Part shown: piece by piece, positions 1 through 64,000 of the stretch
Layout: each line of letters starts with the position of its first letter
Numbering within the stretch: the stretch's first letter is position 1
Source of the DNA: Sphingorhabdus sp.
GTDB taxonomy: Bacteria; Pseudomonadota; Alphaproteobacteria; Sphingomonadales; Sphingomonadaceae
Length of the DNA stretch: 64,000 nucleotides
Assembly (NCBI RefSeq): GCF_023910635.1
Contig: NZ_JAAVVZ010000003.1
Location: 1-64,000, forward strand
Direction: 5' to 3'
Translations under genes and position numbers: made by a program
Notes under the pieces: model-generated
Databases searched by the model: none
What the model was told of the DNA's origin: nothing
The model's input: only the letters and a program-made list of their open reading frames with translations

Positions 1-69
1 AAATGGCCGCCCTTCGACGGACGCAGCCGCTGCGCGACTGCTGCTCAGGGCTACGGTTAAGTCGAAACC

Positions 70-1293
70 TCATTGCGCACTCGCCCTCGGCACCAAGCCC
101 GCGCGGATAACGCGCAGCGCATTTTCGCCCATGACCGCGCGGATTTCGGCTGTAGTAAAGCCTTCGTCCATCAACGCTTGCGTCACCTGAACCAATTGCG
201 AAGTATCAAACCGCACGGTGGTCGCGCCGTCATAATCCGAGCCCAAAGCGACAAATTGAATACCCACCAAATCGCGGACATGCTTCATCGCCTTGGCTGC
301 CGCGCGCGGGTCGGTCGAACACAAGGCGCCATCCCAATACCCAATGCCAATGACGCCGCCGGTCTTGGCCACACCGCGCACTTCGTCGTCGGTCAAGTTG
401 CGGTTAACCTTACACGTCGCCTGCACGCCGCCATGGCTGGAGACGACCGGCCGCGTGGCCATGGCCAGCACTTCTGCGACGCCCGTGTGCGACAAATGGG
501 CGATGTCGATGATCATGCCCTTTGCTTCCATTCGCCGGACAATGTCACGGCCAAAAGGGGTCAGTCCGCCCTTTTTCAGGCCGTGCATGGAACCAGCCAG
601 TTCATTGTCAAAGAAATGGGTCAGGCCAGCCATGCGGAAACCGGCGTCGTAGAGTCGGTCCAAATTGGCGGCCTTGCCTTCAAGATTGTGCAATCCTTCA
701 ATCGTGAGCATTGCGCCGCGAGGAAAAGGGTGATCGGGTGGTGGAGCATCCGGCCCATGATATTCCGCAATTTTGGCCACTCCAAGTGCGTCATCAACCA
801 AAAACCAGGGCACTAAATTGCGATCATTATAAACAGACACTCGCTGCCTAGCCACCGCAGCGCGTAACTTTTCCGCATGATAAAGCGACCGCTCGACCAG
901 CGAATTCCAAGTCTTTACCGGCTGCAACTGCGCCACGGTCAGCAGTGTTATGTTGTCGCTATCGGCACCATTGCCATCATAATTCTGGCCCTTCGGCGTC
1001 TTCGTCACCGATGAAAACAACTGCAGCGCGACATTGCCTTCTTGCAAACGCGGTAAATCCATATGGCCGCGGCTGGCACGCTCCGTTATGTCACGATCCC
1101 ACATCAGGCTGTCGCTATGCAGGTCAACAATCGTAAGAGTTTGATGAAGCTCTTTCGCCTCATCGCTGACCGCGATCAGCGGCTTGCCGTCAATCTGGTT
1201 CATTGACCCTTCGACATAGCCCGGCAGGAAGCCAAAGAATCCTACAGCAGCAGCGGCAATCAACGTCGCCGGTATCCAGATTTTTTTACGCAT
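70..1293 (-). CDS. Membrane/renal-type dipeptidase, peptidase family M19
   Basis: Zinc-dependent hydrolase of dipeptides, probably acting outside the cytoplasmic membrane: residues 7-23 form a hydrophobic N-terminal signal or anchor. The M19 metal site is visible as VDLHSDS (about 57-62), the bridging glutamate in LTIEGLHN (about 200), and histidines in DIAHLSH and VVSSHGG; a late GSDYDG matches the family. 407 residues is the usual length, so the gene looks intact. It is the last gene of a minus-strand run purE-purK-folA-dipeptidase with 24 bp between it and folA, which suggests co-transcription without an obvious functional link. Substrate unknown; cell-wall D-dipeptides are a common guess for bacterial members. 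Confidence 0.9.
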   Translation of the reverse strand: MRKKIWIPATLIAAAAVGFFGFLPGYVEGSMNQIDGKPLIAVSDEAKELHQTLTIVDLHSDSLMWDRDITERASRGHMDLPRLQEGNVALQLFSSVTKTPKGQNYDGNGADSDNITLLTVAQLQPVKTWNSLVERSLYHAEKLRAAVARQRVSVYNDRNLVPWFLVDDALGVAKIAEYHGPDAPPPDHPFPRGAMLTIEGLHNLEGKAANLDRLYDAGFRMAGLTHFFDNELAGSMHGLKKGGLTPFGRDIVRRMEAKGMIIDIAHLSHTGVAEVLAMATRPVVSSHGGVQATCKVNRNLTDDEVRGVAKTGGVIGIGYWDGALCSTDPRAAAKAMKHVRDLVGIQFVALGSDYDGATTVRFDTSQLVQVTQALMDEGFTTAEIRAVMGENALRVIRAGLVPRASAQ

Positions 1294-1317
1294 AATCCAC
1301 CCTATGACCCCCGACGT

Positions 1318-1815
1318 TTACGCCGCAGCCCGCCGCAACAACGTTACAAAATCATAGGCAGGAGCGCCGCCTTTCGCTGCATGGCTATCCCGGGCAATTT
1401 CTTGCCAGACCGACATGTCAAACGCGGGGACGGTCGCATCACCATCGGGACTGGCCGCGATTTCGGTGAGCTCAACGCGGTCCGCCAGCGGCAGGAACAG
1501 GCCATAGATTTCGGCCCCACCGATGACGCAGACATGCGGCCCATTGGCGCACTTCAATGCTTCCTCGACCGAATGCACAACTTCAGCGCCCTCCTCTTCC
1601 CAATCATGGTCGCGGGTAAGCACAATGTGGCGGCGGCCCTCCAGCAAGCCCGGCAGGCTATCAAAGGTCTTGCGGCCCATGATCATGGGCCGCCCCTTGG
1701 TCACTTGCTTGAAATGGCGCAGGTCGGCCGGGATATGCCATGGCATGCCGCCATCCTTCCCGATTGTTCCATTAAAGGCGCGGGCGAGGACAAGAACGAT
1801 TTCGGGATGATTCAT
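1318..1815 (-). CDS. folA: Dihydrofolate reductase
   Basis: Reduces dihydrofolate to tetrahydrofolate with NADPH; cytoplasmic; feeds purine, thymidylate and methionine synthesis. The 165-residue protein has the family hallmarks: NGTIGKDGGMPWHIPADL (about 15-32, with the W and D of the substrate loop), the cofactor site MGRKTFDSLPG and the VIGGAEIY glycine turn (about 95-103). It starts 24 bp after the stop of purK, consistent with an operon joining purine synthesis and folate supply. No sign of damage. Confidence 0.95.
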   Translation of the reverse strand: MNHPEIVLVLARAFNGTIGKDGGMPWHIPADLRHFKQVTKGRPMIMGRKTFDSLPGLLEGRRHIVLTRDHDWEEEGAEVVHSVEEALKCANGPHVCVIGGAEIYGLFLPLADRVELTEIAASPDGDATVPAFDMSVWQEIARDSHAAKGGAPAYDFVTLLRRAAA

Positions 1816-1839
1816 GTCCTTCGTCTTGCCGACTTTTTC

Positions 1840-2910
1840 TTACCTATACAAGCGGGTGACGTGGCCTATTTTTCGGCCGGGTCTTGCTTCTGCCTTGCCA
1901 TATAGATGCAGATGCGCCGCCGGATCAGCCAGAATTTGTTCAAAGCGATCGCCATCGTCGCCAATCAGGTTTTCCATTTCGACGCGTTTCGCCAAGGTTT
2001 CGGTGGCTCCAAGCGGGAGCCCGCAAATGGCACGAATATGGTTTTCAAACTGGCTCGTGACTGCGCCCTCGATGGTCCAATGTCCGCTATTGTGCACGCG
2101 GGGCGCGATTTCGTTGAACAAGGGGCCTATCGCGCTGGCGAAGAATTCAGCGGTAAAGACGCCGACATAATCCAGCGCCGATGCGACCGCCGATGCCATA
2201 TCACGCGCCGCTTGTTGCTGGCTTTCGACCAAGGGCCCGGCCGGCAGTGTCGATTTCGCGAGGATGCCACCGATATGCAGATTTTGCGAACTGTCCCAAA
2301 AACGGATTTCACCATCTTGGCCACGCGTTAATATGACCGAGAATTCCGCATCAAACGACACCATGGCTTCGGCAATGAGCGGCTGTCCGCCTGTGCGTTC
2401 CCACGCACCCTTTATGTCACCCTCGTCCATGATCCGCGACTGGCCTTTGCCGTCATAGCCGAAGCGAATGGTTTTCAGGATGCACGGGGTGCCTACAGCC
2501 GCAATCGCAGCGGTTAGGGCGCTTTCGTCCTGCGCAGTCGCAAACTCGGCGGTTTTCCCGCCAAGTGCGCGGACAAACTGCTTTTCGGCTGCACGATCCT
2601 GCGCCACTTCAAGTGCCTTGAGCGGCGGGTATACCGGAACAAGGCCAGTGATCGATTCGAGCGGCGTCACGGGTACATTTTCAAATTCGAATGTCACCAC
2701 GTCGCAAGCCATTGCAAACGCCTTCAGCGCGACCAGATCATCATATTCGGCGACCGTATAAGCGGCCGTGACATCGCAGGCGACATTGTCCCCGGGCGGC
2801 GCATAAATATGGCAGCGATAACCCAATTGCGCAGCCGCAGTCGCCAGCATACGGCCAAGCTGACCACCGCCCAATACGCCAATCGTCGATCCGGGGGGTA
2901 ATGCCGCCAT
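1840..2910 (-). CDS. purK: N5-carboxyaminoimidazole ribonucleotide synthase
   Basis: ATP-grasp enzyme converting AIR, bicarbonate and ATP to N5-CAIR in purine synthesis. GVLGGGQLGRMLATAA (about 12-27) is the characteristic N-terminal nucleotide fold of PurK; ILKTIRFGYDGKGQ is the ATP-grasp segment, and FNEIAPRVHNSGHWTIEG (about 265-282) carries the conserved metal and substrate residues. The 356-residue length is normal. It follows purE by 9 bp; the two enzymes act consecutively and are almost always adjacent. Confidence 0.95.
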   Translation of the reverse strand: MAALPPGSTIGVLGGGQLGRMLATAAAQLGYRCHIYAPPGDNVACDVTAAYTVAEYDDLVALKAFAMACDVVTFEFENVPVTPLESITGLVPVYPPLKALEVAQDRAAEKQFVRALGGKTAEFATAQDESALTAAIAAVGTPCILKTIRFGYDGKGQSRIMDEGDIKGAWERTGGQPLIAEAMVSFDAEFSVILTRGQDGEIRFWDSSQNLHIGGILAKSTLPAGPLVESQQQAARDMASAVASALDYVGVFTAEFFASAIGPLFNEIAPRVHNSGHWTIEGAVTSQFENHIRAICGLPLGATETLAKRVEMENLIGDDGDRFEQILADPAAHLHLYGKAEARPGRKIGHVTRLYR

Positions 2911-2919
2911 AAATGCGCC

Positions 2920-3408
2920 TTATTCCGGCGTTTCGGCGACCGAAGCCGTCTGTGCCGCGCGCCAAGCGTCCAAGCGTTCGGCCAGCGCGGCATCTTCATT
3001 CGCCAGCATTGCCGCCGCCAAAAGCGCCGCGTTTGTTGCGCCTGCCTTACCAATGGCCAATGTACCAACCGGGATGCCTGCCGGCATTTGCACGATGGAC
3101 AAAAGGCTATCCATGCCGTCCAGCGCCTTGGATTGCACGGGTACGCCCAACACCGGCAGCCGCGTCATGGATGCCGCCATGCCGGGCAAATGCGCCGCGC
3201 CCCCTGCGCCCGCGATAATGCATTTCAAGCCACGCCCGACTGCGCTTTTTGCATAATCATAAAGACGTTCGGGCGTGCGATGCGCAGACACCACCTTGCA
3301 TTCATGGGGAATATTCAGTGCAGCAAGCGTCGCCGAGGCTTCTCGCATCGTCTCCCAGTCCGAACGGCTTCCCATGATGATGCCAATGATCGGCGCTGCG
3401 TCGGTCAT
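2920..3408 (-). CDS. purE: N5-carboxyaminoimidazole ribonucleotide mutase
   Basis: Class I PurE, moving the carboxyl group of N5-CAIR to give [19 protein letters not shown] (about 6-20), [11 protein letters not shown] (about 39-49), and [13 protein letters not shown] with PVLGVPV are the complete substrate-binding signature, including the active-site histidine of AHRTP. 162 residues, normal. It heads the purEK-folA-dipeptidase run; gpmA ends about 100 bp upstream on the same strand, so the promoter should lie in 3409-3511. Confidence 0.96.
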
Positions 3409-3511
3409 ATGTCACTCCCCTGACAAGTTCGATGGCCATGGCCTTAGCCTTGTGGTGCCAAAGGCGCAATCCAGCAACGCGGCGTTAACCGCCCGAATGC
3501 TTAAAGTGAAC

Positions 3512-4195
3512 TTAATGCTCGGACAGATAGTAATATTCACCGTTCAGATGGTCGTCCAATTCATAGATGATTGGCTGACCCGTGGGGATTTCCAAGCCGT
3601 TAATGTCGGCATCGGAGATACCCGACAGATGCTTGACGAGCGCGCGCAGGCTATTGCCATGCGCCGAAATCAATACGGTTTTTCCGGCCTGTAATTCAGG
3701 CACTATCGCGCTGTCCCAATAAGGCAGCACACGGTTAATGGTGTCTTTGAGGCTTTCTGACGCCGGAATATTTATACCGGCATAACGCGGGTCATTGGAC
3801 AGGTCATAAGGCGATCCTGGCGCAAGCGGCGGCGGCGGAATGTCGAAACTGCGGCGCCAGATCTTCACCTGATCCGCGCCATGCTTTGCCGCTGTCTCTG
3901 CTTTATCCAGGCCCGTTAGCCCGCCATAATGCCGTTCGTTCAACTGCCAATTCTTCGTCACCGGAACCCACAGGCGCCCCATCGCCTCCAGCGCCAGATT
4001 CAGCGTCTTGATTGCCCGTGTCTGCACGCTGGTAAAGGCGGTGTCGGGCGCGATGCCCTTTTCCTTCATAAGCTCGCCTGCCGCCCAAGCCTCAGCCGCA
4101 CCTTCTTCGGTGACATCGACATCCCACCAGCCAGTGAAGCGGTTTTCAAGGTTCCACTGCGATTGGCCGTGACGGATGAGGATGAGTTTTGGCAT
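3512..4195 (-). CDS. gpmA: 2,3-bisphosphoglycerate-dependent phosphoglycerate mutase
   Basis: Interconverts 3- and 2-phosphoglycerate in glycolysis and gluconeogenesis. The phosphohistidine signature [12 protein letters not shown] is at 4-15, [10 protein letters not shown] at about 88-97, and the second catalytic histidine in [12 protein letters not shown] at about 175. The 227-residue length fits the dPGM subgroup. Upstream (4196-4300) is noncoding and leads into a repeat pair, so this gene probably has its own promoter. Confidence 0.95.
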
Positions 4196-4297
4196 GAGAG
4201 GCTCCTGAATCGTATCCCCGCGCCCTAACGCAAGTTCGCTAAATCGCCAAGGTCATGAAACGACTGAAGGGGTTTTCGTGCAGATTCCTGTTCAACT

Positions 4298-4418
4298 CCC
4301 CCTCGTCATTCCCGCGCAGGCGGGAATCCAACGCCTGACTAATCGATTTTCACGCGGTGGTCGAGGATACGGAACGTTCGGGAGTTGGATTCCCGCCTGC
4401 GCGGGAATGACGAGGGGG
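4298..4418. repeat. Inverted pair of the GTCATTCCCGCG palindromic repeat (locus 1)
   Basis: Two near-perfect arms of about 35 bp (4298-4332 and 4384-4418) read CCCCCTCGTCATTCCCGCGC outward and are inverted around a unique 51-bp core. Each arm is itself a short palindrome (CCCGCGCAGGCGGG). The same repeat occurs at 11848-11953 and 12976-13081, always as an inverted pair between genes. The stretch 4196-4629 otherwise holds no credible gene. Confidence 0.9.
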
Positions 4419-4594
4419 GTAAGCGCGTAATATGGTATATGCGCGTTGAGGGTTAAGCCTACAGTTGCAGCCTGAACATCCGTGCTCATTGCTAACATCC
4501 CTGCAAAATGCGTTTCGAGCAAGGCCCGAATTTCAACGCCTGTCAGGTCGTCCTTGCTGATGTGCATCGCAGCTTTCATGTCGGTTGTATCCGA

Positions 4595-4631
4595 TTGACA
4601 AGTTACGATATGTAATATATGGATTACATAT
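4595..4631 (+). promoter_or_regulatory. Promoter with overlapping palindromic operator of the toxin-antitoxin pair
   Basis: TTGACA at 4595-4600, 17 bp, then TATGGA at 4618-4623 is a plausible sigma-70 promoter. Overlying it is an inverted repeat ATATGTAA (4608-4615), 8-bp spacer, TTACATAT (4624-4631), which covers the -10 and the ATG of the toxin gene. This arrangement is expected for autorepression by the antitoxin or toxin-antitoxin complex, and implies a leaderless or very short-leader mRNA. Inferred from sequence only. Confidence 0.6.
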
Positions 4632-4935
4632 GATAGAAGTTCGTCGTACGGAAACTTTTGATCGGTGGCTGCGAAAAGTCGGCGATTCAAATGCGAGGGC
4701 GCGGATTCAGGTCCGGATAGACCGGCTGGCGCGCGGTCTGTTCGGCGACGTGAAGGATATCGGCAACGGCCTAAGCGAACTTCGGATCGACTATGGGCCG
4801 GGCTATCGGGTTTATGTGATGCGACGGGGCAATGTCCTGATCATCCTGTTGTGCGGCGGCGACAAGCGGACACAGAATAATGACATCAAACTGGCGAGGG
4901 CCATAGCCGATGAATGGAAACGGAGCGACTCATGA
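4630..4935 (+). CDS. RelE/ParE-superfamily toxin (HigB-type addiction module killer)
   Basis: Small basic protein of 101 residues beginning IEVRRTETFDRWLRKV. The features NARARIQVRIDRLARG, DIGNGLSELRIDYGPGYRVYV and a C-terminal ILLCGGDKRTQNNDI are the standard pattern of the addiction-module killer branch of RelE toxins, which act as mRNA nucleases. The internal ATG at 4630 was chosen because the family starts MIEV and because the operator palindrome lies just upstream; the in-frame ATG at 4585 would add 15 non-family residues. Its stop overlaps the antitoxin start by 4 bp (ATGA). The toxin-first order is typical of the HigBA group. Confidence 0.9.
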   Translation: MIEVRRTETFDRWLRKVGDSNARARIQVRIDRLARGLFGDVKDIGNGLSELRIDYGPGYRVYVMRRGNVLIILLCGGDKRTQNNDIKLARAIADEWKRSDS

Positions 4936-5210
4936 TCGAAACAAAACCTTATGACAGTGCCGATTATCTCGACAGCGAAAAAGCAATCGTCGCCTATCTG
5001 AAAGTTGTGTTTGAAGAAGGGGATGCTGACGACATCCGTGCGGCGCTTGGTGCGGTGGCGCGAGCGCGCGGGATGACGGGGCTATCGAAGGAAACCGGAG
5101 TTGCGCGCGAGGCGCTTTACAAAGCGCTTGGCAAAGAAGGAAACCCAACTTTAGATACGCTGTTGGCGGTAACGCGGGCTTTGGGGGTCAAGTTGTCTGT
5201 TGCGGCCTAG
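4932..5210 (+). CDS. HigA-type antitoxin, XRE-like HTH
   Basis: 92-residue antitoxin that should bind and neutralise the toxin encoded just before it and repress the shared promoter. ALYKALGKEGNPTLDTLLAV (about 65-84) is the typical C-terminal DNA-binding end of addiction-module antidote proteins, preceded by a helical segment with LSKETGVAREALYKAL, the helix-turn-helix. Start at 4932 is fixed by the 4-bp overlap with the toxin stop; the ATG at 4914 lies inside the toxin gene and adds 6 non-family residues. Tail overlaps the convergent NTPase stop by 4 bp. Confidence 0.88.
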   Translation: MIETKPYDSADYLDSEKAIVAYLKVVFEEGDADDIRAALGAVARARGMTGLSKETGVAREALYKALGKEGNPTLDTLLAVTRALGVKLSVAA

Positions 5211-5749
5211 GCAATGTCAATTTGCCTCATTATGAATTCGACGCGGTCGCGTACTGGCATTCTCGGAATTTCGACTTGCCGGTAGTTAAAATCGGTCAAT
5301 GTTTCGCAAATCAAATGATATTCCTTTACGGCTGCGGAAAAATCATGGCGACGCTCCGCATCGTCGACAAACAATTCGGGCCAAGGCGGTGTTACAAAAA
5401 CCGGATCACTATATCTTCGCCCGCCGACTTCATCTTTGAATGCCAAAAAAGCTTGGGAGTCAGATGACCGCCAATACGCAAGTGCCTCGATAAATCCTCG
5501 GTCAAAAAAGGTGGGTCTATCGAGGTCGTTGACGTGGTCAAACTGTTCAATTGAATCTTGCGAAAGACGGCGAACAAACGAAGTCATGTCCAGCCAAGGC
5601 AAAATCTTACCCCCAATAGCAAGCTGCTCCTGAACAATCATTCGCCCTGCCTCCGGCACGACAGCATACCCCTTGATCAATAGAGCATCGATCAAGCTAG
5701 ACTTCCCGCCGCCTGAACACCCCGTGATAAGATACCGGCTGCTTGCCAA
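5207..5749 (-). CDS. AAA_28-type P-loop NTPase
   Basis: 180-residue predicted ATP/GTPase of the AAA_28 group (NadR-kinase-like fold). Walker A is GCSGGGKSS (10-18) next to LITG; FFDRGFIEAL (about 82-91) resembles the Walker B/DR region of small kinases. The start is TTG at 5749, directly abutting a TGA at 5750-5752 that ends a decayed M14 carboxypeptidase, so the original order was carboxypeptidase then NTPase with no gap. A second, truncated copy of its first 36 residues lies at 10582-10689. Function of the family is not established; the pairing with an M14 peptidase suggests a shared role. Confidence 0.75.
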   Translation of the reverse strand: MASSRYLITGCSGGGKSSLIDALLIKGYAVVPEAGRMIVQEQLAIGGKILPWLDMTSFVRRLSQDSIEQFDHVNDLDRPTFFDRGFIEALAYWRSSDSQAFLAFKDEVGGRRYSDPVFVTPPWPELFVDDAERRHDFSAAVKEYHLICETLTDFNYRQVEIPRMPVRDRVEFIMRQIDIA

Positions 5750-5823
5750 TCAAACCATCTCCGCCAAGGTCGCGAGGCATTCGCGGAAGTGAAGCCATTG
5801 CGCGAATTCCGAAACCTTGTCCT
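5750..5823 (-). pseudogene. Internally deleted relic of an M14 carboxypeptidase gene
   Basis: Read on the minus strand this short stretch encodes SEFAQWLHFR joined directly to [10 protein letters not shown] and a TGA stop. In the intact gene at 10690-11826 [10 protein letters not shown] lies near the N-terminus (about 36-45) and [10 protein letters not shown] is the extreme C-terminus, so about 320 codons have been removed at a short CGCG homology. The stop touches the TTG start of the intact NTPase. This is the gutted partner of a duplicated carboxypeptidase-NTPase pair. Confidence 0.8.
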
Positions 5824-5921
5824 GGCAGGCTCTCCAACCTTGCGACCATGCACCAGCATCCGGGCCCAGCGCATAAATTGTAGGCATCAATCGACTGAAA
5901 CCTACGCCTACACGAAGGACA

Positions 5922-8900
5922 TTAACCCGTCACATCCACCACATTGTCATCCGAATTTTTGTCGATGTAAAAATTATACGGATCGACCCCGGCAAATTTC
6001 GGTTTAATTTTTGAGGTGATGACAATTGTCTGCACGCCGTTCTTTACTGGCTTGCGTTCGATAGAGACCACGTCATTCTTACCGAACGCGCCGATGCCCG
6101 GGCGACCCCCAAATAGACCGATTTCGATTGATTCTGCCAGCGGCGCGGACTTTTCATTGCCCTTGGCGTCGGCATAATATTTGGCTGCTTCGACGCTAAT
6201 CGACGTCTGCCACAAGCCGTTCGCTAACTTTGCGGTCTTAGCCTCTTTCGCCTTCAAATCGTAAATCGTGATCTTCTCGAACAGGTCGGTAATCAGCGCC
6301 TGTTGTTCGGGCGTGGTGGCTTCCTTGCGCAATTCGGTAATCAGGTCGACCGAGCGGTGGAAAGGAGCGCCCTTGAACTTCCATGTCTGAATAAAGCGAG
6401 CCAGAGCTCTGTTAACTGCGGCTTCGCCCAGCCGTTCCTGCAACAGGTACATGACCAATGAACCTTTGCGGTAATGGACATAGCCCTGATTTTCGACGCG
6501 GTAGAGCGGTTGTTCGCCAATGGCATCCCCCTTGCGTCCGCCCAGATAATTGTCGAGTTCGTATTTCAGGAAACGGCGGATCTTGTCCTTGCCATATAGC
6601 TTTTTCATCACCATCAGCGCCGAATATTGCGCCAGCGTTTCGGACGTTACCGTCACCCCTTGCATGTCGGCGCCGATCACCTGATGCGCCCAATATTGGT
6701 GCGACAGCTCATGCGCGGTAACGTAGGTCACGTAATCAATCGAGTCCTTGTCAGTTACATCAGCGGCAAAGCCGATGCTTTCCGAATAGGGCATCGTCCC
6801 AGCAAAAGCCTGCGCGAACGACTGGTAGCCTGGGAATTCGATGATGCGGGCATGGTCGAACTGATAGGGCCCGAAATTGGCCTGGAAATAATCCAGGCCC
6901 GCCTCAAGTGCGCCAAGCATCGCTGGCACGTTCCAAACGTGGCGCGGGTCATGGTAGATCGACAGCTTGATGCCGTCATGCATGCGCTCGGTAAGCTTAT
7001 ATCGCGCAGACTGCACCGACAGGAAATTTTGAATGGGCACGCTGGAGACGAAATGCGCGGTGCGGCGACCATTTTTGGCACTGTCCGTAAGCTTACGCCC
7101 CGGTGCAATCGGTGTCTGGTCGGCATCGGTCGTAACGGTGATATCGGACATCACCCAATCGGTGCGAACGTAGTTCTCGCGGGTGGCGCTCATGTCTTCG
7201 AGCTTGGCCATGCGAAGTTCCGCGGGAAGGCCTTGACGCCTCCGGACGGTGCGGTCCTGCAGTAAGGCTGACCGGTTCATTCCGATGATCGGCGCAAACA
7301 GGAAATTGTTAACGAACGTCCCGTTGAGGTTAACCTCAGTGGCTGGGGCACCGTTTCGGAAGCCCTTGTGGTGGAGGCGCGACGCGAAATCGAGTGATGC
7401 CTCGCCGCCTGGCTGCAAGGGTTGGTCGAAACGGAAAATGCGGTATCCAAATTTTTTGTCATCCGTCACTAGCTTTGCGCCAGCAAGTGCAAGCTTGGTA
7501 TATTCCACATCACGTTCGCCTTGGCGCACATGCACCTCATATATCGGCGCTGCGGTTTCGTTGCGCATCTGGTAGCTGCCAATCACTTCCATGCGGCGAT
7601 CTTTAGGGAATATCTGCACATCCAGTTCGACCGATTTGACTACCGGACGCGGCAGACTTTCATATTTCAGATATCTCTTTTCATAATCGGCGAGGAATTT
7701 TTCGCCCTCGTCGCTGGTTTCATAGCGGTTGAGGATTTTGAAATTATAATAAGCGTAGCTGCCCGTCCCGATCATCGCCACGACCGCCGCGCCGATCAAT
7801 CCGAGCGGTGCGCCGCGAAGGCCGGGGCGGATGCGCTTTAGGCGGCTGCGCCAGCGTGTGTCCGTGCCACGCGGCCAGACGAGATGCGCGATCACCAACA
7901 GGATGACTCCGAACGCCAGCCAATAAACGCGCAGTACCCAGGCGCCGAAACTGAACCCGCCGCTTCCGTTCATGTCGCTCAGCGGTTCGGCGGGGGTAGC
8001 GCCATAATCGTAAAGCGCGTTCGAATAGCCCAAATTAGAGAGAAAAATCCCCACGATGAAATAGACGAGGAACAGGCCCCAGCCGACATATTTATTCGGA
8101 CTCAATGCTTGGAAAAATACCGCGAGGACAGCAATCATAAGCATCTCAACCGTCACCGGTATGATGAACCAGCCAAAATAGCTGGCAATGCCAAAATCGG
8201 CCGCGCCTTTTATCAGTTGGAAGACAAGGCCGGTTGCCATTGCGGCCACGTTGATGAGCAACAGGACGACAAGGATCGCGAAGACCTTGGGAATGGTGAT
8301 GACCCAATTCGCCGCAGGCGTCGAATCTATGATCTCGCTGATTTTTGCATCGCGCTCGCGCCAGACGAGTTCGCCGCCGTAAAAGATCGCGATGATCAAA
8401 AGGAAAAGCGAGAAGCCCGAGATGATATTTGTGATGATATCTGCGGTGAGTGGGTGCGACGGCGTGCCGTAGAGCGTCTCCGTCAGCCAAAGCCCTGCTG
8501 CAGCATAGATGACCCCAAGCAACAACAGCACAATCAAGCCTGGACTGCGCAAGACCTGCATGATCTCAGTCTTAAGTCGCACCATGAACTGGGCGCGCGT
8601 CGTCGCTCCATCGAAGCGCTGTGTCGCCTTTGTCAACGCAATCTGCGTCGGCGTCGCTTCAACTTCGGACGCCCGCTGCCGCGCCAGTTTCTTCAAAAGG
8701 CGTTTTGATGGTGCACGTTCTTCCATCGAAAAGCGCCAATAGGTCAGCGCCAGCAACACCGCCGAAATTGCCAGAACCAGCCCGCGATTAAACAGAATAT
8801 TATTATCGAGCGGCAGCAACCGCGAATTCATATCGGCTGCGGTCCAGTAGCGCGTTGCTTCCGCCAGCGCGCCGAACCCGAGTGGCTCATACTGCGCCAT

Positions 8901-9512
8901 CAATTGCTGATATTCGACCTTCGATCCCAGTATCGAGGTAGCGATCAGATACCCCATCACGAGCACTACAACGCCAATATAGCTCCACAACATTGAGCGT
9001 GTGACCGTCGCCAGCCCGAACAATAGGCTGCTGGCAAGGATGATGTTGGGGATCGCAAGGATAAGATACGGCCAGAGATAAAAGGCGGGATTTTGCGGGC
9101 CGACGGTTTCTGCATCGACCCAAGGCATCACCGACCCAAAAAACATGCCCACGGGAATGGCGAGATAACCGATCAGCGCGATGGCCAAACCGCCAAGAAA
9201 GCGCCCCATCACATAATTTGTTTTGCCGATTGAGGTCGACTTGATGATTGGACCAAAACCGCTGCTGTCATCGCGGACGATTGCGTTGGCGACGAAGGAG
9301 GTGATGACGAACAGATAGAACAGCGAGGCCAGCGCGATCATCGAAGCAATCGCAAAGGGCGCATTTTCATGCACCGTGCCCGGCGTGCCGATGCTGACAT
9401 TCTCGCTTGCGGTTACGCCGAAGCCGAGCAGGAAAAACAGGAAGAGCGACACCCAGAAAACCGGGTTGCGGAACTGGTAACGCAATTCGAAACGCGCGAC
9501 GCCTATCAACAT
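5922..9512 (-). CDS. ABC-2 type permease fused to an M1-family aminopeptidase
   Basis: 1196 residues. The first half (1-580) is a membrane permease with around twelve hydrophobic segments in two ABC-2-like blocks (starting at FELRYQFRNPVFW and again near residue 310). The second half is an extracytoplasmic M1 metallopeptidase: HELSHQYWAH (HExxH zinc site) followed about 18 residues later by the third ligand in TSETLAQYSALM. It starts 15 bp after the ABC ATPase gene and must work with it. Such permease-peptidase fusions are known in proteobacteria and Bacteroidetes but the transported substrate is unknown; peptide processing coupled to export is an inference. Confidence 0.88.
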   Translation of the reverse strand: MLIGVARFELRYQFRNPVFWVSLFLFFLLGFGVTASENVSIGTPGTVHENAPFAIASMIALASLFYLFVITSFVANAIVRDDSSGFGPIIKSTSIGKTNYVMGRFLGGLAIALIGYLAIPVGMFFGSVMPWVDAETVGPQNPAFYLWPYLILAIPNIILASSLLFGLATVTRSMLWSYIGVVVLVMGYLIATSILGSKVEYQQLMAQYEPLGFGALAEATRYWTAADMNSRLLPLDNNILFNRGLVLAISAVLLALTYWRFSMEERAPSKRLLKKLARQRASEVEATPTQIALTKATQRFDGATTRAQFMVRLKTEIMQVLRSPGLIVLLLLGVIYAAAGLWLTETLYGTPSHPLTADIITNIISGFSLFLLIIAIFYGGELVWRERDAKISEIIDSTPAANWVITIPKVFAILVVLLLINVAAMATGLVFQLIKGAADFGIASYFGWFIIPVTVEMLMIAVLAVFFQALSPNKYVGWGLFLVYFIVGIFLSNLGYSNALYDYGATPAEPLSDMNGSGGFSFGAWVLRVYWLAFGVILLVIAHLVWPRGTDTRWRSRLKRIRPGLRGAPLGLIGAAVVAMIGTGSYAYYNFKILNRYETSDEGEKFLADYEKRYLKYESLPRPVVKSVELDVQIFPKDRRMEVIGSYQMRNETAAPIYEVHVRQGERDVEYTKLALAGAKLVTDDKKFGYRIFRFDQPLQPGGEASLDFASRLHHKGFRNGAPATEVNLNGTFVNNFLFAPIIGMNRSALLQDRTVRRRQGLPAELRMAKLEDMSATRENYVRTDWVMSDITVTTDADQTPIAPGRKLTDSAKNGRRTAHFVSSVPIQNFLSVQSARYKLTERMHDGIKLSIYHDPRHVWNVPAMLGALEAGLDYFQANFGPYQFDHARIIEFPGYQSFAQAFAGTMPYSESIGFAADVTDKDSIDYVTYVTAHELSHQYWAHQVIGADMQGVTVTSETLAQYSALMVMKKLYGKDKIRRFLKYELDNYLGGRKGDAIGEQPLYRVENQGYVHYRKGSLVMYLLQERLGEAAVNRALARFIQTWKFKGAPFHRSVDLITELRKEATTPEQQALITDLFEKITIYDLKAKEAKTAKLANGLWQTSISVEAAKYYADAKGNEKSAPLAESIEIGLFGGRPGIGAFGKNDVVSIERKPVKNGVQTIVITSKIKPKFAGVDPYNFYIDKNSDDNVVDVTG

Positions 9513-9527
9513 GACCAGATCCCCCGC

Positions 9528-10403
9528 TTAAGCCGCGCGACGCAGGTCGGCGAGCGTGGTGAAGTAGACATCCTCCAACCCCGCTTCGACATCGTCGAAA
9601 CCTTTTGGCTTACTGTCCGCAAGGATGTGGATGATGGTGCGTCCGGCGAACAGCCGTGTCGAAATCACCTGATATTGTTCTTGATACGCCTCCAGATCCT
9701 CGCGCGCGATGGTCTTTTTCCAAACGCGGCCATTTGTCGCGGCGATGAGGTCGAGCGGCGCGCCTTCAAGTTGCACCTTGCCGCCCGCCAGCACCGCCAT
9801 GCGCGGGCAAAGGTCGGCAACATCGTCTACGATATGCGTGGATAGGATGATGACGACATTGTCGCTGATGCCGGCGAGCAGGTTAAGGAAACGGTTGCGT
9901 TCTTCAGGGTCAAGTCCAGCGGTCGGTTCATCGACGATGATCAGTTCGGGGTTGCCGATCAACGCCTGCGCTATCCCGAACCGTTGCCGCATCCCACCCG
10001 AAAAACCGGCAATGAAATTTCTGCGATGGTTCCACAAATTGGTCTGGTTCAGCAACGTTTCGACAACTGCCTTGCGCTCGCTTTTGACGGATATGCCCTT
10101 CAGCACCGCCATGTGGTCGAGCATATCGAAAGCGGTCACACGAGGATAAACGCCGAAATCCTGCGGCAGATAGCCGAGTTTCCGCCGCAATTGATCAGGA
10201 CTTGCCAATATATCGAGATCACCAAAGCGGATCGCGCCCTCGGTGGGCGTCTGCAGCGTCGCAATGGTTCGCATCAGTGTAGATTTGCCCGCGCCATTGG
10301 GCCCGAGTAGACCATACATACCACGCGGTATCGACAGGCTAACATTATCGAGCGCCCGTGTTCCGTTTGCATACACATGGCTTACACCACTGATTTCGAG
10401 CAT
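9528..10403 (-). CDS. ABC transporter ATP-binding protein
   Basis: 291-residue ABC ATPase energising the downstream permease-peptidase. Walker A GLLGPNGAGKSTLMRT (about 32-47), Q-loop YLPQDFGVYPR, signature FSGGMRQRFGIAQAL (about 134-148), Walker B LIIVDEPTAGLDP and the H-loop STHIVDD are all present. The leader has a strong ribosome site (AGGAGG, complement of 10407-10412) and a TTGACA-like box (complement of 10447-10452). The first gene of a two-gene operon. Confidence 0.93.
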   Translation of the reverse strand: MLEISGVSHVYANGTRALDNVSLSIPRGMYGLLGPNGAGKSTLMRTIATLQTPTEGAIRFGDLDILASPDQLRRKLGYLPQDFGVYPRVTAFDMLDHMAVLKGISVKSERKAVVETLLNQTNLWNHRRNFIAGFSGGMRQRFGIAQALIGNPELIIVDEPTAGLDPEERNRFLNLLAGISDNVVIILSTHIVDDVADLCPRMAVLAGGKVQLEGAPLDLIAATNGRVWKKTIAREDLEAYQEQYQVISTRLFAGRTIIHILADSKPKGFDDVEAGLEDVYFTTLADLRRAA

Positions 10404-10581
10404 TAATTCCTCCTGTATTACCTGCCTACTACAGTGAATGGATCAATGTCAAAATAAATTCGTTTTCGACAAACGACATTCGGTGCTCGACGAGTAACAT
10501 TTCCCTGATCGCGCAGTGAGACTGTCGCGCCGACAATCCTGACCCTATTTGTCGGTATAATAGAATTTGAAATCGGCGGTT

Positions 10582-10689
10582 TCGTCCTGCCTCCGGCACG
10601 ACGGTATATCCGCTGATGGATAGAGCATCAATCAAGCTGGACTTTCCGCCGCCTGAAAACCCTGTGATTGGGTATCGGCAAGTTGCTAC
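10582..10689 (-). pseudogene. Truncated copy of the AAA_28 NTPase gene
   Basis: Directly after the stop of the intact M14 gene the minus strand reads RYPITGFSGGGKSS LIDALSISGYTVVPEAGR, matching residues 5-36 of the intact NTPase at 5207-5749, including Walker A. The start codon position is GTA instead of TTG and homology ends abruptly at 10582; downstream codons are unrelated. The remainder, 10404-10581, is the promoter region of the ABC operon and contains a small hairpin CCGACAA...TTTGTCGG at about 10532-10556. Confidence 0.8.
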
Positions 10690-11826
10690 TCAAACCATCT
10701 CCGCCAAGGTTGCGAGGCATTCGCGGGCGAGTAAGCGGCAGCGTTCGGGGGACCAGCCTTGGTCGGGGTCGTTGCCGTGGACGGTGTCCTTATAGGGCAT
10801 TTCCAGCGTCATTGAGACGCAACCATGAGACGGGCCGAAACGCTCCGCGAGCTGGTTCGTCGACATCGACAGATTGGCTTTGCCCGGGCCAGCTTTGGTA
10901 TAACCCAGCGCGGTCTGAAAATCGGGGGTGCGGGCCGAAAGGCGGTTGATGAAAGCATTATAGCGATCACCCTGATCATCGGTCCATGACGGAATGCCTT
11001 CAAACCCCGCCATAAATGCCGCTGGAATCGCTTCATCGCCATGAATGTCCATGGCCCAATGCACGCCTGATTCATCCATCGCGTTGCGGATAGCCAACAC
11101 TTCGGGGCTACGCTGCGCCGACGGTTCGGCCCATTCACGGTTCAGGTTAACGCCCAGATAATTGGTCCGCAAATGCCCACGGCAGCTTCCATCCGGATTG
11201 CAATTGGGCACAATGTGGAAGCGGCATTTATCAAGCAGTCGCCGCGTATGCGGGTCGCTTAGGTCCGTCAGCATGTCGATGGCGCCTTCCATCCAATATT
11301 CGGCCTGCGTCTCGCCCGGATGCTGCCGCGCATAGAGCCAGACCTGCGTATCGCCATGGCCCATTTCGAGGCAATCAATCGGCTGGCCTTCGATGCTGCG
11401 GCCAAGGCAACGATAGGTCACGCCTTCCAGCGATGCCGTCTCGGCAATCAAATCATGGTGGCGTTCCATGCTGTAGGGGGCGAAATAGGCAAACCACGCA
11501 AGATCGCTTGCGGGGGTGTAACGGATGGTCAATGTCCCGCCATCTTTTGCCTTGTCATAGGTCGTATCGGCGCGGCCCCAATAATCGCGGTCTTCGGAGA
11601 CGCAAGCCCGGTAATCGGGCCAACCACCGGGATAGGCGCTGCTTTCGAGTCCGGTAATCCGCAATGCAAGTTCTTCGCCTGCGGTGCATGCAACGCGGAA
11701 GTGAAACCATTGCGCGAATTCCGAATCCTTATCCTTGCGGATGCCCAGCGTCGCAACATTGTCGTCGATGGCATGAACGATGATGTTGCCGCTGTCGAAG
11801 GCGGCATTGATGTCAGTAATCGGCAT
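10690..11826 (-). CDS. M14-family zinc carboxypeptidase (cytosolic carboxypeptidase-like)
   Basis: 378-residue metallocarboxypeptidase. An N-terminal beta-sandwich (1-115, with [13 protein letters not shown]) precedes the peptidase domain: [15 protein letters not shown] gives the HxxE zinc ligands (about 167-170), [23 protein letters not shown] contains the substrate arginine and asparagine (split here into [10 protein letters not shown] and GVNLNREW), [10 protein letters not shown] the third zinc histidine, and TLEMPYK the catalytic glutamate. No signal peptide, so cytoplasmic, as in the bacterial relatives of cytosolic carboxypeptidases. Intact here, whereas its duplicate at 5750-5823 is gutted. 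Confidence 0.88.
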
Positions 11827-11847
11827 AAAATCTTACTTCCCCACTTT

Positions 11848-11953
11848 GTCATTCCCGCGAAAGCGGGAATCCATGGACTAACCGTGCAGCAAGCTGCGCC
11901 GGTGTGTTAATACGAAAGCTCAGCTAATGGATTCCCGCTTTCGCCGGAATGAC
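11848..11953. repeat. Inverted pair of the GTCATTCCCGCG palindromic repeat (locus 2)
   Basis: Arms at 11848-11874 (GTCATTCCCGCGAAAGCGGG...) and 11927-11953 face each other around 52 bp of unique sequence, between the M14 gene and the DUF4136 lipoprotein. The right arm has one mismatch (CGCCGG). Confidence 0.9.
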
Positions 11954-11956
11954 AAT

Positions 11957-11996
11957 GTCTGGCTGTTCACGGCACGGTCTGGCTGTTCATGGCACG
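11957..11996. repeat. Tandem 20-bp duplication at a gene end
   Basis: Two adjacent copies of GTCTGGCTGTTCAYGGCACG, 11957-11976 and 11977-11996, differing at one base. The second copy contains the stop codon (complement of 11987-11989) of the DUF4136 gene, so a local duplication copied the gene end. Confidence 0.85.
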
Positions 11997-12577
11997 CGAA
12001 TAGTCTCACCCGACACGCCGGGGAAGTCCTTAAACAAGGCTTCGGCCAATTTTGATGCGGCGATGCCGGGTTGCGCGGCGGGTGAGCCAACCTTGGCAGC
12101 TTGCACCGCCGTGCCTTCCCAAATCACCAATTGGTCGCTGCGTCTGATAATGCGCACCGCCAATGTTGTCTGCAATTGCGATGCCGAACCACCACCAAGA
12201 TTGATACCGAGGCCAAGGCCAACGCCCGACCCATAAGTGCCCGTAGAACCGCCTACGCCAACTGAAACTGGCGAACGGCGGTCCGGACGGATCATTGTCG
12301 CGCCAAAGCGTATCTCGGCCACAACATCGCTTATCCCGGCTTGATTACGATAGCCGACACGCTGCATTTCGCGCGCAACCGCCGCAAGATAAGGCGAGGC
12401 CGATAGCGCTCGATCAGACGCCGATTCGCCAGCAACCTCAACAATGAAACTGCCATTGCCATAGGACACGCCTTCGGCCGCGCGGTTAAAGCGCGTAACC
12501 TCAACAGGGCCAGTGGGGACAACACAAGCCGTCAGCAGCGAAAGGGCGAGAAGTGGCAATATTCGGGCGGTTTTCAT
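11987..12577 (-). CDS. DUF4136 lipoprotein
   Basis: About 196 residues. Signal sequence KTARILPLLALSLLTAC ends in a lipobox (LTAC), so the mature protein is probably lipid-anchored with its domain in the periplasm. The body matches the DUF4136 pattern: an early RFNR segment, SASPYLAAVAREMQRVGY, a glycine-rich middle (GVGLGLGINLGGG), then ARIIRRSDQLVIWEGTA-like sheet with LFKDFPG near the end. The ATG at 12577 was chosen: AGGA on the minus strand lies 5 nt upstream; two in-frame ATGs at 12580 and 12610 are less well placed. Function unknown. Confidence 0.8.
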   Translation of the reverse strand: MKTARILPLLALSLLTACVVPTGPVEVTRFNRAAEGVSYGNGSFIVEVAGESASDRALSASPYLAAVAREMQRVGYRNQAGISDVVAEIRFGATMIRPDRRSPVSVGVGGSTGTYGSGVGLGLGINLGGGSASQLQTTLAVRIIRRSDQLVIWEGTAVQAAKVGSPAAQPGIAASKLAEALFKDFPGVSGETIRVP

Positions 12578-12733
12578 CATGGTCCTATTCTTAGGCGCGT
12601 CATATATCATGGCAAGCTATGTATGGAGGCTGAATCGGATAAAACCGCCAATCACGCTTGACTTTCCAGTGCCCGACCCATAGGAGCGCGCCTTCAATTC
12701 AAGCTTCTTGCATTTATTAGACGGGTAAATCCG

Positions 12734-12859
12734 ATGAAAGTCGTTAATTCTCTGAAGTCGCTCAAGGGCCGCCATCGCGATAACCGCGTGATTCGTCGCC
12801 GGGGCCGCACATATGTCATCAACAAGACCCAACCACGCTTCAAGGCGCGCCAGGGTTAA
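12734..12859 (+). CDS. rpmJ: 50S ribosomal protein L36
   Basis: A 41-codon gene, [18 protein letters not shown] then [15 protein letters not shown] and a KARQG end. This is the longer, zinc-free proteobacterial form of L36 (no CxxC pair). It stands alone between a lipoprotein gene and a repeat pair, as the alternative-type rpmJ often does. A hairpin with seven T follows at 12905-12937. Confidence 0.95.
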
Positions 12860-12904
12860 TTTGGTCCTGCCTGCGCGATGCGGGCATTTGGATGAGGCAA
12901 AATG

Positions 12905-12937
12905 CCGCTCCGAATCTGATTCGCGGGCGGTTTTTTT
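12905..12937 (+). terminator. Probable rho-independent terminator of rpmJ
   Basis: CCGC-TCCGAAT / ATTCG-CGGGCGG form an interrupted stem (12905-12930) directly followed by TTTTTTT (12931-12937), 45 bp after the rpmJ stop. Confidence 0.65.
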
Positions 12938-12975
12938 GCGCCTTAGCCTTGATTTTATGTTTTAGCACCAACAAC

Positions 12976-13081
12976 GTCATTCCCGCGAAGGCGGGAATCC
13001 ATGGCCAGAGGGATAATTCAACGCTGACGTTGTTGCGCAAGGAACAGTTAGTCCATGGATTCCCGCCTTCGCGGGAATGAC
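12976..13081. repeat. Inverted pair of the GTCATTCCCGCG palindromic repeat (locus 3)
   Basis: Arms 12976-13004 and 13053-13081 are perfect inverse copies (GTCATTCCCGCGAAGGCGGG plus AATCCATGG) separated by 48 bp. They sit 16 bp before the HAD hydrolase start, so the right arm lies in its leader. Confidence 0.92.
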
Positions 13082-13097
13082 AAATGGGGTGTGATTA

Positions 13098-13709
13098 ATG
13101 GCCAAGATAACCACCGTCGTCTTTGATGTCGGCAACGTGCTGTTCGAATGGAATCTAAGGCATCTTTTTGCAAAGCTGATCACGGACAAGGGCGAGCTGG
13201 AATATTTCATCACAGCAATTGTGACGCCCGAATGGCATTTCCAACATGATGCGGGTCGCGCTTTGGACGATATGGTTGCCGAGCGGATTGCTCAATTTCC
13301 AGAATATGCCACGTTGATTGCGGCCTACGCCACCCGTTTCAATGAGACCATTCCCGGACCCGTCACAGGGTCACTGCAGATCGTGCAGCAACTCGCCGAA
13401 CGCGGCGTGCCGTTATTTGCGATAACCAATTTCGGCGCTGAGTTTTGGGATATGTTTCGTCCCACCCAGCCGATATTCGACCGTTTTCAGGACATAATCG
13501 TGTCGGGAGTCGAAAAATTGGTGAAGCCTGACCCAGCCATTTACGCGCTCGCGTTGCAGCGTTTCGGACTAAAGTCGGGCGAAGCGATTTTTATCGACGA
13601 TAATCATGACAATGTCATCAGTGCGCGCGAAAACGGTTTTGCGGCGCATCATTTTACGGATGCAGCCTCGCTTCGTCGTGAATTGGTGGCGCTTGATTTA
13701 CTGCTCTGA
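13098..13709 (+). CDS. HAD-superfamily phosphatase (YihX-like)
   Basis: 203-residue HAD-IA hydrolase. Motif I is FDVGNVLFEW (8-17, nucleophile D9), motif II FAITNFG (about 110), motif III the lysine in VKPDPAIY (about 137) and motif IV FIDDNHDNV (about 160). The DVGNVL form of motif I is shared with the YihX group, which dephosphorylates small sugar phosphates; the substrate here is an inference. No operon partner is evident. Confidence 0.85.
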   Translation: MAKITTVVFDVGNVLFEWNLRHLFAKLITDKGELEYFITAIVTPEWHFQHDAGRALDDMVAERIAQFPEYATLIAAYATRFNETIPGPVTGSLQIVQQLAERGVPLFAITNFGAEFWDMFRPTQPIFDRFQDIIVSGVEKLVKPDPAIYALALQRFGLKSGEAIFIDDNHDNVISARENGFAAHHFTDAASLRRELVALDLLL

Positions 13710-13873
13710 ATTTTTTGCTCGCAGAGGCGCGGAGGATGCAGCGATTGGGACATGTTTTCCCCGCCCTCTGCGCCTCTGCGTGAACCAAAAAACATCGGCG
13801 CAAGCCCTTCCATTCATGGCGCGTCTGTGCTTAAGCAACCGTTGAAACTATCTTTTTCAGGACGCCATCTCCC

Positions 13874-15082
13874 ATGAATATCCATGAATATCAGGCCAAA
13901 GAATTGCTCGCAAAATTCGGTGTGGCTGTACCCGCTGGTATCGCGGCATTGAGCGTGGAAGAGGCGGTTGCCGCCGCTAAGCAGCTTCCCGGCCCGCTTT
14001 ACGTGGTGAAGTCGCAGATTCATGCCGGTGGGCGCGGCAAGGGCAAGTTCAAGGAATTGGGACCTGAGGCAAAGGGCGGCGTCCGCTTGGCCTTCAATCT
14101 GGACGAGGTTGAGGCCTATGCAAAAGACATGTTGGGCAATACGCTGGTAACGATCCAGACCGGCCCCGAAGGCAAGCAGGTCAACCGCCTATACATTACC
14201 GATGGCGCCGACATTAAGCAGGAATTCTACCTCGCTTTGCTCGTCGACCGTGCGACAAGCCGTATCGCGGTTGTTGCCTCGACCGAAGGCGGCATGAACA
14301 TCGAAGACGTGGCGCATGACAGCCCCGAGAAAATCCACACCATATTGATCGATCCCGCCACTGGCCTTCAACCCCATCATGGGCGCAGCGTTGCCAAGGC
14401 ACTTGGCCTGACGGGCGACTTGGCCAAGCAGGCACAGACTGTGCTTGCCGGTCTCTACAGCGCGTTCATCGGCACCGATGCCGAACAGATCGAAATCAAC
14501 CCGCTGGCAGTGTGCGAAGGCAAGAGTGGCGACGCGCTTCTTGTGCTTGATGCCAAGGTCAGTTTTGACGGCAATGCGATGTTCCGTCACAAGGACCTCG
14601 CCGAACTGCGCGATCTGACCGAAGAAGACCCTGCCGAAGTCGAAGCATCGGAATATGATCTGGCTTACATTAAACTCGACGGCAACATTGGCTGCATGGT
14701 CAATGGCGCTGGCCTTGCCATGGCGACGATGGACATTATCAAGTTGAATGGCGAATTTCCTGCCAACTTCCTCGACGTAGGTGGTGGCGCATCGAAGGAA
14801 AAAGTAACAGCCGCGTTCAAGATCATTTTGAAGGACCCCGCCGTAAAGGGCATCTTGGTCAACATCTTTGGCGGCATCATGAAATGCGACATCATTGCCG
14901 ATGGTATCGTTGCCGCGGCCAAGGAAGTGAACCTGTCAGTGCCGCTCGTGGTGCGTCTTGAAGGGACCAATGTGCAGCAGGGCAAGGACATCTTGGCCAA
15001 TTCGGGCCTACCCATCGTATCGGCGAACGACCTTGGCGATGCGGCGGAAAAAATTGTCGCGGAAGTCCGCAAAGCGGCGTAG
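13874..15082 (+). CDS. sucC: Succinyl-CoA ligase (ADP-forming), beta subunit
   Basis: 402 residues. An ATP-grasp N-terminal domain ([35 protein letters not shown]) and a CoA-ligase domain with NPLAVCE and the glycine-rich loop [15 protein letters not shown] (about 335-349). It makes the TCA-cycle enzyme that converts succinyl-CoA to succinate with ATP formation, with SucD. sucD is not next to it; instead a small coiled-coil gene and etfBA follow, an arrangement I associate with sphingomonads. Confidence 0.96.
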
Positions 15083-15091
15083 GACAACATT

Positions 15092-15334
15092 ATGTCGGGA
15101 AAAGTCGAAAATCTGATGCTCGAACATCTCAAGCGCTTTCAAGCGACCCTTGAGCGTATCGAAAGCAAAATCAGTGAACTGACCATGCGGCAGAATGAAA
15201 CCTACTCAGCGGTAATTGGCCTTCGGCGGGATCAAGCTCAAGACGCAGAAGTGGCAGCGCATCTGCAAGTGCAGCCTGACGCCGTTCGTGATCGATTGGA
15301 CCGGATTGAACGTCGTATAGAAATCACAAATTAG
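15092..15334 (+). CDS. Small coiled-coil protein, unknown function
   Basis: 80 residues, starting 9 bp after sucC. The sequence is a heptad-rich charged helix ([31 protein letters not shown]) with no membrane or signal segment. No functional family is recognised; the tight spacing suggests translation with sucC. Confidence 0.65.
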
Positions 15335-15470
15335 GGACCGAGATCGGTTAAGCAGCGATATAGGATTATGTGGCAGACGCACTTGACGTTCACGTAAACG
15401 TTAAGCATAGGCGCAACAGATTAAGCAGGCATCCAATTGCCTTATTGAGTCGGTATGGAAGGATGAACAC

Positions 15471-16217
15471 ATGAAGATCATCGTCCCCGTTAAGCGGGTC
15501 ATCGATTATAACGTAAAACCGCGGGTTAAGCCCGATGGTTCGGGTGTTGATTTGGCAAATGTCAAAATGAGCATGAACCCGTTTGACGAAATCGCAATCG
15601 AAGAAGCGTTGCGTTTGCGGGAAAAGGGCGTTGCGACGGAAGTGATCGCGGTGTCGATTGGACCGGACAAGGCGCAAGAAACACTGCGGACTGCACTCGC
15701 CATGGGCGCTGATCGTGCGATCCTCGTTGTCGCTGAAGATGTCGAGCCTTTGGCAGTCGCCAAGATCCTCGCCAAGATCATGGACGAAGAACAGCCCGGC
15801 CTTGTCATTCTTGGCAAGCAAGCCATTGACGATGATAGCAACCAGACCGGGCAGATGCTCGCTGCGTTAACGGGTCGTCCGCAAGGCACCTTTGCCAATA
15901 CGGTAAACGTATCTGGCGATGCAGTGCATGTTGCGCGCGAAGTCGATGGTGGTTTGCAGACATTGTCGTTGAAGATGCCCGCGATCATTACGACTGACCT
16001 GCGCTTGAATGAGCCGCGTTATGCGTCGCTGCCCAACATCATGAAGGCAAAGTCAAAGCCGCTCGCGCAGAAAACGCCTGCCGATTATGGCGTTGACGTC
16101 AGCCCGCGCCTCAAGACGTTGAAGGTTGTTGAACCGCCCGTGCGCAGCGCCGGTATCAAGGTTGCCGACGTTGATGCGTTGGTTGCAAAGCTTAAGGAAA
16201 TGGGAGTGGCCGCATGA
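15471..16217 (+). CDS. etfB: Electron transfer flavoprotein, beta subunit
   Basis: 248 residues with the AMP-binding ETF-beta pattern: [19 protein letters not shown] at the start, [15 protein letters not shown] (about 37-51), [17 protein letters not shown] (about 121-137). With EtfA it passes electrons from acyl-CoA and other dehydrogenases to ETF-quinone oxidoreductase. Its stop overlaps etfA by 4 bp (ATGA), implying coupled translation. Confidence 0.96.
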
Positions 16218-17143
16218 AGACCCTCGTTTATGCCGAACATGACAATGCATCGTTGAAGGATGCGACGCTTGCTGTCGTCACCGCTGCATCGCAGCTAGGC
16301 GAAGTACATGTCCTCGTTGCTGGCTCAGGCTGCGGTGCGGTTGCCGAACAGGCTGCAAAGATCGCTGGTGTGACCACCGTGCATGTTGCCGATGACGCTA
16401 TATATGCACAGCAACTGGCCGAAAATGTCGCGCCATTGGTTGCGTCATTGATGGCAACGCATGACGCGTTCTTGGCGCCAGCCACATCGAACGGTAAGAA
16501 TATCGCGCCACGCGTAGCGGCCTTGCTTGACGTCATGCAGATTTCGGACATTTTATCGGTTGAAAGCGCGGATACGTTCACGCGTCCCATCTATGCCGGT
16601 AACGCGATTGCCACGGTGCAGTCGTCGGATGCCAAGAAGGTCATCACCGTGCGCGGTACGGCCTTTGCCAAGGCGGAAGCCGCCGGTGGTTCGGCGACGA
16701 TCGAAGCGGTCGCAAGCAGCGGCGATGCAGGCACGTCAACATTCCTGTCCGCTGAGATCGCCAAGCAAGAACGCCCTGAACTCACCTCTGCCAAGATCAT
16801 CGTATCGGGCGGTCGTGCGTTGAAAGATGCGGACACTTTTGCCGCAACCATCTTGCCATTGGCTGATAAGCTTGGCGCTGGCGTTGGCGCAAGCCGCGCC
16901 GCAGTAGACGCAGGCTTTGTGCCCAATGACTATCAAGTCGGCCAGACCGGCAAGATCGTCGCCCCAGAAGTATATGTCGCCGTCGGTATCTCCGGCGCGA
17001 TTCAGCATTTGGCAGGCATGAAGGACTCCAAGGTCATCATCGCGATCAACAAGGACGAAGACGCGCCGATATTCCAAGTTGCGGATATTGGCCTCGTTGG
17101 TGACCTGTTCACGGTCGTGCCGGAGCTTGTTGGTAAGCTGTAG
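16214..17143 (+). CDS. etfA: Electron transfer flavoprotein, alpha subunit
   Basis: 309 residues. The C-terminal FAD domain is clear: [39 protein letters not shown] (residues about 220-245) and [17 protein letters not shown]-type sequence, then [20 protein letters not shown]. It forms the ETF heterodimer with EtfB. A strong hairpin terminator follows at 17170. Confidence 0.96.
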
Positions 17144-17169
17144 GAGCTTGCAATCAATTGTAAATTTTT

Positions 17170-17198
17170 AAGGGCGGGCAGAAATGTCCGCCCTTTTT
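17170..17198 (+). terminator. Rho-independent terminator of etfBA
   Basis: AAGGGCGGGCA (17170-17180), loop GAAA, TGTCCGCCCTT with one G-T pair, then TTT, 27 bp after the etfA stop. Confidence 0.9.
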
Positions 17199-17237
17199 CC
17201 TTGTGACGACGACCTTGTGCTGTGTAGCTTGCTGGCT

Positions 17238-18140
17238 ATGGCAAAATCATTCGTCGCATCGCTCCTATTTGTCGCCCTCGGTATGCCCGCACCCGCGGCC
17301 GCCGCAGCGCCTGCACCGTTGATTTTGAAACCTACATCGGCATGGCAAGTCGATTATGCCGACGAACGATGCCGACTCGGCCGTCAATTTGGCGAAGGCA
17401 AGCAAACCGTTTTGTTGTTCATGGACCGCTTTGGCCCAAGCGAATATTTCCGTCTAACGATTGCCGGGCAGGTAGTTAAAACATTTGTCGAAAAAGGGGA
17501 TGCCGATATTCAGTTCGGACCCACAGAGGAGGAACAGCAGCTTGCCTTTTTGAAGGGAAATCTTGGCAAGGAACCCGCCTTGGTCTTTTCTGGCAGCGCG
17601 CGCATCGCACCGCCAAGCGCGGCGGAACTATTGGCGATCAAAAATCGGGGAAAAACCGAATGGGTAGTGATTCAGCCCATAAGTGAAGACCGTCAAAAGG
17701 CAGTTCGCCATTTGCGCGTTGGGAAACCGTTGAGAAAACCAGTCATGCTGGAAACAGGTTCAATGCGTGCGCCGTTGGCGGCGCTCGATACCTGCATCGA
17801 CAATCTCCTGACAAGCTGGGGTGTAGATGTTGAAAGGCACAAGACGCTAAGCCGCACGGTCACGCCGTTGAAATCTCCCGATAAGTGGATTATGCCGTCT
17901 GACTATCCCAACGAAATGCTATCTGCTGGTCAGCCCGCATTGGTGAGTTTTCGGCTCAGCATTGGGCCCGATGGTGTACCCGCAGCTTGCCATATTCAGG
18001 CGACAACGCGTCCCAAAGAATTTGACAATGCGGTTTGCAAATCGGTCATGCGGCGCGCGCGTTTTTCCCCCGCGCTTGATGCACAGGGCCAGCCGCTGGC
18101 GTCTTATTATCAAAACAATGTTTATTTTGCCCTCCCCTAA
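17238..18140 (+). CDS. Exported protein with TonB-like C-terminal domain
   Basis: About 300 residues. An N-terminal signal sequence (KSFVASLLFVALGMPAPAAAA) marks export. The C-terminal 90 residues (FRLSIGPDGVPAACHIQ, FDNAVCKSVMRRARFSPALDAQGQPL) have the pattern of the TonB C-terminal fold often found in sphingomonad exported proteins; two conserved cysteines could pair. The ATG at 17238 was chosen: the upstream in-frame ATG (17184) would start inside the etfA terminator. The central part is unrecognised. Confidence 0.7.
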   Translation: MAKSFVASLLFVALGMPAPAAAAAPAPLILKPTSAWQVDYADERCRLGRQFGEGKQTVLLFMDRFGPSEYFRLTIAGQVVKTFVEKGDADIQFGPTEEEQQLAFLKGNLGKEPALVFSGSARIAPPSAAELLAIKNRGKTEWVVIQPISEDRQKAVRHLRVGKPLRKPVMLETGSMRAPLAALDTCIDNLLTSWGVDVERHKTLSRTVTPLKSPDKWIMPSDYPNEMLSAGQPALVSFRLSIGPDGVPAACHIQATTRPKEFDNAVCKSVMRRARFSPALDAQGQPLASYYQNNVYFALP

Positions 18141-18144
18141 AAGT

Positions 18145-18441
18145 TCAAAACCCGCTTAAAAAACTGGCCAGATTTTCGCCAAATTTATCGACAGCATAGC
18201 GGCCTTCGGTCAGCACCACCGTCGGCAATCCGGCGGCGGCAATGTTGCTGGCCAGCGCCGCATAATCCGGTGTTTGCAGTGCAAAATTGGCGATTGGATC
18301 ACCTCCAAAGGTGTCTGCACCAAAGCTAAAGATCAACAGGCCGGGCGCGCAGTTGGCAATTGCCTCAAGCGCTTTGCTTTGCGCAACGCGGAAAGCGCCC
18401 ATCTCGGTCCCCTGCGGCAATGGCAGGTTAAGCGTTCTACC
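18145..18441 (-). pseudogene. C-terminal fragment of an HDAC/acetylpolyamine amidohydrolase-like gene
   Basis: The minus strand encodes RTLNLPLPQGTEMGAF, LLIFSFGADTFGGDPIANF (about 19 residues), DYAALASNIAAAGLPTVV and an EGRYAVD...FLSGF end, which is the last ~100 residues of the histone deacetylase/acetylpolyamine amidohydrolase family. The catalytic N-terminal two thirds are missing, and the usually invariant EGGY is EGRY. Homology stops near 18441, where a different broken gene starts on the other strand. Confidence 0.7.
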
Positions 18442-18647
18442 TGCACCTTCGCCTTCTCCCGCGCCGCAGAGTTGCCTGCCCGCCTGGTTGCGGTTATGCC
18501 GTTAGCATAGACGTGCCGGATTTCGATGCGGTGGCTGAGGTCGTTCTGGAGGGCCGATGGCATTTGGTCGACTCCAGCCGCTTGCCTCCGGAAGAGCATC
18601 TCGTCCGCCTTACCGTGGACGTGCGTGTGGCGGGCTTGTCAGCATAG
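18442..18647 (+). pseudogene. Frameshifted C-terminal fragment of a transglutaminase-like protein gene
   Basis: Plus-strand codons read CTFAFSRAAELPARLVA and then, after a one-base shift near 18495, GYAVSIDVPDFDAVAEV, LEGRWHLVDSSRLPPEEHLV and a stop at 18645-18647. This matches the catalytic-to-C-terminal part of small transglutaminase-like proteins (the D-F-x-A and G-R-W-x-L-x-D motifs). The N-terminus, with the catalytic cysteine, is absent. Confidence 0.55.
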
Positions 18648-18664
18648 GCCGGATCGTGTTATAA

Positions 18665-18678
18665 CGTTCGTATGAACG
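18665..18678. promoter_or_regulatory. Palindrome over the start of the MazE-like antitoxin gene
   Basis: CGTTC-GTAT-GAACG (18665-18669/18674-18678) straddles the ATG at 18672. AbrB-type antitoxins bind such inverted repeats to repress their own operon; proposed operator, not tested. Confidence 0.4.
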
Positions 18679-18899
18679 AAACTGTAAAAATCATCAGAGT
18701 CGGCAACAGCGCCGCTATCATTCTGCCAAAGCGCGATCTCGACCGGTTGCAAGCAAAGGTTGGCGATGTTTTGACGAAACGCGATACCGATAGCGGTCTT
18801 GAGCTAAAACCTTTTGACGCGGACTTCAACGCACAAATGCAAATTGCCCGCGAAGTGATGGCGCAGCGGAAGCGTGCGCTGCGCGAACTCGCTAAGTAA
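18672..18899 (+). CDS. AbrB/MazE-family antitoxin
   Basis: 75 residues. The swapped-hairpin AbrB fold is evident from KIIRVGNSAAIILPKRDLDRL (1-25), the usual MazE/SpoVT DNA-binding pattern; the C-terminal half (LKPFDADFNAQMQIAREVM) would wrap the toxin. It lies 9 bp before a Doc toxin gene, so it takes the place normally held by Phd. Confidence 0.88.
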   Translation: MNETVKIIRVGNSAAIILPKRDLDRLQAKVGDVLTKRDTDSGLELKPFDADFNAQMQIAREVMAQRKRALRELAK

Positions 18900-18908
18900 G
18901 AACTGCGT

Positions 18909-19292
18909 ATGACACAGGCTTGGATTTGGGTAACGCTCGACGTTACGATTGCCGCGCATGCGGAGCAAATTGCCGAACATGGTGGCGGTGAAGGAATTCG
19001 CGAATCGGGATTGCTCGAAAACGCCATGGCACGCCCGCAAAATCTCGCGCTTTACGGCGAACCTGACATCAGTGAATTGGCGGCTAGCTATGCCTATAGT
19101 ATAGCGCTTAACCACCCATTTGTGGACGGAAACAAGCGCACGGCGGCCGTGGTGAGCGAAACTTTTCTTATGCTGAACGGCGGCCTGCTATTGGCAACGG
19201 ACGCAGAACTCGTTGTCGCATTTGTTGCCCTCGCCGCCGGAGAACTAACCGAAGACGAACTCACTGCCTGGTTCCGCGAACATCTTGGCTAA
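18909..19292 (+). CDS. doc: Death-on-curing (Doc/Fic) family toxin
   Basis: 127 residues. The Fic-type active loop is HPFVDGNKRTAA (about 72-83), as in Doc, which phosphorylates EF-Tu and stops translation; GGGEGIRESGLLENAMARP (about 26-44) is also typical. Paired with the AbrB-type antitoxin 9 bp upstream. Its stop overlaps the convergent DUF885 gene stop by 4 bp. Confidence 0.92.
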   Translation: MTQAWIWVTLDVTIAAHAEQIAEHGGGEGIRESGLLENAMARPQNLALYGEPDISELAASYAYSIALNHPFVDGNKRTAAVVSETFLMLNGGLLLATDAELVVAFVALAAGELTEDELTAWFREHLG

Positions 19293-20608
19293 GGCAGCAA
19301 GTCCGCTGGCAGCGTCGGTTCGCTCAATATTTTCTCCATCCGACGCCACCGCTCGGCCGTATCTGGATTACCGCGTTCGATATAATTGCGGACCAGATCC
19401 TTGCCCCAGCCATAGTTGATCACATAGCTGCGATAATGGTCGGTGAACTTCACCGATTGTTCCGCGCGCGCGGGCGAGAGCAACAGATATTTCTGCGTTA
19501 ACTCAAGTGCCTGCGCCCGTGTAACCGCACCATCGAGATACATTTTCGCGATAGTCAAACGGGCGCCCGATAGCGCTTCGGTCATTTGCTGCATTTTCCA
19601 AAATGCTTGCGCAGAATTGGGGTCGAGGCCAGCGATTGGATATAGAATATCGCGTTCAAACGCCAAGCGTTCTGCGGCAGGGAATGCCAGATCGATGCCA
19701 TAATTGGCGCTGCCTTCGGATAACACGCTGGTCGGGCTGTAGAGCGGATTAACTTCATATTCCTTCCACCCATTTTTGCGCGCGAGCCGTTCTTCGACCA
19801 TCAGGTTGAGAACATGGTGGCCCGGATAGCCTTCGTGACAGCCCAAATCGACCGCACGGCTGATGCGAATCGGCAGGTCGGTGTTGATCTGGATCAGGCT
19901 TTTATAATTGCCCTTATAATAATTATAGCCTGACCAAGGCTTGCCCGTGACAAACTCCATCGCGAACGTCTCGCCCGCTGGCAAACGGATATATTGCGCC
20001 GTGCGGCGCTTACATTCGGCAATTGCGGCGTCAAACACAGGCTGCAACCGGTCTTTGGGAATGACATAACGCTCATTAAAGGCATCGACGCGTGCGGCGA
20101 GCGGACCATCGCCGGGAATCATCGTTTCAAGATTGGCCAATATGGCGTCATAATGCGCCAGAGGTTTCAAGTCCGGCACCGTTGCAAACTGACCTTGTGC
20201 TTCATCGTTGAAGGAAAACTTGCGGCCCTGAAGCATTTGCAACCGTGTGTCGGCAGCCACCAGCACGCCGCGTAACGCAACCGCGCGACGGCGGTCCGAT
20301 TCGGCGCGTAAGGACGGCAACGCTGCATCAATAGCCGCCGTCAGCGCGCGGGCTTCGACGATCAATTGTGCCAGTGATCGCGGATTTGCCTTCGCTACGT
20401 CTTGCAGCGCGGGCGGGCCATAATACGCATCGACATATTCCGCTTCATGCGTGCCCGCCTCAAGGGTCAACCGGATATAGGCATCGGAGATAGCAGCAAT
20501 CGACATCGCCGGTGCGGCGACATTTGCGGGGGCTGGAGCCACTGGCGCAACGGTGGCGCAAGCCGACGCAAGCAAAGCGAGCGGAAGGATGATGTAGCGA
20601 AGATTCAT
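19289..20608 (-). CDS. DUF885 lipoprotein, predicted metallopeptidase
   Basis: 439 residues with a lipoprotein signal (LRYIILPLALLASAC). The family zinc motif is HEGYPGHH (about 260), followed by a glutamate in SVLSEGSANYG some 35 residues later, the pattern of HExxH-like DUF885 proteins. It overlaps the preceding nhaA stop by 4 bp, so the two are probably translated together although a functional link is not known. Substrate unknown. Confidence 0.82.
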   Translation of the reverse strand: MNLRYIILPLALLASACATVAPVAPAPANVAAPAMSIAAISDAYIRLTLEAGTHEAEYVDAYYGPPALQDVAKANPRSLAQLIVEARALTAAIDAALPSLRAESDRRRAVALRGVLVAADTRLQMLQGRKFSFNDEAQGQFATVPDLKPLAHYDAILANLETMIPGDGPLAARVDAFNERYVIPKDRLQPVFDAAIAECKRRTAQYIRLPAGETFAMEFVTGKPWSGYNYYKGNYKSLIQINTDLPIRISRAVDLGCHEGYPGHHVLNLMVEERLARKNGWKEYEVNPLYSPTSVLSEGSANYGIDLAFPAAERLAFERDILYPIAGLDPNSAQAFWKMQQMTEALSGARLTIAKMYLDGAVTRAQALELTQKYLLLSPARAEQSVKFTDHYRSYVINYGWGKDLVRNYIERGNPDTAERWRRMEKILSEPTLPADLLP

Positions 20609-21831
20609 ATGGTGCTTTCAGATATATTTTTTTGCGGCGCGGCAAAGCGCAGGATTAAATACCCAATTATCGCCGACAGGATAGAGCCCATCAGAACCCC
20701 AATTTTGACATCATCCGCCTGATCCGGTCCAGTGAACGCAAGGCCGCCGATAAACAAGCTCATTGTAAAGCCGATACCGCACAGCAGCGCAACGCCATAG
20801 ACTTGCCGCCAGCTTGCATGTGAAGGACGCGCAGCAATGCCAAGTTTGACCGCGATCCAGACGCTGGTAAAGATTCCAATTTGTTTGCCCAAAAACAAGC
20901 CCATCGCGATACCAAGAGGCAGCGGCGCAGCCAGCGCAGCAAAGCTGGTGCCGGCCAACGAGACACCCGCATTGGCGAACCCAAAAATCGGTACAATGAG
21001 AAATGCAACTGGCTTCACTAGCGCGTGTTCCAGGCGGTGGAGTGCCGAATCTTCCGCGTCAGGTGCAGCCAGCGTTCGGCGAAAGGGAATGGCAAATGCT
21101 GCCATTACGCCCGCAATGGTGGCGTGCACGCCGGATAACAATGTCGCGTACCATAACAGAGCCGCGAGGATCAGATATGGCCAAAGGGCATTTACCCCAA
21201 AACGGTTCAGCATCATCATAGCGAACCAAATGCCGCCAGCAGCGGCCAGCGCGGGGATGTTTAACTCGGCTGTATAAAATACAGCTATGATCGCCACCGC
21301 GCCCATGTCATCAACAATGGCAACGGTCGTCAGGAACAGTTTCAGGGAAGCAGGCGCCCGACTGCCCAAAAGCGCGAGCACGCCAATGGCAAATGCAATA
21401 TCCGTAGCAGCCGGTATAGCCCAGCCACGCTGTAATGCAGGATCACCTCCCGCAATAGCCAGATAAACAAGCGCCGGAACAAACATCCCCGCCGCAGCGG
21501 CAACCATTGGAAGCGTGCGGTCGGCCCAAGTCGACAAATGTCCGTCAACAAATTCGCGCTTAATCTCCAGCCCGACGAGCAGGAAGAAAATCGCCATCAG
21601 ACCGTCATTTATCCAAAGGTGAACGGTCATCGGGCCAAGCTTTGGCGTCAACTCCGGCCCGATCACCAAATGTAAAAAATCATTATATTTTTCAGTAATT
21701 GGCGAATTGGCAATAATCATGGCCAATGCGGCGGCAGCCATTAACAAAATACCGCCCGCTGCTTCACTAGACAAAAATGCCCGCAAAGCAGAAGTTTTGG
21801 CGGGTTGTTTTACAGTTCCAATCATCACCAT
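20605..21831 (-). CDS. nhaA: Na+/H+ antiporter NhaA
   Basis: 408-residue inner-membrane antiporter with about twelve hydrophobic segments. Typical stretches are FFLLVGLEIKREFVDGHLS (about 80-98), PAATDIAFAIGVLALLGSR (the transport aspartates, about 145-163) and VAIVDDMGAVAIIAVFYT (about 180). It exports sodium in exchange for protons. First gene of an nhaA-DUF885 pair. Confidence 0.95.
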   Translation of the reverse strand: MVMIGTVKQPAKTSALRAFLSSEAAGGILLMAAAALAMIIANSPITEKYNDFLHLVIGPELTPKLGPMTVHLWINDGLMAIFFLLVGLEIKREFVDGHLSTWADRTLPMVAAAAGMFVPALVYLAIAGGDPALQRGWAIPAATDIAFAIGVLALLGSRAPASLKLFLTTVAIVDDMGAVAIIAVFYTAELNIPALAAAGGIWFAMMMLNRFGVNALWPYLILAALLWYATLLSGVHATIAGVMAAFAIPFRRTLAAPDAEDSALHRLEHALVKPVAFLIVPIFGFANAGVSLAGTSFAALAAPLPLGIAMGLFLGKQIGIFTSVWIAVKLGIAARPSHASWRQVYGVALLCGIGFTMSLFIGGLAFTGPDQADDVKIGVLMGSILSAIIGYLILRFAAPQKNISESTI

Positions 21832-21941
21832 TCCTTATGGCGGGTCGGCCAAAAGATGGCAAGTAAAGGCGGAAAATAGAGCATTCGCCTTGCCTTAGCA
21901 GATTATATGGGTTTATAACCTTAGTTAAGGGGGCTGGGACC

Positions 21942-22460
21942 ATGGCCGACATAATGTCCAAAAAGTCTTTTGTCGAAAAAAACATTTCGATGCGCGCACA
22001 GTCACCTCTTCACTTGACCGAGGGTCAAAAGGCATGCCTGCGGTTGGTGGTGCAGCTTCACACTTCTAAGGAAATCGCCCGGACATTGGGCATCTCACCA
22101 TTCACTGTTGATCAACGGCTTGACGCGGCACGGCGCAAACTGAATGCCGGCAGTCGCATAGACGCCGCCAAGATATTCGACGCAATGGAACGCAACGATA
22201 TATACGAACCATTCGTATACGAAGCGTCAGGTCTTGAGCCGATCAAACTCACCGTTAGTCAGGACTTACTTCTTGACAGGGTACGTCAGTGGTTTGCGAA
22301 AATAACTTCGTTCATCGCTGTGCCGCCCATCGGGGGGGAAAGGCATGAATTATCTAATAAAGAAATTCTTGTTTTTGCGTTAAATTTAGCATTTTTCAGT
22401 ACGGTAATATTGGCATTGGTTGTGGTCGTACTCACGGGAGTGTTTCGACTATTTCAATAG
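21942..22460 (+). CDS. Membrane-anchored LuxR-type HTH regulator
   Basis: 172 residues. The LuxR/GerE helix-turn-helix occupies about 24-70 (LTEGQKACLRLVVQLHTSKE then IARTLGISPFTVDQRLDAA). A single hydrophobic segment near the C-terminus (about 147-168) would tether it to the inner membrane. It precedes an NfrB-like surface cluster on the same strand, so it may control that cluster; this is inferred from position only. Confidence 0.75.
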   Translation: MADIMSKKSFVEKNISMRAQSPLHLTEGQKACLRLVVQLHTSKEIARTLGISPFTVDQRLDAARRKLNAGSRIDAAKIFDAMERNDIYEPFVYEASGLEPIKLTVSQDLLLDRVRQWFAKITSFIAVPPIGGERHELSNKEILVFALNLAFFSTVILALVVVVLTGVFRLFQ

Positions 22461-22509
22461 CTCCTCCGTTGCTGGCTGAAAAATGTCCAGAACATGAGGA
22501 AACTTTGAC

Positions 22510-22845
22510 ATGGTACATATCGAGCATGAGACAGCCAAGCAATTGGCATTGGACATTACCTCCACACATCTAGCCATTGATAAAGCTCTGGCCGACCTGG
22601 CCACCCTTACATATTCGGTTATTGACGCTTGTCGCCATTCCGATGCATCCTTGGCGCAATCGCAGGCGGCCATTGAAGGCGTTGCGAATGGCCTCACAAA
22701 AATGGTCGATGCGCGTAAAGGATTTATGCATGCCCACCGCAAAATTGCCGTCGCCCAACGGGATAGCAACTTGCAAGAGATCAATTTCGGTTGCGCGCCC
22801 GGTCCGCTAACTCGGCCATCCGCCCTTCGGGTTGTAAACGGTTAA
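22510..22845 (+). CDS. Hypothetical protein, helical
   Basis: 111 residues, mostly amphipathic helix (HETAKQLALDITSTHLAIDKAL, DASLAQSQAAIEGVANGL). No signal, no known domain. Lies 49 bp after the LuxR-type regulator. The first 90 residues are convincing; the Pro-rich tail may be noise. Confidence 0.6.
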   Translation: MVHIEHETAKQLALDITSTHLAIDKALADLATLTYSVIDACRHSDASLAQSQAAIEGVANGLTKMVDARKGFMHAHRKIAVAQRDSNLQEINFGCAPGPLTRPSALRVVNG

Positions 22846-22897
22846 GTTGGGATATGCTTGCCCGTTCACGGGTAGCAGAACGAGGGCAGACAAGGCC

Positions 22898-23332
22898 ATG
22901 GATACGATATTGCTGGCATTTTATTCCGCGCTTTTGTTGTGCGCGGCTTATGCCAGCGTAAACGGAGGCCGCACGGGCAAGGCAGGCTCGGCCATTTTTA
23001 TCGTGGCGTCTATATCGACCGTGGCGGCGGCGCAGATGAACCCCAGTTGGGCTGGAACCTCACTGGGGCTGTTTGCGGTCGATGCAGGATGCTTGCTGGC
23101 GTTGCTCATCTTGGCGCTGATGAGCAATCGATTTTGGCCGATTTGGGCCTTAGGGTTTCAAATCGTCGCGGTTGCGACGCACCTTGCCACCCTATACATC
23201 CCGGATGTCGTCCCAAAATCATTCCAGGCACTGCTCTCGTTTTGGGCCATTCCAATACTCTGGGTGATGGTCGCGGGTACCCATAAAGACCGTCAGTATG
23301 AAATCGGTCTAGAACGGCGGAGCCGCGCCTAA
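22898..23332 (+). CDS. Small polytopic membrane protein
   Basis: 144 residues with four hydrophobic segments (starting MDTILLAFYSALLLCAAYA). The ATG at 22898 is preceded by GAGGG; an upstream in-frame start at 22847 would add 17 unlikely residues. Unknown function; it sits directly before the NfrB-like glycosyltransferase and may belong to the same surface system. Confidence 0.65.
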   Translation: MDTILLAFYSALLLCAAYASVNGGRTGKAGSAIFIVASISTVAAAQMNPSWAGTSLGLFAVDAGCLLALLILALMSNRFWPIWALGFQIVAVATHLATLYIPDVVPKSFQALLSFWAIPILWVMVAGTHKDRQYEIGLERRSRA

Positions 23333-23398
23333 AAACCTATAAATCACTTGAAATTCGGCGCGCCTTTAGTTGCGACCGAAAAGGGCGCGGCGACTTTG

Positions 23399-24796
23399 AT
23401 GGATTGGATTTTGCCTTTTCTGGAAACGGGTCAGCGTGAACTATTTCTGTTCAGCGCCGTCTGGATTTTGATTAGCGCTATAGATGATCTGTGCGTCGAT
23501 ATCATCTGGATCGCTCGCGTTGTCTATCGGCGGCTGACCTTTTACCGGTACGCGTTACCGCGCGAGGTGGGCCAACTTACCGACCCCGTTGACCATAAAC
23601 GGCTGGCTGTTTTTGTGCCCGCTTGGCGGGAGGCAGGCGTCATTGGCGATATGCTACAAAATTGCACGCGCAAGTGGGCTGGGCGCGCGGGCCGGTATCG
23701 GATCTTTGTCGGTTGCTATCCGAACGATCCGCACACGGCCGCCGCGATTATTACAGCAGCCCGGACCAACGCCGACATCCGTCTCGTCCAGGTCGAACAT
23801 GATGGTCCCACGACAAAAGCCGATTGTCTCAACCGATTATGGCGCGCACTGCTCGCAGACGAAATTGCCGAAGGATATATAGCCAAGGCCGTTGTTCTGC
23901 ATGATGCAGAGGATTCTGTTCACGCCGACGAATTACGCGTTTTCGACTGTCTAGTGACCAACGGGGGCGCTGTGCAATTACCGGTGATCCCGGTGCGTAC
24001 CGCCAACTCTCGATGGATTAGCGGCCATTATTGCGACGAATTTGCAGAGGCGCATAGCAAAAACATGGTGGTCCGCGAAGCGTTGGGTGCACCCTTGCCT
24101 CTCGCCGGAGTGGCATGTGCCATTGAACGCAACCTCATGGGGCGCCTTGCGCAGATAAACGGCGGCAAGCCCTTTGATGCACACAGCCTGACAGAAGATT
24201 ATGAACTCGGCATCCGCATGGGTGCCGCGGGCGGGCGGACGATCATGGCGCGGATATTGGACAGCCAAGGCAAGTTGGTCGGCACCAGAGCCTGTTTCCC
24301 CGACACGCTGCAGACGTCAGTGCGTCAGAAAACCCGTTGGTTGACGGGTATTGCACTGGCGGGGTGGGACAGGCTCGGTTGGGAGGGCAATATCGCGCAG
24401 AAATGGATGCTGTTCCAAGACCGGAAATCAATTTTCGGCACGATTGTAGTCATAGCTGGCTATATCTGCCTTCTGCTCACCGCCATCTTGGCCGCTGCGT
24501 ACGCACAGGGACTATATCAACCGCCAGCACTGCGGGCCGACGTGATCCTATTACTGTGGTTGAATTCGGCATTTTTGCTTTGGCGGCTTGGTGTGCGCGC
24601 TTGGTTTGTGGCGGCACTATACGGTCCGGCAGAGGCCCTGCTGTCCATACCCCGCAGCATCGTCAGCAACGTCATTGCCATCATGGCCATGCGGCGGGCC
24701 TGCACCAATTATCTGAAACATTGTTTGGGCGCGCCGCTGACATGGGACAAGACCGCACATCACTTCATGCCCGATAAGCTGGCACATAGCGACTGA
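23399..24796 (+). CDS. NfrB-like membrane glycosyltransferase
   Basis: About 465 residues. One N-terminal hydrophobic segment, a cytoplasmic GT-2 domain (FVPAWREAGVIGDML, then VVLHDAEDSVHADELRVFD with the DxD-like metal site, TEDYELGIRMG and the KTRWLTGIALAGWDRLGW acceptor motif) and three hydrophobic segments at the end. This is the layout of NfrB, the inner-membrane part of the phage N4 adsorption system, which makes a surface glycan in E. coli. ATG at 23399 chosen over TTG 23348. The next gene starts inside its stop codon (TGATG). Confidence 0.82.
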   Translation: MDWILPFLETGQRELFLFSAVWILISAIDDLCVDIIWIARVVYRRLTFYRYALPREVGQLTDPVDHKRLAVFVPAWREAGVIGDMLQNCTRKWAGRAGRYRIFVGCYPNDPHTAAAIITAARTNADIRLVQVEHDGPTTKADCLNRLWRALLADEIAEGYIAKAVVLHDAEDSVHADELRVFDCLVTNGGAVQLPVIPVRTANSRWISGHYCDEFAEAHSKNMVVREALGAPLPLAGVACAIERNLMGRLAQINGGKPFDAHSLTEDYELGIRMGAAGGRTIMARILDSQGKLVGTRACFPDTLQTSVRQKTRWLTGIALAGWDRLGWEGNIAQKWMLFQDRKSIFGTIVVIAGYICLLLTAILAAAYAQGLYQPPALRADVILLLWLNSAFLLWRLGVRAWFVAALYGPAEALLSIPRSIVSNVIAIMAMRRACTNYLKHCLGAPLTWDKTAHHFMPDKLAHSD

Positions 24797-25845
24797 TGCG
24801 TGGCCGGGCCCTCGGATTTGTCGCCATATTATGCGCAACCTGGGTCACGGCGCGGATTGGATTTACCCTCATCGCCGACAGGAATGGGCAAGTCGCTCCA
24901 CAACACAAGGCTTCGGCTGGCGCAATTGCGCAACCTGTCACGCATATTAAGCAGGAACGACCGCTTAGTCATGTAGCAGCAAAGACTCGTAGCGCCGCGA
25001 ATCGGACGACAGATCGCGTTTTTGCAAAGGTTCCAAGTTCCCTTGAATCTATGGCAGTTGGTCCAAACCGTAAAATATACGCAATTTGGGGCAATGCGGG
25101 CGATTGGATTCCCGATGACAAGGCTCCACGCAATGTATCATCCGAAGCTATCGCATCCTCCTTAGCTGACCCCCAGAAAAAGGGCGGCTCCGTCCGCCCA
25201 ATCCAGATATATGCGTATAGCTTCTGGCGGCCGGGCGATACGGCGCAGGGGGTGCTTGGCAACGGGCAATATGGAGGTGGTCAAAGCGCGCTGTTGATGA
25301 CGATCCCGCTGCTGCGATATAAGCGTAAACGTAGCGTTTCGCGTTTTTCACTTGTCGGGCGGGCGTCGGTTTCCCACGATGACCTGCGCGATCGCGAATG
25401 GGCAGCGGGGCTGCTTTGGCGTCCTTCAGCCGCCTTTCCAGCGCAATTGTCCCTAGAACGACGTTTTCGGCCAGATCGCCCCGATGCCGTTGCGGCGTTT
25501 GTATCTGGCGGACATGACGGCACTTCATTGCCCTTGGGCTTTGCGCTCGACGGGTATGGGCAGGCAGGATTTGTAACCGGCAAAACTGGTGGTGGCTTTG
25601 CCGACGCCCAATTGCATATATTGAAAAATATCGCCAGCGACGGACATGCTAAGCTGGCGGTCGGCGCAGGCGCATGGGCGGGCGGCCAAAACGACATCAT
25701 GCGCGTCGATATCGGGCCATCTGTCCGCGCGAACCTAAAGGCTGGCGCAACGTCGCTCCGGCTAGACGCAAGCTGGCGCTTTCGCATTGCGGGCAACGCA
25801 CGGCCCGGCGATGGTCCGGCGGTCACCTTGTCCACCAGTTTCTAA
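24796..25845 (+). CDS. Probable outer-membrane partner of the NfrB-like enzyme
   Basis: 349 residues. N-terminal signal or anchor (residues 5-24), a proline/charge-rich linker, then a C-terminal half of alternating beta strands (IQIYAYSFWRPG, RFSLVGRASVSHDD, QAGFVTGKTGGGFADAQL, TSLRLDASWRFRI) ending in TLSTSF, typical of an outer-membrane barrel with a terminal aromatic. It resembles the C-terminal barrel-like part of NfrA. Start overlaps the NfrB-like stop by one base, so production is coupled. Assignment to NfrA is by position and shape, not by clear similarity. Confidence 0.6.
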   Translation: MRGRALGFVAILCATWVTARIGFTLIADRNGQVAPQHKASAGAIAQPVTHIKQERPLSHVAAKTRSAANRTTDRVFAKVPSSLESMAVGPNRKIYAIWGNAGDWIPDDKAPRNVSSEAIASSLADPQKKGGSVRPIQIYAYSFWRPGDTAQGVLGNGQYGGGQSALLMTIPLLRYKRKRSVSRFSLVGRASVSHDDLRDREWAAGLLWRPSAAFPAQLSLERRFRPDRPDAVAAFVSGGHDGTSLPLGFALDGYGQAGFVTGKTGGGFADAQLHILKNIASDGHAKLAVGAGAWAGGQNDIMRVDIGPSVRANLKAGATSLRLDASWRFRIAGNARPGDGPAVTLSTSF

Positions 25846-25887
25846 GTCCTAGCCTTTATCCTGCCGTCAAATGCCGTTAGGGTCAGA

Positions 25888-26811
25888 TTGTCGATCATGG
25901 ATATTTATCTTCCCATAGCCAATCTGTCGGTCAACGCGCTGGTGATCATCCTTTTGGGTGGCGGCGTCGGCGTGCTGTCGGGCATGTTCGGCGTTGGAGG
26001 AGGATTCCTGACCACGCCTTTGCTCATATTCTACGGTATCCCGCCAGCGGTAGCCGCGGCGTCCGCATCCACGCAGGTGACAGGGGCCAGCGTCTCGGGC
26101 GTATTTGCACATATGAAACGCGGCGGGGTCGATTTCCAGATGGGCGGCGTGCTTGTGGTCGGTGGCATATTCGGCACTGGCGCGGGCGCAGGGATATTTG
26201 AAATATTGGAGGCGATTGGCCAGATAGATACCGTCATCAACATCCTCTATGTACTGATGTTGGGCAGCATCGGTGGCTTAATGGCCAAGGAAAGCTTAAC
26301 CAGCGTCCTTGCCGTGCGCGCGGGAAGGCCGGTCGCTGCGGCCAAACGCCGGCATCACCCGTTGGTAGCCAATTTGCCGATGCGCTGGCGTTTCTATCGT
26401 TCTGGTCTATATATTTCGCCTATCGCGCCGCTGATATTGGGCTTTATCACAGGCATCATGACCATGCTGCTTGGCGTGGGCGGCGGCTTCATCATGGTAC
26501 CTGCCATGCTCTATCTGTTGGGCATGGGCGCGCAGGTGGTGGTGGGGACATCCTTGTTCCAGATTTTGTTTGTGACGATGGCGTCAACGATGATGCACAG
26601 CCTGACCACCAAAGCGGTTGATATCGTGCTTGCCGTATTCTTGCTCATTGGCAGTGTGACAGGGGCACAAATCGGCGCGCGTCTGGCGCAGCGGATGCGG
26701 CCGGAATATCTGCGCCTCTTTCTCGCCGCGATCGTTCTGCTTGTCGCAATCCGCATGGCGCTTGGTCTGGGCTGGCGTCCCGACGAAATCTATACGTTGC
26801 AAGCGTTATGA
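25888..26811 (+). CDS. TSUP-family sulfite/organosulfonate exporter (TauE/SafE)
   Basis: 307-residue membrane protein with two related halves, each with the GVGGGF signature (GMFGVGGGFLTTPLLI at about 34-49 and MLLGVGGGFIMVPAMLYLLG at about 195-214), typical of DUF81/TauE transporters. TTG at 25888 is preceded by a good AGGG; ATG at 25897 is the alternative. Overlaps the next gene by 4 bp, the usual pairing with a TIGR02186 protein. Confidence 0.88.
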   Translation: MSIMDIYLPIANLSVNALVIILLGGGVGVLSGMFGVGGGFLTTPLLIFYGIPPAVAAASASTQVTGASVSGVFAHMKRGGVDFQMGGVLVVGGIFGTGAGAGIFEILEAIGQIDTVINILYVLMLGSIGGLMAKESLTSVLAVRAGRPVAAAKRRHHPLVANLPMRWRFYRSGLYISPIAPLILGFITGIMTMLLGVGGGFIMVPAMLYLLGMGAQVVVGTSLFQILFVTMASTMMHSLTTKAVDIVLAVFLLIGSVTGAQIGARLAQRMRPEYLRLFLAAIVLLVAIRMALGLGWRPDEIYTLQAL

Positions 26812-27572
26812 TCCGTTTATTTGCCCTGATATTGTTTTTGCTGCCGATCAGCGCCAGCGCGCAAAATGTGCCCAAGCTGGTGCCGGATGTCTCGCAACGG
26901 CAAATCAATATCCAGTCGGGATTCACGGGCGCCGAAATGCTGTTATTCGGAGCCATCATCTACCCACGCGGCCTGGCGCCAGAGGGGCAAGTGGATGTTG
27001 CGGTTGTTCTGCGCGGGCCAACCCGGTCGGTAACGTTACGGGAAAAGCAGAAAATTGCCGGTATCTGGATCAACGTCGACAGCACCGATTTCCGGTCCGT
27101 CCCCGCATATTACGCTATCGCGTCGTCACGCCCGCTTGACCAAATCATCAACAGCAAAACAGCAGCAATTTACGAGCTTGGCCTTAACCGCCTGCAATTG
27201 TCGCCCAGCGGCGAGGTCAATGCCACCGAGCAGCGTCGCTTTGTCGATGGACTGGTGGACTTAAATCGCCGCAACGGTCTTTTCCGGCAAGATGCGGGCA
27301 CGGTCGAAATAACCGATCAGGTGCTGTATCGTGCGCGCCTCAACATTCCGTCCAGCGTGCCGGTCGGTGTCTACACTGCGGAAACGTTGCTCATTCGCGA
27401 TGGCCGGGTGATTGTGGCCGATGACAATGTCGAAGTCCGCATCCGCAAAACCGGGTTCGAACAATTAGTCACCATATTGGCTCAGGACTATGCCTTTTTT
27501 TACGGCGCAATGGCGGTGCTGGTCTCGTTACTGCTTGGCTGGTTTGCCGGATTTGTCTTCAACCGCCTGTAA
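26808..27572 (+). CDS. TIGR02186-family membrane-anchored protein
   Basis: 254 residues: signal peptide (IRLFALILFLLPISASAQ), a periplasmic beta domain (IQSGFTGAEMLLFGAI is a conserved opening) and a C-terminal membrane helix (about 228-252, ending FAGFVFNRL). Members of this alphaproteobacterial family are encoded right after a TSUP transporter, as here with a 4-bp overlap, and presumably assist it. Confidence 0.82.
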   Translation: MIRLFALILFLLPISASAQNVPKLVPDVSQRQINIQSGFTGAEMLLFGAIIYPRGLAPEGQVDVAVVLRGPTRSVTLREKQKIAGIWINVDSTDFRSVPAYYAIASSRPLDQIINSKTAAIYELGLNRLQLSPSGEVNATEQRRFVDGLVDLNRRNGLFRQDAGTVEITDQVLYRARLNIPSSVPVGVYTAETLLIRDGRVIVADDNVEVRIRKTGFEQLVTILAQDYAFFYGAMAVLVSLLLGWFAGFVFNRL

Positions 27573-27691
27573 ATTGTAAAGTAACGTAAAAAATTATAAT
27601 TTCCTGCGATTTATCCCGTTGCGATCGTAAGTATATTTTTACCTTCTTGGCCTATTGCCTGACGCTTCTTTATGAAAGAGGCGGACAGTTT

Positions 27692-29407
27692 ATGGACATT
27701 TCGGCACATCGGCCGTCCGATCGGGCAGGCCACCCGGATCAGTCGGCACCTATGCCCATAGCCGTGCCAGACGCAGCGGCACCGACGGGCGTGCCGGTCG
27801 TTAACGCGACGCTGCACCATATTGGCTTTGTCATGGAAATTTCGGGTTCAGAGTCACAAGTGACGCTCGATGCCTCTTTGTTAACTAGCCTTGATTCGCA
27901 CAGTGACTCAAGCATCGCGATGTCGGGACAAGTCGGCAGTCAGATTAAAATCCGCGTCGGTAATAGCTGGCTTCTTGCCAACATCCGTACCCAAAAAATG
28001 TACGAACGCGACCATAAAATCATCACCGCGCAAGTCGATTTCCTAGGCGAAGGCGATGAGGACATAGTGACTGGCAAGATTTACAATTTCCGCCGTGGTG
28101 TGACGCGCTACCCAGTGCCCGGCAGCGAAGTATATGCGGTTTCCAGCTCCGACCTCAAACAAGTCTATGCCACCGACGCGCGGGCGAATGTCGAAATCGG
28201 CACGGTATTTCCAACGAAGGATATTCGCGGCGCGCTGTATGTTGACGCCATGCTTGGCAAGCATTTTGCGCTGCTGGGTTCAACCGGTACGGGTAAGTCG
28301 ACCAGCGCTGCCCTGATTTTGCACAAGATCTGCGACATCGCGCCCGAAGGGCATATCGTAATGATTGACCCGCATGGGGAATATAGCGCCGCGTTTAAAA
28401 ATAATGGCGCGCTGTTCGACGTTAACAACCTGGCCATGCCCTATTGGATGATGAATTTCGCCGAGCATTGCGAAATTTTCGTCACTTCCAATGGCGACGA
28501 CAGACAAATAGATTCCGATATTCTCGCCAAATGCCTTCTCCAAGCGCGGTCAAAAAACCGGATTGCCGAGACGATTGGCAAGCTGACTGTTGACGCCCCC
28601 ATTCCTTATCTCCTGTCCGATTTGACCACCATCATTCAAAATGAAATGGGGCGGCTCGACAAGGCGACATCGTCCGTTCCATTCATGCGGTTGAAGAACA
28701 AAATTGACGAGTTAAAGGCAGACCCACGTTATAATTTCATGTTCTCAGGTATGCTTGTTGGCGATACGATGGCGGAGTTTGTGGGCAAGATTTTCCGTAT
28801 GCCGTCGAATGGCAAGCCGATTTCCATCATCGACGTTTCTGGTGTGCCGTCGGACATCACCTCGACAGTGGTCGCCGTGCTCTCGCGCCTTGTATTTGAC
28901 TATGCGATCTGGTCACGCAACGAACCACAGCGGCCTATATTGCTCGTTTGCGAAGAGGCGCACAGATATATCCCGTCGGAACATGTGTCAAAAGACAGCG
29001 CCGTGCGCTCCATCCTTGAAAGAATTGCCAAGGAAGGCCGTAAATATGGCGTATCGCTCGGCCTAATTACGCAGCGGCCATCCGACTTGGCCGAAGGCGT
29101 GCTGTCGCAATGCGGCACGATCATTTCGATGCGTTTGAACAACGACCGCGATCAAGCCTTTGTGCGTGCCGCAATGCCTGAAGGCGCGCGCGGGTTCCTC
29201 GACTCTATCCCGGCGCTGCGGAACCGCGAATGCATCATCTGCGGCGAAGGTGTCAGCATTCCCATCCGCGTTGCGCTCGATAATCTTGAAGAAGAAAAGC
29301 GCCCTGCTTCGGACGATCCCCTGTTTAGCCAATTGTGGCAGGAAACGGGTGGGGAAGCCGAAATACTGGAACGGGTTGTCCGACGATGGCGCGCGCAAGG
29401 CCGGTAA
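27692..29407 (+). CDS. HerA-like DNA helicase/translocase (DUF87)
   Basis: 571 residues. An N-terminal HAS-barrel-like domain (1-150, with IGFVMEISGSESQVTL) precedes a FtsK/HerA ATPase: Walker A LLGSTGTGKSTSAALI (about 195-210), IDPHGEYSAAF, Walker B PILLVCEEAHRYIP (about 410) and an arginine finger region ITQRPSDLAEGVLSQC. HerA normally works with the nuclease NurA in DNA end processing; no NurA is seen nearby, and a second, smaller HerA-like gene is at 38080. ATG 27692 has an AGAGGCGG site upstream. Confidence 0.85.
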   Translation: MDISAHRPSDRAGHPDQSAPMPIAVPDAAAPTGVPVVNATLHHIGFVMEISGSESQVTLDASLLTSLDSHSDSSIAMSGQVGSQIKIRVGNSWLLANIRTQKMYERDHKIITAQVDFLGEGDEDIVTGKIYNFRRGVTRYPVPGSEVYAVSSSDLKQVYATDARANVEIGTVFPTKDIRGALYVDAMLGKHFALLGSTGTGKSTSAALILHKICDIAPEGHIVMIDPHGEYSAAFKNNGALFDVNNLAMPYWMMNFAEHCEIFVTSNGDDRQIDSDILAKCLLQARSKNRIAETIGKLTVDAPIPYLLSDLTTIIQNEMGRLDKATSSVPFMRLKNKIDELKADPRYNFMFSGMLVGDTMAEFVGKIFRMPSNGKPISIIDVSGVPSDITSTVVAVLSRLVFDYAIWSRNEPQRPILLVCEEAHRYIPSEHVSKDSAVRSILERIAKEGRKYGVSLGLITQRPSDLAEGVLSQCGTIISMRLNNDRDQAFVRAAMPEGARGFLDSIPALRNRECIICGEGVSIPIRVALDNLEEEKRPASDDPLFSQLWQETGGEAEILERVVRRWRAQGR

Positions 29408-29491
29408 GGCTATTTCTCAATGTCGAGATTGTCGAGAAGCCTCCAGTTGCATAGGCGCATCCAACAGCCGAAAAGCAGAATTGGGCAACCA

Positions 29492-30424
29492 TTAGCGCTT
29501 TTCAAAGGGTTTTAGGCCGCGGCCAAGTCGGTTCCCGCCCAATGCCGACCGGTCGCCCGACCAGTCAGCGACGAACACAGCCCGTCGGTCCACGCCCGCT
29601 GCAATGTGCGCTTCATTCGCGTTAACCGACAGGCCAAAGCTGCTTTGCCCACGGCCTTCGGACGCGACGGTGATGAAGGCGCTGTCACTTGCCTTGGACG
29701 CAGCTTGCACGAATATATTGTGCGCGATGCTGCCGCTTGCGCCAATGGGTAAGTCAATCATCCTATCGGTGCCGCGGCCTCGGCTATCGTCAAAGGCGTT
29801 GTCCGTGATCGTTATGCGCGCTGCGCGGCTTTGAATGTAATGCCCGCCATTACCACGTTCGAAACGGCTGTTCGTCACCGAAAGCGGACCCTTGCCGCCG
29901 ATAGAGAGGCTATGCGCGCACGGCTGACGACGAACGCAGCGACCAAGGCCAATGAAGCTCGATTGTTTAATGCTGATTGCGCCAGTCCCTTTGTCGGCAG
30001 TTGTGATGCCCTGCACGCTGTTGCGGAAGATACTGCGGGTGACAGTCAAATTGCCTTTTTCAAGGCGAATAGCTGCGCCATCGGCATCGGCCACGCGCAT
30101 ATTCTGAAAAACAACGCCATCGACCCGTGCCCCCTGCCCGCGCAGCACCAACGCGGCTTTGCCTTCGCAAGTTTTCGTGTCGAATATGCTCTGCCCGGGA
30201 ATGACAGCGCGAAAGGCAATGATGCCCGATGTCTGCACGGCGCATTGGCGGTAACTTCCTGGTGCGATAAGGATTGTGCCTTGCGCATCGCCAATTGAAT
30301 CAACTGCCGCTTGCAGCCTTGCGTAAGTTCTTCCTGTTTCGGCGTTTCGAAAGGGCGAGGCATTTTGTGCTGATGCGGCAGCGGCGCACAACATAACGGC
30401 AAGGACGAGTGACGTTTTCTTCAT
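29492..30424 (-). CDS. Exported right-handed beta-helix protein
   Basis: 310 residues with a clear signal peptide (KKTSLVLAVMLCAAAASAQ). The body has the short repeating turns of parallel beta-helix proteins: VVFQNMRVADADGAAIRL, LTVTRSIFRNSVQGI, ISIKQSSFIGLG, LSVTNSRFERGNGGHYIQS, ITITDNAFDDSRGR. Probably periplasmic or secreted and carbohydrate-binding; no catalytic residues identified. Four cysteines could form disulfides. Confidence 0.75.
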   Translation of the reverse strand: MKKTSLVLAVMLCAAAASAQNASPFRNAETGRTYARLQAAVDSIGDAQGTILIAPGSYRQCAVQTSGIIAFRAVIPGQSIFDTKTCEGKAALVLRGQGARVDGVVFQNMRVADADGAAIRLEKGNLTVTRSIFRNSVQGITTADKGTGAISIKQSSFIGLGRCVRRQPCAHSLSIGGKGPLSVTNSRFERGNGGHYIQSRAARITITDNAFDDSRGRGTDRMIDLPIGASGSIAHNIFVQAASKASDSAFITVASEGRGQSSFGLSVNANEAHIAAGVDRRAVFVADWSGDRSALGGNRLGRGLKPFEKR

Positions 30425-30435
30425 GCGCTTTGGTC

Positions 30436-30467
30436 CTTAAGTGGCCCTGACCCTAGGACCAGGGCCA
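30436..30467. repeat. Palindromic repeat of the CTTAAGTGG-CCTGACCC family
   Basis: TGGCCCTG (30442-30449) and CAGGGCCA (30460-30467) form an 8-bp stem around ACCCTAGGAC, 3 bp beyond the metH stop. The left part, CTTAAGTGGCCCTGACCC, recurs with one change in both arms of the element at 45783-45868 and partly at 39643. No T-run follows in either direction, but it may still end the metH transcript. Confidence 0.7.
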
Positions 30468-30470
30468 TCC

Positions 30471-33095
30471 TTATTCGTTGAGATTGGGCCGCAGATATTG
30501 CCGCGCACGATCAAGGTCCAGCCCACGGCGCGCCGCATAATCCGACACTTGGTCATCGCCAATGCGCGCAACGCCGAAATATTCGGATTGCGGGTGGCCG
30601 AAATACAGACCGCTTACCGCAGCGGTCGGCAACATGGCAAAGCTTTCTGTCATGGTGATGCCGGTTGTATGCGTGGCATCAAGCAGGTCGAACAATGTCG
30701 GCTTCAGGCTGTGGTCCGGACAGGCGGGATAGCCAGGGGCTGGCCGGATACCGCGATATTCTTCGCGGTTCAGAGCCTCGGGCGTGAATTGTTCATCGGG
30801 GGCATAGCCCCATAAATCCTTGCGGACATGTTCGTGCATCCGCTCGGCAAAGGCCTCCGCCAAGCGGTCAGCCAGTGCCTTCAACATGATGTCCGAATAA
30901 TCGTCGATATTGGCTTTGAACTGCGCCAAATGCGTCTCGATGCCGTGGCCAGTGGTCACTGCAAATCCGCCAATCCAGTCGCCATCGCGGCTGATGAAAT
31001 CGGCCAAGCACATGTTCGCTTTGCCTTCGCGCTTGCCGATTTGCTGGCGCAAGAACGGCAGGCGGACATGCGCCTCGGTCTGTTCGCAATAGACAACCAC
31101 ATCATCGCCATCGCGCCAACAGGGCCACAGACCGGCAACGCCCTTGGCGCGAAGCCATTTTTCGTTGATGATCTTGTCGAGCATTGCATTGGCGTCGGCA
31201 AACAGGCTGGTTGCGCTTTCGCCGACAATGTCATCGGTCAATATCGCCGGGTAATTGCCATGCAATTCCCAAGCACGGAAAAACGGGGTCCAATCGATAT
31301 AGTTGCGCAAGTCGGCCAAATCCCAGTCATCATAGACATGGACACCCGGCTTTTGCGGCGCGGCTGGTTTCATGCTTTCGTCGATTTCAAAGGCATTGGC
31401 GCGCGCTTCTTCCAGCGTGGCGAGCGGCTTTGCCGTCTTGCCCGCGCGGGCGTCACGAATATGGCTATATTCGGCGCGGGTGTCGGCAACAAACTTGTCG
31501 GCCATGGTGTCGCTAACCAATGTTCCTGCCACCCCGACGGCGCGCGAGGCGTCGAGCACATGGATGACGGGACCAGAATAGACAGGCTCAATACGCAAGG
31601 CCGTGTGCGTTTTCGACGTGGTTGCGCCGCCGATCATCAACGGCATCGACATGCCCGCTTTTTCCATTTCCTCGGCAACGGTCACCATTTCGTCGAGCGA
31701 AGGGGTGATAAGGCCCGACAGCCCGATCATATCGGCATCATGTTCGACCGCCGCTTGCAAGATTGTCGGCCATGGAACCATCACGCCTAGGTCAACAATC
31801 TCGAAACCATTGCATTGCAGGACAACGCCAACGATGTTCTTACCAATATCATGCACGTCGCCCTTCACGGTCGCCATGATGATCTTGCCCTTGCCCTTGG
31901 CGCCCGCCTCTTTCTCCGCCTCAATATACGGGAAGAGATGCGCGACCGCCTTTTTCATCACGCGCGCCGATTTTACCACTTGCGGCAGGAACATGCGGCC
32001 TGATCCGAACAGGTCACCCACAACGTTCATGCCGTCCATCAACGGCCCTTCGATGACCTCTATGGGGCGACCGCCAGCCGCTTTGATGGCAAGCCGGGCT
32101 TCTTCGGTGTCATCGACGATATGCGCGTCAATGCCCTTGACTAAGGCATGCTCCAACCTTTTGGTCACGGGCCAGCCGCGCCATTCGGCCTCCGCCTTTT
32201 CCTGAGCAACATCGGTCCCGCGATATCTTTCGGCAAGCGTGATCAGGCGCTCGGTCGCATCGGGGTCGCGGTTAAGAATGACATCTTCGCACGCGACGCG
32301 CAGTTCCGCGTCAATGTCATCGTAAATGTCCAACTGCCCCGCATTGACGATGGCCATATCAAGCCCTGCCGGGATGGCGTGATAGAGAAAGATCGAGTGC
32401 ATTGCGCGGCGCACGGGTTCATTACCACGGAAGCTGAACGACAGGTTGGAAAGCCCGCCTGAATAATGCGCATGCGGGCACAAGACGCGCAGTTCCTTTA
32501 TGGCCTCGATAAAGTCGACGCCGTAATTATTATGCTCCTCAATCCCCGTTGCCACCGCAAAGATGTTGGGATCGAAAATGATGTCCTCGGGCGGAAAACC
32601 GATGCCGATCAGCAAGTCATACGCCCGTTTGCAAATCTGGACCTTGCGTGCTTGCGTGTCGGCTTGGCCAGTTTCATCAAACGCCATGACAACGACCGCA
32701 GCGCCATAAGCCATACACAAGCGCGCGTGATGCAGGAACGCATCTTCGCCTTCTTTCATTGAGATCGAATTTACGATGGGCTTACCCGAAACGCATTTCA
32801 GCCCAGCCTCAATCACGCTCCATTTGGAACTGTCGATCATTAAAGGCACGCGGGCGATGTCTGGCTCTGCTGCGATGCGCTTGATGAAGGTGGTCATCGC
32901 TTCATGCGCGTCCAGCAGGCCTTCATCCATGTTGATGTCGATAATCTGCGCGCCATTTTCGACCTGGTCGCGCGCCACCTCGACTGCGGCTTCATAATCG
33001 CCTGCGAGGATCAGCTTTTTGAACTTGGCGCTGCCCGTGACATTGGTGCGCTCGCCGATATTGACGAAGCGAGAAGAGGAGGTGGAGGAGGACAT
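30471..33095 (-). CDS. metH: Cobalamin-dependent methionine synthase, folate/B12/activation part
   Basis: 874 residues covering everything in MetH except the homocysteine domain: pterin-binding domain ([19 protein letters not shown] from 10, INMDEGLLD), cobalamin cap and binding domain with [18 protein letters not shown] (B12 ligand histidine, about 415) and [13 protein letters not shown], then the AdoMet-dependent reactivation domain ([13 protein letters not shown] to [12 protein letters not shown]). The homocysteine domain is a separate gene 22 bp upstream, so the enzyme is split and must reassemble. Last gene of the methionine operon. Confidence 0.95.
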
Positions 33096-33117
33096 TTTTG
33101 TTCTACTTTATACGGGT

Positions 33118-34164
33118 TCAGGCGGCCATGATGAAGGGTTCAAGCCCCGCCAGCCGGGTCACGACTTCCGCCTTGGGAATGGCGCGTGGCGCACGGTCCG
33201 CAACCGCCTTGGCGATCGCGGCGATATGCGCAGGCGTGGTGCCGCAACAGCCGCCGACGATGTTCACCAGGCCATCATCGAGCCATTGGCCAATCAATTG
33301 CGCCGTGGTTTCGGGCAGTTCGTCATATTCGGCAAGATCATTAGGTAGGCCTGCATTCGGATATGCCATCACAAGCGCATCGGCTTGCTTGGACAATGCG
33401 GCCAGATGCGGACGCAACAAATCCGCGCCGAACGAACAATTCAACCCGATGGTCAGTGGTTTGACATGCCGGATCGCAGCCCAGAATGCTTCTACCGTGT
33501 GGCCGGAAAGATTACGGCCGGCCATGTCAGTGATGGTCATCGATATCATCAACGGCACATCGCGCCCACAGGCCGCAGCAGCCTCTTGCGCAGCCATCGC
33601 AGCACATTTGGCGTTGAGCGTGTCGAATATGGTTTCAATCAACAGGAAATCGACGCCACCTTCAATCAGCGCGTCGCATTGTTCGCGATAGACATCTTTC
33701 AGATAGTCAAAGTCTATTTCACGATAGCCAGGGTCGTTGACGTCGGGTGACAAGGACAAGGTTTTGTTGGTCGGGCCAATCGACCCGGCAACGAACCGCT
33801 TTATGCCGTCTTTTGCCTCGGCAGCGTCGCAACAGGCGCGGGCCAGCTTCGCCGACTCCATGTTCAACCGCCGCACCAAATGCTCACATCCATAATCGGC
33901 CATGCTGATTTTGGTCGCGCTGAACGTGTTGGTCTCGATCATATCGGCACCCGCCTCCAGATAGGCGCTGTGGATTGCCCCAACGACATCGGGACGGGTA
34001 ATAGACAATAGGTCGTTATTGCCCTTTTGATCATGCGTCAGTTCAAGTTCGCCGCGATAATCAGCCTCAGACAATTTATAGCCTTGGATCGCGGTGCCAT
34101 AGCCACCGTCGAAAACCAATATCTGTTGCGCCGCGCGGGCGACAAAGGTTTCACGCGCGCTCAT
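33118..34164 (-). CDS. Homocysteine S-methyltransferase domain protein (N-terminal part of split MetH)
   Basis: 348 residues. LVFDGGYGTAIQGYKL, ADMIETNTFSATKISMADYG and the zinc ligands in TIGLNCSFGADLL and VGGCCGTTPAHIAAI are the homocysteine-binding barrel of MetH. It presents homocysteine thiolate to methylcobalamin on the metH product encoded next. ATG at 34164 overlaps the metF stop by 4 bp; an upstream in-frame start at 34293 would lie inside metF and is rejected. Confidence 0.92.
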   Translation of the reverse strand: MSARETFVARAAQQILVFDGGYGTAIQGYKLSEADYRGELELTHDQKGNNDLLSITRPDVVGAIHSAYLEAGADMIETNTFSATKISMADYGCEHLVRRLNMESAKLARACCDAAEAKDGIKRFVAGSIGPTNKTLSLSPDVNDPGYREIDFDYLKDVYREQCDALIEGGVDFLLIETIFDTLNAKCAAMAAQEAAAACGRDVPLMISMTITDMAGRNLSGHTVEAFWAAIRHVKPLTIGLNCSFGADLLRPHLAALSKQADALVMAYPNAGLPNDLAEYDELPETTAQLIGQWLDDGLVNIVGGCCGTTPAHIAAIAKAVADRAPRAIPKAEVVTRLAGLEPFIMAA

Positions 34165-35102
34165 GCTGCGGCCTTTTGCGCTAAAGCGGAAGGCCGCTTG
34201 CCCAGCAAATGGCAAATCGCGTAGGATAATTCCGCGCGGTTTAGGGTGTAGAAGTGAAATTCCCGAACGCCGCCTGCATATAATTTCCGGCACATTTCTG
34301 CTGAGACAGTGGCGGCCACCAATTGCCGTGCGGACGGATGGTCATCCAATCCGTTGAACACATCGGCCATCCAGCTGGGGATAGCTGTGCCCGTCAACTG
34401 CGACATGCGGGTAATCGCGGCAAAGTTCGACACGGGCATGATGCCCGGCACGATCTCCGCATCAATGCCAGCCGCGGCAACCGCATCGCGGAAACGGAAG
34501 AAAGTTTCGGGTTCAAAAAAGAATTGCGTAATCGCGCGGCTTGCACCGGAGTCCAGCTTGCGCTTTAGAAAATCAATGTCTGACGCCGCAGACAAGGCCT
34601 CTGGATGGGTTTCGGGATAGGCGCTGACCGATATTTCAAACGGGTGCAGTTTGCGCAAACCTTCGACCAGTTCCGCAGCGCTGGCATAGCCATCGGGATG
34701 CGGCACAAATTTGCCGTCAGAATTAGGTGCATCCCCGCGCAGCGCGACAATATGACGGACCCCTGCTTCCCAATAGGCGTTGGCGACATCGGCAATTTCG
34801 CCCTTGGATGCTTCGACGCAGGTTAAATGCGCGGCCGCCGGAATATCGGTCTCGCGGGCAATGCGCGCGACGGTGTTATGTGTGCGTTCACGGGTTGTGC
34901 CGCCTGCACCATAAGTGACCGAAACAAAGCGCGGACCCAGCGGCGAGAGGGCCACGACCGAATCCCATAATTGCTCTTCCATCTTTTCCGTTTTGGGCGG
35001 GAAGAATTCGAAGCTGATCTCGCAATCACCTGGAAGCCCAGCAAAAAGCGGGGCGGCAACTGCCCGGCTGGCCTCCTGCATCTGTGCAAGTGGGAGAATC
35101 AT
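34161..35102 (-). CDS. metF: Methylenetetrahydrofolate reductase
   Basis: 313 residues. ISFEFFPPKTEKMEEQLW (about 28-45), VTYGAGGTTRERT (about 59-71), LTCVEAS, and ALRGDAP mark the FAD-dependent MetF barrel that makes the methyl-folate used by MetH. Translation is coupled on both sides: 4-bp overlaps with the ArsR-methyltransferase gene before it and the homocysteine methyltransferase after it. Confidence 0.95.
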   Translation of the reverse strand: MILPLAQMQEASRAVAAPLFAGLPGDCEISFEFFPPKTEKMEEQLWDSVVALSPLGPRFVSVTYGAGGTTRERTHNTVARIARETDIPAAAHLTCVEASKGEIADVANAYWEAGVRHIVALRGDAPNSDGKFVPHPDGYASAAELVEGLRKLHPFEISVSAYPETHPEALSAASDIDFLKRKLDSGASRAITQFFFEPETFFRFRDAVAAAGIDAEIVPGIMPVSNFAAITRMSQLTGTAIPSWMADVFNGLDDHPSARQLVAATVSAEMCRKLYAGGVREFHFYTLNRAELSYAICHLLGKRPSALAQKAAA

Positions 35103-36097
35103 GCGACAATCCTTAAATTGTTTTTTGGGCTGAAATTATCTGTGGGACGGGGCTGCAAGACCGAGAGCTTTTCACCCATCCAGACTTTGATCACCAGTTC
35201 GCCAGCCTCAAGCGCAGTTTGGTGCACCATCTGCAGGCCGTGACTATTAAATGCTTTTCTCATGAACTCATCGGAAAAGCCCAACCGGGCGTGGGCATGT
35301 ACCGTGCGCAACTCTTCCAGATCATGCGCCGCAAAATCAACGATGACGAGCCGGCCACCCGGCGCAAGCGTGCGGATCGCTTCGGCGATAACGGCCTCAG
35401 GATGTTGCGCGTAATGCAGGACCTGGTGGAAGATGACGGTGTCGAATTCACCATCACCCAAGGGCAGCATGTTGAAGTCGCCCAGCTTTATGTCGATTTT
35501 ATTAGCGATTTCGGGGCTTAAGTTGGCAATTTTCGCGCGCGCAAGCCGCAGCATTTCGGGACTGTTATCTATCGCCACAAATCGGCTGGAATCAGCCGCA
35601 AACAATTCGACAATGCGCCCGGTGCCCGTGCCCACATCAAGGACCCGGCCTAAGGGTGCGCTGTTTAGAACTTGCGTCAAGCGCGCCTCAACTTCCGAAT
35701 CGGCAATGTGCAATGATCTGAGCGAATCCCACGCATCAGCATGCGCCGCAAAATAATGTGCCGCCATGTCGGTGCGCGCATTGCGAACTTCATCCAGCCG
35801 AAGCAGGTCCCGCTGGAACGCCTTTGCCTGCGACACATCCGCCTCTGCCAATAATGATGACAGCGGGCCGTTTGTTAACATCCCGCTTGGCCTTAAGAAT
35901 ACCCAGCTTCCCTCCTTGCGACGCTCCAAGAGCCCGGATTCATCCAGAATGCGGATATGTCGGGAAACGCGCGGCTGGCTTTGGTCGAGTATCTGGACCA
36001 ATTCGCCCACCGAAAGCTCCAGCCGAAGCACTAGAAACACGATTCGTAACCGCGTAGGGTCGGCTAAAGCCCGCATGATATTTAACAAACTGATCAT
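35099..36097 (-). CDS. ArsR-family regulator fused to an AdoMet-dependent methyltransferase
   Basis: 332 residues. Residues 1-90 are a winged helix of the ArsR type (IMRALADPTRLRIVFLVL, QPRVSRHIRILDESGLLERR). Residues 140-290 are a class I methyltransferase (VLDVGTGTGRIVELFA, AIDNSPEMLRLARAK, FDTVIFHQVLHYA, ALAPGGRLVIVDFA-type). It heads the metF-metH operon and lacks the metal-binding cysteines of ArsR, so it most likely senses AdoMet or S-adenosylhomocysteine and represses its own operon, as SahR does. Sensing role inferred. Confidence 0.85.
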   Translation of the reverse strand: MISLLNIMRALADPTRLRIVFLVLRLELSVGELVQILDQSQPRVSRHIRILDESGLLERRKEGSWVFLRPSGMLTNGPLSSLLAEADVSQAKAFQRDLLRLDEVRNARTDMAAHYFAAHADAWDSLRSLHIADSEVEARLTQVLNSAPLGRVLDVGTGTGRIVELFAADSSRFVAIDNSPEMLRLARAKIANLSPEIANKIDIKLGDFNMLPLGDGEFDTVIFHQVLHYAQHPEAVIAEAIRTLAPGGRLVIVDFAAHDLEELRTVHAHARLGFSDEFMRKAFNSHGLQMVHQTALEAGELVIKVWMGEKLSVLQPRPTDNFSPKNNLRIVA

Positions 36098-36105
36098 TTG
36101 ATAAA

Positions 36106-36134
36106 GATATAAAGAATTCTTTATATAAAGTCAA
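36106..36134 (-). promoter_or_regulatory. Promoter with perfect 20-bp palindromic operator of the methionine operon
   Basis: On the minus strand TTGACT (36134-36129), a 17-bp spacer and TATATC (36111-36106) form a promoter. The spacer and -10 are covered by a perfect palindrome ATATAAAGAATTCTTTATAT at 36107-36126. The ATG of the ArsR fusion is only 8 nt below the -10, so the mRNA should be leaderless or nearly so. A regulator bound here would block RNA polymerase directly. Confidence 0.75.
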
Positions 36135-36326
36135 TCCGCACAAATTAGCCATATTTTCTACTGTTATAGTAGACATAAGCCCAAAACAGCTATGTAACAT
36201 TTTGTCGGAATGAAAAAGCGCATTGCCAGCGAATTATGAACGGGCTAGAGGGCTTTTCGCAGGCAAGCTGCAATACTTGCAACGTGCCTGTCAGGTTTTC
36301 ATAAGTTTTGCTAGGGGGTTTCCCAT

Positions 36327-36605
36327 ATGAAGAAAATTGCTGTATCTCTCGTTCTTGCCGCTTCGCTCGGTTTGGCCGCTTGTTCAGGTGCTGAAGAAGC
36401 ATCCACAGAAGCAACCACAGAAGCAACCACAGAAGCTGCTGATGCCGCTGTTGAAGGCGCTGAAGTAGCTACCGATGCTGCTGCTGCAACTGAAGCCGCT
36501 GCAACCGACGCTGCTGCAACTGCAACTGACGCCGCTGCAACTGCAACCGACGCCGCTGCAGAAGCCGGTGCCGCTGCAGACGCTGCGAAAGAAGCTGCGA
36601 AGTAA
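36327..36605 (+). CDS. Ala/Thr/Glu-rich low-complexity lipoprotein
   Basis: 92 residues. Signal with lipobox (KKIAVSLVLAASLGLAAC) followed by an entirely low-complexity chain of TEATTEA and ATDAAAT units, encoded by near-identical DNA repeats (GAAGCAACCACA and CTGCAACTGA type). Probably an extended, acidic, lipid-anchored envelope protein. Has its own strong terminator. Confidence 0.75.
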   Translation: MKKIAVSLVLAASLGLAACSGAEEASTEATTEATTEAADAAVEGAEVATDAAAATEAAATDAAATATDAAATATDAAAEAGAAADAAKEAAK

Positions 36606-36637
36606 TATTCGCGCTTTCTAAGCGAAAGCATTTTGAT

Positions 36638-36671
36638 AAGGGCTGTCCTGTTTACAGGACGGCCCTTTTCT
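36638..36671 (+). terminator. Rho-independent terminator of the low-complexity lipoprotein gene
   Basis: AAGGGCTGTCCTG (36638-36650), loop TTTA, CAGGACGGCCCTT (36655-36667) with one G-T pair, then TTTC. Confidence 0.9.
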
Positions 36672-36745
36672 TTGTCTGCGGCAATTTCTGTGTCGGCAGC
36701 AAGCGGCTGGACCATGTCTTTGGCCACCCTAATTCGCGGCGATGA

Positions 36746-37903
36746 TTATTGACCGTGATATGTGGCGATAGTGCGTGACACGAACTGCATGAACGACATG
36801 CGTTGCGGAATGGGCGCGGTCGTACTGCCCATCATCACGGCAACGGCATAACGCGTGCCGTCAGGCGCGGTCATTATACCAATATCATTATAGCCTGTTG
36901 AAACCGGCGGCAGAATTTGCCCCGTCCCCGTCTTATGCACAAAATGCCAATCTGCCGGCACACCAGCCCTCAACCGGTTTGGACCGCTTGATGTACGTGA
37001 CATTATCCCCAAAATAAGGCGCGTCGATGCAGGAGAGAGTAGTTCGCCCTTAGCCAATTTCGCCAACGCACGGACTATCGCCTCAGGACTTGCCCCGTCG
37101 ACGGGATCGGCAAGATAGCGATCTAACGCTGCTTTGCGTGTCGCCAGTGGAACCTCTGCACGCGCAGCGTAAAATCGGCGGCCAATGGCATATTCTTGAC
37201 GCCACTCCAGCCCTGCTATCGCGCTTTGCATCAAACGCTCACCCGGGCCAAAGCGGATGGCCCCCAGTTTTTTGCGCAGCAGGAAATTCTGCACAGCCTG
37301 CGGACCACCCGCTGTTCGCAGCAGCGAATCATTGGCCGTGTTGTCGCTGCCGATGATCGCTTGTTCGAGCAACGAGAGCACCGTGACTTCGATCTCGCCA
37401 TTGGCGATAACGGAATCGCGAATGGGCTGATGAAAGACCGCAAGGTCATCGCGCGTAATACGTATTTTTTGGTCCAGCCGGACCTTATTTTGGTCGACCA
37501 AGTCCAAAATCGTCAGCGCCACCCATGTTTTGGATACGCTTTGCTGCGGGAATAGCGCGTCAACGCGTTTGCCGGTTATCCATTCGCCGCCATCGATACG
37601 CATAATAGCAACGCCCGTGCGACCCGGAAAAATACGCCATTGGTCGTTCAGCAGATTTTCAAGTCCTAATGGTGCGCGGACAACTGCTGGACGAACTTGA
37701 GTGGCAGGCGTCGGTGCCTTTTGCGAAGGCAGTGGCCGATTCACGACGGGCGCGGGCAGTGTTCGTGATGGTGCGCGCTCTGCAGCGACACATGCCGACA
37801 GCACGGACAGTATTGCCAAAGAGGCGATGCCTTTGCGACGCGCGTCTTGAGCGCATATTTGCCAGGCGTTTGCTATTTGGACCATGACGACAGGATAGAA
37901 CAT
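36746..37903 (-). CDS. Class A beta-lactamase-like serine hydrolase, probable lipoprotein
   Basis: 385 residues. Lipobox LSVLSAC (about 32-38) and a Pro-rich linker precede a beta-lactamase fold with SxxK as QSVSKTWVA (about 122), SDN as IIGSDNTAND (about 186) and KTG as VHKTGTGQIL (about 322). The omega-loop ExxLN of class A enzymes is not seen at the expected place, so hydrolysis of beta-lactams is doubtful; it may be a peptidase-type relative. The start is uncertain: the first 20 residues before the signal are unusual and MVQIA at 37885 is an alternative. Confidence 0.75.
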   Translation of the reverse strand: MFYPVVMVQIANAWQICAQDARRKGIASLAILSVLSACVAAERAPSRTLPAPVVNRPLPSQKAPTPATQVRPAVVRAPLGLENLLNDQWRIFPGRTGVAIMRIDGGEWITGKRVDALFPQQSVSKTWVALTILDLVDQNKVRLDQKIRITRDDLAVFHQPIRDSVIANGEIEVTVLSLLEQAIIGSDNTANDSLLRTAGGPQAVQNFLLRKKLGAIRFGPGERLMQSAIAGLEWRQEYAIGRRFYAARAEVPLATRKAALDRYLADPVDGASPEAIVRALAKLAKGELLSPASTRLILGIMSRTSSGPNRLRAGVPADWHFVHKTGTGQILPPVSTGYNDIGIMTAPDGTRYAVAVMMGSTTAPIPQRMSFMQFVSRTIATYHGQ

Positions 37904-38079
37904 ACCCGCATTGGATAACAGCCCCTACGCATTTTTTGCGACGAACGATTCTTGAACATCGACGAGATGAGAGACGCCTGTCGGTGTAAGCTCTGTACTA
38001 TCCATTGCAGGATTTACTTGATCGCCTCGTCCCTGCATAGTCGGTTGCACGCATTCAGCTTTCATAGGTGGCCGGTTAT

Positions 38080-39642
38080 ATGGACAGCATCTTCATTGGA
38101 CAAAATTCCAACGGCCACGAAGTGCTTAATCTCAAACGCGCAAACCGCCATGGTTTGATAGCTGGCGCAACCGGCACCGGTAAGACCGTAACCTTACAAG
38201 GCATAATCGAGGGACTGTCTGCCGTGGGCGTTCCGACATTTGTCGCTGATGTGAAGGGTGACTTGGCCGGATTGGCCATGCCTGGATCACCTTTAACCAA
38301 AACACATGAAATTTTTGCGGCACGTGCTGCGGAAATCGGGCAGCAGGGCTGGGCCTATAAGGACAATCCGGCGCAATTCTGGGACTTGTTCGGTGAACAG
38401 GGTCATCCGGTACGCACGACGGTTTCAGAAATGGGGCCGCTGTTGCTCGCGCGCTTAATGGACCTGAATGAAGTGCAGGAAGGCGTGATAAACATCGCGT
38501 TCCACGTGGCGGACAAGGAGGGGCTGTTGATGCTCGACCTTGATGATCTGCAGTCGATGCTTGTGTACTGCGGCGCGCAAGCGGACACGTTGACGCTGGA
38601 ATATGGCAATATCTCAAAGCAATCGGTTGGCAGCATTCAACGCGCACTGCTTCAATTGCGCGCGCAAGGCGGCGAGAATTTCTTTGGTGAACCAGCACTT
38701 GAAATCGGCGACCTCATCCGGTGCGACGATAGTGGCCGGGGCGTGGTGAATATCCTCGCTGCCGATCGACTCATGTCCAGCCCAAAGCTCTATTCCACAT
38801 TCCTTTTATGGCTGCTTTCCGAACTGTTCGAAACGCTTCCTGAAATTGGCGATCCTGACAAGCCGAAGCTCGTTTTCTTCTTTGATGAGGCGCATTTGCT
38901 GTTCAACAATGCACCAAAGGCCTTGCTTGAGAAGATCGAACAGGTCGTCCGCCTTATCCGGTCCAAAGGTGTGGGGGTATATTTCATCACCCAGAACCCG
39001 ATCGACATTCCGGACACGGTGGCCGCGCAATTGAACAACCGGATTCAGCATAAATTGAACGCCTTCACTCCGCGCGATCAGCAAGCGGTGCGGTCAGCCG
39101 CCGAAACCTTCCGTCCGAACCCAGCGCTGGATGTCGCGCAAGTGATCACTGAGCTGAAAATCGGTGAAGCGCTTGTATCCCTGCTTCTGCCGGACGGGTC
39201 GCCATCAATGGTGCAGCGCACGTTGATCAAGGCGCCGTCGAGTCGAGTCGGGCCGCTAACCCCGCAAGAACGCGGCGTGATGATTACGACCGATGCCGTT
39301 GGCGACAAATATGACGCGATGATTGACCGCGAATCCGCCGAAGAAATACTCGCCGCCAAAGGCGCGCAGGCCGCCGCTGCTGCACAAGAAGCGAAGGCAC
39401 AGGTGGTTGCAGACAAGGAAGCCGCCGCCGCCGCAAAGGAAGCTGCCCGCGCAGAAGCTATCGCTGCCAAGGAGGCTGCGCGCCAACAGGCCGTCGCGGC
39501 ACGGGAGGCCGCAAAGCCGAGCATGGCAGACAGGATGTTGCAATCAGCAGCACGTTCCGCCGCAACTTCAATTGGGCGTCAGGTTGCCGGGTCGTTTGGC
39601 AAATCTTTGGTGCGCGGAATATTGGGTGGGTTGTTTAAATAA
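38080..39642 (+). CDS. HerA-like ATPase of the DUF853 (YjgR) family
   Basis: 520 residues. Walker A AGATGTGKTVTLQGI (about 27-41) and Walker B KLVFFFDEAHLLF (about 266-278), with FITQNPIDIPDTVAAQLNN downstream, are typical of DUF853. The C-terminal 90 residues are an Ala/Glu/Lys-rich coiled coil ending in a short hydrophobic GKSLVRGILGGLFK tail. ATG 38080 chosen because AGGTGG lies 8 nt upstream; GTG 38068 is possible. Role not established. Confidence 0.85.
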   Translation: MDSIFIGQNSNGHEVLNLKRANRHGLIAGATGTGKTVTLQGIIEGLSAVGVPTFVADVKGDLAGLAMPGSPLTKTHEIFAARAAEIGQQGWAYKDNPAQFWDLFGEQGHPVRTTVSEMGPLLLARLMDLNEVQEGVINIAFHVADKEGLLMLDLDDLQSMLVYCGAQADTLTLEYGNISKQSVGSIQRALLQLRAQGGENFFGEPALEIGDLIRCDDSGRGVVNILAADRLMSSPKLYSTFLLWLLSELFETLPEIGDPDKPKLVFFFDEAHLLFNNAPKALLEKIEQVVRLIRSKGVGVYFITQNPIDIPDTVAAQLNNRIQHKLNAFTPRDQQAVRSAAETFRPNPALDVAQVITELKIGEALVSLLLPDGSPSMVQRTLIKAPSSRVGPLTPQERGVMITTDAVGDKYDAMIDRESAEEILAAKGAQAAAAAQEAKAQVVADKEAAAAAKEAARAEAIAAKEAARQQAVAAREAAKPSMADRMLQSAARSAATSIGRQVAGSFGKSLVRGILGGLFK

Positions 39643-39659
39643 CCTAGGGTCAGGACCTA
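39643..39659. repeat. Partial copy of the CCTGACCC repeat at the IS630 target
   Basis: CCTAGGGTCAGGACCTA immediately follows the DUF853 stop. Its inverse, CCTGACCCTAGG, is in the hairpin at 30446-30457, and GGGTCAGGACC is in the element at 45786. The last TA is the insertion target of the IS630 element. Confidence 0.6.
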
Positions 39660-39745
39660 GAGCGGCGCACTGAAAATGTGAATCATGTAATTCTTGGGAT
39701 TCCCTTTGATTGAGAACTGTGATTCACTGCTCATGGAGGTGGATC

Positions 39746-40126
39746 ATGGGCAAAAGCAGTTCGTCGGATTTACGGGTTCGGATCGTTGGAGAGATTGAGA
39801 GCGGTCATTCATGCCGGGCAGCAGCTCGCCGATTTGGGGTGAGTGCTGCCACTGCGGTTCGGTTGGCGCAACGCAAGGCGCGGACGGGATCGATCACGCC
39901 GGAGAGGCAAGGTCGTCCGCCGGGCAGGGGGCCGCTGTCGGCGCATGCGGATGTTCTGATCAGCTGGGTCGATGCCGAAGGCGACGTTACGATGCCGGAG
40001 CTGGCGGACCGGTTGTTTAAGGAGCACGGGGTGAAGGCGCATCCAGCTTCCCTGTCCCGGTTGCTGCTTGCGCACGGATTTACCGTCAAAAAAAACTCTG
40101 CTGGCGAGCGAAACCGATCGCGCTGA
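39746..40126 (+). CDS. IS630 transposase, N-terminal frame (orfA)
   Basis: 126 residues. DNA-binding half: DLRVRIVGEIESGHSCRAA and a second HTH ending HPASLSRLLLAHGF. It runs out of frame just past a run of eight A (40088-40095). Removing one A would join it to the DDE half, so full transposase needs slippage or +1 frameshifting there, or the copy is dead. Confidence 0.85.
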   Translation: MGKSSSSDLRVRIVGEIESGHSCRAAARRFGVSAATAVRLAQRKARTGSITPERQGRPPGRGPLSAHADVLISWVDAEGDVTMPELADRLFKEHGVKAHPASLSRLLLAHGFTVKKNSAGERNRSR

Positions 40127-40703
40127 CATTGTTCGTGCCCGGCGCGTATGGCAGACACACCGTCAGCCTTGGATGAAGAGGCGCCCGGAAAGGCTGGTCT
40201 TTATTGACGAAACCGGGACCACAACCAAGATGACACGGCTGCGGGGGCGTGCCCGCCGGGGACAGCGGCTGAAGATGAAGGCCCCGTTCGGTCACTGGGG
40301 AACACAGACCTTCATCGCGGCCTTGCGCCATGACGGCCTCACCGCTCCGTGGGTCATTGACCGTCCCATGAACCGAAAAATCTTTGAAACCTATGTGGAA
40401 ACCCAGTTGGCGCCGACGCTCCAGCGCGGTGACATGGTCATCCTCGACAACCTATCGAGCCACAAAAGCGAGAAGGCCAAAGCCATCCTCAAAGAGCGCG
40501 GGGCGTGGTTCCTCTTTCTGCCGCCCTACAGTCCAGACCTGAACCCAATCGAGATGGCGTTCGCCAAACTCAAGGCGCATCTGCGCAAAGCAAAGGCCCG
40601 CACCATCGATGACCTGTGGAAGGCCGTTGGATCAATCTGCGACCTTTACACCCCAGAGGAATGCTGGAACTATCTCAAGCACGACGGCTATGTTGCAGAT
40701 TAA
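40095..40703 (+). CDS. IS630 transposase, DDE catalytic frame (orfB)
   Basis: About 200 residues after the A-run. DDE residues: VFIDETGTTTKM (first D), VILDNLSSHKS (second D) and SPDLNPIEMAFAKLK (E), the standard IS630 triad. Intact to its stop at 40701-40703. It has no credible start of its own, so expression relies on shifting from orfA. Confidence 0.85.
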   Translation, partial: TLLASETDRADIVRARRVWQTHRQPWMKRRPERLVFIDETGTTTKMTRLRGRARRGQRLKMKAPFGHWGTQTFIAALRHDGLTAPWVIDRPMNRKIFETYVETQLAPTLQRGDMVILDNLSSHKSEKAKAILKERGAWFLFLPPYSPDLNPIEMAFAKLKAHLRKAKARTIDDLWKAVGSICDLYTPEECWNYLKHDGYVAD

Positions 40704-40715
40704 ATGCACGAAGCT

Positions 40716-41174
40716 CTAGCCGCGACCGCGATAGGGCTGAACACCCTGATCGGGTAACCACAGACCCTTGGGTGGCTCGCCTGATTGCCAGAACACATCA
40801 ATCGGTATGCCGCCGCGCGGATACCAATAGCCGCCGATGCGCAGCCAATGCGGTTTCATCTCCGAGAAAAGACGCTGGCCGATGCCAACGGTGCAGTCTT
40901 CATGAAAGGCGGCGTGATTGCGGAATGATCCCAAAAACAGCTTCAACGATTTCGATTCGACTATCGTCACATTTGGCGCATAGTCGATGACCAGATGCGC
41001 AAAGTCCGGCTGCGCCGTAACCGGGCAAAGCGAGGTAAATTCAGGCACGGCAAAGCGCGCAAGATACAGCGTGTCCGGGCGCGGATTGGGAACATAATCG
41101 AGTTGCGCCTCTTCAGGCGTTTGGGGAAGCGCGCTTTGCGCACCGAGAAATTTGGGCTTTAGTGTGTCAGTCAT
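40716..41174 (-). CDS. queF: NADPH-dependent 7-cyano-7-deazaguanine reductase
   Basis: 152-residue unimodular QueF, reducing preQ0 to preQ1 for tRNA queuosine. Catalytic cysteine in [15 protein letters not shown] (about 50-64), QueF motif [15 protein letters not shown] (about 74-88) and FHEDC. It ends PYRGRG as usual; its TAG stop is shared with the end of the IS630 element. Confidence 0.95.
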
Positions 41175-41314
41175 GATCGCGCATTTAGCGATTTCGCCGC
41201 GCGAAGCAAACGGGTGATGTCAGATATCGCCAATGGTTCGGGAATGAATACTAAGCCACGTCTTTCTTCAAACCCTGTATCGCCCTTGCATGCGCGCCGC
41301 GCTATGGCGCAGGC

Positions 41315-42838
41315 ATGACAATTTTGATTCCCATATTTGGTGACCAGCTAAGCCACGGCCTGTCTTCTTTGGCGGGACAGGACAAAACAGCATGCGTCAT
41401 CTTGATGGCGGAGGTCGACGAAGAAACCGAATATGTGCCGCACCATAAATCCAAAATGGCGTATATTCTGTCCGCCATGCGCCACCATGCAGAGGATCTG
41501 CGCAGCGCAGGCTGGACCGTCGATTACGTAAAACTTACCGAGGCCGAAAACAGCGGTAGCTTCACCGGCGAAGTCGCGCGCGCAATCGAGCGACACACAA
41601 TTTCCGCACTGCGCGTGACCGAGGCGGGCGAATGGCGCGTAAAGGCCATGCTCGATAGCTGGGATGACCGTTTTGATATTCCGGCAGAAATCCTGCCCGA
41701 CGACCGGTTTTTGTGCACCCATGGCGAATTTGAAAGCTGGGCCAAGGACCGCAAGCAGTTGCGCATGGAGTATTTTTATCGCGACATGCGCCGTAAGTCC
41801 GGCCTGCTCATGAACGGCGATGCGCCCGAAGGTGGGCAATGGAATTTTGACGCAGAAAACCGCAAACCCGCCAAGCGCGATCTGACGATGCCAAAGCCTC
41901 TGCATTTTGCGCCCAATGCTGTGACGCAAGACGTCATCGAGATGGTAGAGAGCCGTTATGGCGACAATATCGGGCAGACGGCCAAATTCGGCTTTGCCGT
42001 GACCCGTGAAGATGCGTTGAAGCAGCAAAAGCATTTCCTAGCGCATGCTTTGCCGAATTTTGGCGATTATCAGGACGCGATGCTGACCGGCGAACCGTTT
42101 TTATGGCACTCGATCCTCTCGCCCTACATCAACTCCGGCTTACTTGACCCGCTTGAGCTGTGCCGCGCGGTTGAGGTGCAATATCGGGCGGGCAAGGTTC
42201 CGATTAACGCCGCTGAAGGCTTTATCCGGCAAGTCATTGGCTGGCGCGAATATGTACGCGGCATTTACTGGCATGCTGGCCCCGAATATGTGGAGAGCAA
42301 CGCGCTGGCCGCGACCCGGCCCCTGCCTGCATTTTACTGGACGGGTAAAACCGACATGCTTTGCCTGTCGCAGGCGATTGGCCAGACAATCGCGCATAGC
42401 TACGCACATCATATCCAGCGGCTAATGATCACCGGCAATTTTGCCTTGCTGGCAGGGGTCGACCCGAAGCAAGTGCATTTATGGTATCTGGCCGTTTATG
42501 CCGATGCCTATGAATGGGTGGAATTGCCCAACAGCCTTGGCATGAGCCAGTTTGCCGATGGCGGCATGCTCGCGTCAAAACCCTATGCGGCGAGCGGTGC
42601 CTATATCAACCGCATGTCCGATTATTGCACACATTGCCGTTATGACGTCAAACAACGCGTTGGACCAAAAGCATGTCCTTTCAACGCGTTATATTGGGAA
42701 TTCATTGCCCGTAACGAAGGCAAGCTGCGCAAAAACCCGCGCATGGCGATGCCGTATAAAAATTGGGAGCGGATGGCGGACGCAGATAAAACAGCGCTTC
42801 GCAGCCATGCGCAGCAGTTTCTGGAAACACTTGGATAG
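41315..42838 (+). CDS. Iron-sulfur bacterial photolyase/cryptochrome (PhrB type)
   Basis: 507 residues, family of FeS-containing (6-4) photolyases, repairing UV damage in light. The N-terminal start TILIPIFGDQLSHGLSSL is typical; FAD pocket around VIGWREYVRGIYW and the region HSYAHHIQRLMITGNFALL. Four cysteines fit the 4Fe-4S ligands: one in MLCLSQAIGQ, two in DYCTHCRYD, one in PKACPFNALYW. No neighbour linked to repair. Confidence 0.9.
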   Translation: MTILIPIFGDQLSHGLSSLAGQDKTACVILMAEVDEETEYVPHHKSKMAYILSAMRHHAEDLRSAGWTVDYVKLTEAENSGSFTGEVARAIERHTISALRVTEAGEWRVKAMLDSWDDRFDIPAEILPDDRFLCTHGEFESWAKDRKQLRMEYFYRDMRRKSGLLMNGDAPEGGQWNFDAENRKPAKRDLTMPKPLHFAPNAVTQDVIEMVESRYGDNIGQTAKFGFAVTREDALKQQKHFLAHALPNFGDYQDAMLTGEPFLWHSILSPYINSGLLDPLELCRAVEVQYRAGKVPINAAEGFIRQVIGWREYVRGIYWHAGPEYVESNALAATRPLPAFYWTGKTDMLCLSQAIGQTIAHSYAHHIQRLMITGNFALLAGVDPKQVHLWYLAVYADAYEWVELPNSLGMSQFADGGMLASKPYAASGAYINRMSDYCTHCRYDVKQRVGPKACPFNALYWEFIARNEGKLRKNPRMAMPYKNWERMADADKTALRSHAQQFLETLG

Positions 42839-42899
42839 TTTGAAAAAGCAGCTTATCCTGCACGGAACAAGAATCATATATGCGGGCAAGGACGAAATC

Positions 42900-43742
42900 A
42901 TGGAATTGTTAGTAAGCACCGATTGGTTAGCGAACGAGATCGGCGCGTCCGACCTTCGCGTGGTCGATGCAACATGGTTCATGCCCGATGCGGGCCGCAA
43001 TGCGCAGGCAGAATATGAAGGCGGGCATATTCCATCGGCCGTGTTCATGGATTTGGAAGAACTTGCCGACGCCAATAGCAGCCTGCCGAACACATTGCCG
43101 CCGCCCGAAAAATTCGCGAGCCGTATGCAATCGCTCGGACTTGGGGACGGCAGCCGTATCGTGGTGTATGATGACAGCCCGTTCAAGTCTGCCGCCCGCG
43201 CCTGGTGGATGCTGACCTTGTTTGGCGCACATGATGTGGCAATCCTTGATGGCGGCATCGCCAAATGGAAAGCCGAAGGTCGCCCGCTTGAAACCGGCAA
43301 GCCCACCTTGCGCCATCGCCACTTTACCGTGTGGAAAGATGACAAGGCCGTGCGTAGCAAGGCAGACATGCTCGCCAATTTACATAGCAAAGACGCAAGT
43401 GTCGTCGATGCACGCGGTGCTGGCCGTTTTACCGGCGAAGAAGCCGAGCCACGACCTGAAATGGCGTCAGGCCATATTCCCGGCAGCCGCAACTTGCCGT
43501 TTAGCCAGCTTTTCAACGCAGATGGAACGTGGAAGCGCGGCGCGGAATTGACACAAGCCTTTACCGACGCGGGCGTGGATTTGAACACCCCCATGATCAC
43601 CACCTGCGGGTCGGGCATGACTGCTGCGGTCGTCCTTTTTGGAGCGCGGATGACAGGCAAGACCGATGTAGCATTATATGATGGTAGTTGGTCCGAATGG
43701 GGCCTCGATGCGGACACCCCCAAGGCGCAGGGTGCGGCTTGA
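42900..43742 (+). CDS. sseA: 3-mercaptopyruvate sulfurtransferase
   Basis: 280 residues with two rhodanese domains (SADWLANEIG-like start, VVDATWFMPDAGRNAQAEY; second domain SVVDARGAGRFTGEEAEPRP). The active loop TCGSGMTAAVV (about 238-248) has the CG[S/T]G[V/M]T form of mercaptopyruvate enzymes rather than thiosulfate sulfurtransferases. The stop overlaps the TTG of metC. Confidence 0.88.
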   Translation: MELLVSTDWLANEIGASDLRVVDATWFMPDAGRNAQAEYEGGHIPSAVFMDLEELADANSSLPNTLPPPEKFASRMQSLGLGDGSRIVVYDDSPFKSAARAWWMLTLFGAHDVAILDGGIAKWKAEGRPLETGKPTLRHRHFTVWKDDKAVRSKADMLANLHSKDASVVDARGAGRFTGEEAEPRPEMASGHIPGSRNLPFSQLFNADGTWKRGAELTQAFTDAGVDLNTPMITTCGSGMTAAVVLFGARMTGKTDVALYDGSWSEWGLDADTPKAQGAA

Positions 43743-44923
43743 GTTCTGACAAGCCCCAAAAGCCCTCCACTAAAATAGTCACTGCAGGACGAAGGGCTTC
43801 ATTAACCGGCCCAGTCGTCAACGTGCCCATTTGGCGCGCGAGCACGCATCTATACCCGGATGTCGCCGCGCTCGAAGCTGGCAAGGCATCGAACGAAGAT
43901 GGCCGGTTTTTCTACGGTCGCCGTGGGTCACCGACGCAATGGTCGCTGGCCGAGGCGCTGACCGAGATGGAGCCTGGCGCGCATGGAACGATGCTCTATC
44001 CATCGGGCGTCGCTGCCGTTGCGTGCGCATTGCTTTCGGTCCTTGCGCCCGGCGATGTGCTGTTGATGACCGACAATGCTTATGACCCAAGTCGTTCATT
44101 CGCAGAAGGCTTCCTGAAGCGCTTTGGCGTTGAGACGCGTTATTTTGACCCGCGTACGACCGATTATGATTCGGTATTTTGTGACCGCACCAAAGCGATC
44201 TTGTTGGAGTCGCCCGGAAGCCTGACCTTTGAGGTTCAAGACATTCGCGCCATTTGTGCAGCGGCCAAAAAACATAATGTTGTCACTTTGCTCGATAACA
44301 CGTGGGCGACATCTTATTTCCATACGGCGCTCGACAAGGGCATCGATATGGCGATCTTATCGTGCACCAAATATATTGTGGGCCATAGTGACGTCATGAT
44401 GGGCAGCGTCACCACGCATGCGAAATATTGGACGAAATTGCGCCAAACCGCGCAGCAGCTTGGCCAGACAGTGTCACCCGACGATGCCTATCTCGCCAGT
44501 CGCGGCTTGCGGACATTGTCTTTGCGGATGAAGGCACATGAGGCCTCCGCGCTGCAGATCGCCAAATGGTTGCAGACCCAAGCGGATGTTGCAGCGGTGC
44601 TTCACCCGGCGCTGCCGGAATGCCCAGGGCACGACATTTGGAAGCGTGACTTTACAGGCGCGTCGGGCCTGTTCTCGTTCATCCATAAAGGTGACGCCGC
44701 AACCGCCGCCGCCTTTGTAGATGCACTCGGCCTGTTCGGCATTGGCTATAGCTGGGGCGGCTTTGAGAGCCTTGCTTTGCCCGTCCACCCCGAAAAATAT
44801 CGGTCAGCAGTGCCTTGGGACAAGGAAGGCACCCTCATCCGCCTGCAAATCGGGCTAGAAGATACCGACGATTTGATCGCAGATCTTGAGGCCGCCTTCC
44901 GTGAGAGTGGTGCCTTAACCTAA
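43739..44923 (+). CDS. metC: Cystathionine beta-lyase
   Basis: About 394 residues of the PLP Cys/Met-metabolism family. FFYGRRGSPTQWSLAEAL (about 54-71), LLDNTWATSYFHTALDKGID and the PLP lysine in ILSCTKYIVGHSD (about 205-217). Produces homocysteine for methionine synthesis. The start is inferred as TTG at 43739, overlapping the TGA of sseA; no ATG is in a plausible position. Confidence 0.85.
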   Translation: MSSDKPQKPSTKIVTAGRRASLTGPVVNVPIWRASTHLYPDVAALEAGKASNEDGRFFYGRRGSPTQWSLAEALTEMEPGAHGTMLYPSGVAAVACALLSVLAPGDVLLMTDNAYDPSRSFAEGFLKRFGVETRYFDPRTTDYDSVFCDRTKAILLESPGSLTFEVQDIRAICAAAKKHNVVTLLDNTWATSYFHTALDKGIDMAILSCTKYIVGHSDVMMGSVTTHAKYWTKLRQTAQQLGQTVSPDDAYLASRGLRTLSLRMKAHEASALQIAKWLQTQADVAAVLHPALPECPGHDIWKRDFTGASGLFSFIHKGDAATAAAFVDALGLFGIGYSWGGFESLALPVHPEKYRSAVPWDKEGTLIRLQIGLEDTDDLIADLEAAFRESGALT

Positions 44924-44995
44924 CGTCGATTGAAAAGTCGCCCGCACGCAAAAAATGCTTGAAGTTGACCCAGCGTCAAGATGCATAAAGCCTAT

Positions 44996-45802
44996 ATGAC
45001 TGATTCGCTTCCAATAAACGAAGTTGTACGCCGCACGGGACTGACAAGCCGCACATTGCGTTTTTACGAAACCAAGGGGCTCGTCGCACCACTGCGCACT
45101 GCTTCAGGGCGCAGGATATTCGGTGCGCGCGAATTGTCGCGCTTGCATCAGATCGCGGTCCTGAAATCGGCAGGGTTGAGTCTATCGCAAATGCAACGTC
45201 TGTTTGCGGGACATAGTGTCGATATGTCGGCGATGTTGACCGCTCAGCTAAAAATGCTTGATGAAGAGGCTGCGCAGATAAACAGCGCGCGCCAAATCAT
45301 TCGCTTTGCAATGTCGCGCCTCGACGACGGTGAACGGATCGACCCCGCGACATTTTGTGCGCTCATCGAATCTGGACAGCGGATGACGAATCAAGAGCCA
45401 AGGGAATGGCAAGCCATAACCGACCGATATTTTTCTCCGGAGGAGAAAGCGAAATGGGCAAGGGCATGGCAATTAATCGGTGCTGACTTCGATGCGCGAT
45501 CCTATGATGCGCAATGGCAGAGTTTGGGCGACCGTATCAAAGCCGCGATACCAATGGAGCCCGAAAGCGAACGCGCGCAGGGCTTTGTCGATGAGTGGTT
45601 CGAACTGCTCAAGCCCTTTTCTGCGGTCAGCACGCCTGACATGTGGCAATCGAGCATAAAAATGTTTGACGAAATGGATCAATGGACAGGCGAAGGCGCA
45701 CCCGACCCCGGTTTCGACAAGTTGGTCTGGGACTTTATGAAACGCGCCACGACGGCGCGCATCATGCGGGGCGGGACGTTGCCTTGGGTCAGGACCACTT
45801 AA
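44996..45802 (+). CDS. MerR-family regulator with TipAS-like effector domain
   Basis: 268 residues. N-terminal MerR HTH (INEVVRRTGLTSRTLRFYE, ETKGLVAPLR), dimer helix, then an all-helical C-terminal domain (REWQAITDRYFSPEEKAKW to PFSAVSTPDMW) like TipAS drug-binding domains. The last codons lie inside the left arm of a 20-bp inverted repeat, so the end LPWVRTT may have been rewritten by that element. Start at 44996 preferred to 44981. Confidence 0.82.
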   Translation: MTDSLPINEVVRRTGLTSRTLRFYETKGLVAPLRTASGRRIFGARELSRLHQIAVLKSAGLSLSQMQRLFAGHSVDMSAMLTAQLKMLDEEAAQINSARQIIRFAMSRLDDGERIDPATFCALIESGQRMTNQEPREWQAITDRYFSPEEKAKWARAWQLIGADFDARSYDAQWQSLGDRIKAAIPMEPESERAQGFVDEWFELLKPFSAVSTPDMWQSSIKMFDEMDQWTGEGAPDPGFDKLVWDFMKRATTARIMRGGTLPWVRTT

Positions 45803-45868
45803 ATCCATCTTCGCGGCGTCAAAATGGCCTCAAACCGCGAAGGTGGACTTAAGTGGTCCTGACCCAAG
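45783..45868. repeat. Long hairpin element with perfect 20-bp inverted ends
   Basis: CTTGGGTCAGGACCACTTAA (45783-45802) and its exact inverse (45849-45868) enclose a 46-bp core whose edges also pair (TCTTCGCGG / CCGCGAAGG). It overlaps the end of the MerR gene and precedes the SMR gene by 30 bp. Related pieces occur at 30436-30467 and 39643-39659. Confidence 0.92.
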
Positions 45869-45897
45869 TTTTGAAGCGAACAAAGAGGGAGATTGAA

Positions 45898-46266
45898 ATG
45901 AACGCGTGGATCTATCTGGCAATCGCCATTGCCTTTGAAATAGCAGGAACGAGCCTGCTCAAGGCGTCGGACGGCTTTGCCCGTATCGGCCTCGGTATTG
46001 GCTCGATGGCATGTTATTGGGTATGCTTCGCCTTCCTTGCCGTGGCGATGAAGAGCATTCCGGTGGGGGTAGCTTACGCGATCTGGGCCGGGGTCGGGAT
46101 ATTGGCGATTACCATCATCGGTTGGCTGGTGTTCAAACAAAGCCTGCAACCCATCCAGATTGGGTTTATCCTGCTGATCTTGGTCGGGGCAACCGGGTTA
46201 AATCTGACAACAAAAGCCGATGCCGCAGAGCCTCAACGTGTCGGTTCGGGCATGTCCCCCGAATAA
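45898..46266 (+). CDS. SMR-family multidrug efflux protein
   Basis: 122 residues, four membrane helices, with the essential glutamate in AIAFEIAGTSLLKAS (about 13), and WAGVGILAITIIGWLVF (about 61-77) as in EmrE/QacE. Exports cationic compounds with proton exchange. ATG 45898 follows GAGGGAG. Adjacent MerR/TipAS regulator suggests drug-responsive control. Tail overlaps the convergent dehydrogenase gene by 34 bp. Confidence 0.9.
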   Translation: MNAWIYLAIAIAFEIAGTSLLKASDGFARIGLGIGSMACYWVCFAFLAVAMKSIPVGVAYAIWAGVGILAITIIGWLVFKQSLQPIQIGFILLILVGATGLNLTTKADAAEPQRVGSGMSPE

Positions 46267-47102
46267 TCGTAAAATCCGCGCTTTACCTTGCGGCCATACC
46301 ATCCGGCCTCAACATATTTTTGCAGCAAGGGCGCAGGGCGGAACTTTGGATCGCCCGTCGATTGGAACAGTATATTGGTGATTTCAAGACAGGTATCGAG
46401 CCCGATAAAATCTGCCAAGGTCAGGGGCCCCATGGGGTGATTGAGGCCAAGCTGGCACGCGGTATCGATATCGCGCATGTTGGCAACGCCTTCGCCAAGC
46501 GCAAAGATTGCTTCGTTGATCATGGGCATCAACACGCGGTTGACGATGAAGCCCGGCGCATCATTGGCAAAAACCAATTGCTTGCCAAGCGCTTCGCCAT
46601 ATTGGCGCACGATGTCGACCGTCGCGTCCGTCGTCGCAAGCCCACGGATGATTTCAATCAGGCCCATGACGGGCACCGGATTGAAGAAATGGACACCAAT
46701 AAATCTTTTTGGGTCGGACGACGCCTGCGCCAAACGGGTAATAGGGATGGACGATGTGTTCGATGCCAGCACCGCCTGATGGCCAAGGATTTTGCCCACA
46801 GCCTCAAATATCTTGCGCTTGATATCCTCGCGCTCGGTCGCCGCTTCGATGATTAGCCCGGCATCAGCCATCGGTTCATAGCTGGCGACAGGCTCAATGC
46901 GCGCCAACACTGTGTCGGCTTCGACCTGCCCCATTTTCTCTTTGGCGACCAAGCGGACCAAGGCTTTGGCAATGCTGGCTTTGCCTGCTTCGGCCTTGGC
47001 CAGATCAAGGTCGGATAGATAGACATGATAGCCAGCAGCAGCGCTCACTTGCGATATGCCTGCACCCATTTGACCCGCCCCGATAACACCAACTGCACGC
47101 AT
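46233..47102 (-). CDS. 3-hydroxybutyryl-CoA dehydrogenase
   Basis: 289 residues. NAD site GVIGAGQMGAGISQVSA (about 4-20), EAATEREDIKRKIFE, catalytic histidine in IGVHFFNPVPVMGLIEII (about 136-153) and the C-terminal NHPMGPLTLADFIGLDTCL. Oxidises 3-hydroxyacyl-CoA in butyrate/polyhydroxybutyrate or fatty-acid metabolism. Single gene. Confidence 0.9.
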   Translation of the reverse strand: MRAVGVIGAGQMGAGISQVSAAAGYHVYLSDLDLAKAEAGKASIAKALVRLVAKEKMGQVEADTVLARIEPVASYEPMADAGLIIEAATEREDIKRKIFEAVGKILGHQAVLASNTSSIPITRLAQASSDPKRFIGVHFFNPVPVMGLIEIIRGLATTDATVDIVRQYGEALGKQLVFANDAPGFIVNRVLMPMINEAIFALGEGVANMRDIDTACQLGLNHPMGPLTLADFIGLDTCLEITNILFQSTGDPKFRPAPLLQKYVEAGWYGRKVKRGFYDYSGDMPEPTR

Positions 47103-47291
47103 TTTTTCACTCCGATTTCGCTTCCATCCGGGCTCTAGCGAACCCCATGCCCAAGCGCCAGCCTTGCGCTTGTCTTATGCCTTTGGCGCGCACAACCGCA
47201 AGGGTATCGCAAGCTTGGGCTAGCGTTTCCATCAATTTCCACTTAAGCGCGGCATAAATCCTCCAGATTCAAGGCAGAAAGTCATTTAGCC

Positions 47292-48611
47292 ATGTCCACA
47301 CCCGTTCGTCATGCACCCCTTAAAGTGGGCCTCGCTGGACTTGGAACCGTGGGCAGTGGTGTCATTCGCCTGATTGAAGAAAATGCAGCGCTTATTGCGC
47401 GTAGAGCCGGCCGCGAGATCAAGATTGTCGCCATTACCGCGCGTGACCGGACAAAGGATCGCGGCGTTGATCTGTCGCCGTATCGCTGGGTCGACGACAT
47501 GGGTGCGCTTGCGACCACGGACGATATTGACGTTGTGGTAGAGCTCGTCGGGGGATCCGATGGCCCTGCCCTGACCTTGGCCCGTGAGACTTTGTCCAAC
47601 GGACGCGCTTTGGTGACCGCCAACAAGGCGATGATCGCGCATCATGGTTTCGAGCTTGCGGCTTTGGCGGAGAGCAAGCAGGCTGCGCTCAAATTTGAAG
47701 CGGCTGTTGCCGGAGGTATTCCTGTCATTCAAGGTCTGCGCGATGGTGCCGCCGCCAACCGCATTGACCGGGTCTATGGCATTCTCAATGGCACATGCAA
47801 TTTCATCCTGTCCACTATGGAGCGCGACGGGCTGGATTTTGCGCAGGTTCTTTCCGATGCGCAGGCCAAGGGCTTTGCCGAAGCCGATCCGTCGTTCGAC
47901 ATTGACGGGATCGATGCCGCACATAAGCTTTCGATTCTTGCCTCCTTAAGCTTTGGCTCTGTCATCGACTTTAGCGGAGTTGAGGCGCGCGGTGTGCGTA
48001 AAATCCTGGCGGCGGACATCGCGCAGGCCAAAACCTTGGGCTATCGTATCCGGCTGATTGGCCTTGCTGAAATTGACGGCGACAATGGATCGTCGACTAT
48101 TTTTCAGCGCGTTGAGCCGTGCCTCGTGCCGCTGAGCCACCCGCTCGCAGTTGTCACAGGCGCAACCAACGCCGTCGTTGCAGAGGGCAATTTCTCGGGC
48201 CGCCTGCTGTTCCAAGGCGCAGGCGCAGGCGACAAGCCAACAGCGTCAGCGGTCGTCGCCGATTTGGTCGATATTGCGCGCAAGGAAACCGGCCCTGCAT
48301 TCTCCATGCCGTCGGCTGAACTTGAAAAAATGCCGCGCGCAGCCTCGGCGCACCGGATCAGCAAAACTTATTTGCGCATGTTGGTGGCCGACCGGGTCGG
48401 TGTGCTCGCGGAAATCACCGCAGCGATGCGCGATGCGGGGCTGTCGATTGAAAGCCTCATCCAAACCGAGGCAGGTGACGATGGTTCGGCATTGATTGCC
48501 ATGGTTACACATGCTGGGCCCGAGCAAGCCATCAACGACACCATAAATGCGCTTTCAACATCCGATAGCTTGCTTGGCGAGCCGATGGTGATGCACATTT
48601 TGGGCGAATGA
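47292..48611 (+). CDS. hom: Homoserine dehydrogenase
   Basis: 439 residues. NAD(P) motif VGLAGLGTVGSGVIRLI (about 12-28), LVTANKAMIAHHGFEL, the catalytic region GILNGTCNFILSTM and FAEADPSFDIDGIDAAHKL, and a C-terminal ACT domain (VADRVGVLAEITAAMRDAG) for threonine feedback. Common route to threonine and methionine. Stop is directly adjacent to the convergent gene stop. Confidence 0.95.
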   Translation: MSTPVRHAPLKVGLAGLGTVGSGVIRLIEENAALIARRAGREIKIVAITARDRTKDRGVDLSPYRWVDDMGALATTDDIDVVVELVGGSDGPALTLARETLSNGRALVTANKAMIAHHGFELAALAESKQAALKFEAAVAGGIPVIQGLRDGAAANRIDRVYGILNGTCNFILSTMERDGLDFAQVLSDAQAKGFAEADPSFDIDGIDAAHKLSILASLSFGSVIDFSGVEARGVRKILAADIAQAKTLGYRIRLIGLAEIDGDNGSSTIFQRVEPCLVPLSHPLAVVTGATNAVVAEGNFSGRLLFQGAGAGDKPTASAVVADLVDIARKETGPAFSMPSAELEKMPRAASAHRISKTYLRMLVADRVGVLAEITAAMRDAGLSIESLIQTEAGDDGSALIAMVTHAGPEQAINDTINALSTSDSLLGEPMVMHILGE

Positions 48612-49031
48612 TCAGGGCGGTGCGTTCTCGCCGTCGGTGACAATCATATCCGGTTCAGGCAGCCCTTTAAGCACTTCTTCCAAGGGGATCGCCGGCGGCG
48701 GAACATAGCCGAACGAAGATGTCCAAAATGGCGGAATTTTAGGGATTGGCGAGCAGCAGGCCGCGCGCAGTTGCGAGACCGCCTCGCCGGGGCGGATACG
48801 GTTTTCATCAGGAGGACCTCGATCCGTAAACATGCGCTGGCTTTTATTGTCTGGGTTTTCGCCGCACACGACAATTTCGTCGGTTGCAGGATATTTAACG
48901 CAGCCATCTTCATCGACCGCAATTATCCGCCGGGCTTTTTCGATCCGTTCCGCAATTTCGTCATCGCTCACTGGCTGCGCAGAAACGACGGAAGCAGAAA
49001 GTGCCGCGGCGGCGACAAGTAATCTCGACAT
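48612..49031 (-). CDS. Exported hypothetical protein
   Basis: 139 residues with a signal peptide (SRLLVAAAALSASVVSAQ). The mature part has four cysteines (DGCVKYPATDEIVVCGE, AACCSPIPKIPP) and a Pro-rich end. DEIVVCG-type segments are common in sphingomonad exported proteins of unknown role. No domain recognised. Confidence 0.7.
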   Translation of the reverse strand: MSRLLVAAAALSASVVSAQPVSDDEIAERIEKARRIIAVDEDGCVKYPATDEIVVCGENPDNKSQRMFTDRGPPDENRIRPGEAVSQLRAACCSPIPKIPPFWTSSFGYVPPPAIPLEEVLKGLPEPDMIVTDGENAPP

Positions 49032-49136
49032 TTAGCTACGCCTTCCCTATCGGAACCGCAGTGCCGACGTTAACGCCCCAGATGCCGAAATTTCTTTCCC
49101 CAGAAACCCGATATTTCAAATAGCTAGGAAAAAACG

Positions 49137-50120
49137 ATGACTACAGCAAGCCAAATCCTCGACCGGGTCCTTGTTTTGGAAATGGTGCGGGTGACGGAAG
49201 CTGCTGCCATCGCAGCGGCGAAGCTTATTGGTCGCGGCGATGAGAAGGCAGCGGATGCCGCCGCCGTCGAAGCGATGCGCGCCGCCTTGAACGAATTATA
49301 TATGGATGGAACGGTCGTCATCGGTGAAGGCGAGCGGGACGAAGCGCCGATGCTGTTCATTGGTGAAAAGGTCGGATCGGCGATTGGCACTGGCCCCAAA
49401 ATCGACATCGCGCTGGATCCGTTGGAGGGCACTACCATCACCGCAAAGGCCGGCCCGAACGCACTGGCCGTTCTGGCCGTGGCCGAAGAAGGCAATTTAC
49501 TCAACGCGCCCGATGTCTACATGGACAAGATCGCAGTTGGCCCCGGCTATTCACCCAACATCGTCAATCTCGACAAATCGGTGGCTGAAAATGTTGCTGC
49601 TGTTGCCGCGGAAAAAGGTGTGCCGCCGCATGAGCTGATTGTGTGCGTGCTTGACCGTCCCCGCCATGAAAAGATGATCGCCGAACTGCGCGAAATTGGC
49701 TGCGGCGTCATGCTTATCCCCGATGGCGACGTCGCCGGTGTGATAGCAACCACGAACCCCGACACGACCGTCGACATCTATATGGGTAGCGGGGGCGCGC
49801 CAGAGGGCGTGCTGGCAGCCGCTGCTTTGCGTTGCGTCGGTGGCCAGTTTAAGGGCCGCTTGCTGTTCCGCAATGACGATGAGCGGCTGCGCGCCCGCAA
49901 ATGGGGTATCGAGGATCTCGACAAAATCTATGATCTTGAAGAACTGGCCAAAGGCGACTGTATCTTTGCCGCTACGGGCGTTACGCATGGTTCCTTGCTT
50001 GAGGGCGTAAAGACCCTTCGTGATGGCCGCGTGACCACCGAAAGTGTGGTGATGCGCGCCTCATCGGGCACCGTTCGCTGGGTCAAGAGCGAGCATCGGA
50101 AAGCGGACCATATCGGCTGA
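49137..50120 (+). CDS. glpX: Class II fructose-1,6-bisphosphatase
   Basis: 327 residues. VVIGEGERDEAPMLFIGE (metal site, about 60-77), IDIALDPLEGTTITAKAGPN (about 87-106) and YMGSGGAPEGVLAAAAL (about 215-231) are the GlpX signature. Gluconeogenic phosphatase; follows hom on the same strand with the short convergent gene between. Confidence 0.95.
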   Translation: MTTASQILDRVLVLEMVRVTEAAAIAAAKLIGRGDEKAADAAAVEAMRAALNELYMDGTVVIGEGERDEAPMLFIGEKVGSAIGTGPKIDIALDPLEGTTITAKAGPNALAVLAVAEEGNLLNAPDVYMDKIAVGPGYSPNIVNLDKSVAENVAAVAAEKGVPPHELIVCVLDRPRHEKMIAELREIGCGVMLIPDGDVAGVIATTNPDTTVDIYMGSGGAPEGVLAAAALRCVGGQFKGRLLFRNDDERLRARKWGIEDLDKIYDLEELAKGDCIFAATGVTHGSLLEGVKTLRDGRVTTESVVMRASSGTVRWVKSEHRKADHIG

Positions 50121-50123
50121 TAT

Positions 50124-50615
50124 TTAGTAAATACCCATTTGCAGACCCGTCGCGATCTGATCGCCCATTTCCGCTGCCGCTGATAGCTGCGCAACATCAA
50201 TAATTTTGGCCGCCAATATCGCCGCTTGTGTCTGCGCATGCGTGCACACAATCACAGTTGGCAGTATTTGTCGCAGCCGCCAGCCCGTCGCGATCCGTTC
50301 GGCCTGCGCAACCGCATTGCGTCCATCCGAACCAGCGCATACGATCATCGCATAAGGCCGCCCGTTTAGCGCGCCAAGGCAAGGATAATAGCATCGGTCG
50401 AAAAAGCTTTTCATGCCCCCGCTGATCGCCGCCAGATTTTCAGGAAAGACGAACAGATAGCCATCCGCCGCCAACATATGTTCAGGGTCGGCCTCTGCTG
50501 CGTTCAGCATCAGCACATGCACGCCCTGCCCCCGCACCGCGCCGTCATAGGCCGCCTGCGCCAGAGCCTTCGACCCGCCGGTCATGCTGTGCCAGATTAT
50601 TGCCAGTTGCTTCAT
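50124..50615 (-). CDS. Flavodoxin-fold NAD(P)H-dependent reductase
   Basis: 163 residues. KQLAIIWHSMTGGSKALAQAA (1-21) is a flavodoxin-type FMN phosphate loop, VFPENLAAISGGMKSFFDRC the second FMN contact, typical of NADPH-dependent FMN reductase/flavodoxin-family proteins. ATG 50615 chosen; 50621 adds two residues. Stop is 3 bp from the convergent glpX stop. Confidence 0.8.
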   Translation of the reverse strand: MKQLAIIWHSMTGGSKALAQAAYDGAVRGQGVHVLMLNAAEADPEHMLAADGYLFVFPENLAAISGGMKSFFDRCYYPCLGALNGRPYAMIVCAGSDGRNAVAQAERIATGWRLRQILPTVIVCTHAQTQAAILAAKIIDVAQLSAAAEMGDQIATGLQMGIY

Positions 50616-50656
50616 CCCCACTTGCTAGCACCAGCAGCGCGCCATAGGGAAGCATC

Positions 50657-52423
50657 ATGAAGCCAGTCCTCGACATAAATCACTCCATCCTTGAACAAGC
50701 CTGGCATTGGCGGGGCAGCGGCACCGATGGCCGCGACCCGGATTTTCAGCCTGACGATCTTGTGACCCAGTTGCTCATGGCGCGCGGTGTCGCGCGCGAC
50801 GATATCGAGCGGCACCGCAACCCGACCATCCGCAACTTCATGCCCGACCCGTCGATCTTTCAGGATATGGAGAATGCGGCACTTCGACTGGCACAGGCGG
50901 TTGAGGCAGGGGAGCAAATCACCGTCTATGGTGATTACGACGTCGATGGCGCGACCAGCGCGGCGCTCCTCATCCGCTTGCTGCGCAATTTGGGGCTAGA
51001 CGCAGGCTATTATATCCCGGACCGCTTGATGGAGGGCTATGGCCCCTCTGGCGAAGCCTTGGTCCGTATTGGCGACGGCGGCAGCCGCTTGATCGTTACC
51101 GTCGATTGCGGAGCCATGGCCTATGACGCCTTGTCGCAGGCCAAGGCCGCTGGGCTCGAGGTCATCGTCGTAGACCATCATAAATGCGCCACAGAGCTTC
51201 CTGAGGCCTTTGCCTTGGTCAACCCCAACCGACTGGACGAAACCGACGCAGCGGCGTCCCACGGGCATCTGGCGGCGGTTGGCGTGGCATTCCTTTTGGG
51301 GGCAGCGTTGATCCGCACGCTGCGCACCCGTGGCTATTTCGCCACCCGGGCCGAACCCAAAATCATGGAGCTACTCGATATCGTGGCCTTGGGCACCGTG
51401 GCCGACGTGGCGCAGCTGCGCGGGCTGAACCGCGCGTTCGTTGCGCAAGGGCTGAAGGTAATGGCCGCGCGCCGCAACATAGGTCTGTCCGCGCTCATTC
51501 AAGCGAGCCGCCTGACCCGCGCACCGATATGCTCCGACCTTGGCTTTGCCTTGGGTCCACGCATAAATGCCGGCGGCCGCGTCGGCAAATCTGACCTTGG
51601 CGTGCGCTTGCTGATCACCGAAGATGCGGTCGAGGCACAAGACATCGCGATGGAGCTTGACCGCCTGAATGAAGAACGCCGGGCGATTGAATCGGTGGTG
51701 CAGGAACAGGCCGAGGCCAACTTGGCCGGACAACATAACCGCGCAGTGGCGTTGTTATCTGGCGAAGGCTGGCATCCGGGTGTCATTGGCATCGTTGCCG
51801 GTCGCATCAAGGAAAAGACTGGCAAGCCATCGATCGTCATTGCCGTCGACGAAAATGGGGTCGGCAAAGGATCGGGTCGGTCCATCGCGGGTGTTGACCT
51901 GGGCGCGGCAATCATTTCGGCACGCGAGGCTGGATTGCTGGTGGCAGGCGGTGGCCATGCCATGGCGGCGGGCCTGACCGTAGCGCGCGATAAAATTGAT
52001 GCCTTGGCCGACTGGCTCGACGCGCGGCTGGCAACAGATGTCGCCAACGCATCGGGGACCAAGGCGTTGCTGATCGACGCCATTGTCGCGCCGCGCGGGC
52101 TGAACCCCATTTTTGTCGACGCCATGGAGTCCGCTGGACCTTATGGCATGGGCTGGCCCGGGCCGCGGGTGGTTACAGGGCCATTGCGAATCATCAAATG
52201 CGATATTGTCGGCAAGGACCATGTCCGCGCTATTGTGGCAGGCGACGATGGCCAGTCGTTCAAAGCCATGGCATTTCGTCAGGGCGAGACCGTTCTTGGT
52301 CAGACCATGCTCCACGCCGATCGCGGTCGCCGCTACTGGTTTGCAGGCCGCGCCAAGACCGATGACTGGGGCGCAACGCCAAAAGCGGAGCTGCATGTCG
52401 ACGACATTGCCTTTGCCGACTGA
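50657..52423 (+). CDS. recJ: Single-stranded-DNA-specific 5'-3' exonuclease
   Basis: 588 residues. DHH phosphoesterase motifs: VYGDYDVDGATSAAL (about 91-105), VTVDCGAMAYDAL, VVDHHKCATELP (about 172-183), and the DHHA1 end VAGGGHAMAAGLTVA (about 431-445). Acts in recombination and mismatch repair. The last chromosomal gene before the tRNA-associated island. Confidence 0.94.
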   Translation: MKPVLDINHSILEQAWHWRGSGTDGRDPDFQPDDLVTQLLMARGVARDDIERHRNPTIRNFMPDPSIFQDMENAALRLAQAVEAGEQITVYGDYDVDGATSAALLIRLLRNLGLDAGYYIPDRLMEGYGPSGEALVRIGDGGSRLIVTVDCGAMAYDALSQAKAAGLEVIVVDHHKCATELPEAFALVNPNRLDETDAAASHGHLAAVGVAFLLGAALIRTLRTRGYFATRAEPKIMELLDIVALGTVADVAQLRGLNRAFVAQGLKVMAARRNIGLSALIQASRLTRAPICSDLGFALGPRINAGGRVGKSDLGVRLLITEDAVEAQDIAMELDRLNEERRAIESVVQEQAEANLAGQHNRAVALLSGEGWHPGVIGIVAGRIKEKTGKPSIVIAVDENGVGKGSGRSIAGVDLGAAIISAREAGLLVAGGGHAMAAGLTVARDKIDALADWLDARLATDVANASGTKALLIDAIVAPRGLNPIFVDAMESAGPYGMGWPGPRVVTGPLRIIKCDIVGKDHVRAIVAGDDGQSFKAMAFRQGETVLGQTMLHADRGRRYWFAGRAKTDDWGATPKAELHVDDIAFAD

Positions 52424-52489
52424 ATTTGCGCCAACTTGGCCTTGACGGGGGCAGAACGAATCCGTAAAGGCGCGGCTCGCCAAGCGATT

Positions 52490-52564
52490 GGCCCCTTCGT
52501 CTAGCGGTTAGGACGCGGCCCTTTCACGGCTGAAACACGGGTTCGATTCCCGTAGGGGTCACCA
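52490..52564 (+). tRNA. tRNA-Glu (anticodon TTC)
   Basis: 75 nt including encoded CCA. Acceptor GGCCCCT/AGGGGTC with one G-T, D arm CGTCTAGCGGTTAGGACG, anticodon stem CGGCC/GGCTG with loop CTTTCAC (TTC), T arm CGGG-TTCGATT-CCCG. The integrase gene lies about 170 bp downstream, making the 3' half the probable attachment site. Confidence 0.97.
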
Positions 52565-52736
52565 TCCGTTCTGATATTCCTTGGAATACTGGGCGGTTTT
52601 GGGTATCAGTTCCCTGTCTACTGCGTTTCCAGTACATACCGACGGTACATAATGGACATTCAGCCCGTGCAGCCGAGGGTGTAATATCGGCAGGGTCGGC
52701 TCAAATTTGGTGGAGCTGGAACCGGGGTACGCCGCC

Positions 52737-54455
52737 GTGAGCGGAGTACGCGCCCCACACCTTCAACGCCGTGATGGCGTCTATCATCTGAGAATTCGGG
52801 TGCCGGACGCAATTAGGCCGCAAGTCGGCAAGACGGAGCTCGTTCGGTCTTTAAGGACCTGTTCGTTCCGCAAAGCTCGTCCTCTTGCAGCCTTACTCAC
52901 GGCTCTGGTGATGGAGGCTTTTGAAATGATTAAGACAACTCAAATGACGACAAATGATGTCCGTAAGCTAGTTCAGGACATTTTCGTGAACGTAATTGCA
53001 GAGCAGGAGGCTGTAGGGGCCTATGTTGCGCAAACTGACCAAATAGACGATGAAATGCGCGAGCAACTTTTCATGTCTCAAGATCGCATCGCGGACTTAC
53101 GAAATCAGATCGCGCTGACGAAATTTGACGGTGAAGTTCGGTATCATCTCCGCAATCTCCTTACACGCAATGGCTTTGGACAAGATGAACTGAGTCAAGC
53201 ACGCATCGACGATATTGCGAATGGTGTTGCAAGAGCTTTGATTGAGCAGCAGCGGTTTTTCCAACTTCGCATTGACGACAGGCTGGCGCACTTTTCTCCT
53301 GCTGACAGCCTATTTGTGTCGGCGGCTTTGGGAGTGACTGAGCAGGGCGTATTGCCCACCTTCAAAGGCCCGCAACTTGGCGATGCAGTTGAGAAGTATC
53401 TATCTGTTTACCGCAGCGTGTGGAAACTCAAGACTTACAAGGCTCGGGTTTGGCAACTTGGCTACCTCGTCGAGTTTTTGGGAGCACAGCGACCAATTGA
53501 AAGCATCCAGCCTAGCGATATCCGTAACTATCGGGACGCGCTTTTGACGCTTCGTGCGAACCACGGTTTTGCCGCTAGTCAGAGCTTTGCAGCTAAGCAG
53601 ACAGCAAATGCTAACGCCCGAATAAAATTGAAGACCGTAGAACTGATTTTTCAGCCCATAAAGACCTTCTTAAAATGGGCGGTTTCGGTGGAAGGGCTAA
53701 TTGAGGTGAACCCCGCACAGTCGATCAAGGTGGTTGTCAAAAAAGAGAAAACATTTGTTCGAGTGCGTCGGTCATTTGTGAAATCCGATCTGGAGCGCCT
53801 TTTCTCCTGCCCTCTTTTTATCGGCTGTCTTTCACCACATCGACGGTTTGTCGTAGGCGGCAAGGTATTCCGGGATGCAAAGTATTGGTTACCTATCCTT
53901 GGCTATTTAACGGGAGCCCGGCTTGGTGAACTCGTTCAGTTGGCAATTGGAGATGTGCGTGTCGAAGATGGCATTTCCTATATTGATATCAACGAGAAGG
54001 CGCTCGTTGGGGTTGAGACCAAATCTGTGAAGTCTGGAGCAGGTCATCGTCGGGTACCATTACATCCTGATTTGCTCTCTCTCGGGTTTATGGAGTTCGT
54101 CGCAAAAAGGGCAAAACAGGACAAGGCAGACGTAAGACTATTCAAGGATGTACCGTTCGGAGTCGATGGTCAGGCTTCGACTGAGTACAGCAAGATATTT
54201 GGCCGGTTAATGGACAAGGTTGGCCTTACAGACCCGCAACTCGTTTTCCACAGCTTCCGGCACACTGCTGAAGACGCCCTAAGGGATGCAGGTTGTCAGC
54301 CCTACGTGATCGACCGGATTATCGGTCACGCTGATAACACAATGGGCGGCAAGTACGGGTCAGGGGTTTCGCTAAGTGTTTTGGCTGAAGCAGTGGCGTC
54401 TATGAAGCTCCCGGTTAGGCTCCCCAGCCTGTTGCCGACCGCCAAAAAAGACTAG
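52737..54455 (+). CDS. Tyrosine-family site-specific integrase
   Basis: About 570 residues. An N-terminal DUF6538-like segment (HLQRRDGVYHLRIRVPDAI), a long helical middle and a C-terminal catalytic domain with the full set: R in GARLGELVQLAI, K/H region GAGHRRVPLHPDL, HxxR in HSFRHTAEDALRDAG, H in IGHADNTMGG and the nucleophile Y of GKYGSGV. Sits next to tRNA-Glu, the presumed target. Start uncertain: GTG 52737 has GGGG upstream; TTG 52707 and GTG 52710 are possible. Residues 60-200 show no recognised fold. Confidence 0.88.
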   Translation: MSGVRAPHLQRRDGVYHLRIRVPDAIRPQVGKTELVRSLRTCSFRKARPLAALLTALVMEAFEMIKTTQMTTNDVRKLVQDIFVNVIAEQEAVGAYVAQTDQIDDEMREQLFMSQDRIADLRNQIALTKFDGEVRYHLRNLLTRNGFGQDELSQARIDDIANGVARALIEQQRFFQLRIDDRLAHFSPADSLFVSAALGVTEQGVLPTFKGPQLGDAVEKYLSVYRSVWKLKTYKARVWQLGYLVEFLGAQRPIESIQPSDIRNYRDALLTLRANHGFAASQSFAAKQTANANARIKLKTVELIFQPIKTFLKWAVSVEGLIEVNPAQSIKVVVKKEKTFVRVRRSFVKSDLERLFSCPLFIGCLSPHRRFVVGGKVFRDAKYWLPILGYLTGARLGELVQLAIGDVRVEDGISYIDINEKALVGVETKSVKSGAGHRRVPLHPDLLSLGFMEFVAKRAKQDKADVRLFKDVPFGVDGQASTEYSKIFGRLMDKVGLTDPQLVFHSFRHTAEDALRDAGCQPYVIDRIIGHADNTMGGKYGSGVSLSVLAEAVASMKLPVRLPSLLPTAKKD

Positions 54456-54485
54456 CGGCATTCAGGTAGTGTCTCAGTTTGAAAT

Positions 54486-55196
54486 TTAGCCTTTTACGCC
54501 TTTTGACCAAGCGCCTTTCGATGGAGGCTTTGGAACTTTAGTTTTCGGGCGGTCATTAGGGTGTATCCAGTGAGCCGGTGGGTCATATTCGGGAGGGCGA
54601 TTGATCATGCCATTTGCCCCGTCAACTTGTGAGTCCATTACACAACGCTCAATCATTGCGACTGATATATTTCTACGTGGTACACCAAGGCCTTTATAGT
54701 CCGTTGGATAATTTTGACCCGGCGGAATGGCGGCAAAAAGCAATTTGCCTTTCGGTGCTAAGCGAGCATTAAAAAATTTCGCGGTAGCAACTTGGTCAGA
54801 ATCGGCGGACAGAAGAAACGCTGCGTCATATTCATCGTCTTCGCCGTCACAGATGACAGACAGTGCAACATTTATGTCTGATTGTTTTTCAGAATAGACG
54901 CCGTTGGCCGGGACATGATGCCCTCGCAGAATTTCAACGCCTCTTGCTGAAAGAGCGTTGTTAAATGTTATGTGGCGCTCAAATGAACCCGGTATGTGAT
55001 CGGGAACAGCGGTGCAAAAAACAACTTTCACAAGCTTTAGCCCCTCAGGCTTGCAAAGCATTTCGCCAAGTTTCCAGAGGCACGCCCATTTAAGATGATT
55101 CATTCCTGTTTGATGAATTGGATGATAAAGGTTGAAGCCATCTACATATAGAGCTCCTCTGCGCTGATTTTGATCTTGACGTTTTTGATCGCTCAC
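54486..55196 (-). CDS. NYN-domain (PIN-like) predicted RNase, cargo of the transposition unit
   Basis: 236 residues. The LabA/DUF88 NYN fold shows GALYVDGFNLYHPI (first Asp, about 14-27), an acidic SEKQSDINVALSVICDGED (about 103-121) and AAFLLSADSDQVATAKFF (about 128-145), the acidic residues of a metal-dependent nuclease. C-terminus Pro/Lys-rich and basic. Located between the left end of the unit and the transposase remnant, it is the largest intact cargo gene. RNase activity inferred from the fold. Confidence 0.8.
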   Translation of the reverse strand: MSDQKRQDQNQRRGALYVDGFNLYHPIHQTGMNHLKWACLWKLGEMLCKPEGLKLVKVVFCTAVPDHIPGSFERHITFNNALSARGVEILRGHHVPANGVYSEKQSDINVALSVICDGEDDEYDAAFLLSADSDQVATAKFFNARLAPKGKLLFAAIPPGQNYPTDYKGLGVPRRNISVAMIERCVMDSQVDGANGMINRPPEYDPPAHWIHPNDRPKTKVPKPPSKGAWSKGVKG

Positions 55197-55240
55197 GCTA
55201 TATGGCCCCTATCGATGCCAACTTGTTCACTTGTTGGCGG

Positions 55241-55270
55241 AAGCCCCGGCAATGCCGGGGCTTTTTCTTT
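55241..55270 (+). terminator. Strong hairpin between NYN gene and transposase remnant
   Basis: AGCCCCGGC-AAT-GCCGGGGCT (55242-55262) followed by TTTTTCTTTTT on the plus strand. All genes of the unit run on the minus strand, so this would stop transcription entering from the integrase side; on the minus strand it is a hairpin without a T-run. Confidence 0.75.
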
Positions 55271-55555
55271 TTAGACTTGTTTCTTGTATGGTCCACGCTT
55301 TTTCGGGGCCGGGGCAAGTTCATCAATCTTAACGATAACATCATCAAGCGACCATAGGCGGTCGGTAATGCCAGCGGCCATAGCTGGCGACACGCGCAGT
55401 GTTTTGTGGATACGAGTGAAATTGTAGAACACGAAATACAATGCCAGCGCGTGAATGTGGTTATCCAGCTTCTTTGAAAAGGCATTGGTCAAGCGGATGA
55501 AGCGGCGCATGGACATACGCATTGTAAGGTTCTGGCGCTCGACATAGCTTGTCGG
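55271..55555 (-). pseudogene. C-terminal remnant of an IS1-like transposase
   Basis: About 95 residues survive: TSYVERQNLTMRMSMRRF, TRLTNAFSKK-type sequence, YNFTRIHKTLRVSPAMAAG and a basic KKRGPYKKQ end. This is the last third of the IS1-like DDE transposases common in alphaproteobacteria; it contains the final catalytic glutamate region only. The upstream two thirds are replaced by a small unrelated gene. Confidence 0.75.
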
Positions 55556-55731
55556 CGTTCGGGCGTCATGTTTGCGGCGCGTTTCTTGCCTCCAAGACTC
55601 CCAAGCTTTGCAGCAGCATTTTTCGTTGTATCGCTCGTGTCGTCTATTTCGCCGGTCGCAATCTTGCCGATCATAACGGCAAGGCCGATAGCGTCGGCTG
55701 GGCGCTTTTGCCCGTTTGGTCCTTTAGGCAT
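55489..55731 (-). pseudogene. Small conserved hypothetical gene truncated into the transposase remnant
   Basis: Starts MPKGPNGQKRPADAIG (ATG 55731) and continues LAVMIGKIATGEIDD, GSLGGKKRAANMTPERR, a short protein type I have seen as a free-standing hypothetical ending in a basic AEIAKKAA-like tail. Here that tail is lost at about 55555 where transposase sequence begins in another frame, giving an aberrant end. Its ATG overlaps the end of the preceding 61-residue gene by 8 bp. Confidence 0.55.
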
Positions 55732-55909
55732 TGTGAAGTTCCAGAAGCTTTTCGATGTCGTCGGCAATTCCGCTCACAAGTTTTAGATAGGACTGGGTTC
55801 GATCCGTATCCCCGACCCGCCACCGTGCGCTTCCGCCGTATCTAGAGCGGCGCTGTTCCATGAAGTAGAACATGCGCTGCAATTCAGCAATTTCGTCTTC
55901 TCGGGTCAT
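55724..55909 (-). CDS. Small helical hypothetical protein
   Basis: 61 residues, REDEIAELQRMFYFMEQRRS then SYLKLVSGIADDIEKLLEL, two amphipathic helices. A good GGAGG-type site (complement of 55911-55915) precedes the ATG. First gene inside the right end of the unit, whose shared end sequence (55916-55998) likely carries the promoter. Unknown function. Confidence 0.6.
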   Translation of the reverse strand: MTREDEIAELQRMFYFMEQRRSRYGGSARWRVGDTDRTQSYLKLVSGIADDIEKLLELHNA

Positions 55910-56007
55910 GCAACCTCCTATGCTTTGCGCTAAGCATATAGGAACGGCGGCTGGAATGCGATTGGGCTATCGGTCAAAATTCAAACTGAGACACTACCGG
56001 CATTCAA

Positions 56008-56202
56008 CCGAGCTTGCACAATGAAATGCAATGTCGTATGTACGTAATGCTCGGCAGTCATATGAAATGACCGTAGCCACAAGCGTGCTTGTCGAGAGTT
56101 TCCAACAGCAATCTGTTTTGGTCCATTCGGATCAGGGGGCTCTCAGATGTCTTATCTTTGCAATTATTGCAGCACTTCAGTGCACATCGCAGCATCGTTG
56201 CG
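56008..56202 (+). ncRNA. Candidate structured RNA/leader upstream of the HTH-RT operon
   Basis: Between the target duplication and the HTH gene I count at least seven short hairpins in 195 nt: an outer stem CCGAGC/GCTCGG (56008-56013/56049-56054) enclosing TTGCA/TGCAA and CGT/ACG, then GTCAT/ATGAC (56057-56071), ACAAG-CGTG-CTTGT (56079-56092), AACAG-CAAT-CTGTT (56104-56117), TGCAA-TTA-TTGCA (56159-56171), GCAC-TTCA-GTGC (56172-56183) and CGCA/TGCG (56188-56202). Each is weak alone; the density is unusual. Could be an RT template or substrate RNA, a riboregulator, or recombinase sites. Confidence 0.35.
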
Positions 56203-56214
56203 GGGGGCAGAGTG

Positions 56215-56412
56215 ATGGCTCGTCATATACCCGGCCATCTCAGCGAACTTGACCTTGCTCTAAAGCTTGGCATCTCAATTTGGGGGCTAAGAGCATGGCG
56301 TCGTCGAGGATATGGGCCGTCATCTGTGAAATTCGGCAAAAGCGTATTCTATCGTGAAGACGAGGTAGCAAAGTTCATTGATGCGCCGGTTGGGCATGGA
56401 GCGTCGGAATGA
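56215..56412 (+). CDS. Small MerR-type HTH DNA-binding protein (excisionase-like)
   Basis: 65 residues. DLALKLGISIWGLRAWRRRG (about 12-31) followed by YGPSSVKFGKSVFYREDEV is the winged-HTH pattern of excisionase/AlpA-like proteins. ATG 56215 is preceded by GGGGGG. The stop overlaps the RT start by 4 bp (ATGA), so the two proteins are made together. It may regulate the RT, or act with the integrase or serine recombinase as a directionality factor. Confidence 0.78.
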   Translation: MARHIPGHLSELDLALKLGISIWGLRAWRRRGYGPSSVKFGKSVFYREDEVAKFIDAPVGHGASE

Positions 56413-57818
56413 CACAGCATGCACGTCCTTTCGAACCACCCTTTACGTTGGCACAGGTGTTAAACAGGGCCAGGTTCGTACTTGGAGTGGATAAGTTACC
56501 CGAGGACATCGCATCAGAAGTTCGTCGAATGACTGCTGGGTATTTGGGGCGACTACACCGATTACAGCGCGTCGAATTTGCTGGGGGGCACTACCGCTCT
56601 CGGGACACTCTTCATCGTATGCACTCGTCATTAGCTGCCAAGACAATTTCATTTTTGCTGGCATATCCAAAGAATAGAGCTCCGATGACGTGGGATGAGG
56701 TGAAAACGCAATCGAAGCGGGTCAATGTTCTCCGTCCCTCTGGAGAACTGGTCATTTCCTGGGAACAAGCCAAGCGAACACTGGGCGTAAGGACAATATG
56801 CGCTTTTGGCCCAATCTCTCGTGCTGCCCAGGAAATGGTCAGCCACATAATATTCGTGGTGGCTGGTCCCAGCCCCTATGAGTTCGCCCAGTCGAGGCGA
56901 GGACGGGATGCAGCGGCCCGAGTTTCGTTGCATAATATCAAGCATAAAGGAGTAAGATGGTTCGGTCTGGCTGACGTGAGTAACTGCTTTCCGTCAATTA
57001 ACCGCGAAATGGTAAAGCAGGCGCTCCCGTTCCTGCCGTGGTCGATCATCGACGCAACCATTTTCATCCACGACGACACAGACATATCAGCAACAAGTCT
57101 CAACGGAGACAAAGCGAACAATAAATCAGTGAACGCGATCCGACAGAGTTTACCGCAGGGATCGTTGGCTTCGCTCCTCGTCACCAGCAAAGTATTACAG
57201 CCGCATCTAGATGCGCTAAGTGCTCCGCTGATTATCATACACGTCGACGACGTGATGATTGGTGCAAAGACGGAAGAGCAAATCCAAGCGAACTTAATTG
57301 CCCTGACTTCTTCAATGAAGAAGACCTCTGGAGGATCGCTCCATCTGACAACTCAGGTTTGCAAACTAGGCGATCCAGAAATGGACTATCTGGGTTATAG
57401 GTTCCGACAGGAATGGATGCTGGCAGGTGGTTTTGGACGAGCATTTCCTGCCAAACGGTCATTCCGACAGTTGCATGTTCGTATAGCCCGGAAATTACTG
57501 CTCATTCCCGAAAAGTTTTGGGCAGAGACGATCGAAATAGAGTGCGCTCGTTGGATACGCTCCTTTCCTGCTTGGGCAGGCCGATTTCGGTCGGAGTATT
57601 TTGCGATCCTACATTGTGAGTTAGATATGCTTCCAATGCTGTATCGCGTTCGAGCTGCAATCACAGAAGCAAAATATAAATGGGCAAGTTTTTCTGAAAT
57701 GACTGATTTTCTGACTAGCACCGCAAATCTGCTAGCAGATCAAATGCCGCGCCTTTTCACCGAGGGCGGGCCTAGCAAGTTACTTAAGGGTGCATCGATC
57801 TGCCCGGCGTTAATCTAA
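56409..57818 (+). CDS. Divergent reverse transcriptase of unknown group
   Basis: 469 residues. RT motifs in order: RTICAFGPISRAAQEMVSHI (about 127-146, fingers), WFGLADVSNCFPSINREMV (catalytic Asp of motif A, about 185-203), RQSLPQGSLASLLVTSKVL (motif B, about 243-261), IIIHVDDVMIGAKTE (motif C, HVDD in place of YADD, about 273-287) and MDYLGYRF (motif E-like, about 325-332). The last ~130 residues are basic and helical (WIRSFPAWAGRFRSEYF) with no HNH or maturase signature. No retron VTG motif, no DGR IGNxTSQ. Probably a defence-type or other single RT; substrate unknown. Confidence 0.85.
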   Translation: MTQHARPFEPPFTLAQVLNRARFVLGVDKLPEDIASEVRRMTAGYLGRLHRLQRVEFAGGHYRSRDTLHRMHSSLAAKTISFLLAYPKNRAPMTWDEVKTQSKRVNVLRPSGELVISWEQAKRTLGVRTICAFGPISRAAQEMVSHIIFVVAGPSPYEFAQSRRGRDAAARVSLHNIKHKGVRWFGLADVSNCFPSINREMVKQALPFLPWSIIDATIFIHDDTDISATSLNGDKANNKSVNAIRQSLPQGSLASLLVTSKVLQPHLDALSAPLIIIHVDDVMIGAKTEEQIQANLIALTSSMKKTSGGSLHLTTQVCKLGDPEMDYLGYRFRQEWMLAGGFGRAFPAKRSFRQLHVRIARKLLLIPEKFWAETIEIECARWIRSFPAWAGRFRSEYFAILHCELDMLPMLYRVRAAITEAKYKWASFSEMTDFLTSTANLLADQMPRLFTEGGPSKLLKGASICPALI

Positions 57819-57829
57819 CCTTTCAAATC

Positions 57830-57921
57830 CACATTCAACAAGGAATGTGACGCTTATGGACTGTACAGCGAAGTCCCTAAAAGTCAGAATGTCCCACACA
57901 TACCACCCTCTATTCGGGACA
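57830..57921. promoter_or_regulatory. Hairpin-rich gap between RT and serine recombinase
   Basis: CACATTC-AACAAG-GAATGTG (57830-57849), GGACT/AGTCC (57858-57876) and TGTCCC/GGGACA (57890-57921) fill the 107-bp gap. The last pair ends 5 bp before the recombinase ATG and could be its operator or crossover region; the first could end the RT transcript. Roles inferred from position. Confidence 0.4.
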
Positions 57922-57925
57922 GTGC

Positions 57926-58606
57926 ATGTTTTACGGCTATATACGCGTTTCAACTGACCGACAGGCTATTTCTGGACTTGGTCTTGACGCTCAGCGTCAA
58001 TCAATCGAGCTATATGCCGCTCAACAGGGTACTACGCTTACAGAAATCTTTGTCGAGACAGAAAGCGGGACGAGAAATGACCGGCCCCAACTACATGCCG
58101 CAATAACTTTGTGTCGAAAGCATAAAGCGACGCTCGTTATTGCCAAGCTGGATAGATTAGCCCGCAATGTCGCATTCGTATCAAGCTTGATGGAAACAGG
58201 CGTCGAGTTTGTCGCAGTTGATGCGCCTTTTGCTAATCGGCTTATGATCCATGTGCTGTCGGCGGTAGCTGAATGGGAACGTGAACAAATTTCTGTTCGA
58301 ACTAAAGCAGCCCTCACTGCTGCAAAGGCCCGAGGCGTCAAATTGGGTACTCACGGTGCGGTGCTAGCATCCCAAAGAAAAGCTGAAGCATATGCTCGCG
58401 CTCGGACGTTACAGCCATACATTGTGCGCGCCCAATACGATGGTTGCACCAGCCTGCGGCAAATCGCAGGTCATTTAAACTCGGCGAGCGTGGCAGCGCC
58501 CGGCGGGGGTTTATGGCATGCTAGTAATGTCCATCGAGTTATGAATCGCCTAAATCTGCCGGGTACCGATCAAACCTATTCCGACGGCACGTCGCCATTT
58601 AGGTGA
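57926..58606 (+). CDS. Serine recombinase (resolvase/invertase family)
   Basis: 226 residues. Catalytic serine in YIRVSTDRQAISGLGLDAQ (about 4-22), LVIAKLDRLARNVAFV (about 71-86), SAVAEWEREQISVRTKAAL (E helix, about 111-129) and a C-terminal HTH (TSLRQIAGHLNSASVAAPGG, SNVHRVMNRL). It is the small resolvase type. Directly after the RT operon, same strand. Confidence 0.9.
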   Translation: MFYGYIRVSTDRQAISGLGLDAQRQSIELYAAQQGTTLTEIFVETESGTRNDRPQLHAAITLCRKHKATLVIAKLDRLARNVAFVSSLMETGVEFVAVDAPFANRLMIHVLSAVAEWEREQISVRTKAALTAAKARGVKLGTHGAVLASQRKAEAYARARTLQPYIVRAQYDGCTSLRQIAGHLNSASVAAPGGGLWHASNVHRVMNRLNLPGTDQTYSDGTSPFR

Positions 58607-58764
58607 TTGGGATGCCGTTTACATCGTTAGATAGCCCCGAACTCATTACTATAGCATTCGCCTGGAAGCTTCAGCTAACCTAGCTGAACGAATGGCAAAA
58701 ACTGCCGGCTTGAACTGCTGGCGTTCATGACCGAAATGTTGTGGGACGCAGACATCTAGAATTG

Positions 58765-59097
58765 TTAGCGCTCAAACTCCCAACGCAAGAAAGGTCGGGC
58801 CGCTTGAATAAAATCCTCGAAGCGAGAATAATCCCGTTCGCCAAATTTTGATTGGATTGCGCTCTTTATCTGCACGTCATCCAATCGATCAACGATCAGA
58901 AATTGATCACAAAAACCAGTCTGATCGTGACCTAGGTGCTCCAAGGCCCAATGTCGATTGGACACATTTACAAAGAAAAGATCAAAACCCTTTGCGTCAC
59001 TTTCTCCGATTTCGATGATGCAGTGGCAGGTAGCTGGCTTGTGCACGCCCTCCTCAAAATCATCTATGAAATCGACTGACCGGACTTCGATCTTCAT
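58765..59097 (-). CDS. Small acidic protein, weakly like immunity protein family Imm8
   Basis: 110 residues. The pattern KIEVRSVDFIDDFEE ... CHCIIEIGESDAKGFDLFFVNV ... HWALEHLG recalls Imm8 immunity proteins (short beta protein with IGxxxxxGxxxFxxxV and a W-L segment). No toxin gene is adjacent, so it may be an orphan immunity gene. Identification is tentative. Confidence 0.5.
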   Translation of the reverse strand: MKIEVRSVDFIDDFEEGVHKPATCHCIIEIGESDAKGFDLFFVNVSNRHWALEHLGHDQTGFCDQFLIVDRLDDVQIKSAIQSKFGERDYSRFEDFIQAARPFLRWEFER

Positions 59098-59151
59098 TGC
59101 TATTCTCCTGATCGATTTCGGTCGAGATAATTCCTACGGAAATATATCGGT

Positions 59152-59460
59152 TTAATCTTCATCGTAGAATATGTGCCCGCGATTGTCGGGCTTCAGTAAT
59201 CGGAAGATGGGTGATGGCGTAACTTCTTCTGCATTCAGTTCCAACTTAACTTGGTTAGAATTGAGCCAACCGGTTTGCCGCTCAAGGTTATCGCGGACAC
59301 GGCGGAAAGCAGTGTTCTGAGCGGAACTGATCGAGGATGCCAATACGAAACGGTGACAATAGAAACCCAAAGGTTGCCATGTGTCATCTACGTCATTATC
59401 TGACGTTACGGCGGTGCACCAATCCAATCGGCCATGGATCACGACATAGTAACATTGCAT
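59152..59460 (-). CDS. Hypothetical protein
   Basis: 102 residues, 54 bp upstream of the Imm8-like gene and on the same strand. Contains WQPLGFYCHRFVLASSISSAQNT and no recognised domain, signal or membrane segment. AT-richer than the core genes. Possibly co-transcribed with the Imm8-like gene. The 243 bp beyond it (59461-59703) show no gene. Confidence 0.5.
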   Translation of the reverse strand: MQCYYVVIHGRLDWCTAVTSDNDVDDTWQPLGFYCHRFVLASSISSAQNTAFRRVRDNLERQTGWLNSNQVKLELNAEEVTPSPIFRLLKPDNRGHIFYDED

Positions 59461-59703
59461 TCAAACCAACATATACGGCGCGTCCACAAAAACAATACCG
59501 CCAGAAGCCGAACGTCCGCTTTGTTGTCGTATCCTGAAAGTCTGCTTTTGTTGCATATTGTCGGAAAGCAGACCTTCGTTCAGCTGGTGAACCAACGGCA
59601 GCATAAATGGCTGGGAAGTCCTAGACGTCGCCATTCAGTGTAAAGCGATAATGGCAAAAAAAGAGGCAGTTTTCAGGATTACCGCCGCATATAAAAAAGC
59701 GCT

Positions 59704-60078
59704 TCATTCGACGCTTGAAGCTTCCGTAGCTCGCCTTGGTGGCCTTCGATTGAGTGCGTGATCAACAAGCTTTAATACCCACTCCAAATCTGAAGTATCG
59801 AGAGACGCAACGCGACTGACAAGTTTGCTTAGTGGGGCAGCTGACACCTCCTGCCCAGCTGCAAAATGATTAACGCCAAAAAGATCACGCACTTCTACGT
59901 TCAGCGCCGAAGCAATGCCTGCAAGCGTTTCAAAGCTTGGTGCGGATGAACCGCGTTCAATTCTTCCGACTAGCTGGACTGACCTCTCGATACGATCTGC
60001 AAGCTCAGCTTGGGTAAACCCCGCAACTTCCCGATGATGTCGGACAAGACTGCCTACTTGAACTCTGAGGTCAGACAC
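59704..60078 (-). CDS. XRE-family transcriptional regulator
   Basis: 124 residues. Classical HTH-3: GSLVRHHREVAGFTQAELAD, RIERSVQLVGRIERGSSAPS, FETLAGIASALNVEVRDLFG. The C-terminal half is helical and unassigned. Divergent from the exported protein gene at 60197, which it may control together with itself. Confidence 0.85.
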   Translation of the reverse strand: MSDLRVQVGSLVRHHREVAGFTQAELADRIERSVQLVGRIERGSSAPSFETLAGIASALNVEVRDLFGVNHFAAGQEVSAAPLSKLVSRVASLDTSDLEWVLKLVDHALNRRPPRRATEASSVE

Positions 60079-60196
60079 TAACTCACACCTAAAATTTAAT
60101 TGCAGTTATGTGCCAAAACTACCTTTACGCTTGACGATGAACGAGCAACTGTGGTTGCAATCAATTGCAAAATATACAATAGGATTGGATATTCAG

Positions 60197-60643
60197 ATGA
60201 TTTCAAGACAATTAGTTGCGACAACAATTTTATTGGGTCTGACGACGGCTGGCCAGGCTGCTAAACCTCCCAAATATAACTCCGATGCTCCGCTCCCTGC
60301 TGAAGAAGTTTACCGCCCAATCATCAAAGGCATGATCGATGGTATTCTCCGCGATCCCTACAGTGCAGTGTATAAATGGGGGGCCCCATACCAGATCACA
60401 TGCAAAAAGGATTTGTTTCGGACCGCGGAGCGATGGCGCGGTTGGGCGATCAACATTAACGTAAACGCCAAAAACGCGTATGGTGGATACGCTGGAGCTT
60501 CAGACTATTACGTCATGTTTATGAGTGATGGGATAAAAGACGATATGGAGCTGCACACTGGGTTTGCAGCGTTTGATTACAAAATCTGTCGCAGGGAGAA
60601 TTGGGGACCCGACAGCATTCCAACCTCCCCGCCAAAACAATAA
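60197..60643 (+). CDS. Exported hypothetical protein
   Basis: 148 residues with a signal peptide (ISRQLVATTILLGLTTAGQA). Mature part contains IIKGMIDGILRDPYSAVYKW, ITCKKDLFRTAERWRGWAIN and NAKNAYGGYAG, a layout seen in small periplasmic proteins of unknown role. ATG 60197 chosen over 60110 because it begins the signal peptide. Divergent from the XRE regulator. Confidence 0.65.
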   Translation: MISRQLVATTILLGLTTAGQAAKPPKYNSDAPLPAEEVYRPIIKGMIDGILRDPYSAVYKWGAPYQITCKKDLFRTAERWRGWAININVNAKNAYGGYAGASDYYVMFMSDGIKDDMELHTGFAAFDYKICRRENWGPDSIPTSPPKQ

Positions 60644-60738
60644 TATTGTAATAAAAATAGATAGTTGCTCTGAATTTTATGTTCATCTGAGCACATAAAA
60701 GTTAGGCTTTAAGGCAACATATAGCCTTGGAAAACCTA

Positions 60739-61251
60739 ATGATTTATACAATTGGATACAGCAATCGAAGCTTACCTGAGTTTCTTAACGAACTGACCAG
60801 CAGGGGCATAGCGCAACTATGGGATGTCCGCTCATCGCCATGGTCGCGCAACGCTGCATTTAACGCGTCTAAGATCGAACAATGGTCAGAAAGCGCAGGT
60901 ATTTTCTATCGGCAATGCGGTACAATTTTTGGGGGCAGGTCAGAAGTGGCACTGGATGACCCAATTTACATAGATTTGCTGAATGAGCTTATAATTGCGG
61001 CTAAACGGAACCCAGTCGTAGTGATGTGTGCTGAGGGCGATCCAGCCAATTGTCATCGCTCCTGGGCAATTGGTGCTAGCCTGCTTCTTAAATGCAATGT
61101 GTCGGTGATAAACATCATGCGAGACGGGACTACCGAAGATATTGGAGCTAGCATCCGACGAATCAAGCGAAGGAATTTTACGCCGGCTATTTTGTCTGCA
61201 TTAGATGGAATGGAGCCTTTCGCCTGGCCGGAAAAAAATTGGTTTTGCTGA
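60739..61251 (+). CDS. DUF488-family protein
   Basis: 170 residues. IYTIGYSNRSLPEFLNEL (2-19), LWDVRSSPWSRNAAFN (about 30-45) and VVVMCAEGDPANCHRSWAIG (about 97-116) are the three DUF488 signatures; the CAEGDPxxCHR motif carries two conserved cysteines. Function unknown for the family; members turn up in phage-defence and mobile islands. ATG 60739 chosen over TTG 60727. Confidence 0.85.
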   Translation: MIYTIGYSNRSLPEFLNELTSRGIAQLWDVRSSPWSRNAAFNASKIEQWSESAGIFYRQCGTIFGGRSEVALDDPIYIDLLNELIIAAKRNPVVVMCAEGDPANCHRSWAIGASLLLKCNVSVINIMRDGTTEDIGASIRRIKRRNFTPAILSALDGMEPFAWPEKNWFC

Positions 61252-61372
61252 CAAACTCTCCGTAAACTACAAAATCCTGTAGCCTTACGAAATCCTTGGT
61301 TTTTTGGTTTCACACCCTACAAATGTTGTATGATTAGAGCTTCAAAAACTAGCTAATGCAGGCGCAAAGTAT

Positions 61373-61927
61373 TCATGGTACTGCCTTGGCAAACGCTTCT
61401 TCAGGCGACAATCCTTCGCGGATCATTTCGATGATTTTATTGCGTTTGCTTTCGAGACCCTTAGGAATTGATGCGCGGTTACCCAGATAATATTCGGACA
61501 TTAAATTGCGTGCGGCTTCGCTGCTAATTTTTGGCCTAGACCGAGGTTTTATATTCTTTCGCAAGCTGGATATATGAAGATTAAATTCGTCTGAAACGGT
61601 ACTCCAATCGAATGCTGCCACCTCCGCCCGAATGCGTTCCGCATCAGAACCGAATGCGACACCAACTTCACCTGTTCCTGCGTTTACGATTAGGCTGGTA
61701 AGGTTTGGGAGTTTCTGCTCGGCCAGAAAAATTCTTACAACGTCCAGCCGACGCCCCAATGAAATTGGGATTGCCGATTGGACAGCATCATTGTTTGGAA
61801 ACCGAACCTTTGCTTCATCAAGCAATGCTCCGTAGGTTAGCTTTTTCACAGGCGATTGCCGAGCGCACTCCACAAGAATAGGGTAAAATGCGGCAGCAAT
61901 GGTGACGTCAGTTTCCGTAACCTTCAA
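61373..61927 (-). CDS. Hypothetical protein
   Basis: 184 residues. N-terminal half is compact (DVTIAAAFYPILVECARQS, LTYGALLDEAKVRFPN, LIVNAGTGEVGVAFG), C-terminal half basic and helical (SSLRKNIKPRSRPKISSEAA, KRNKIIEMIREGLSPEEAF), suggesting nucleic-acid contact. No family recognised. The following 419 bp (61928-62346) are AT-rich and hold no gene that I can support. Confidence 0.55.
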   Translation of the reverse strand: MKVTETDVTIAAAFYPILVECARQSPVKKLTYGALLDEAKVRFPNNDAVQSAIPISLGRRLDVVRIFLAEQKLPNLTSLIVNAGTGEVGVAFGSDAERIRAEVAAFDWSTVSDEFNLHISSLRKNIKPRSRPKISSEAARNLMSEYYLGNRASIPKGLESKRNKIIEMIREGLSPEEAFAKAVP

Positions 61928-62346
61928 AATCTGGTTCTTTCACAAAATAAAAACGCGTTACAAATGGACTACCATTAATCGCCTTAAGATACCAAAACGC
62001 CAAATTAAGGGGTATCTAGGGCATACACGGCTGCATTCATAATTCCCCAACTCCCCACGGCATTAAGTAACTCAAAGTGAAAATCAGAGAAGTTACGTTC
62101 GCATTGCTTTGTCGATCATGCTAGAGCGCGCTACCATCGGCCAATTAGCTAAGTGCACGATACTCGGAAAAAAGGTAGAGAGTTAAGAGTTCAAAGGTCA
62201 TTTCCTCCCGAACTGCCTGACAAATCATTGGGCCGTTGATAAACTTCGTCAGCTTCAACAAGCATTTTGGAGATCGTGTTTATCGACACGTTTAAACTAA
62301 GATGAACTCTTCAGTTGGCTGTTTTGTCCGTAGGGACCTTTAGGCT

Positions 62347-62556
62347 TCAATCGGCTTCCATCCACGCGATGAACTGATCCCACGAGACTTCAACGCCGTT
62401 CTTTTTGTGAGTTTTCCCAGCGCACCACACGAGTTTCGCTTTTGTTATTGTGAGGTCACCCAGCCTAGTCTCGCCATCAGGGGAATAGACATCAAGCTGC
62501 ATTCCTTTATTCTTAAGCTGCTGCTCTGCGTTCAGTTCTGTGATCCAGACGTTCAT
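62347..62556 (-). CDS. Small hypothetical protein at an IS1-like end
   Basis: 69 residues, NVWITELNAEQQLKNKGMQL then SPDGETRLGDLTITKAKLVW and a VSWDQFIAWMEAD end. AAGGAGG lies 6 nt before the ATG at 62556. Its upstream region (62557-62657) is homologous to the right end of the unit at 54465-55998, so it occupies the same place relative to that end as the 61-residue gene there: it is another cargo gene of the same IS1-like family. Confidence 0.7.
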   Translation of the reverse strand: MNVWITELNAEQQLKNKGMQLDVYSPDGETRLGDLTITKAKLVWCAGKTHKKNGVEVSWDQFIAWMEAD

Positions 62557-62574
62557 ATTGCCTCCTTGTCTTCC

Positions 62575-62657
62575 GCTACACCTATAGGAACGGAGGCTGG
62601 AATGCGATAGAGTATAACTATTCGTAACCCCTAGATATTTTAAACTGAGACAATACC
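62575..62657. repeat. Second copy of an IS1-like right end, without visible partner
   Basis: TATAGGAACGGAGGCTGGAA then GCGAT, and 62641-62657 AAACTGAGACAATACC, match 55938-55998 of the transposition unit. No inverted left end (GGTATTGTCTCAG) was found between here and either side in the window, so this is a solo or truncated element. Confidence 0.7.
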
Positions 62658-62675
62658 GCAGAGGGTAACAAGCGC

Positions 62676-63680
62676 ATGAACGAAAGAACAATCTGGGGCA
62701 TCCACATGGCCCGCGATCATGGCACGTTGCCGATCGACAAAGGCTATGTAGCAATTGGCTGGCATAGGTTGGGCGATTTTGCCCAAGTCGCTCCGACCCG
62801 TGAGGCTTTTAAGGCAGCGTATGTCCAAACTTATCCAAATGAGAAGCCCGGCAAGGTTCCGGTGGCGGCGGGGGTTGCGTATCGCTTTGCAGTTGAGATG
62901 AAGCCGGGTGACATTGTGGTATACCCATCGAAGCAGGACCGCATGGTCAACATTGGTGTGATCGAGGGCGGTTATGAGTATGTTGCGAACGCTCCACTTG
63001 AATGCCCCAACCGCCACAAAGTCAAATGGCTGAAGCATATAGCGCGGACATCATTTTCGCAGCCGGCATTGAATGAGATTGGCTCGGCAATAACCCTTTT
63101 TAAAGTTAGCTCGAACGCTGATGAGTTTTTGGCTGCGTTGGAAGGCGAGGCATTCGAGGTCGAGGATATCGACGAAGCGAGCGCAGAACTTGTGTCAGCA
63201 CAGGTAGAGGAAACGACCGAAGATTTCATCATCAAGCGGCTCAAGAACAACCAGACGCCGTTCCAGTTTGAACATTTCGTTGCCCACCTGCTCAAGTGTA
63301 TGGGGTATCATAGCAGGGTCACACAGGCATCGGGCGACGGCGGGATCGATATCATCGCCCACCGTGACGAGCTTGGCTTTGAACCACCCATCATCAAAGT
63401 GCAGTGTAAGCAAATCCTATCGACGATCGGCAGGCCAGATGTGCAGCAACTTCATGGCGCAATTGAAAGTGGCGAGCACGGCTTATTCGTATCTTTAGGA
63501 ACATTTTCGAATGACGCACGGACCTTTGAACGCACTAAGCCAAACTTGCGTCTTATCGATGGCAGCGATTTAGTGGAGCTTATTTATGCTCACTACAGTC
63601 AATTCGAACCACGCTATCAAATGCTGCTCCCACTCAAGCGGACATATATACCGGGACCAGCGATTGGCGAAAACGAGTAA
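62676..63680 (+). CDS. Mrr-type restriction endonuclease
   Basis: 334 residues. The N-terminal 130 residues contain MKPGDIVVYPSKQDRMVNIG and IEGGYEYV, a barrel like PUA/EVE-type modified-base readers. The C-terminal Mrr catalytic domain has FEHFVAHLLKCMGYHSRVT, GDGGIDIIAHRDELG (Asp) and IIKVQCKQ (QxK), the PD-(D/E)xK nuclease core, then DVQQLHGAIESGEHGLFVS. Likely a type IV enzyme cutting modified foreign DNA. The start lies 19 bp beyond the IS1-like end at 62657. Confidence 0.85.
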   Translation: MNERTIWGIHMARDHGTLPIDKGYVAIGWHRLGDFAQVAPTREAFKAAYVQTYPNEKPGKVPVAAGVAYRFAVEMKPGDIVVYPSKQDRMVNIGVIEGGYEYVANAPLECPNRHKVKWLKHIARTSFSQPALNEIGSAITLFKVSSNADEFLAALEGEAFEVEDIDEASAELVSAQVEETTEDFIIKRLKNNQTPFQFEHFVAHLLKCMGYHSRVTQASGDGGIDIIAHRDELGFEPPIIKVQCKQILSTIGRPDVQQLHGAIESGEHGLFVSLGTFSNDARTFERTKPNLRLIDGSDLVELIYAHYSQFEPRYQMLLPLKRTYIPGPAIGENE

Positions 63681-63740
63681 CGGGCTGACGCGGACGTTTG
63701 AATCCAAGAGTAAAGCTTGTCTTTTCTGCTCATGATTCAG

Positions 63741-63992
63741 CTACAGTATTGGATTTTTGTCCCGTTGAGCTAAGCAGGCTGGGTCTCTATCATTGAACAG
63801 GTCCTTAAACTGATCATCGGTGAGCTCAGTGAGCCCGCATAGTTCGTGGTAACTTGGGTAATCGACATATTGCCAGCCAGCGTCAGTATGTTCCAGGCTG
63901 TGGAACGGGCCAACGAGACAACTTTTAGCGCAGTAGTAGTGGGACACGAACGGATGAGTTTCCCATTCTTTTTTGATAAAACCAGCGCCCAT
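63741..63992 (-). CDS. Hypothetical protein
   Basis: 83 residues, KKEWETHPFVSHYYCAKSCL, VDYPSYHELCGLTELTDDQF, with three cysteines and no recognised domain. ATG at 63992 lies 8 bp from the window edge, so an upstream extension or partner cannot be excluded. Confidence 0.45.
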   Translation of the reverse strand: MGAGFIKKEWETHPFVSHYYCAKSCLVGPFHSLEHTDAGWQYVDYPSYHELCGLTELTDDQFKDLFNDRDPACLAQRDKNPIL

Positions 63993-64000
63993 TGTGCCGG

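Follow-up and report, generated by a model that had tools for sequence, protein, structure and literature searches.

The locus examined here, within a stretch of 64,000 nucleotides from Sphingorhabdus sp. (hereafter the window), raises the question of what a reverse transcriptase (RT) of uncertain group does beside a small helix-turn-helix (HTH) gene, and whether it belongs to the machinery of the island around it or to the defence genes that the island carries. A sequence-only reading had described the two genes as an operon with an unclassified RT. Both open reading frames, of 65 and 469 aa, were confirmed (Table 1), joined by a 4-bp overlap (ATGA), and the quoted RT motifs (ADVSNCFPSI, LPQGSLASLL, IHVDD, and MDYLGYRF) were all found. 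The longer protein matched Pfam RVT_1 (E 5.6e-11; 43 bits against a cut-off of 29.6), identifying it as a reverse transcriptase. Estimated dN/dS values for four RT pairs were 0.27, 0.17, 0.25, and 0.23, the last three being rough because dS was near saturation (1.8-2.0), indicating that the RT is not a chance open reading frame.

The window HTH protein scored 20.6 bits with Pfam HTH_17 (cut-off 27) and that of the closest relative, in genome G731, also fell below the cut-off (24.6), while the HTH proteins of G630 (40.6), G525 (45.0), and G515 (39.2) exceeded it; the window protein further matched the excisionase and regulator family PHROG 66. An HTH_17-like gene adjoined the RT in 11 of the 18 clade members defined below, so that co-occurrence upheld the proposed operon as a recurring unit. 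A different small protein stood at the HTH position beside the RT in G615 and G1209, the one in G615 having no Pfam match. Upstream of the HTH gene, a Y-shaped hairpin is common to the window and G731. As a family-wide non-coding RNA this hairpin was rejected, its covariance model finding 2 of 20 loci (window and G731) and a chance-level match (E 2.5); it may serve the pair as a regulatory or DNA site. A family-wide RNA structure was not found by covariance model in the 20 loci. The tRNA was the sole Rfam match in the window at the gathering threshold, and none of the five sub-threshold matches in 54400-59000 was credible.

Table 1. Features of the window element (coordinates are window positions; strand in the third column, a dot where none is assigned).
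Feature	Position	Strand	Evidence or remark
tRNA-Glu (ttc), integration site	52490..52564	+	Last 17 bp (52548-52564) repeated at contig 67442-67458
Tyrosine integrase (DUF6538 + Phage_integrase)	52707..54455	+	PF00589 6.6e-12; PF20172 3.2e-16; 66% identical to that of G606, at the same tRNA-Glu site
Probable IS-like insertion carrying an NYN-like gene, about 1.5 kb	54460..56003	.	28-nt imperfect terminal inverted repeats
Y-shaped hairpin, common to the window and its closest relative G731	56094..56144	+	Not matched in the other 18 of the 20 loci
HTH_17/excisionase-like small DNA-binding protein, 65 aa	56215..56412	+	HTH_17 below Pfam cut-off; phrog_66 excisionase 1.7e-5
Reverse transcriptase, 469 aa	56409..57818	+	Asp189 in motif A; QG 250-251; HVDD 278-281; LGY 328-330
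Small serine recombinase, resolvase/invertase type	57926..58606	+	PF00239 1.6e-30; just downstream of the RT
Imm8-type immunity protein (cargo)	58765..59097	-	Pfam
XRE-type regulator, kept with the module in G731 and G606	59704..60078	-	HTH_31 44 bits; 68% identical to G731, 53% to G606
DUF488 protein, present as well in the elements of G731 and G606	60727..61251	+	Pfam and PADLOC scans
Mrr-type nuclease, PADLOC candidate PDC-S02 (cargo)	62676..63680	+	Pfam 5.2e-29; PADLOC 462 bits

Relatives of the RT were few. A search at E <= 1e-8 gave matches in 7 of 396 genomes of the order, and a search of the phylum in 1 of 398; a five-row RT profile (E <= 1e-15) matched 12 of 397 genomes of the family and 2 of 289 of the class, the window's own genome being included each time and being the single match in the phylum. 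A scan of genome contigs yielded nine loci, one of them G606 again, from which those of Rhodalgimonas, Aestuariivita, and L016 were used, while the weaker L018-L022 were left out of the tree and all counts. Such a rare and patchy family is as expected for a mobile gene. In the five weaker loci, a search over about 4.5 kb gave no match to an integrase, an HTH protein, or a serine recombinase. Two of them, L021 (5877-13100) and L022 (56-7482), encode exceptionally large proteins (981 and 1099 aa) that match this RT over a short stretch. In both loci a hypothetical gene comes next, then a MoxR-like ATPase (by eye) and another protein, and the set may represent a separate conserved RT system. Two others, L019 (7485-9068) and L020 (7491-9065), encode related RT-like proteins of about 525 aa, the L019 gene lying directly after genes resembling type I hsdM and hsdS (by eye).

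To place the family, an unrooted tree of 38 RT domains (234 columns) was built from 18 relatives, the window RT included, and 20 references, with no UG or Abi sequences among them. The references comprised eight group II RTs (seven annotated as ltrA, the eighth recognized by its GIIM domain), four CRISPR RTs, three DGR RTs (Brt, one beside an Avd gene, and one picked by similarity to Brt), three retron RTs confirmed by retron models (349, 575, and 541 bits), and two ungrouped RTs. The 18 relatives were split off by a branch with support of 100/98, recovered in 200 of 200 bootstrap trees, and the group II, CRISPR, DGR, and retron references all fell outside this clade; group II and CRISPR rows intermixed (two changes each). 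Within the clade, the window, G731, G606, G630, and G618 formed a subgroup (support 100/97), and the exact places of G808 and G1209 are unsure because of their long branches.

The best PADLOC match of the window RT was the CRISPR RT model (34.5 bits), followed by UG19 (19.1) and UG17 (17.8), and ten further members reached at most about 60 bits, with generic and CRISPR RT models. The best UG scores among these 11 members were 49.5 bits (UG4, G550) and 46.5 bits (UG17), so no member was assigned to a UG class by a strong model match. Retron models gave at most 13.8 bits for the window RT and at most 24.3 among the matches listed for the other members scanned; genuine retron RTs encoded in the same genomes reached 349-575 bits with their own models. 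Retron RTs are marked by NAxxH and VTG motifs, neither of which is present in the window protein, and the retron reading was rejected on these scores, motifs, and tree positions. A DGR was likewise rejected, since no template/variable repeat pair was found in 52400-64000 (the last 3.4 kb of the element lie beyond this range) and the DGR references stood outside the clade. As far as tested, the RT is indeed unclassified, being apart from all four reference groups and scoring low with every RT model tried. An AlphaFold model built from four sequences was not reliable (mean pLDDT 46.7).

The earlier statement that none of the known groups fits held for membership, but by profile the clade stood nearest to group II intron and CRISPR-Cas RTs. 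Among solved structures, a profile of 17 members matched the group II maturase 6me0 (3.6e-28) best and Cas6-RT-Cas1 7kft (4.7e-22) second, and then the group II RT 7uim (1.1e-20), GsI-IIC (4.4e-14), the 328-aa RT 8ub7 (8.4e-13), G2L4 (1.4e-9), and retron Ec67 (6.9e-9); the UG/DRT chains Drt3a (0.016), UG15 (0.37), and Drt2 (0.42) came far lower. The clade shares with group II intron RTs (LtrA/GsI-IIC type) the RT1-RT7 order, the PQG motif, and the start of the thumb, but differs in that the window RT scored 30.5 bits with the equivalog model TIGR04416 (cut-off 300) and had no Pfam match to the maturase domain GIIM, which a reference group II RT does match, and in that no group II intron RNA exceeded the Rfam gathering threshold in the window. 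A sub-threshold intron RNA fragment at 55890-55927 (15.6 of 55.2 bits) was taken as chance. A CRISPR-associated RT (RT-Cas1 type), in spite of the profile and PADLOC matches, was rejected, since no Cas1 or Cas2 match occurred among the window proteins scanned and CRISPR references lay outside the clade. Thus, the clade is group II/CRISPR-like in sequence, yet a member of neither group.

The sequence-only reading had called the Tyr-to-His-Val change at the YxDD box rare, but the HVDD box of the window RT is not diagnostic, because motif C varies widely across the family: the clade contained HVDD, FVDN, YLDD, HGDD, FADD, YADD, YCDN, YEDD, YSDN (also in L016), YADN, WSDN, YGDN, and YVDD. The motif A Asp and the first motif C Asp (Asp189 and Asp280 in the window), by contrast with this variable box, were invariant in 17 of 17 aligned members. 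The last box residue was Asn in 9 of the 18 members, requiring at least four changes on the tree of the 18. In G2L4, group II, and HIV RTs, the second motif C Asp is directed not towards the active site but away from it (PMC12337344), and by this analogy the xxDN enzymes may be catalytically active. The repeated replacement of this Asp by Asn under what looks like purifying selection provides a natural test of the residues that an RT needs.

These data also bear on two other explanations. The RT could be a relic, that is, a degenerate group II intron RT that hitch-hikes and decays, as the HVDD and xxDN boxes and a partial locus in G618 might suggest; with dN/dS at 0.17-0.27, both key Asp residues kept, and the window devoid of group II intron RNA at the Rfam cut-off, this is highly improbable. 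Alternatively, a repair-type RT like G2L4 would mend or anneal DNA ends (end joining or gap filling) after excision or failed integration. G2L4 is, like the clade RTs, a free-standing group II-like RT with a variant box (YIDD), it is among the profile matches of a family whose nearest sequence relatives are group II-like, and the branched Val before DD in the window RT recalls the Ile of G2L4, a branched residue that favours strand annealing there (PMC12337344). However, the G2L4 match was weaker, the clade boxes differ from YIDD and vary in the residue before DD/DN (V, L, G, A, C, E, or S), and G2L4 is described as a host-cell repair enzyme (PMC12337344), whereas the clade genes lie on mobile elements among recombinases, making such a role distinctly improbable.

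The genes around the RT were then considered. The tRNA-Glu, the Mrr-type nuclease, and the DUF488 gene were present as the sequence-only reading had described them, but the tyrosine integrase, the serine recombinase, and the second copy of the tRNA end had gone unmentioned. Because the 17-bp 3' end of the tRNA recurs downstream on the contig, the RT lies within an element of about 14.9 kb that runs past the right-hand limit of the window; an integrase beside the tRNA and a direct repeat of its 3' end together identify an integrative element at a tRNA gene. The segment between integrase and HTH gene is probably an insertion sequence, judging from its terminal inverted repeats; the corresponding gap is 248 bp in G630 and 302 bp in G731. 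Its NYN-like gene scored 19.4 bits with NYN, below the Pfam cut-off, and 80.7 bits with PADLOC HEC-09. One end of this segment (55925-55999) has a partial copy at 62571-62658 inside the island.

The RT relatives likewise occur in elements inserted at tRNA genes (tRNA-Glu, -Gln, and -Leu). The window, G731, and G606 share the gene order integrase, HTH, RT, serine recombinase, XRE, and DUF488, with a second HTH gene preceding the first in G606; the order in G630 is integrase, HTH, RT, and serine recombinase, while G618 has an integrase fragment, RT, and XRE, with no serine recombinase found nearby. The orientation of the serine recombinase relative to the RT varies among loci. The G606 element lies, like the window element, at tRNA-Glu (18-bp repeat; about 15.7 kb between copies), and that of G731, arranged in tandem with a second island, at tRNA-Gln (repeats of 25 and 17 bp; about 15.3 kb). 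The elements of G630 and G618 adjoin tRNA-Tyr; a search of the loci of G630, G618, and G537 (20 and 18 kb) detected no repeat of a tRNA end. The cargo of the G606 element includes a second RT, assigned to retron type III-A by model (575 bits; from L009 19366 into L046, joined 19366-20502).

Several further observations were made in these loci. A 507-aa open frame in L016 (5344-6867) consists of about the first 225 residues of a tyrosine integrase and a clade RT, as a deletion product or a fusion. An MFDIW protein of about 395 aa, weakly similar to MgsA_C, recurs in tRNA-Tyr elements (L010 4907-6091, L011 7106-8314, and L054 4446-5633), and more distant forms lie near the RTs of Rhodalgimonas and Aestuariivita. 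In L044, two copies of an apparent IS630-like transposase (by eye; 3522-4681 and 12634-13775) flank genes of nucleotide-sugar/polysaccharide type, one copy lying just outside the right tRNA repeat.

For the HTH, RT, serine recombinase, and XRE genes, G731 exceeded G606 in sequence identity to the window, and G630 was lower where the gene was present; serine recombinase identities, for instance, were 65% (G731), 61% (G606), and 54% (G630), and also 56% (G537) and 51% (G615). The integrase ranked differently (G606 66%, G630 47%, and G731 26%), which means that the module has moved between integrases. G537 has the same integrase, serine recombinase, and XRE genes with a 372-aa protein (L054 7800-8918) in the HTH-RT slot, so the RT is replaceable in the element. 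The slot protein had no Pfam or PHROGs match, none in plasmids or viral contigs, and two insignificant PDB matches, and it was not found in 36 further genomes sampled from its genus. A resemblance, by eye, to a Rep_trans replication initiator was rejected, PF02486 weakly matching elsewhere in that genome and not at the slot.

Beyond chromosomes, IMG/VR gave no relatives by RT or integrase patterns, phage records gave no RT match, and plasmid records gave one weak RT match annotated as a group II gene. The serine recombinase family was common in IMG/VR (at least 585 relatives), and no RT of this clade occurred in the 80 of these loci examined; proteins related to the window serine recombinase were present on 16 plasmid records (E <= 1e-40), of which 13 are predicted to be non-mobilizable.

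The association of the RT with recombinases was quantified in 14 genomes, in which 119 integrase and 43 resolvase matches were counted (G515 was left out beside its near-copy G602, as were Rhodalgimonas, Aestuariivita, and L016). A tyrosine integrase lay within 5 kb of the RT in 11 genomes and a serine recombinase within 2.5 kb in nine, against 0.43 and 0.09 of 14 expected under uniform random placement; this null ignores the clustering of recombinase genes in islands, so the association is clear but the exact odds are not to be taken literally. At least one of the two recombinases was near the RT in 13 of the 14 genomes, the exception being G618 with its integrase fragment.

The strongest single result, from one pair of genomes, is the comparison of G515 and G602, which belong to different genera. 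Both elements sit at tRNA-Leu(TAA), with imperfect repeats of the tRNA end of 67 bp (92.5%) and 57 bp (82.5%), respectively. Over a block of 4,227 bp they are 98.2% identical, compared with 70-78% for the chromosomal sequence aligned on the tRNA side. Within this block lie the integrase, HTH, RT, and serine recombinase genes, together with a region adjoining the integrase that could code for another small protein. The cargo comprises IetA, IetS, and a phosphoesterase-like gene in G515. In G602 it comprises restriction-modification genes, namely a C5 DNA methylase and a nuclease resembling Eco29kI (27.7 bits, short of the 30.8 cut-off), along with a GHKL ATPase and two further genes. Between the block and the far repeat the two elements are unlike apart from a stretch of about 275 bp (73%) at the distal end, and nothing aligned beyond the far repeat, which leaves the boundary there less secure than the one at the tRNA. 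Since the cargo was replaced while the RT stayed, the RT, judged by sequence in this one pair, is part of the element backbone and not exchanged cargo. The earlier suggestion of an anti-phage or mobile-element role is thereby sharpened: the RT belongs to a mobile-element backbone in G515 and G602, outside the exchanged defence cargo, and may yet have a direct antiviral function.

Many non-intron bacterial RTs studied so far are antiviral, and the HTH-RT pair might accordingly form an immune module of DRT or retron type, in which cDNA made from nearby RNA would trigger or restrain an effector; it would have become established on the element as a means of superinfection exclusion or selfish protection. 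The defence genes carried by the elements are in keeping with this, as is a slot holding either the RT or another protein (G537), which fits a defence hotspot. This rival must be taken seriously, since a tyrosine recombinase that is dispensable for immunity also neighbours the RT in two of the three DRT10 (UG17) loci tested in PMC12632851. Nevertheless, the UG17 model matched clade members weakly, no SLATT match was found among the 17 window-element proteins scanned (Pfam), UG scores stayed well below those of true retron RTs with their own models, no shared non-coding RNA was found, and a BLAST comparison of the relatives' neighbouring genes with the core genes revealed no recurrent effector-type gene next to the RT across the clade. 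Furthermore, the defence cargo of G515 and G602 differs while the RT is kept with both recombinases. An antiviral role of this kind, the main rival of the reading favoured below, is possible but less likely than not.

We give roughly even credence to a different role, in which the RT would perform DNA synthesis in the element's own life cycle, as part of the core of a small integrative element. By sequence, this core comprises the tyrosine integrase, HTH, RT, and serine recombinase genes (and XRE in the window type), located at tRNA genes with differing defence cargo. The HTH protein, as an excisionase or regulator, would tie RT expression to activation of the element, the tyrosine integrase would excise and insert a circle, and the serine recombinase would resolve multimers. 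The RT may copy element nucleic acid into DNA, using as template the element's transcript or, once the circle has been excised, one of the circle's ends or gaps. This would help the element to copy, complete, or keep itself outside the chromosome, and the RT would do the job of Rep or primase in other islands. This life-cycle role is favoured by the G515/G602 block, the recombinase enrichment, the movement of the module across integrases, the low dN/dS, the invariant Asp residues, and the separate cargo retron RT in G606. Against it stand the slot swapping in G537, which also resembles a defence slot, the reduced G618 locus, the variable orientation of the serine recombinase, the bare L018-L022 loci, and the failure to find a family-wide RNA structure.

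A more far-reaching version of the life-cycle role, which we regard as unlikely, is that the islands are bacterial integrative retroelements, whose own RT and tyrosine and serine recombinases would copy element RNA or single-stranded ends and insert the DNA at tRNA genes. They would then be, by convergence, a prokaryotic equivalent of DIRS and similar tyrosine-recombinase retrotransposons, with exchangeable antiviral cargo.

P4-type and other tRNA-integrated islands with an AlpA-like excisionase are among the closest known systems. They resemble the present ones in an integrase at the tRNA 3' end, a small HTH_17 gene, variable defence cargo, and a size of about 8.5-16 kb, but here the core includes an RT and a serine recombinase, and no Rep, primase, relaxase, or capsid match was found among the element proteins scanned. 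To our knowledge, bacterial RTs with known roles, group II introns apart, are host or defence tools. No description of the RT clade or of its recombinase linkage was found in the open-access literature searched, which did not include two older surveys or a 2022 UG/Abi survey, so an earlier description is possible. Table 4 of PMC8934634 gives no RT class with an integrase, HTH, or serine recombinase as a frequent neighbour; XerC, Phage_integrase, and HTH_XRE are named there as neighbours found occasionally, and HTH_17 as the neighbour of one UG23 call. If the proposed life-cycle role is true, an RT clade partnered by site-specific recombinases and an excisionase-like protein would extend reverse transcription to a new use, namely the life cycle of genomic islands, and would make testable how small islands without a recognized Rep, relaxase, or capsid gene persist outside the chromosome.
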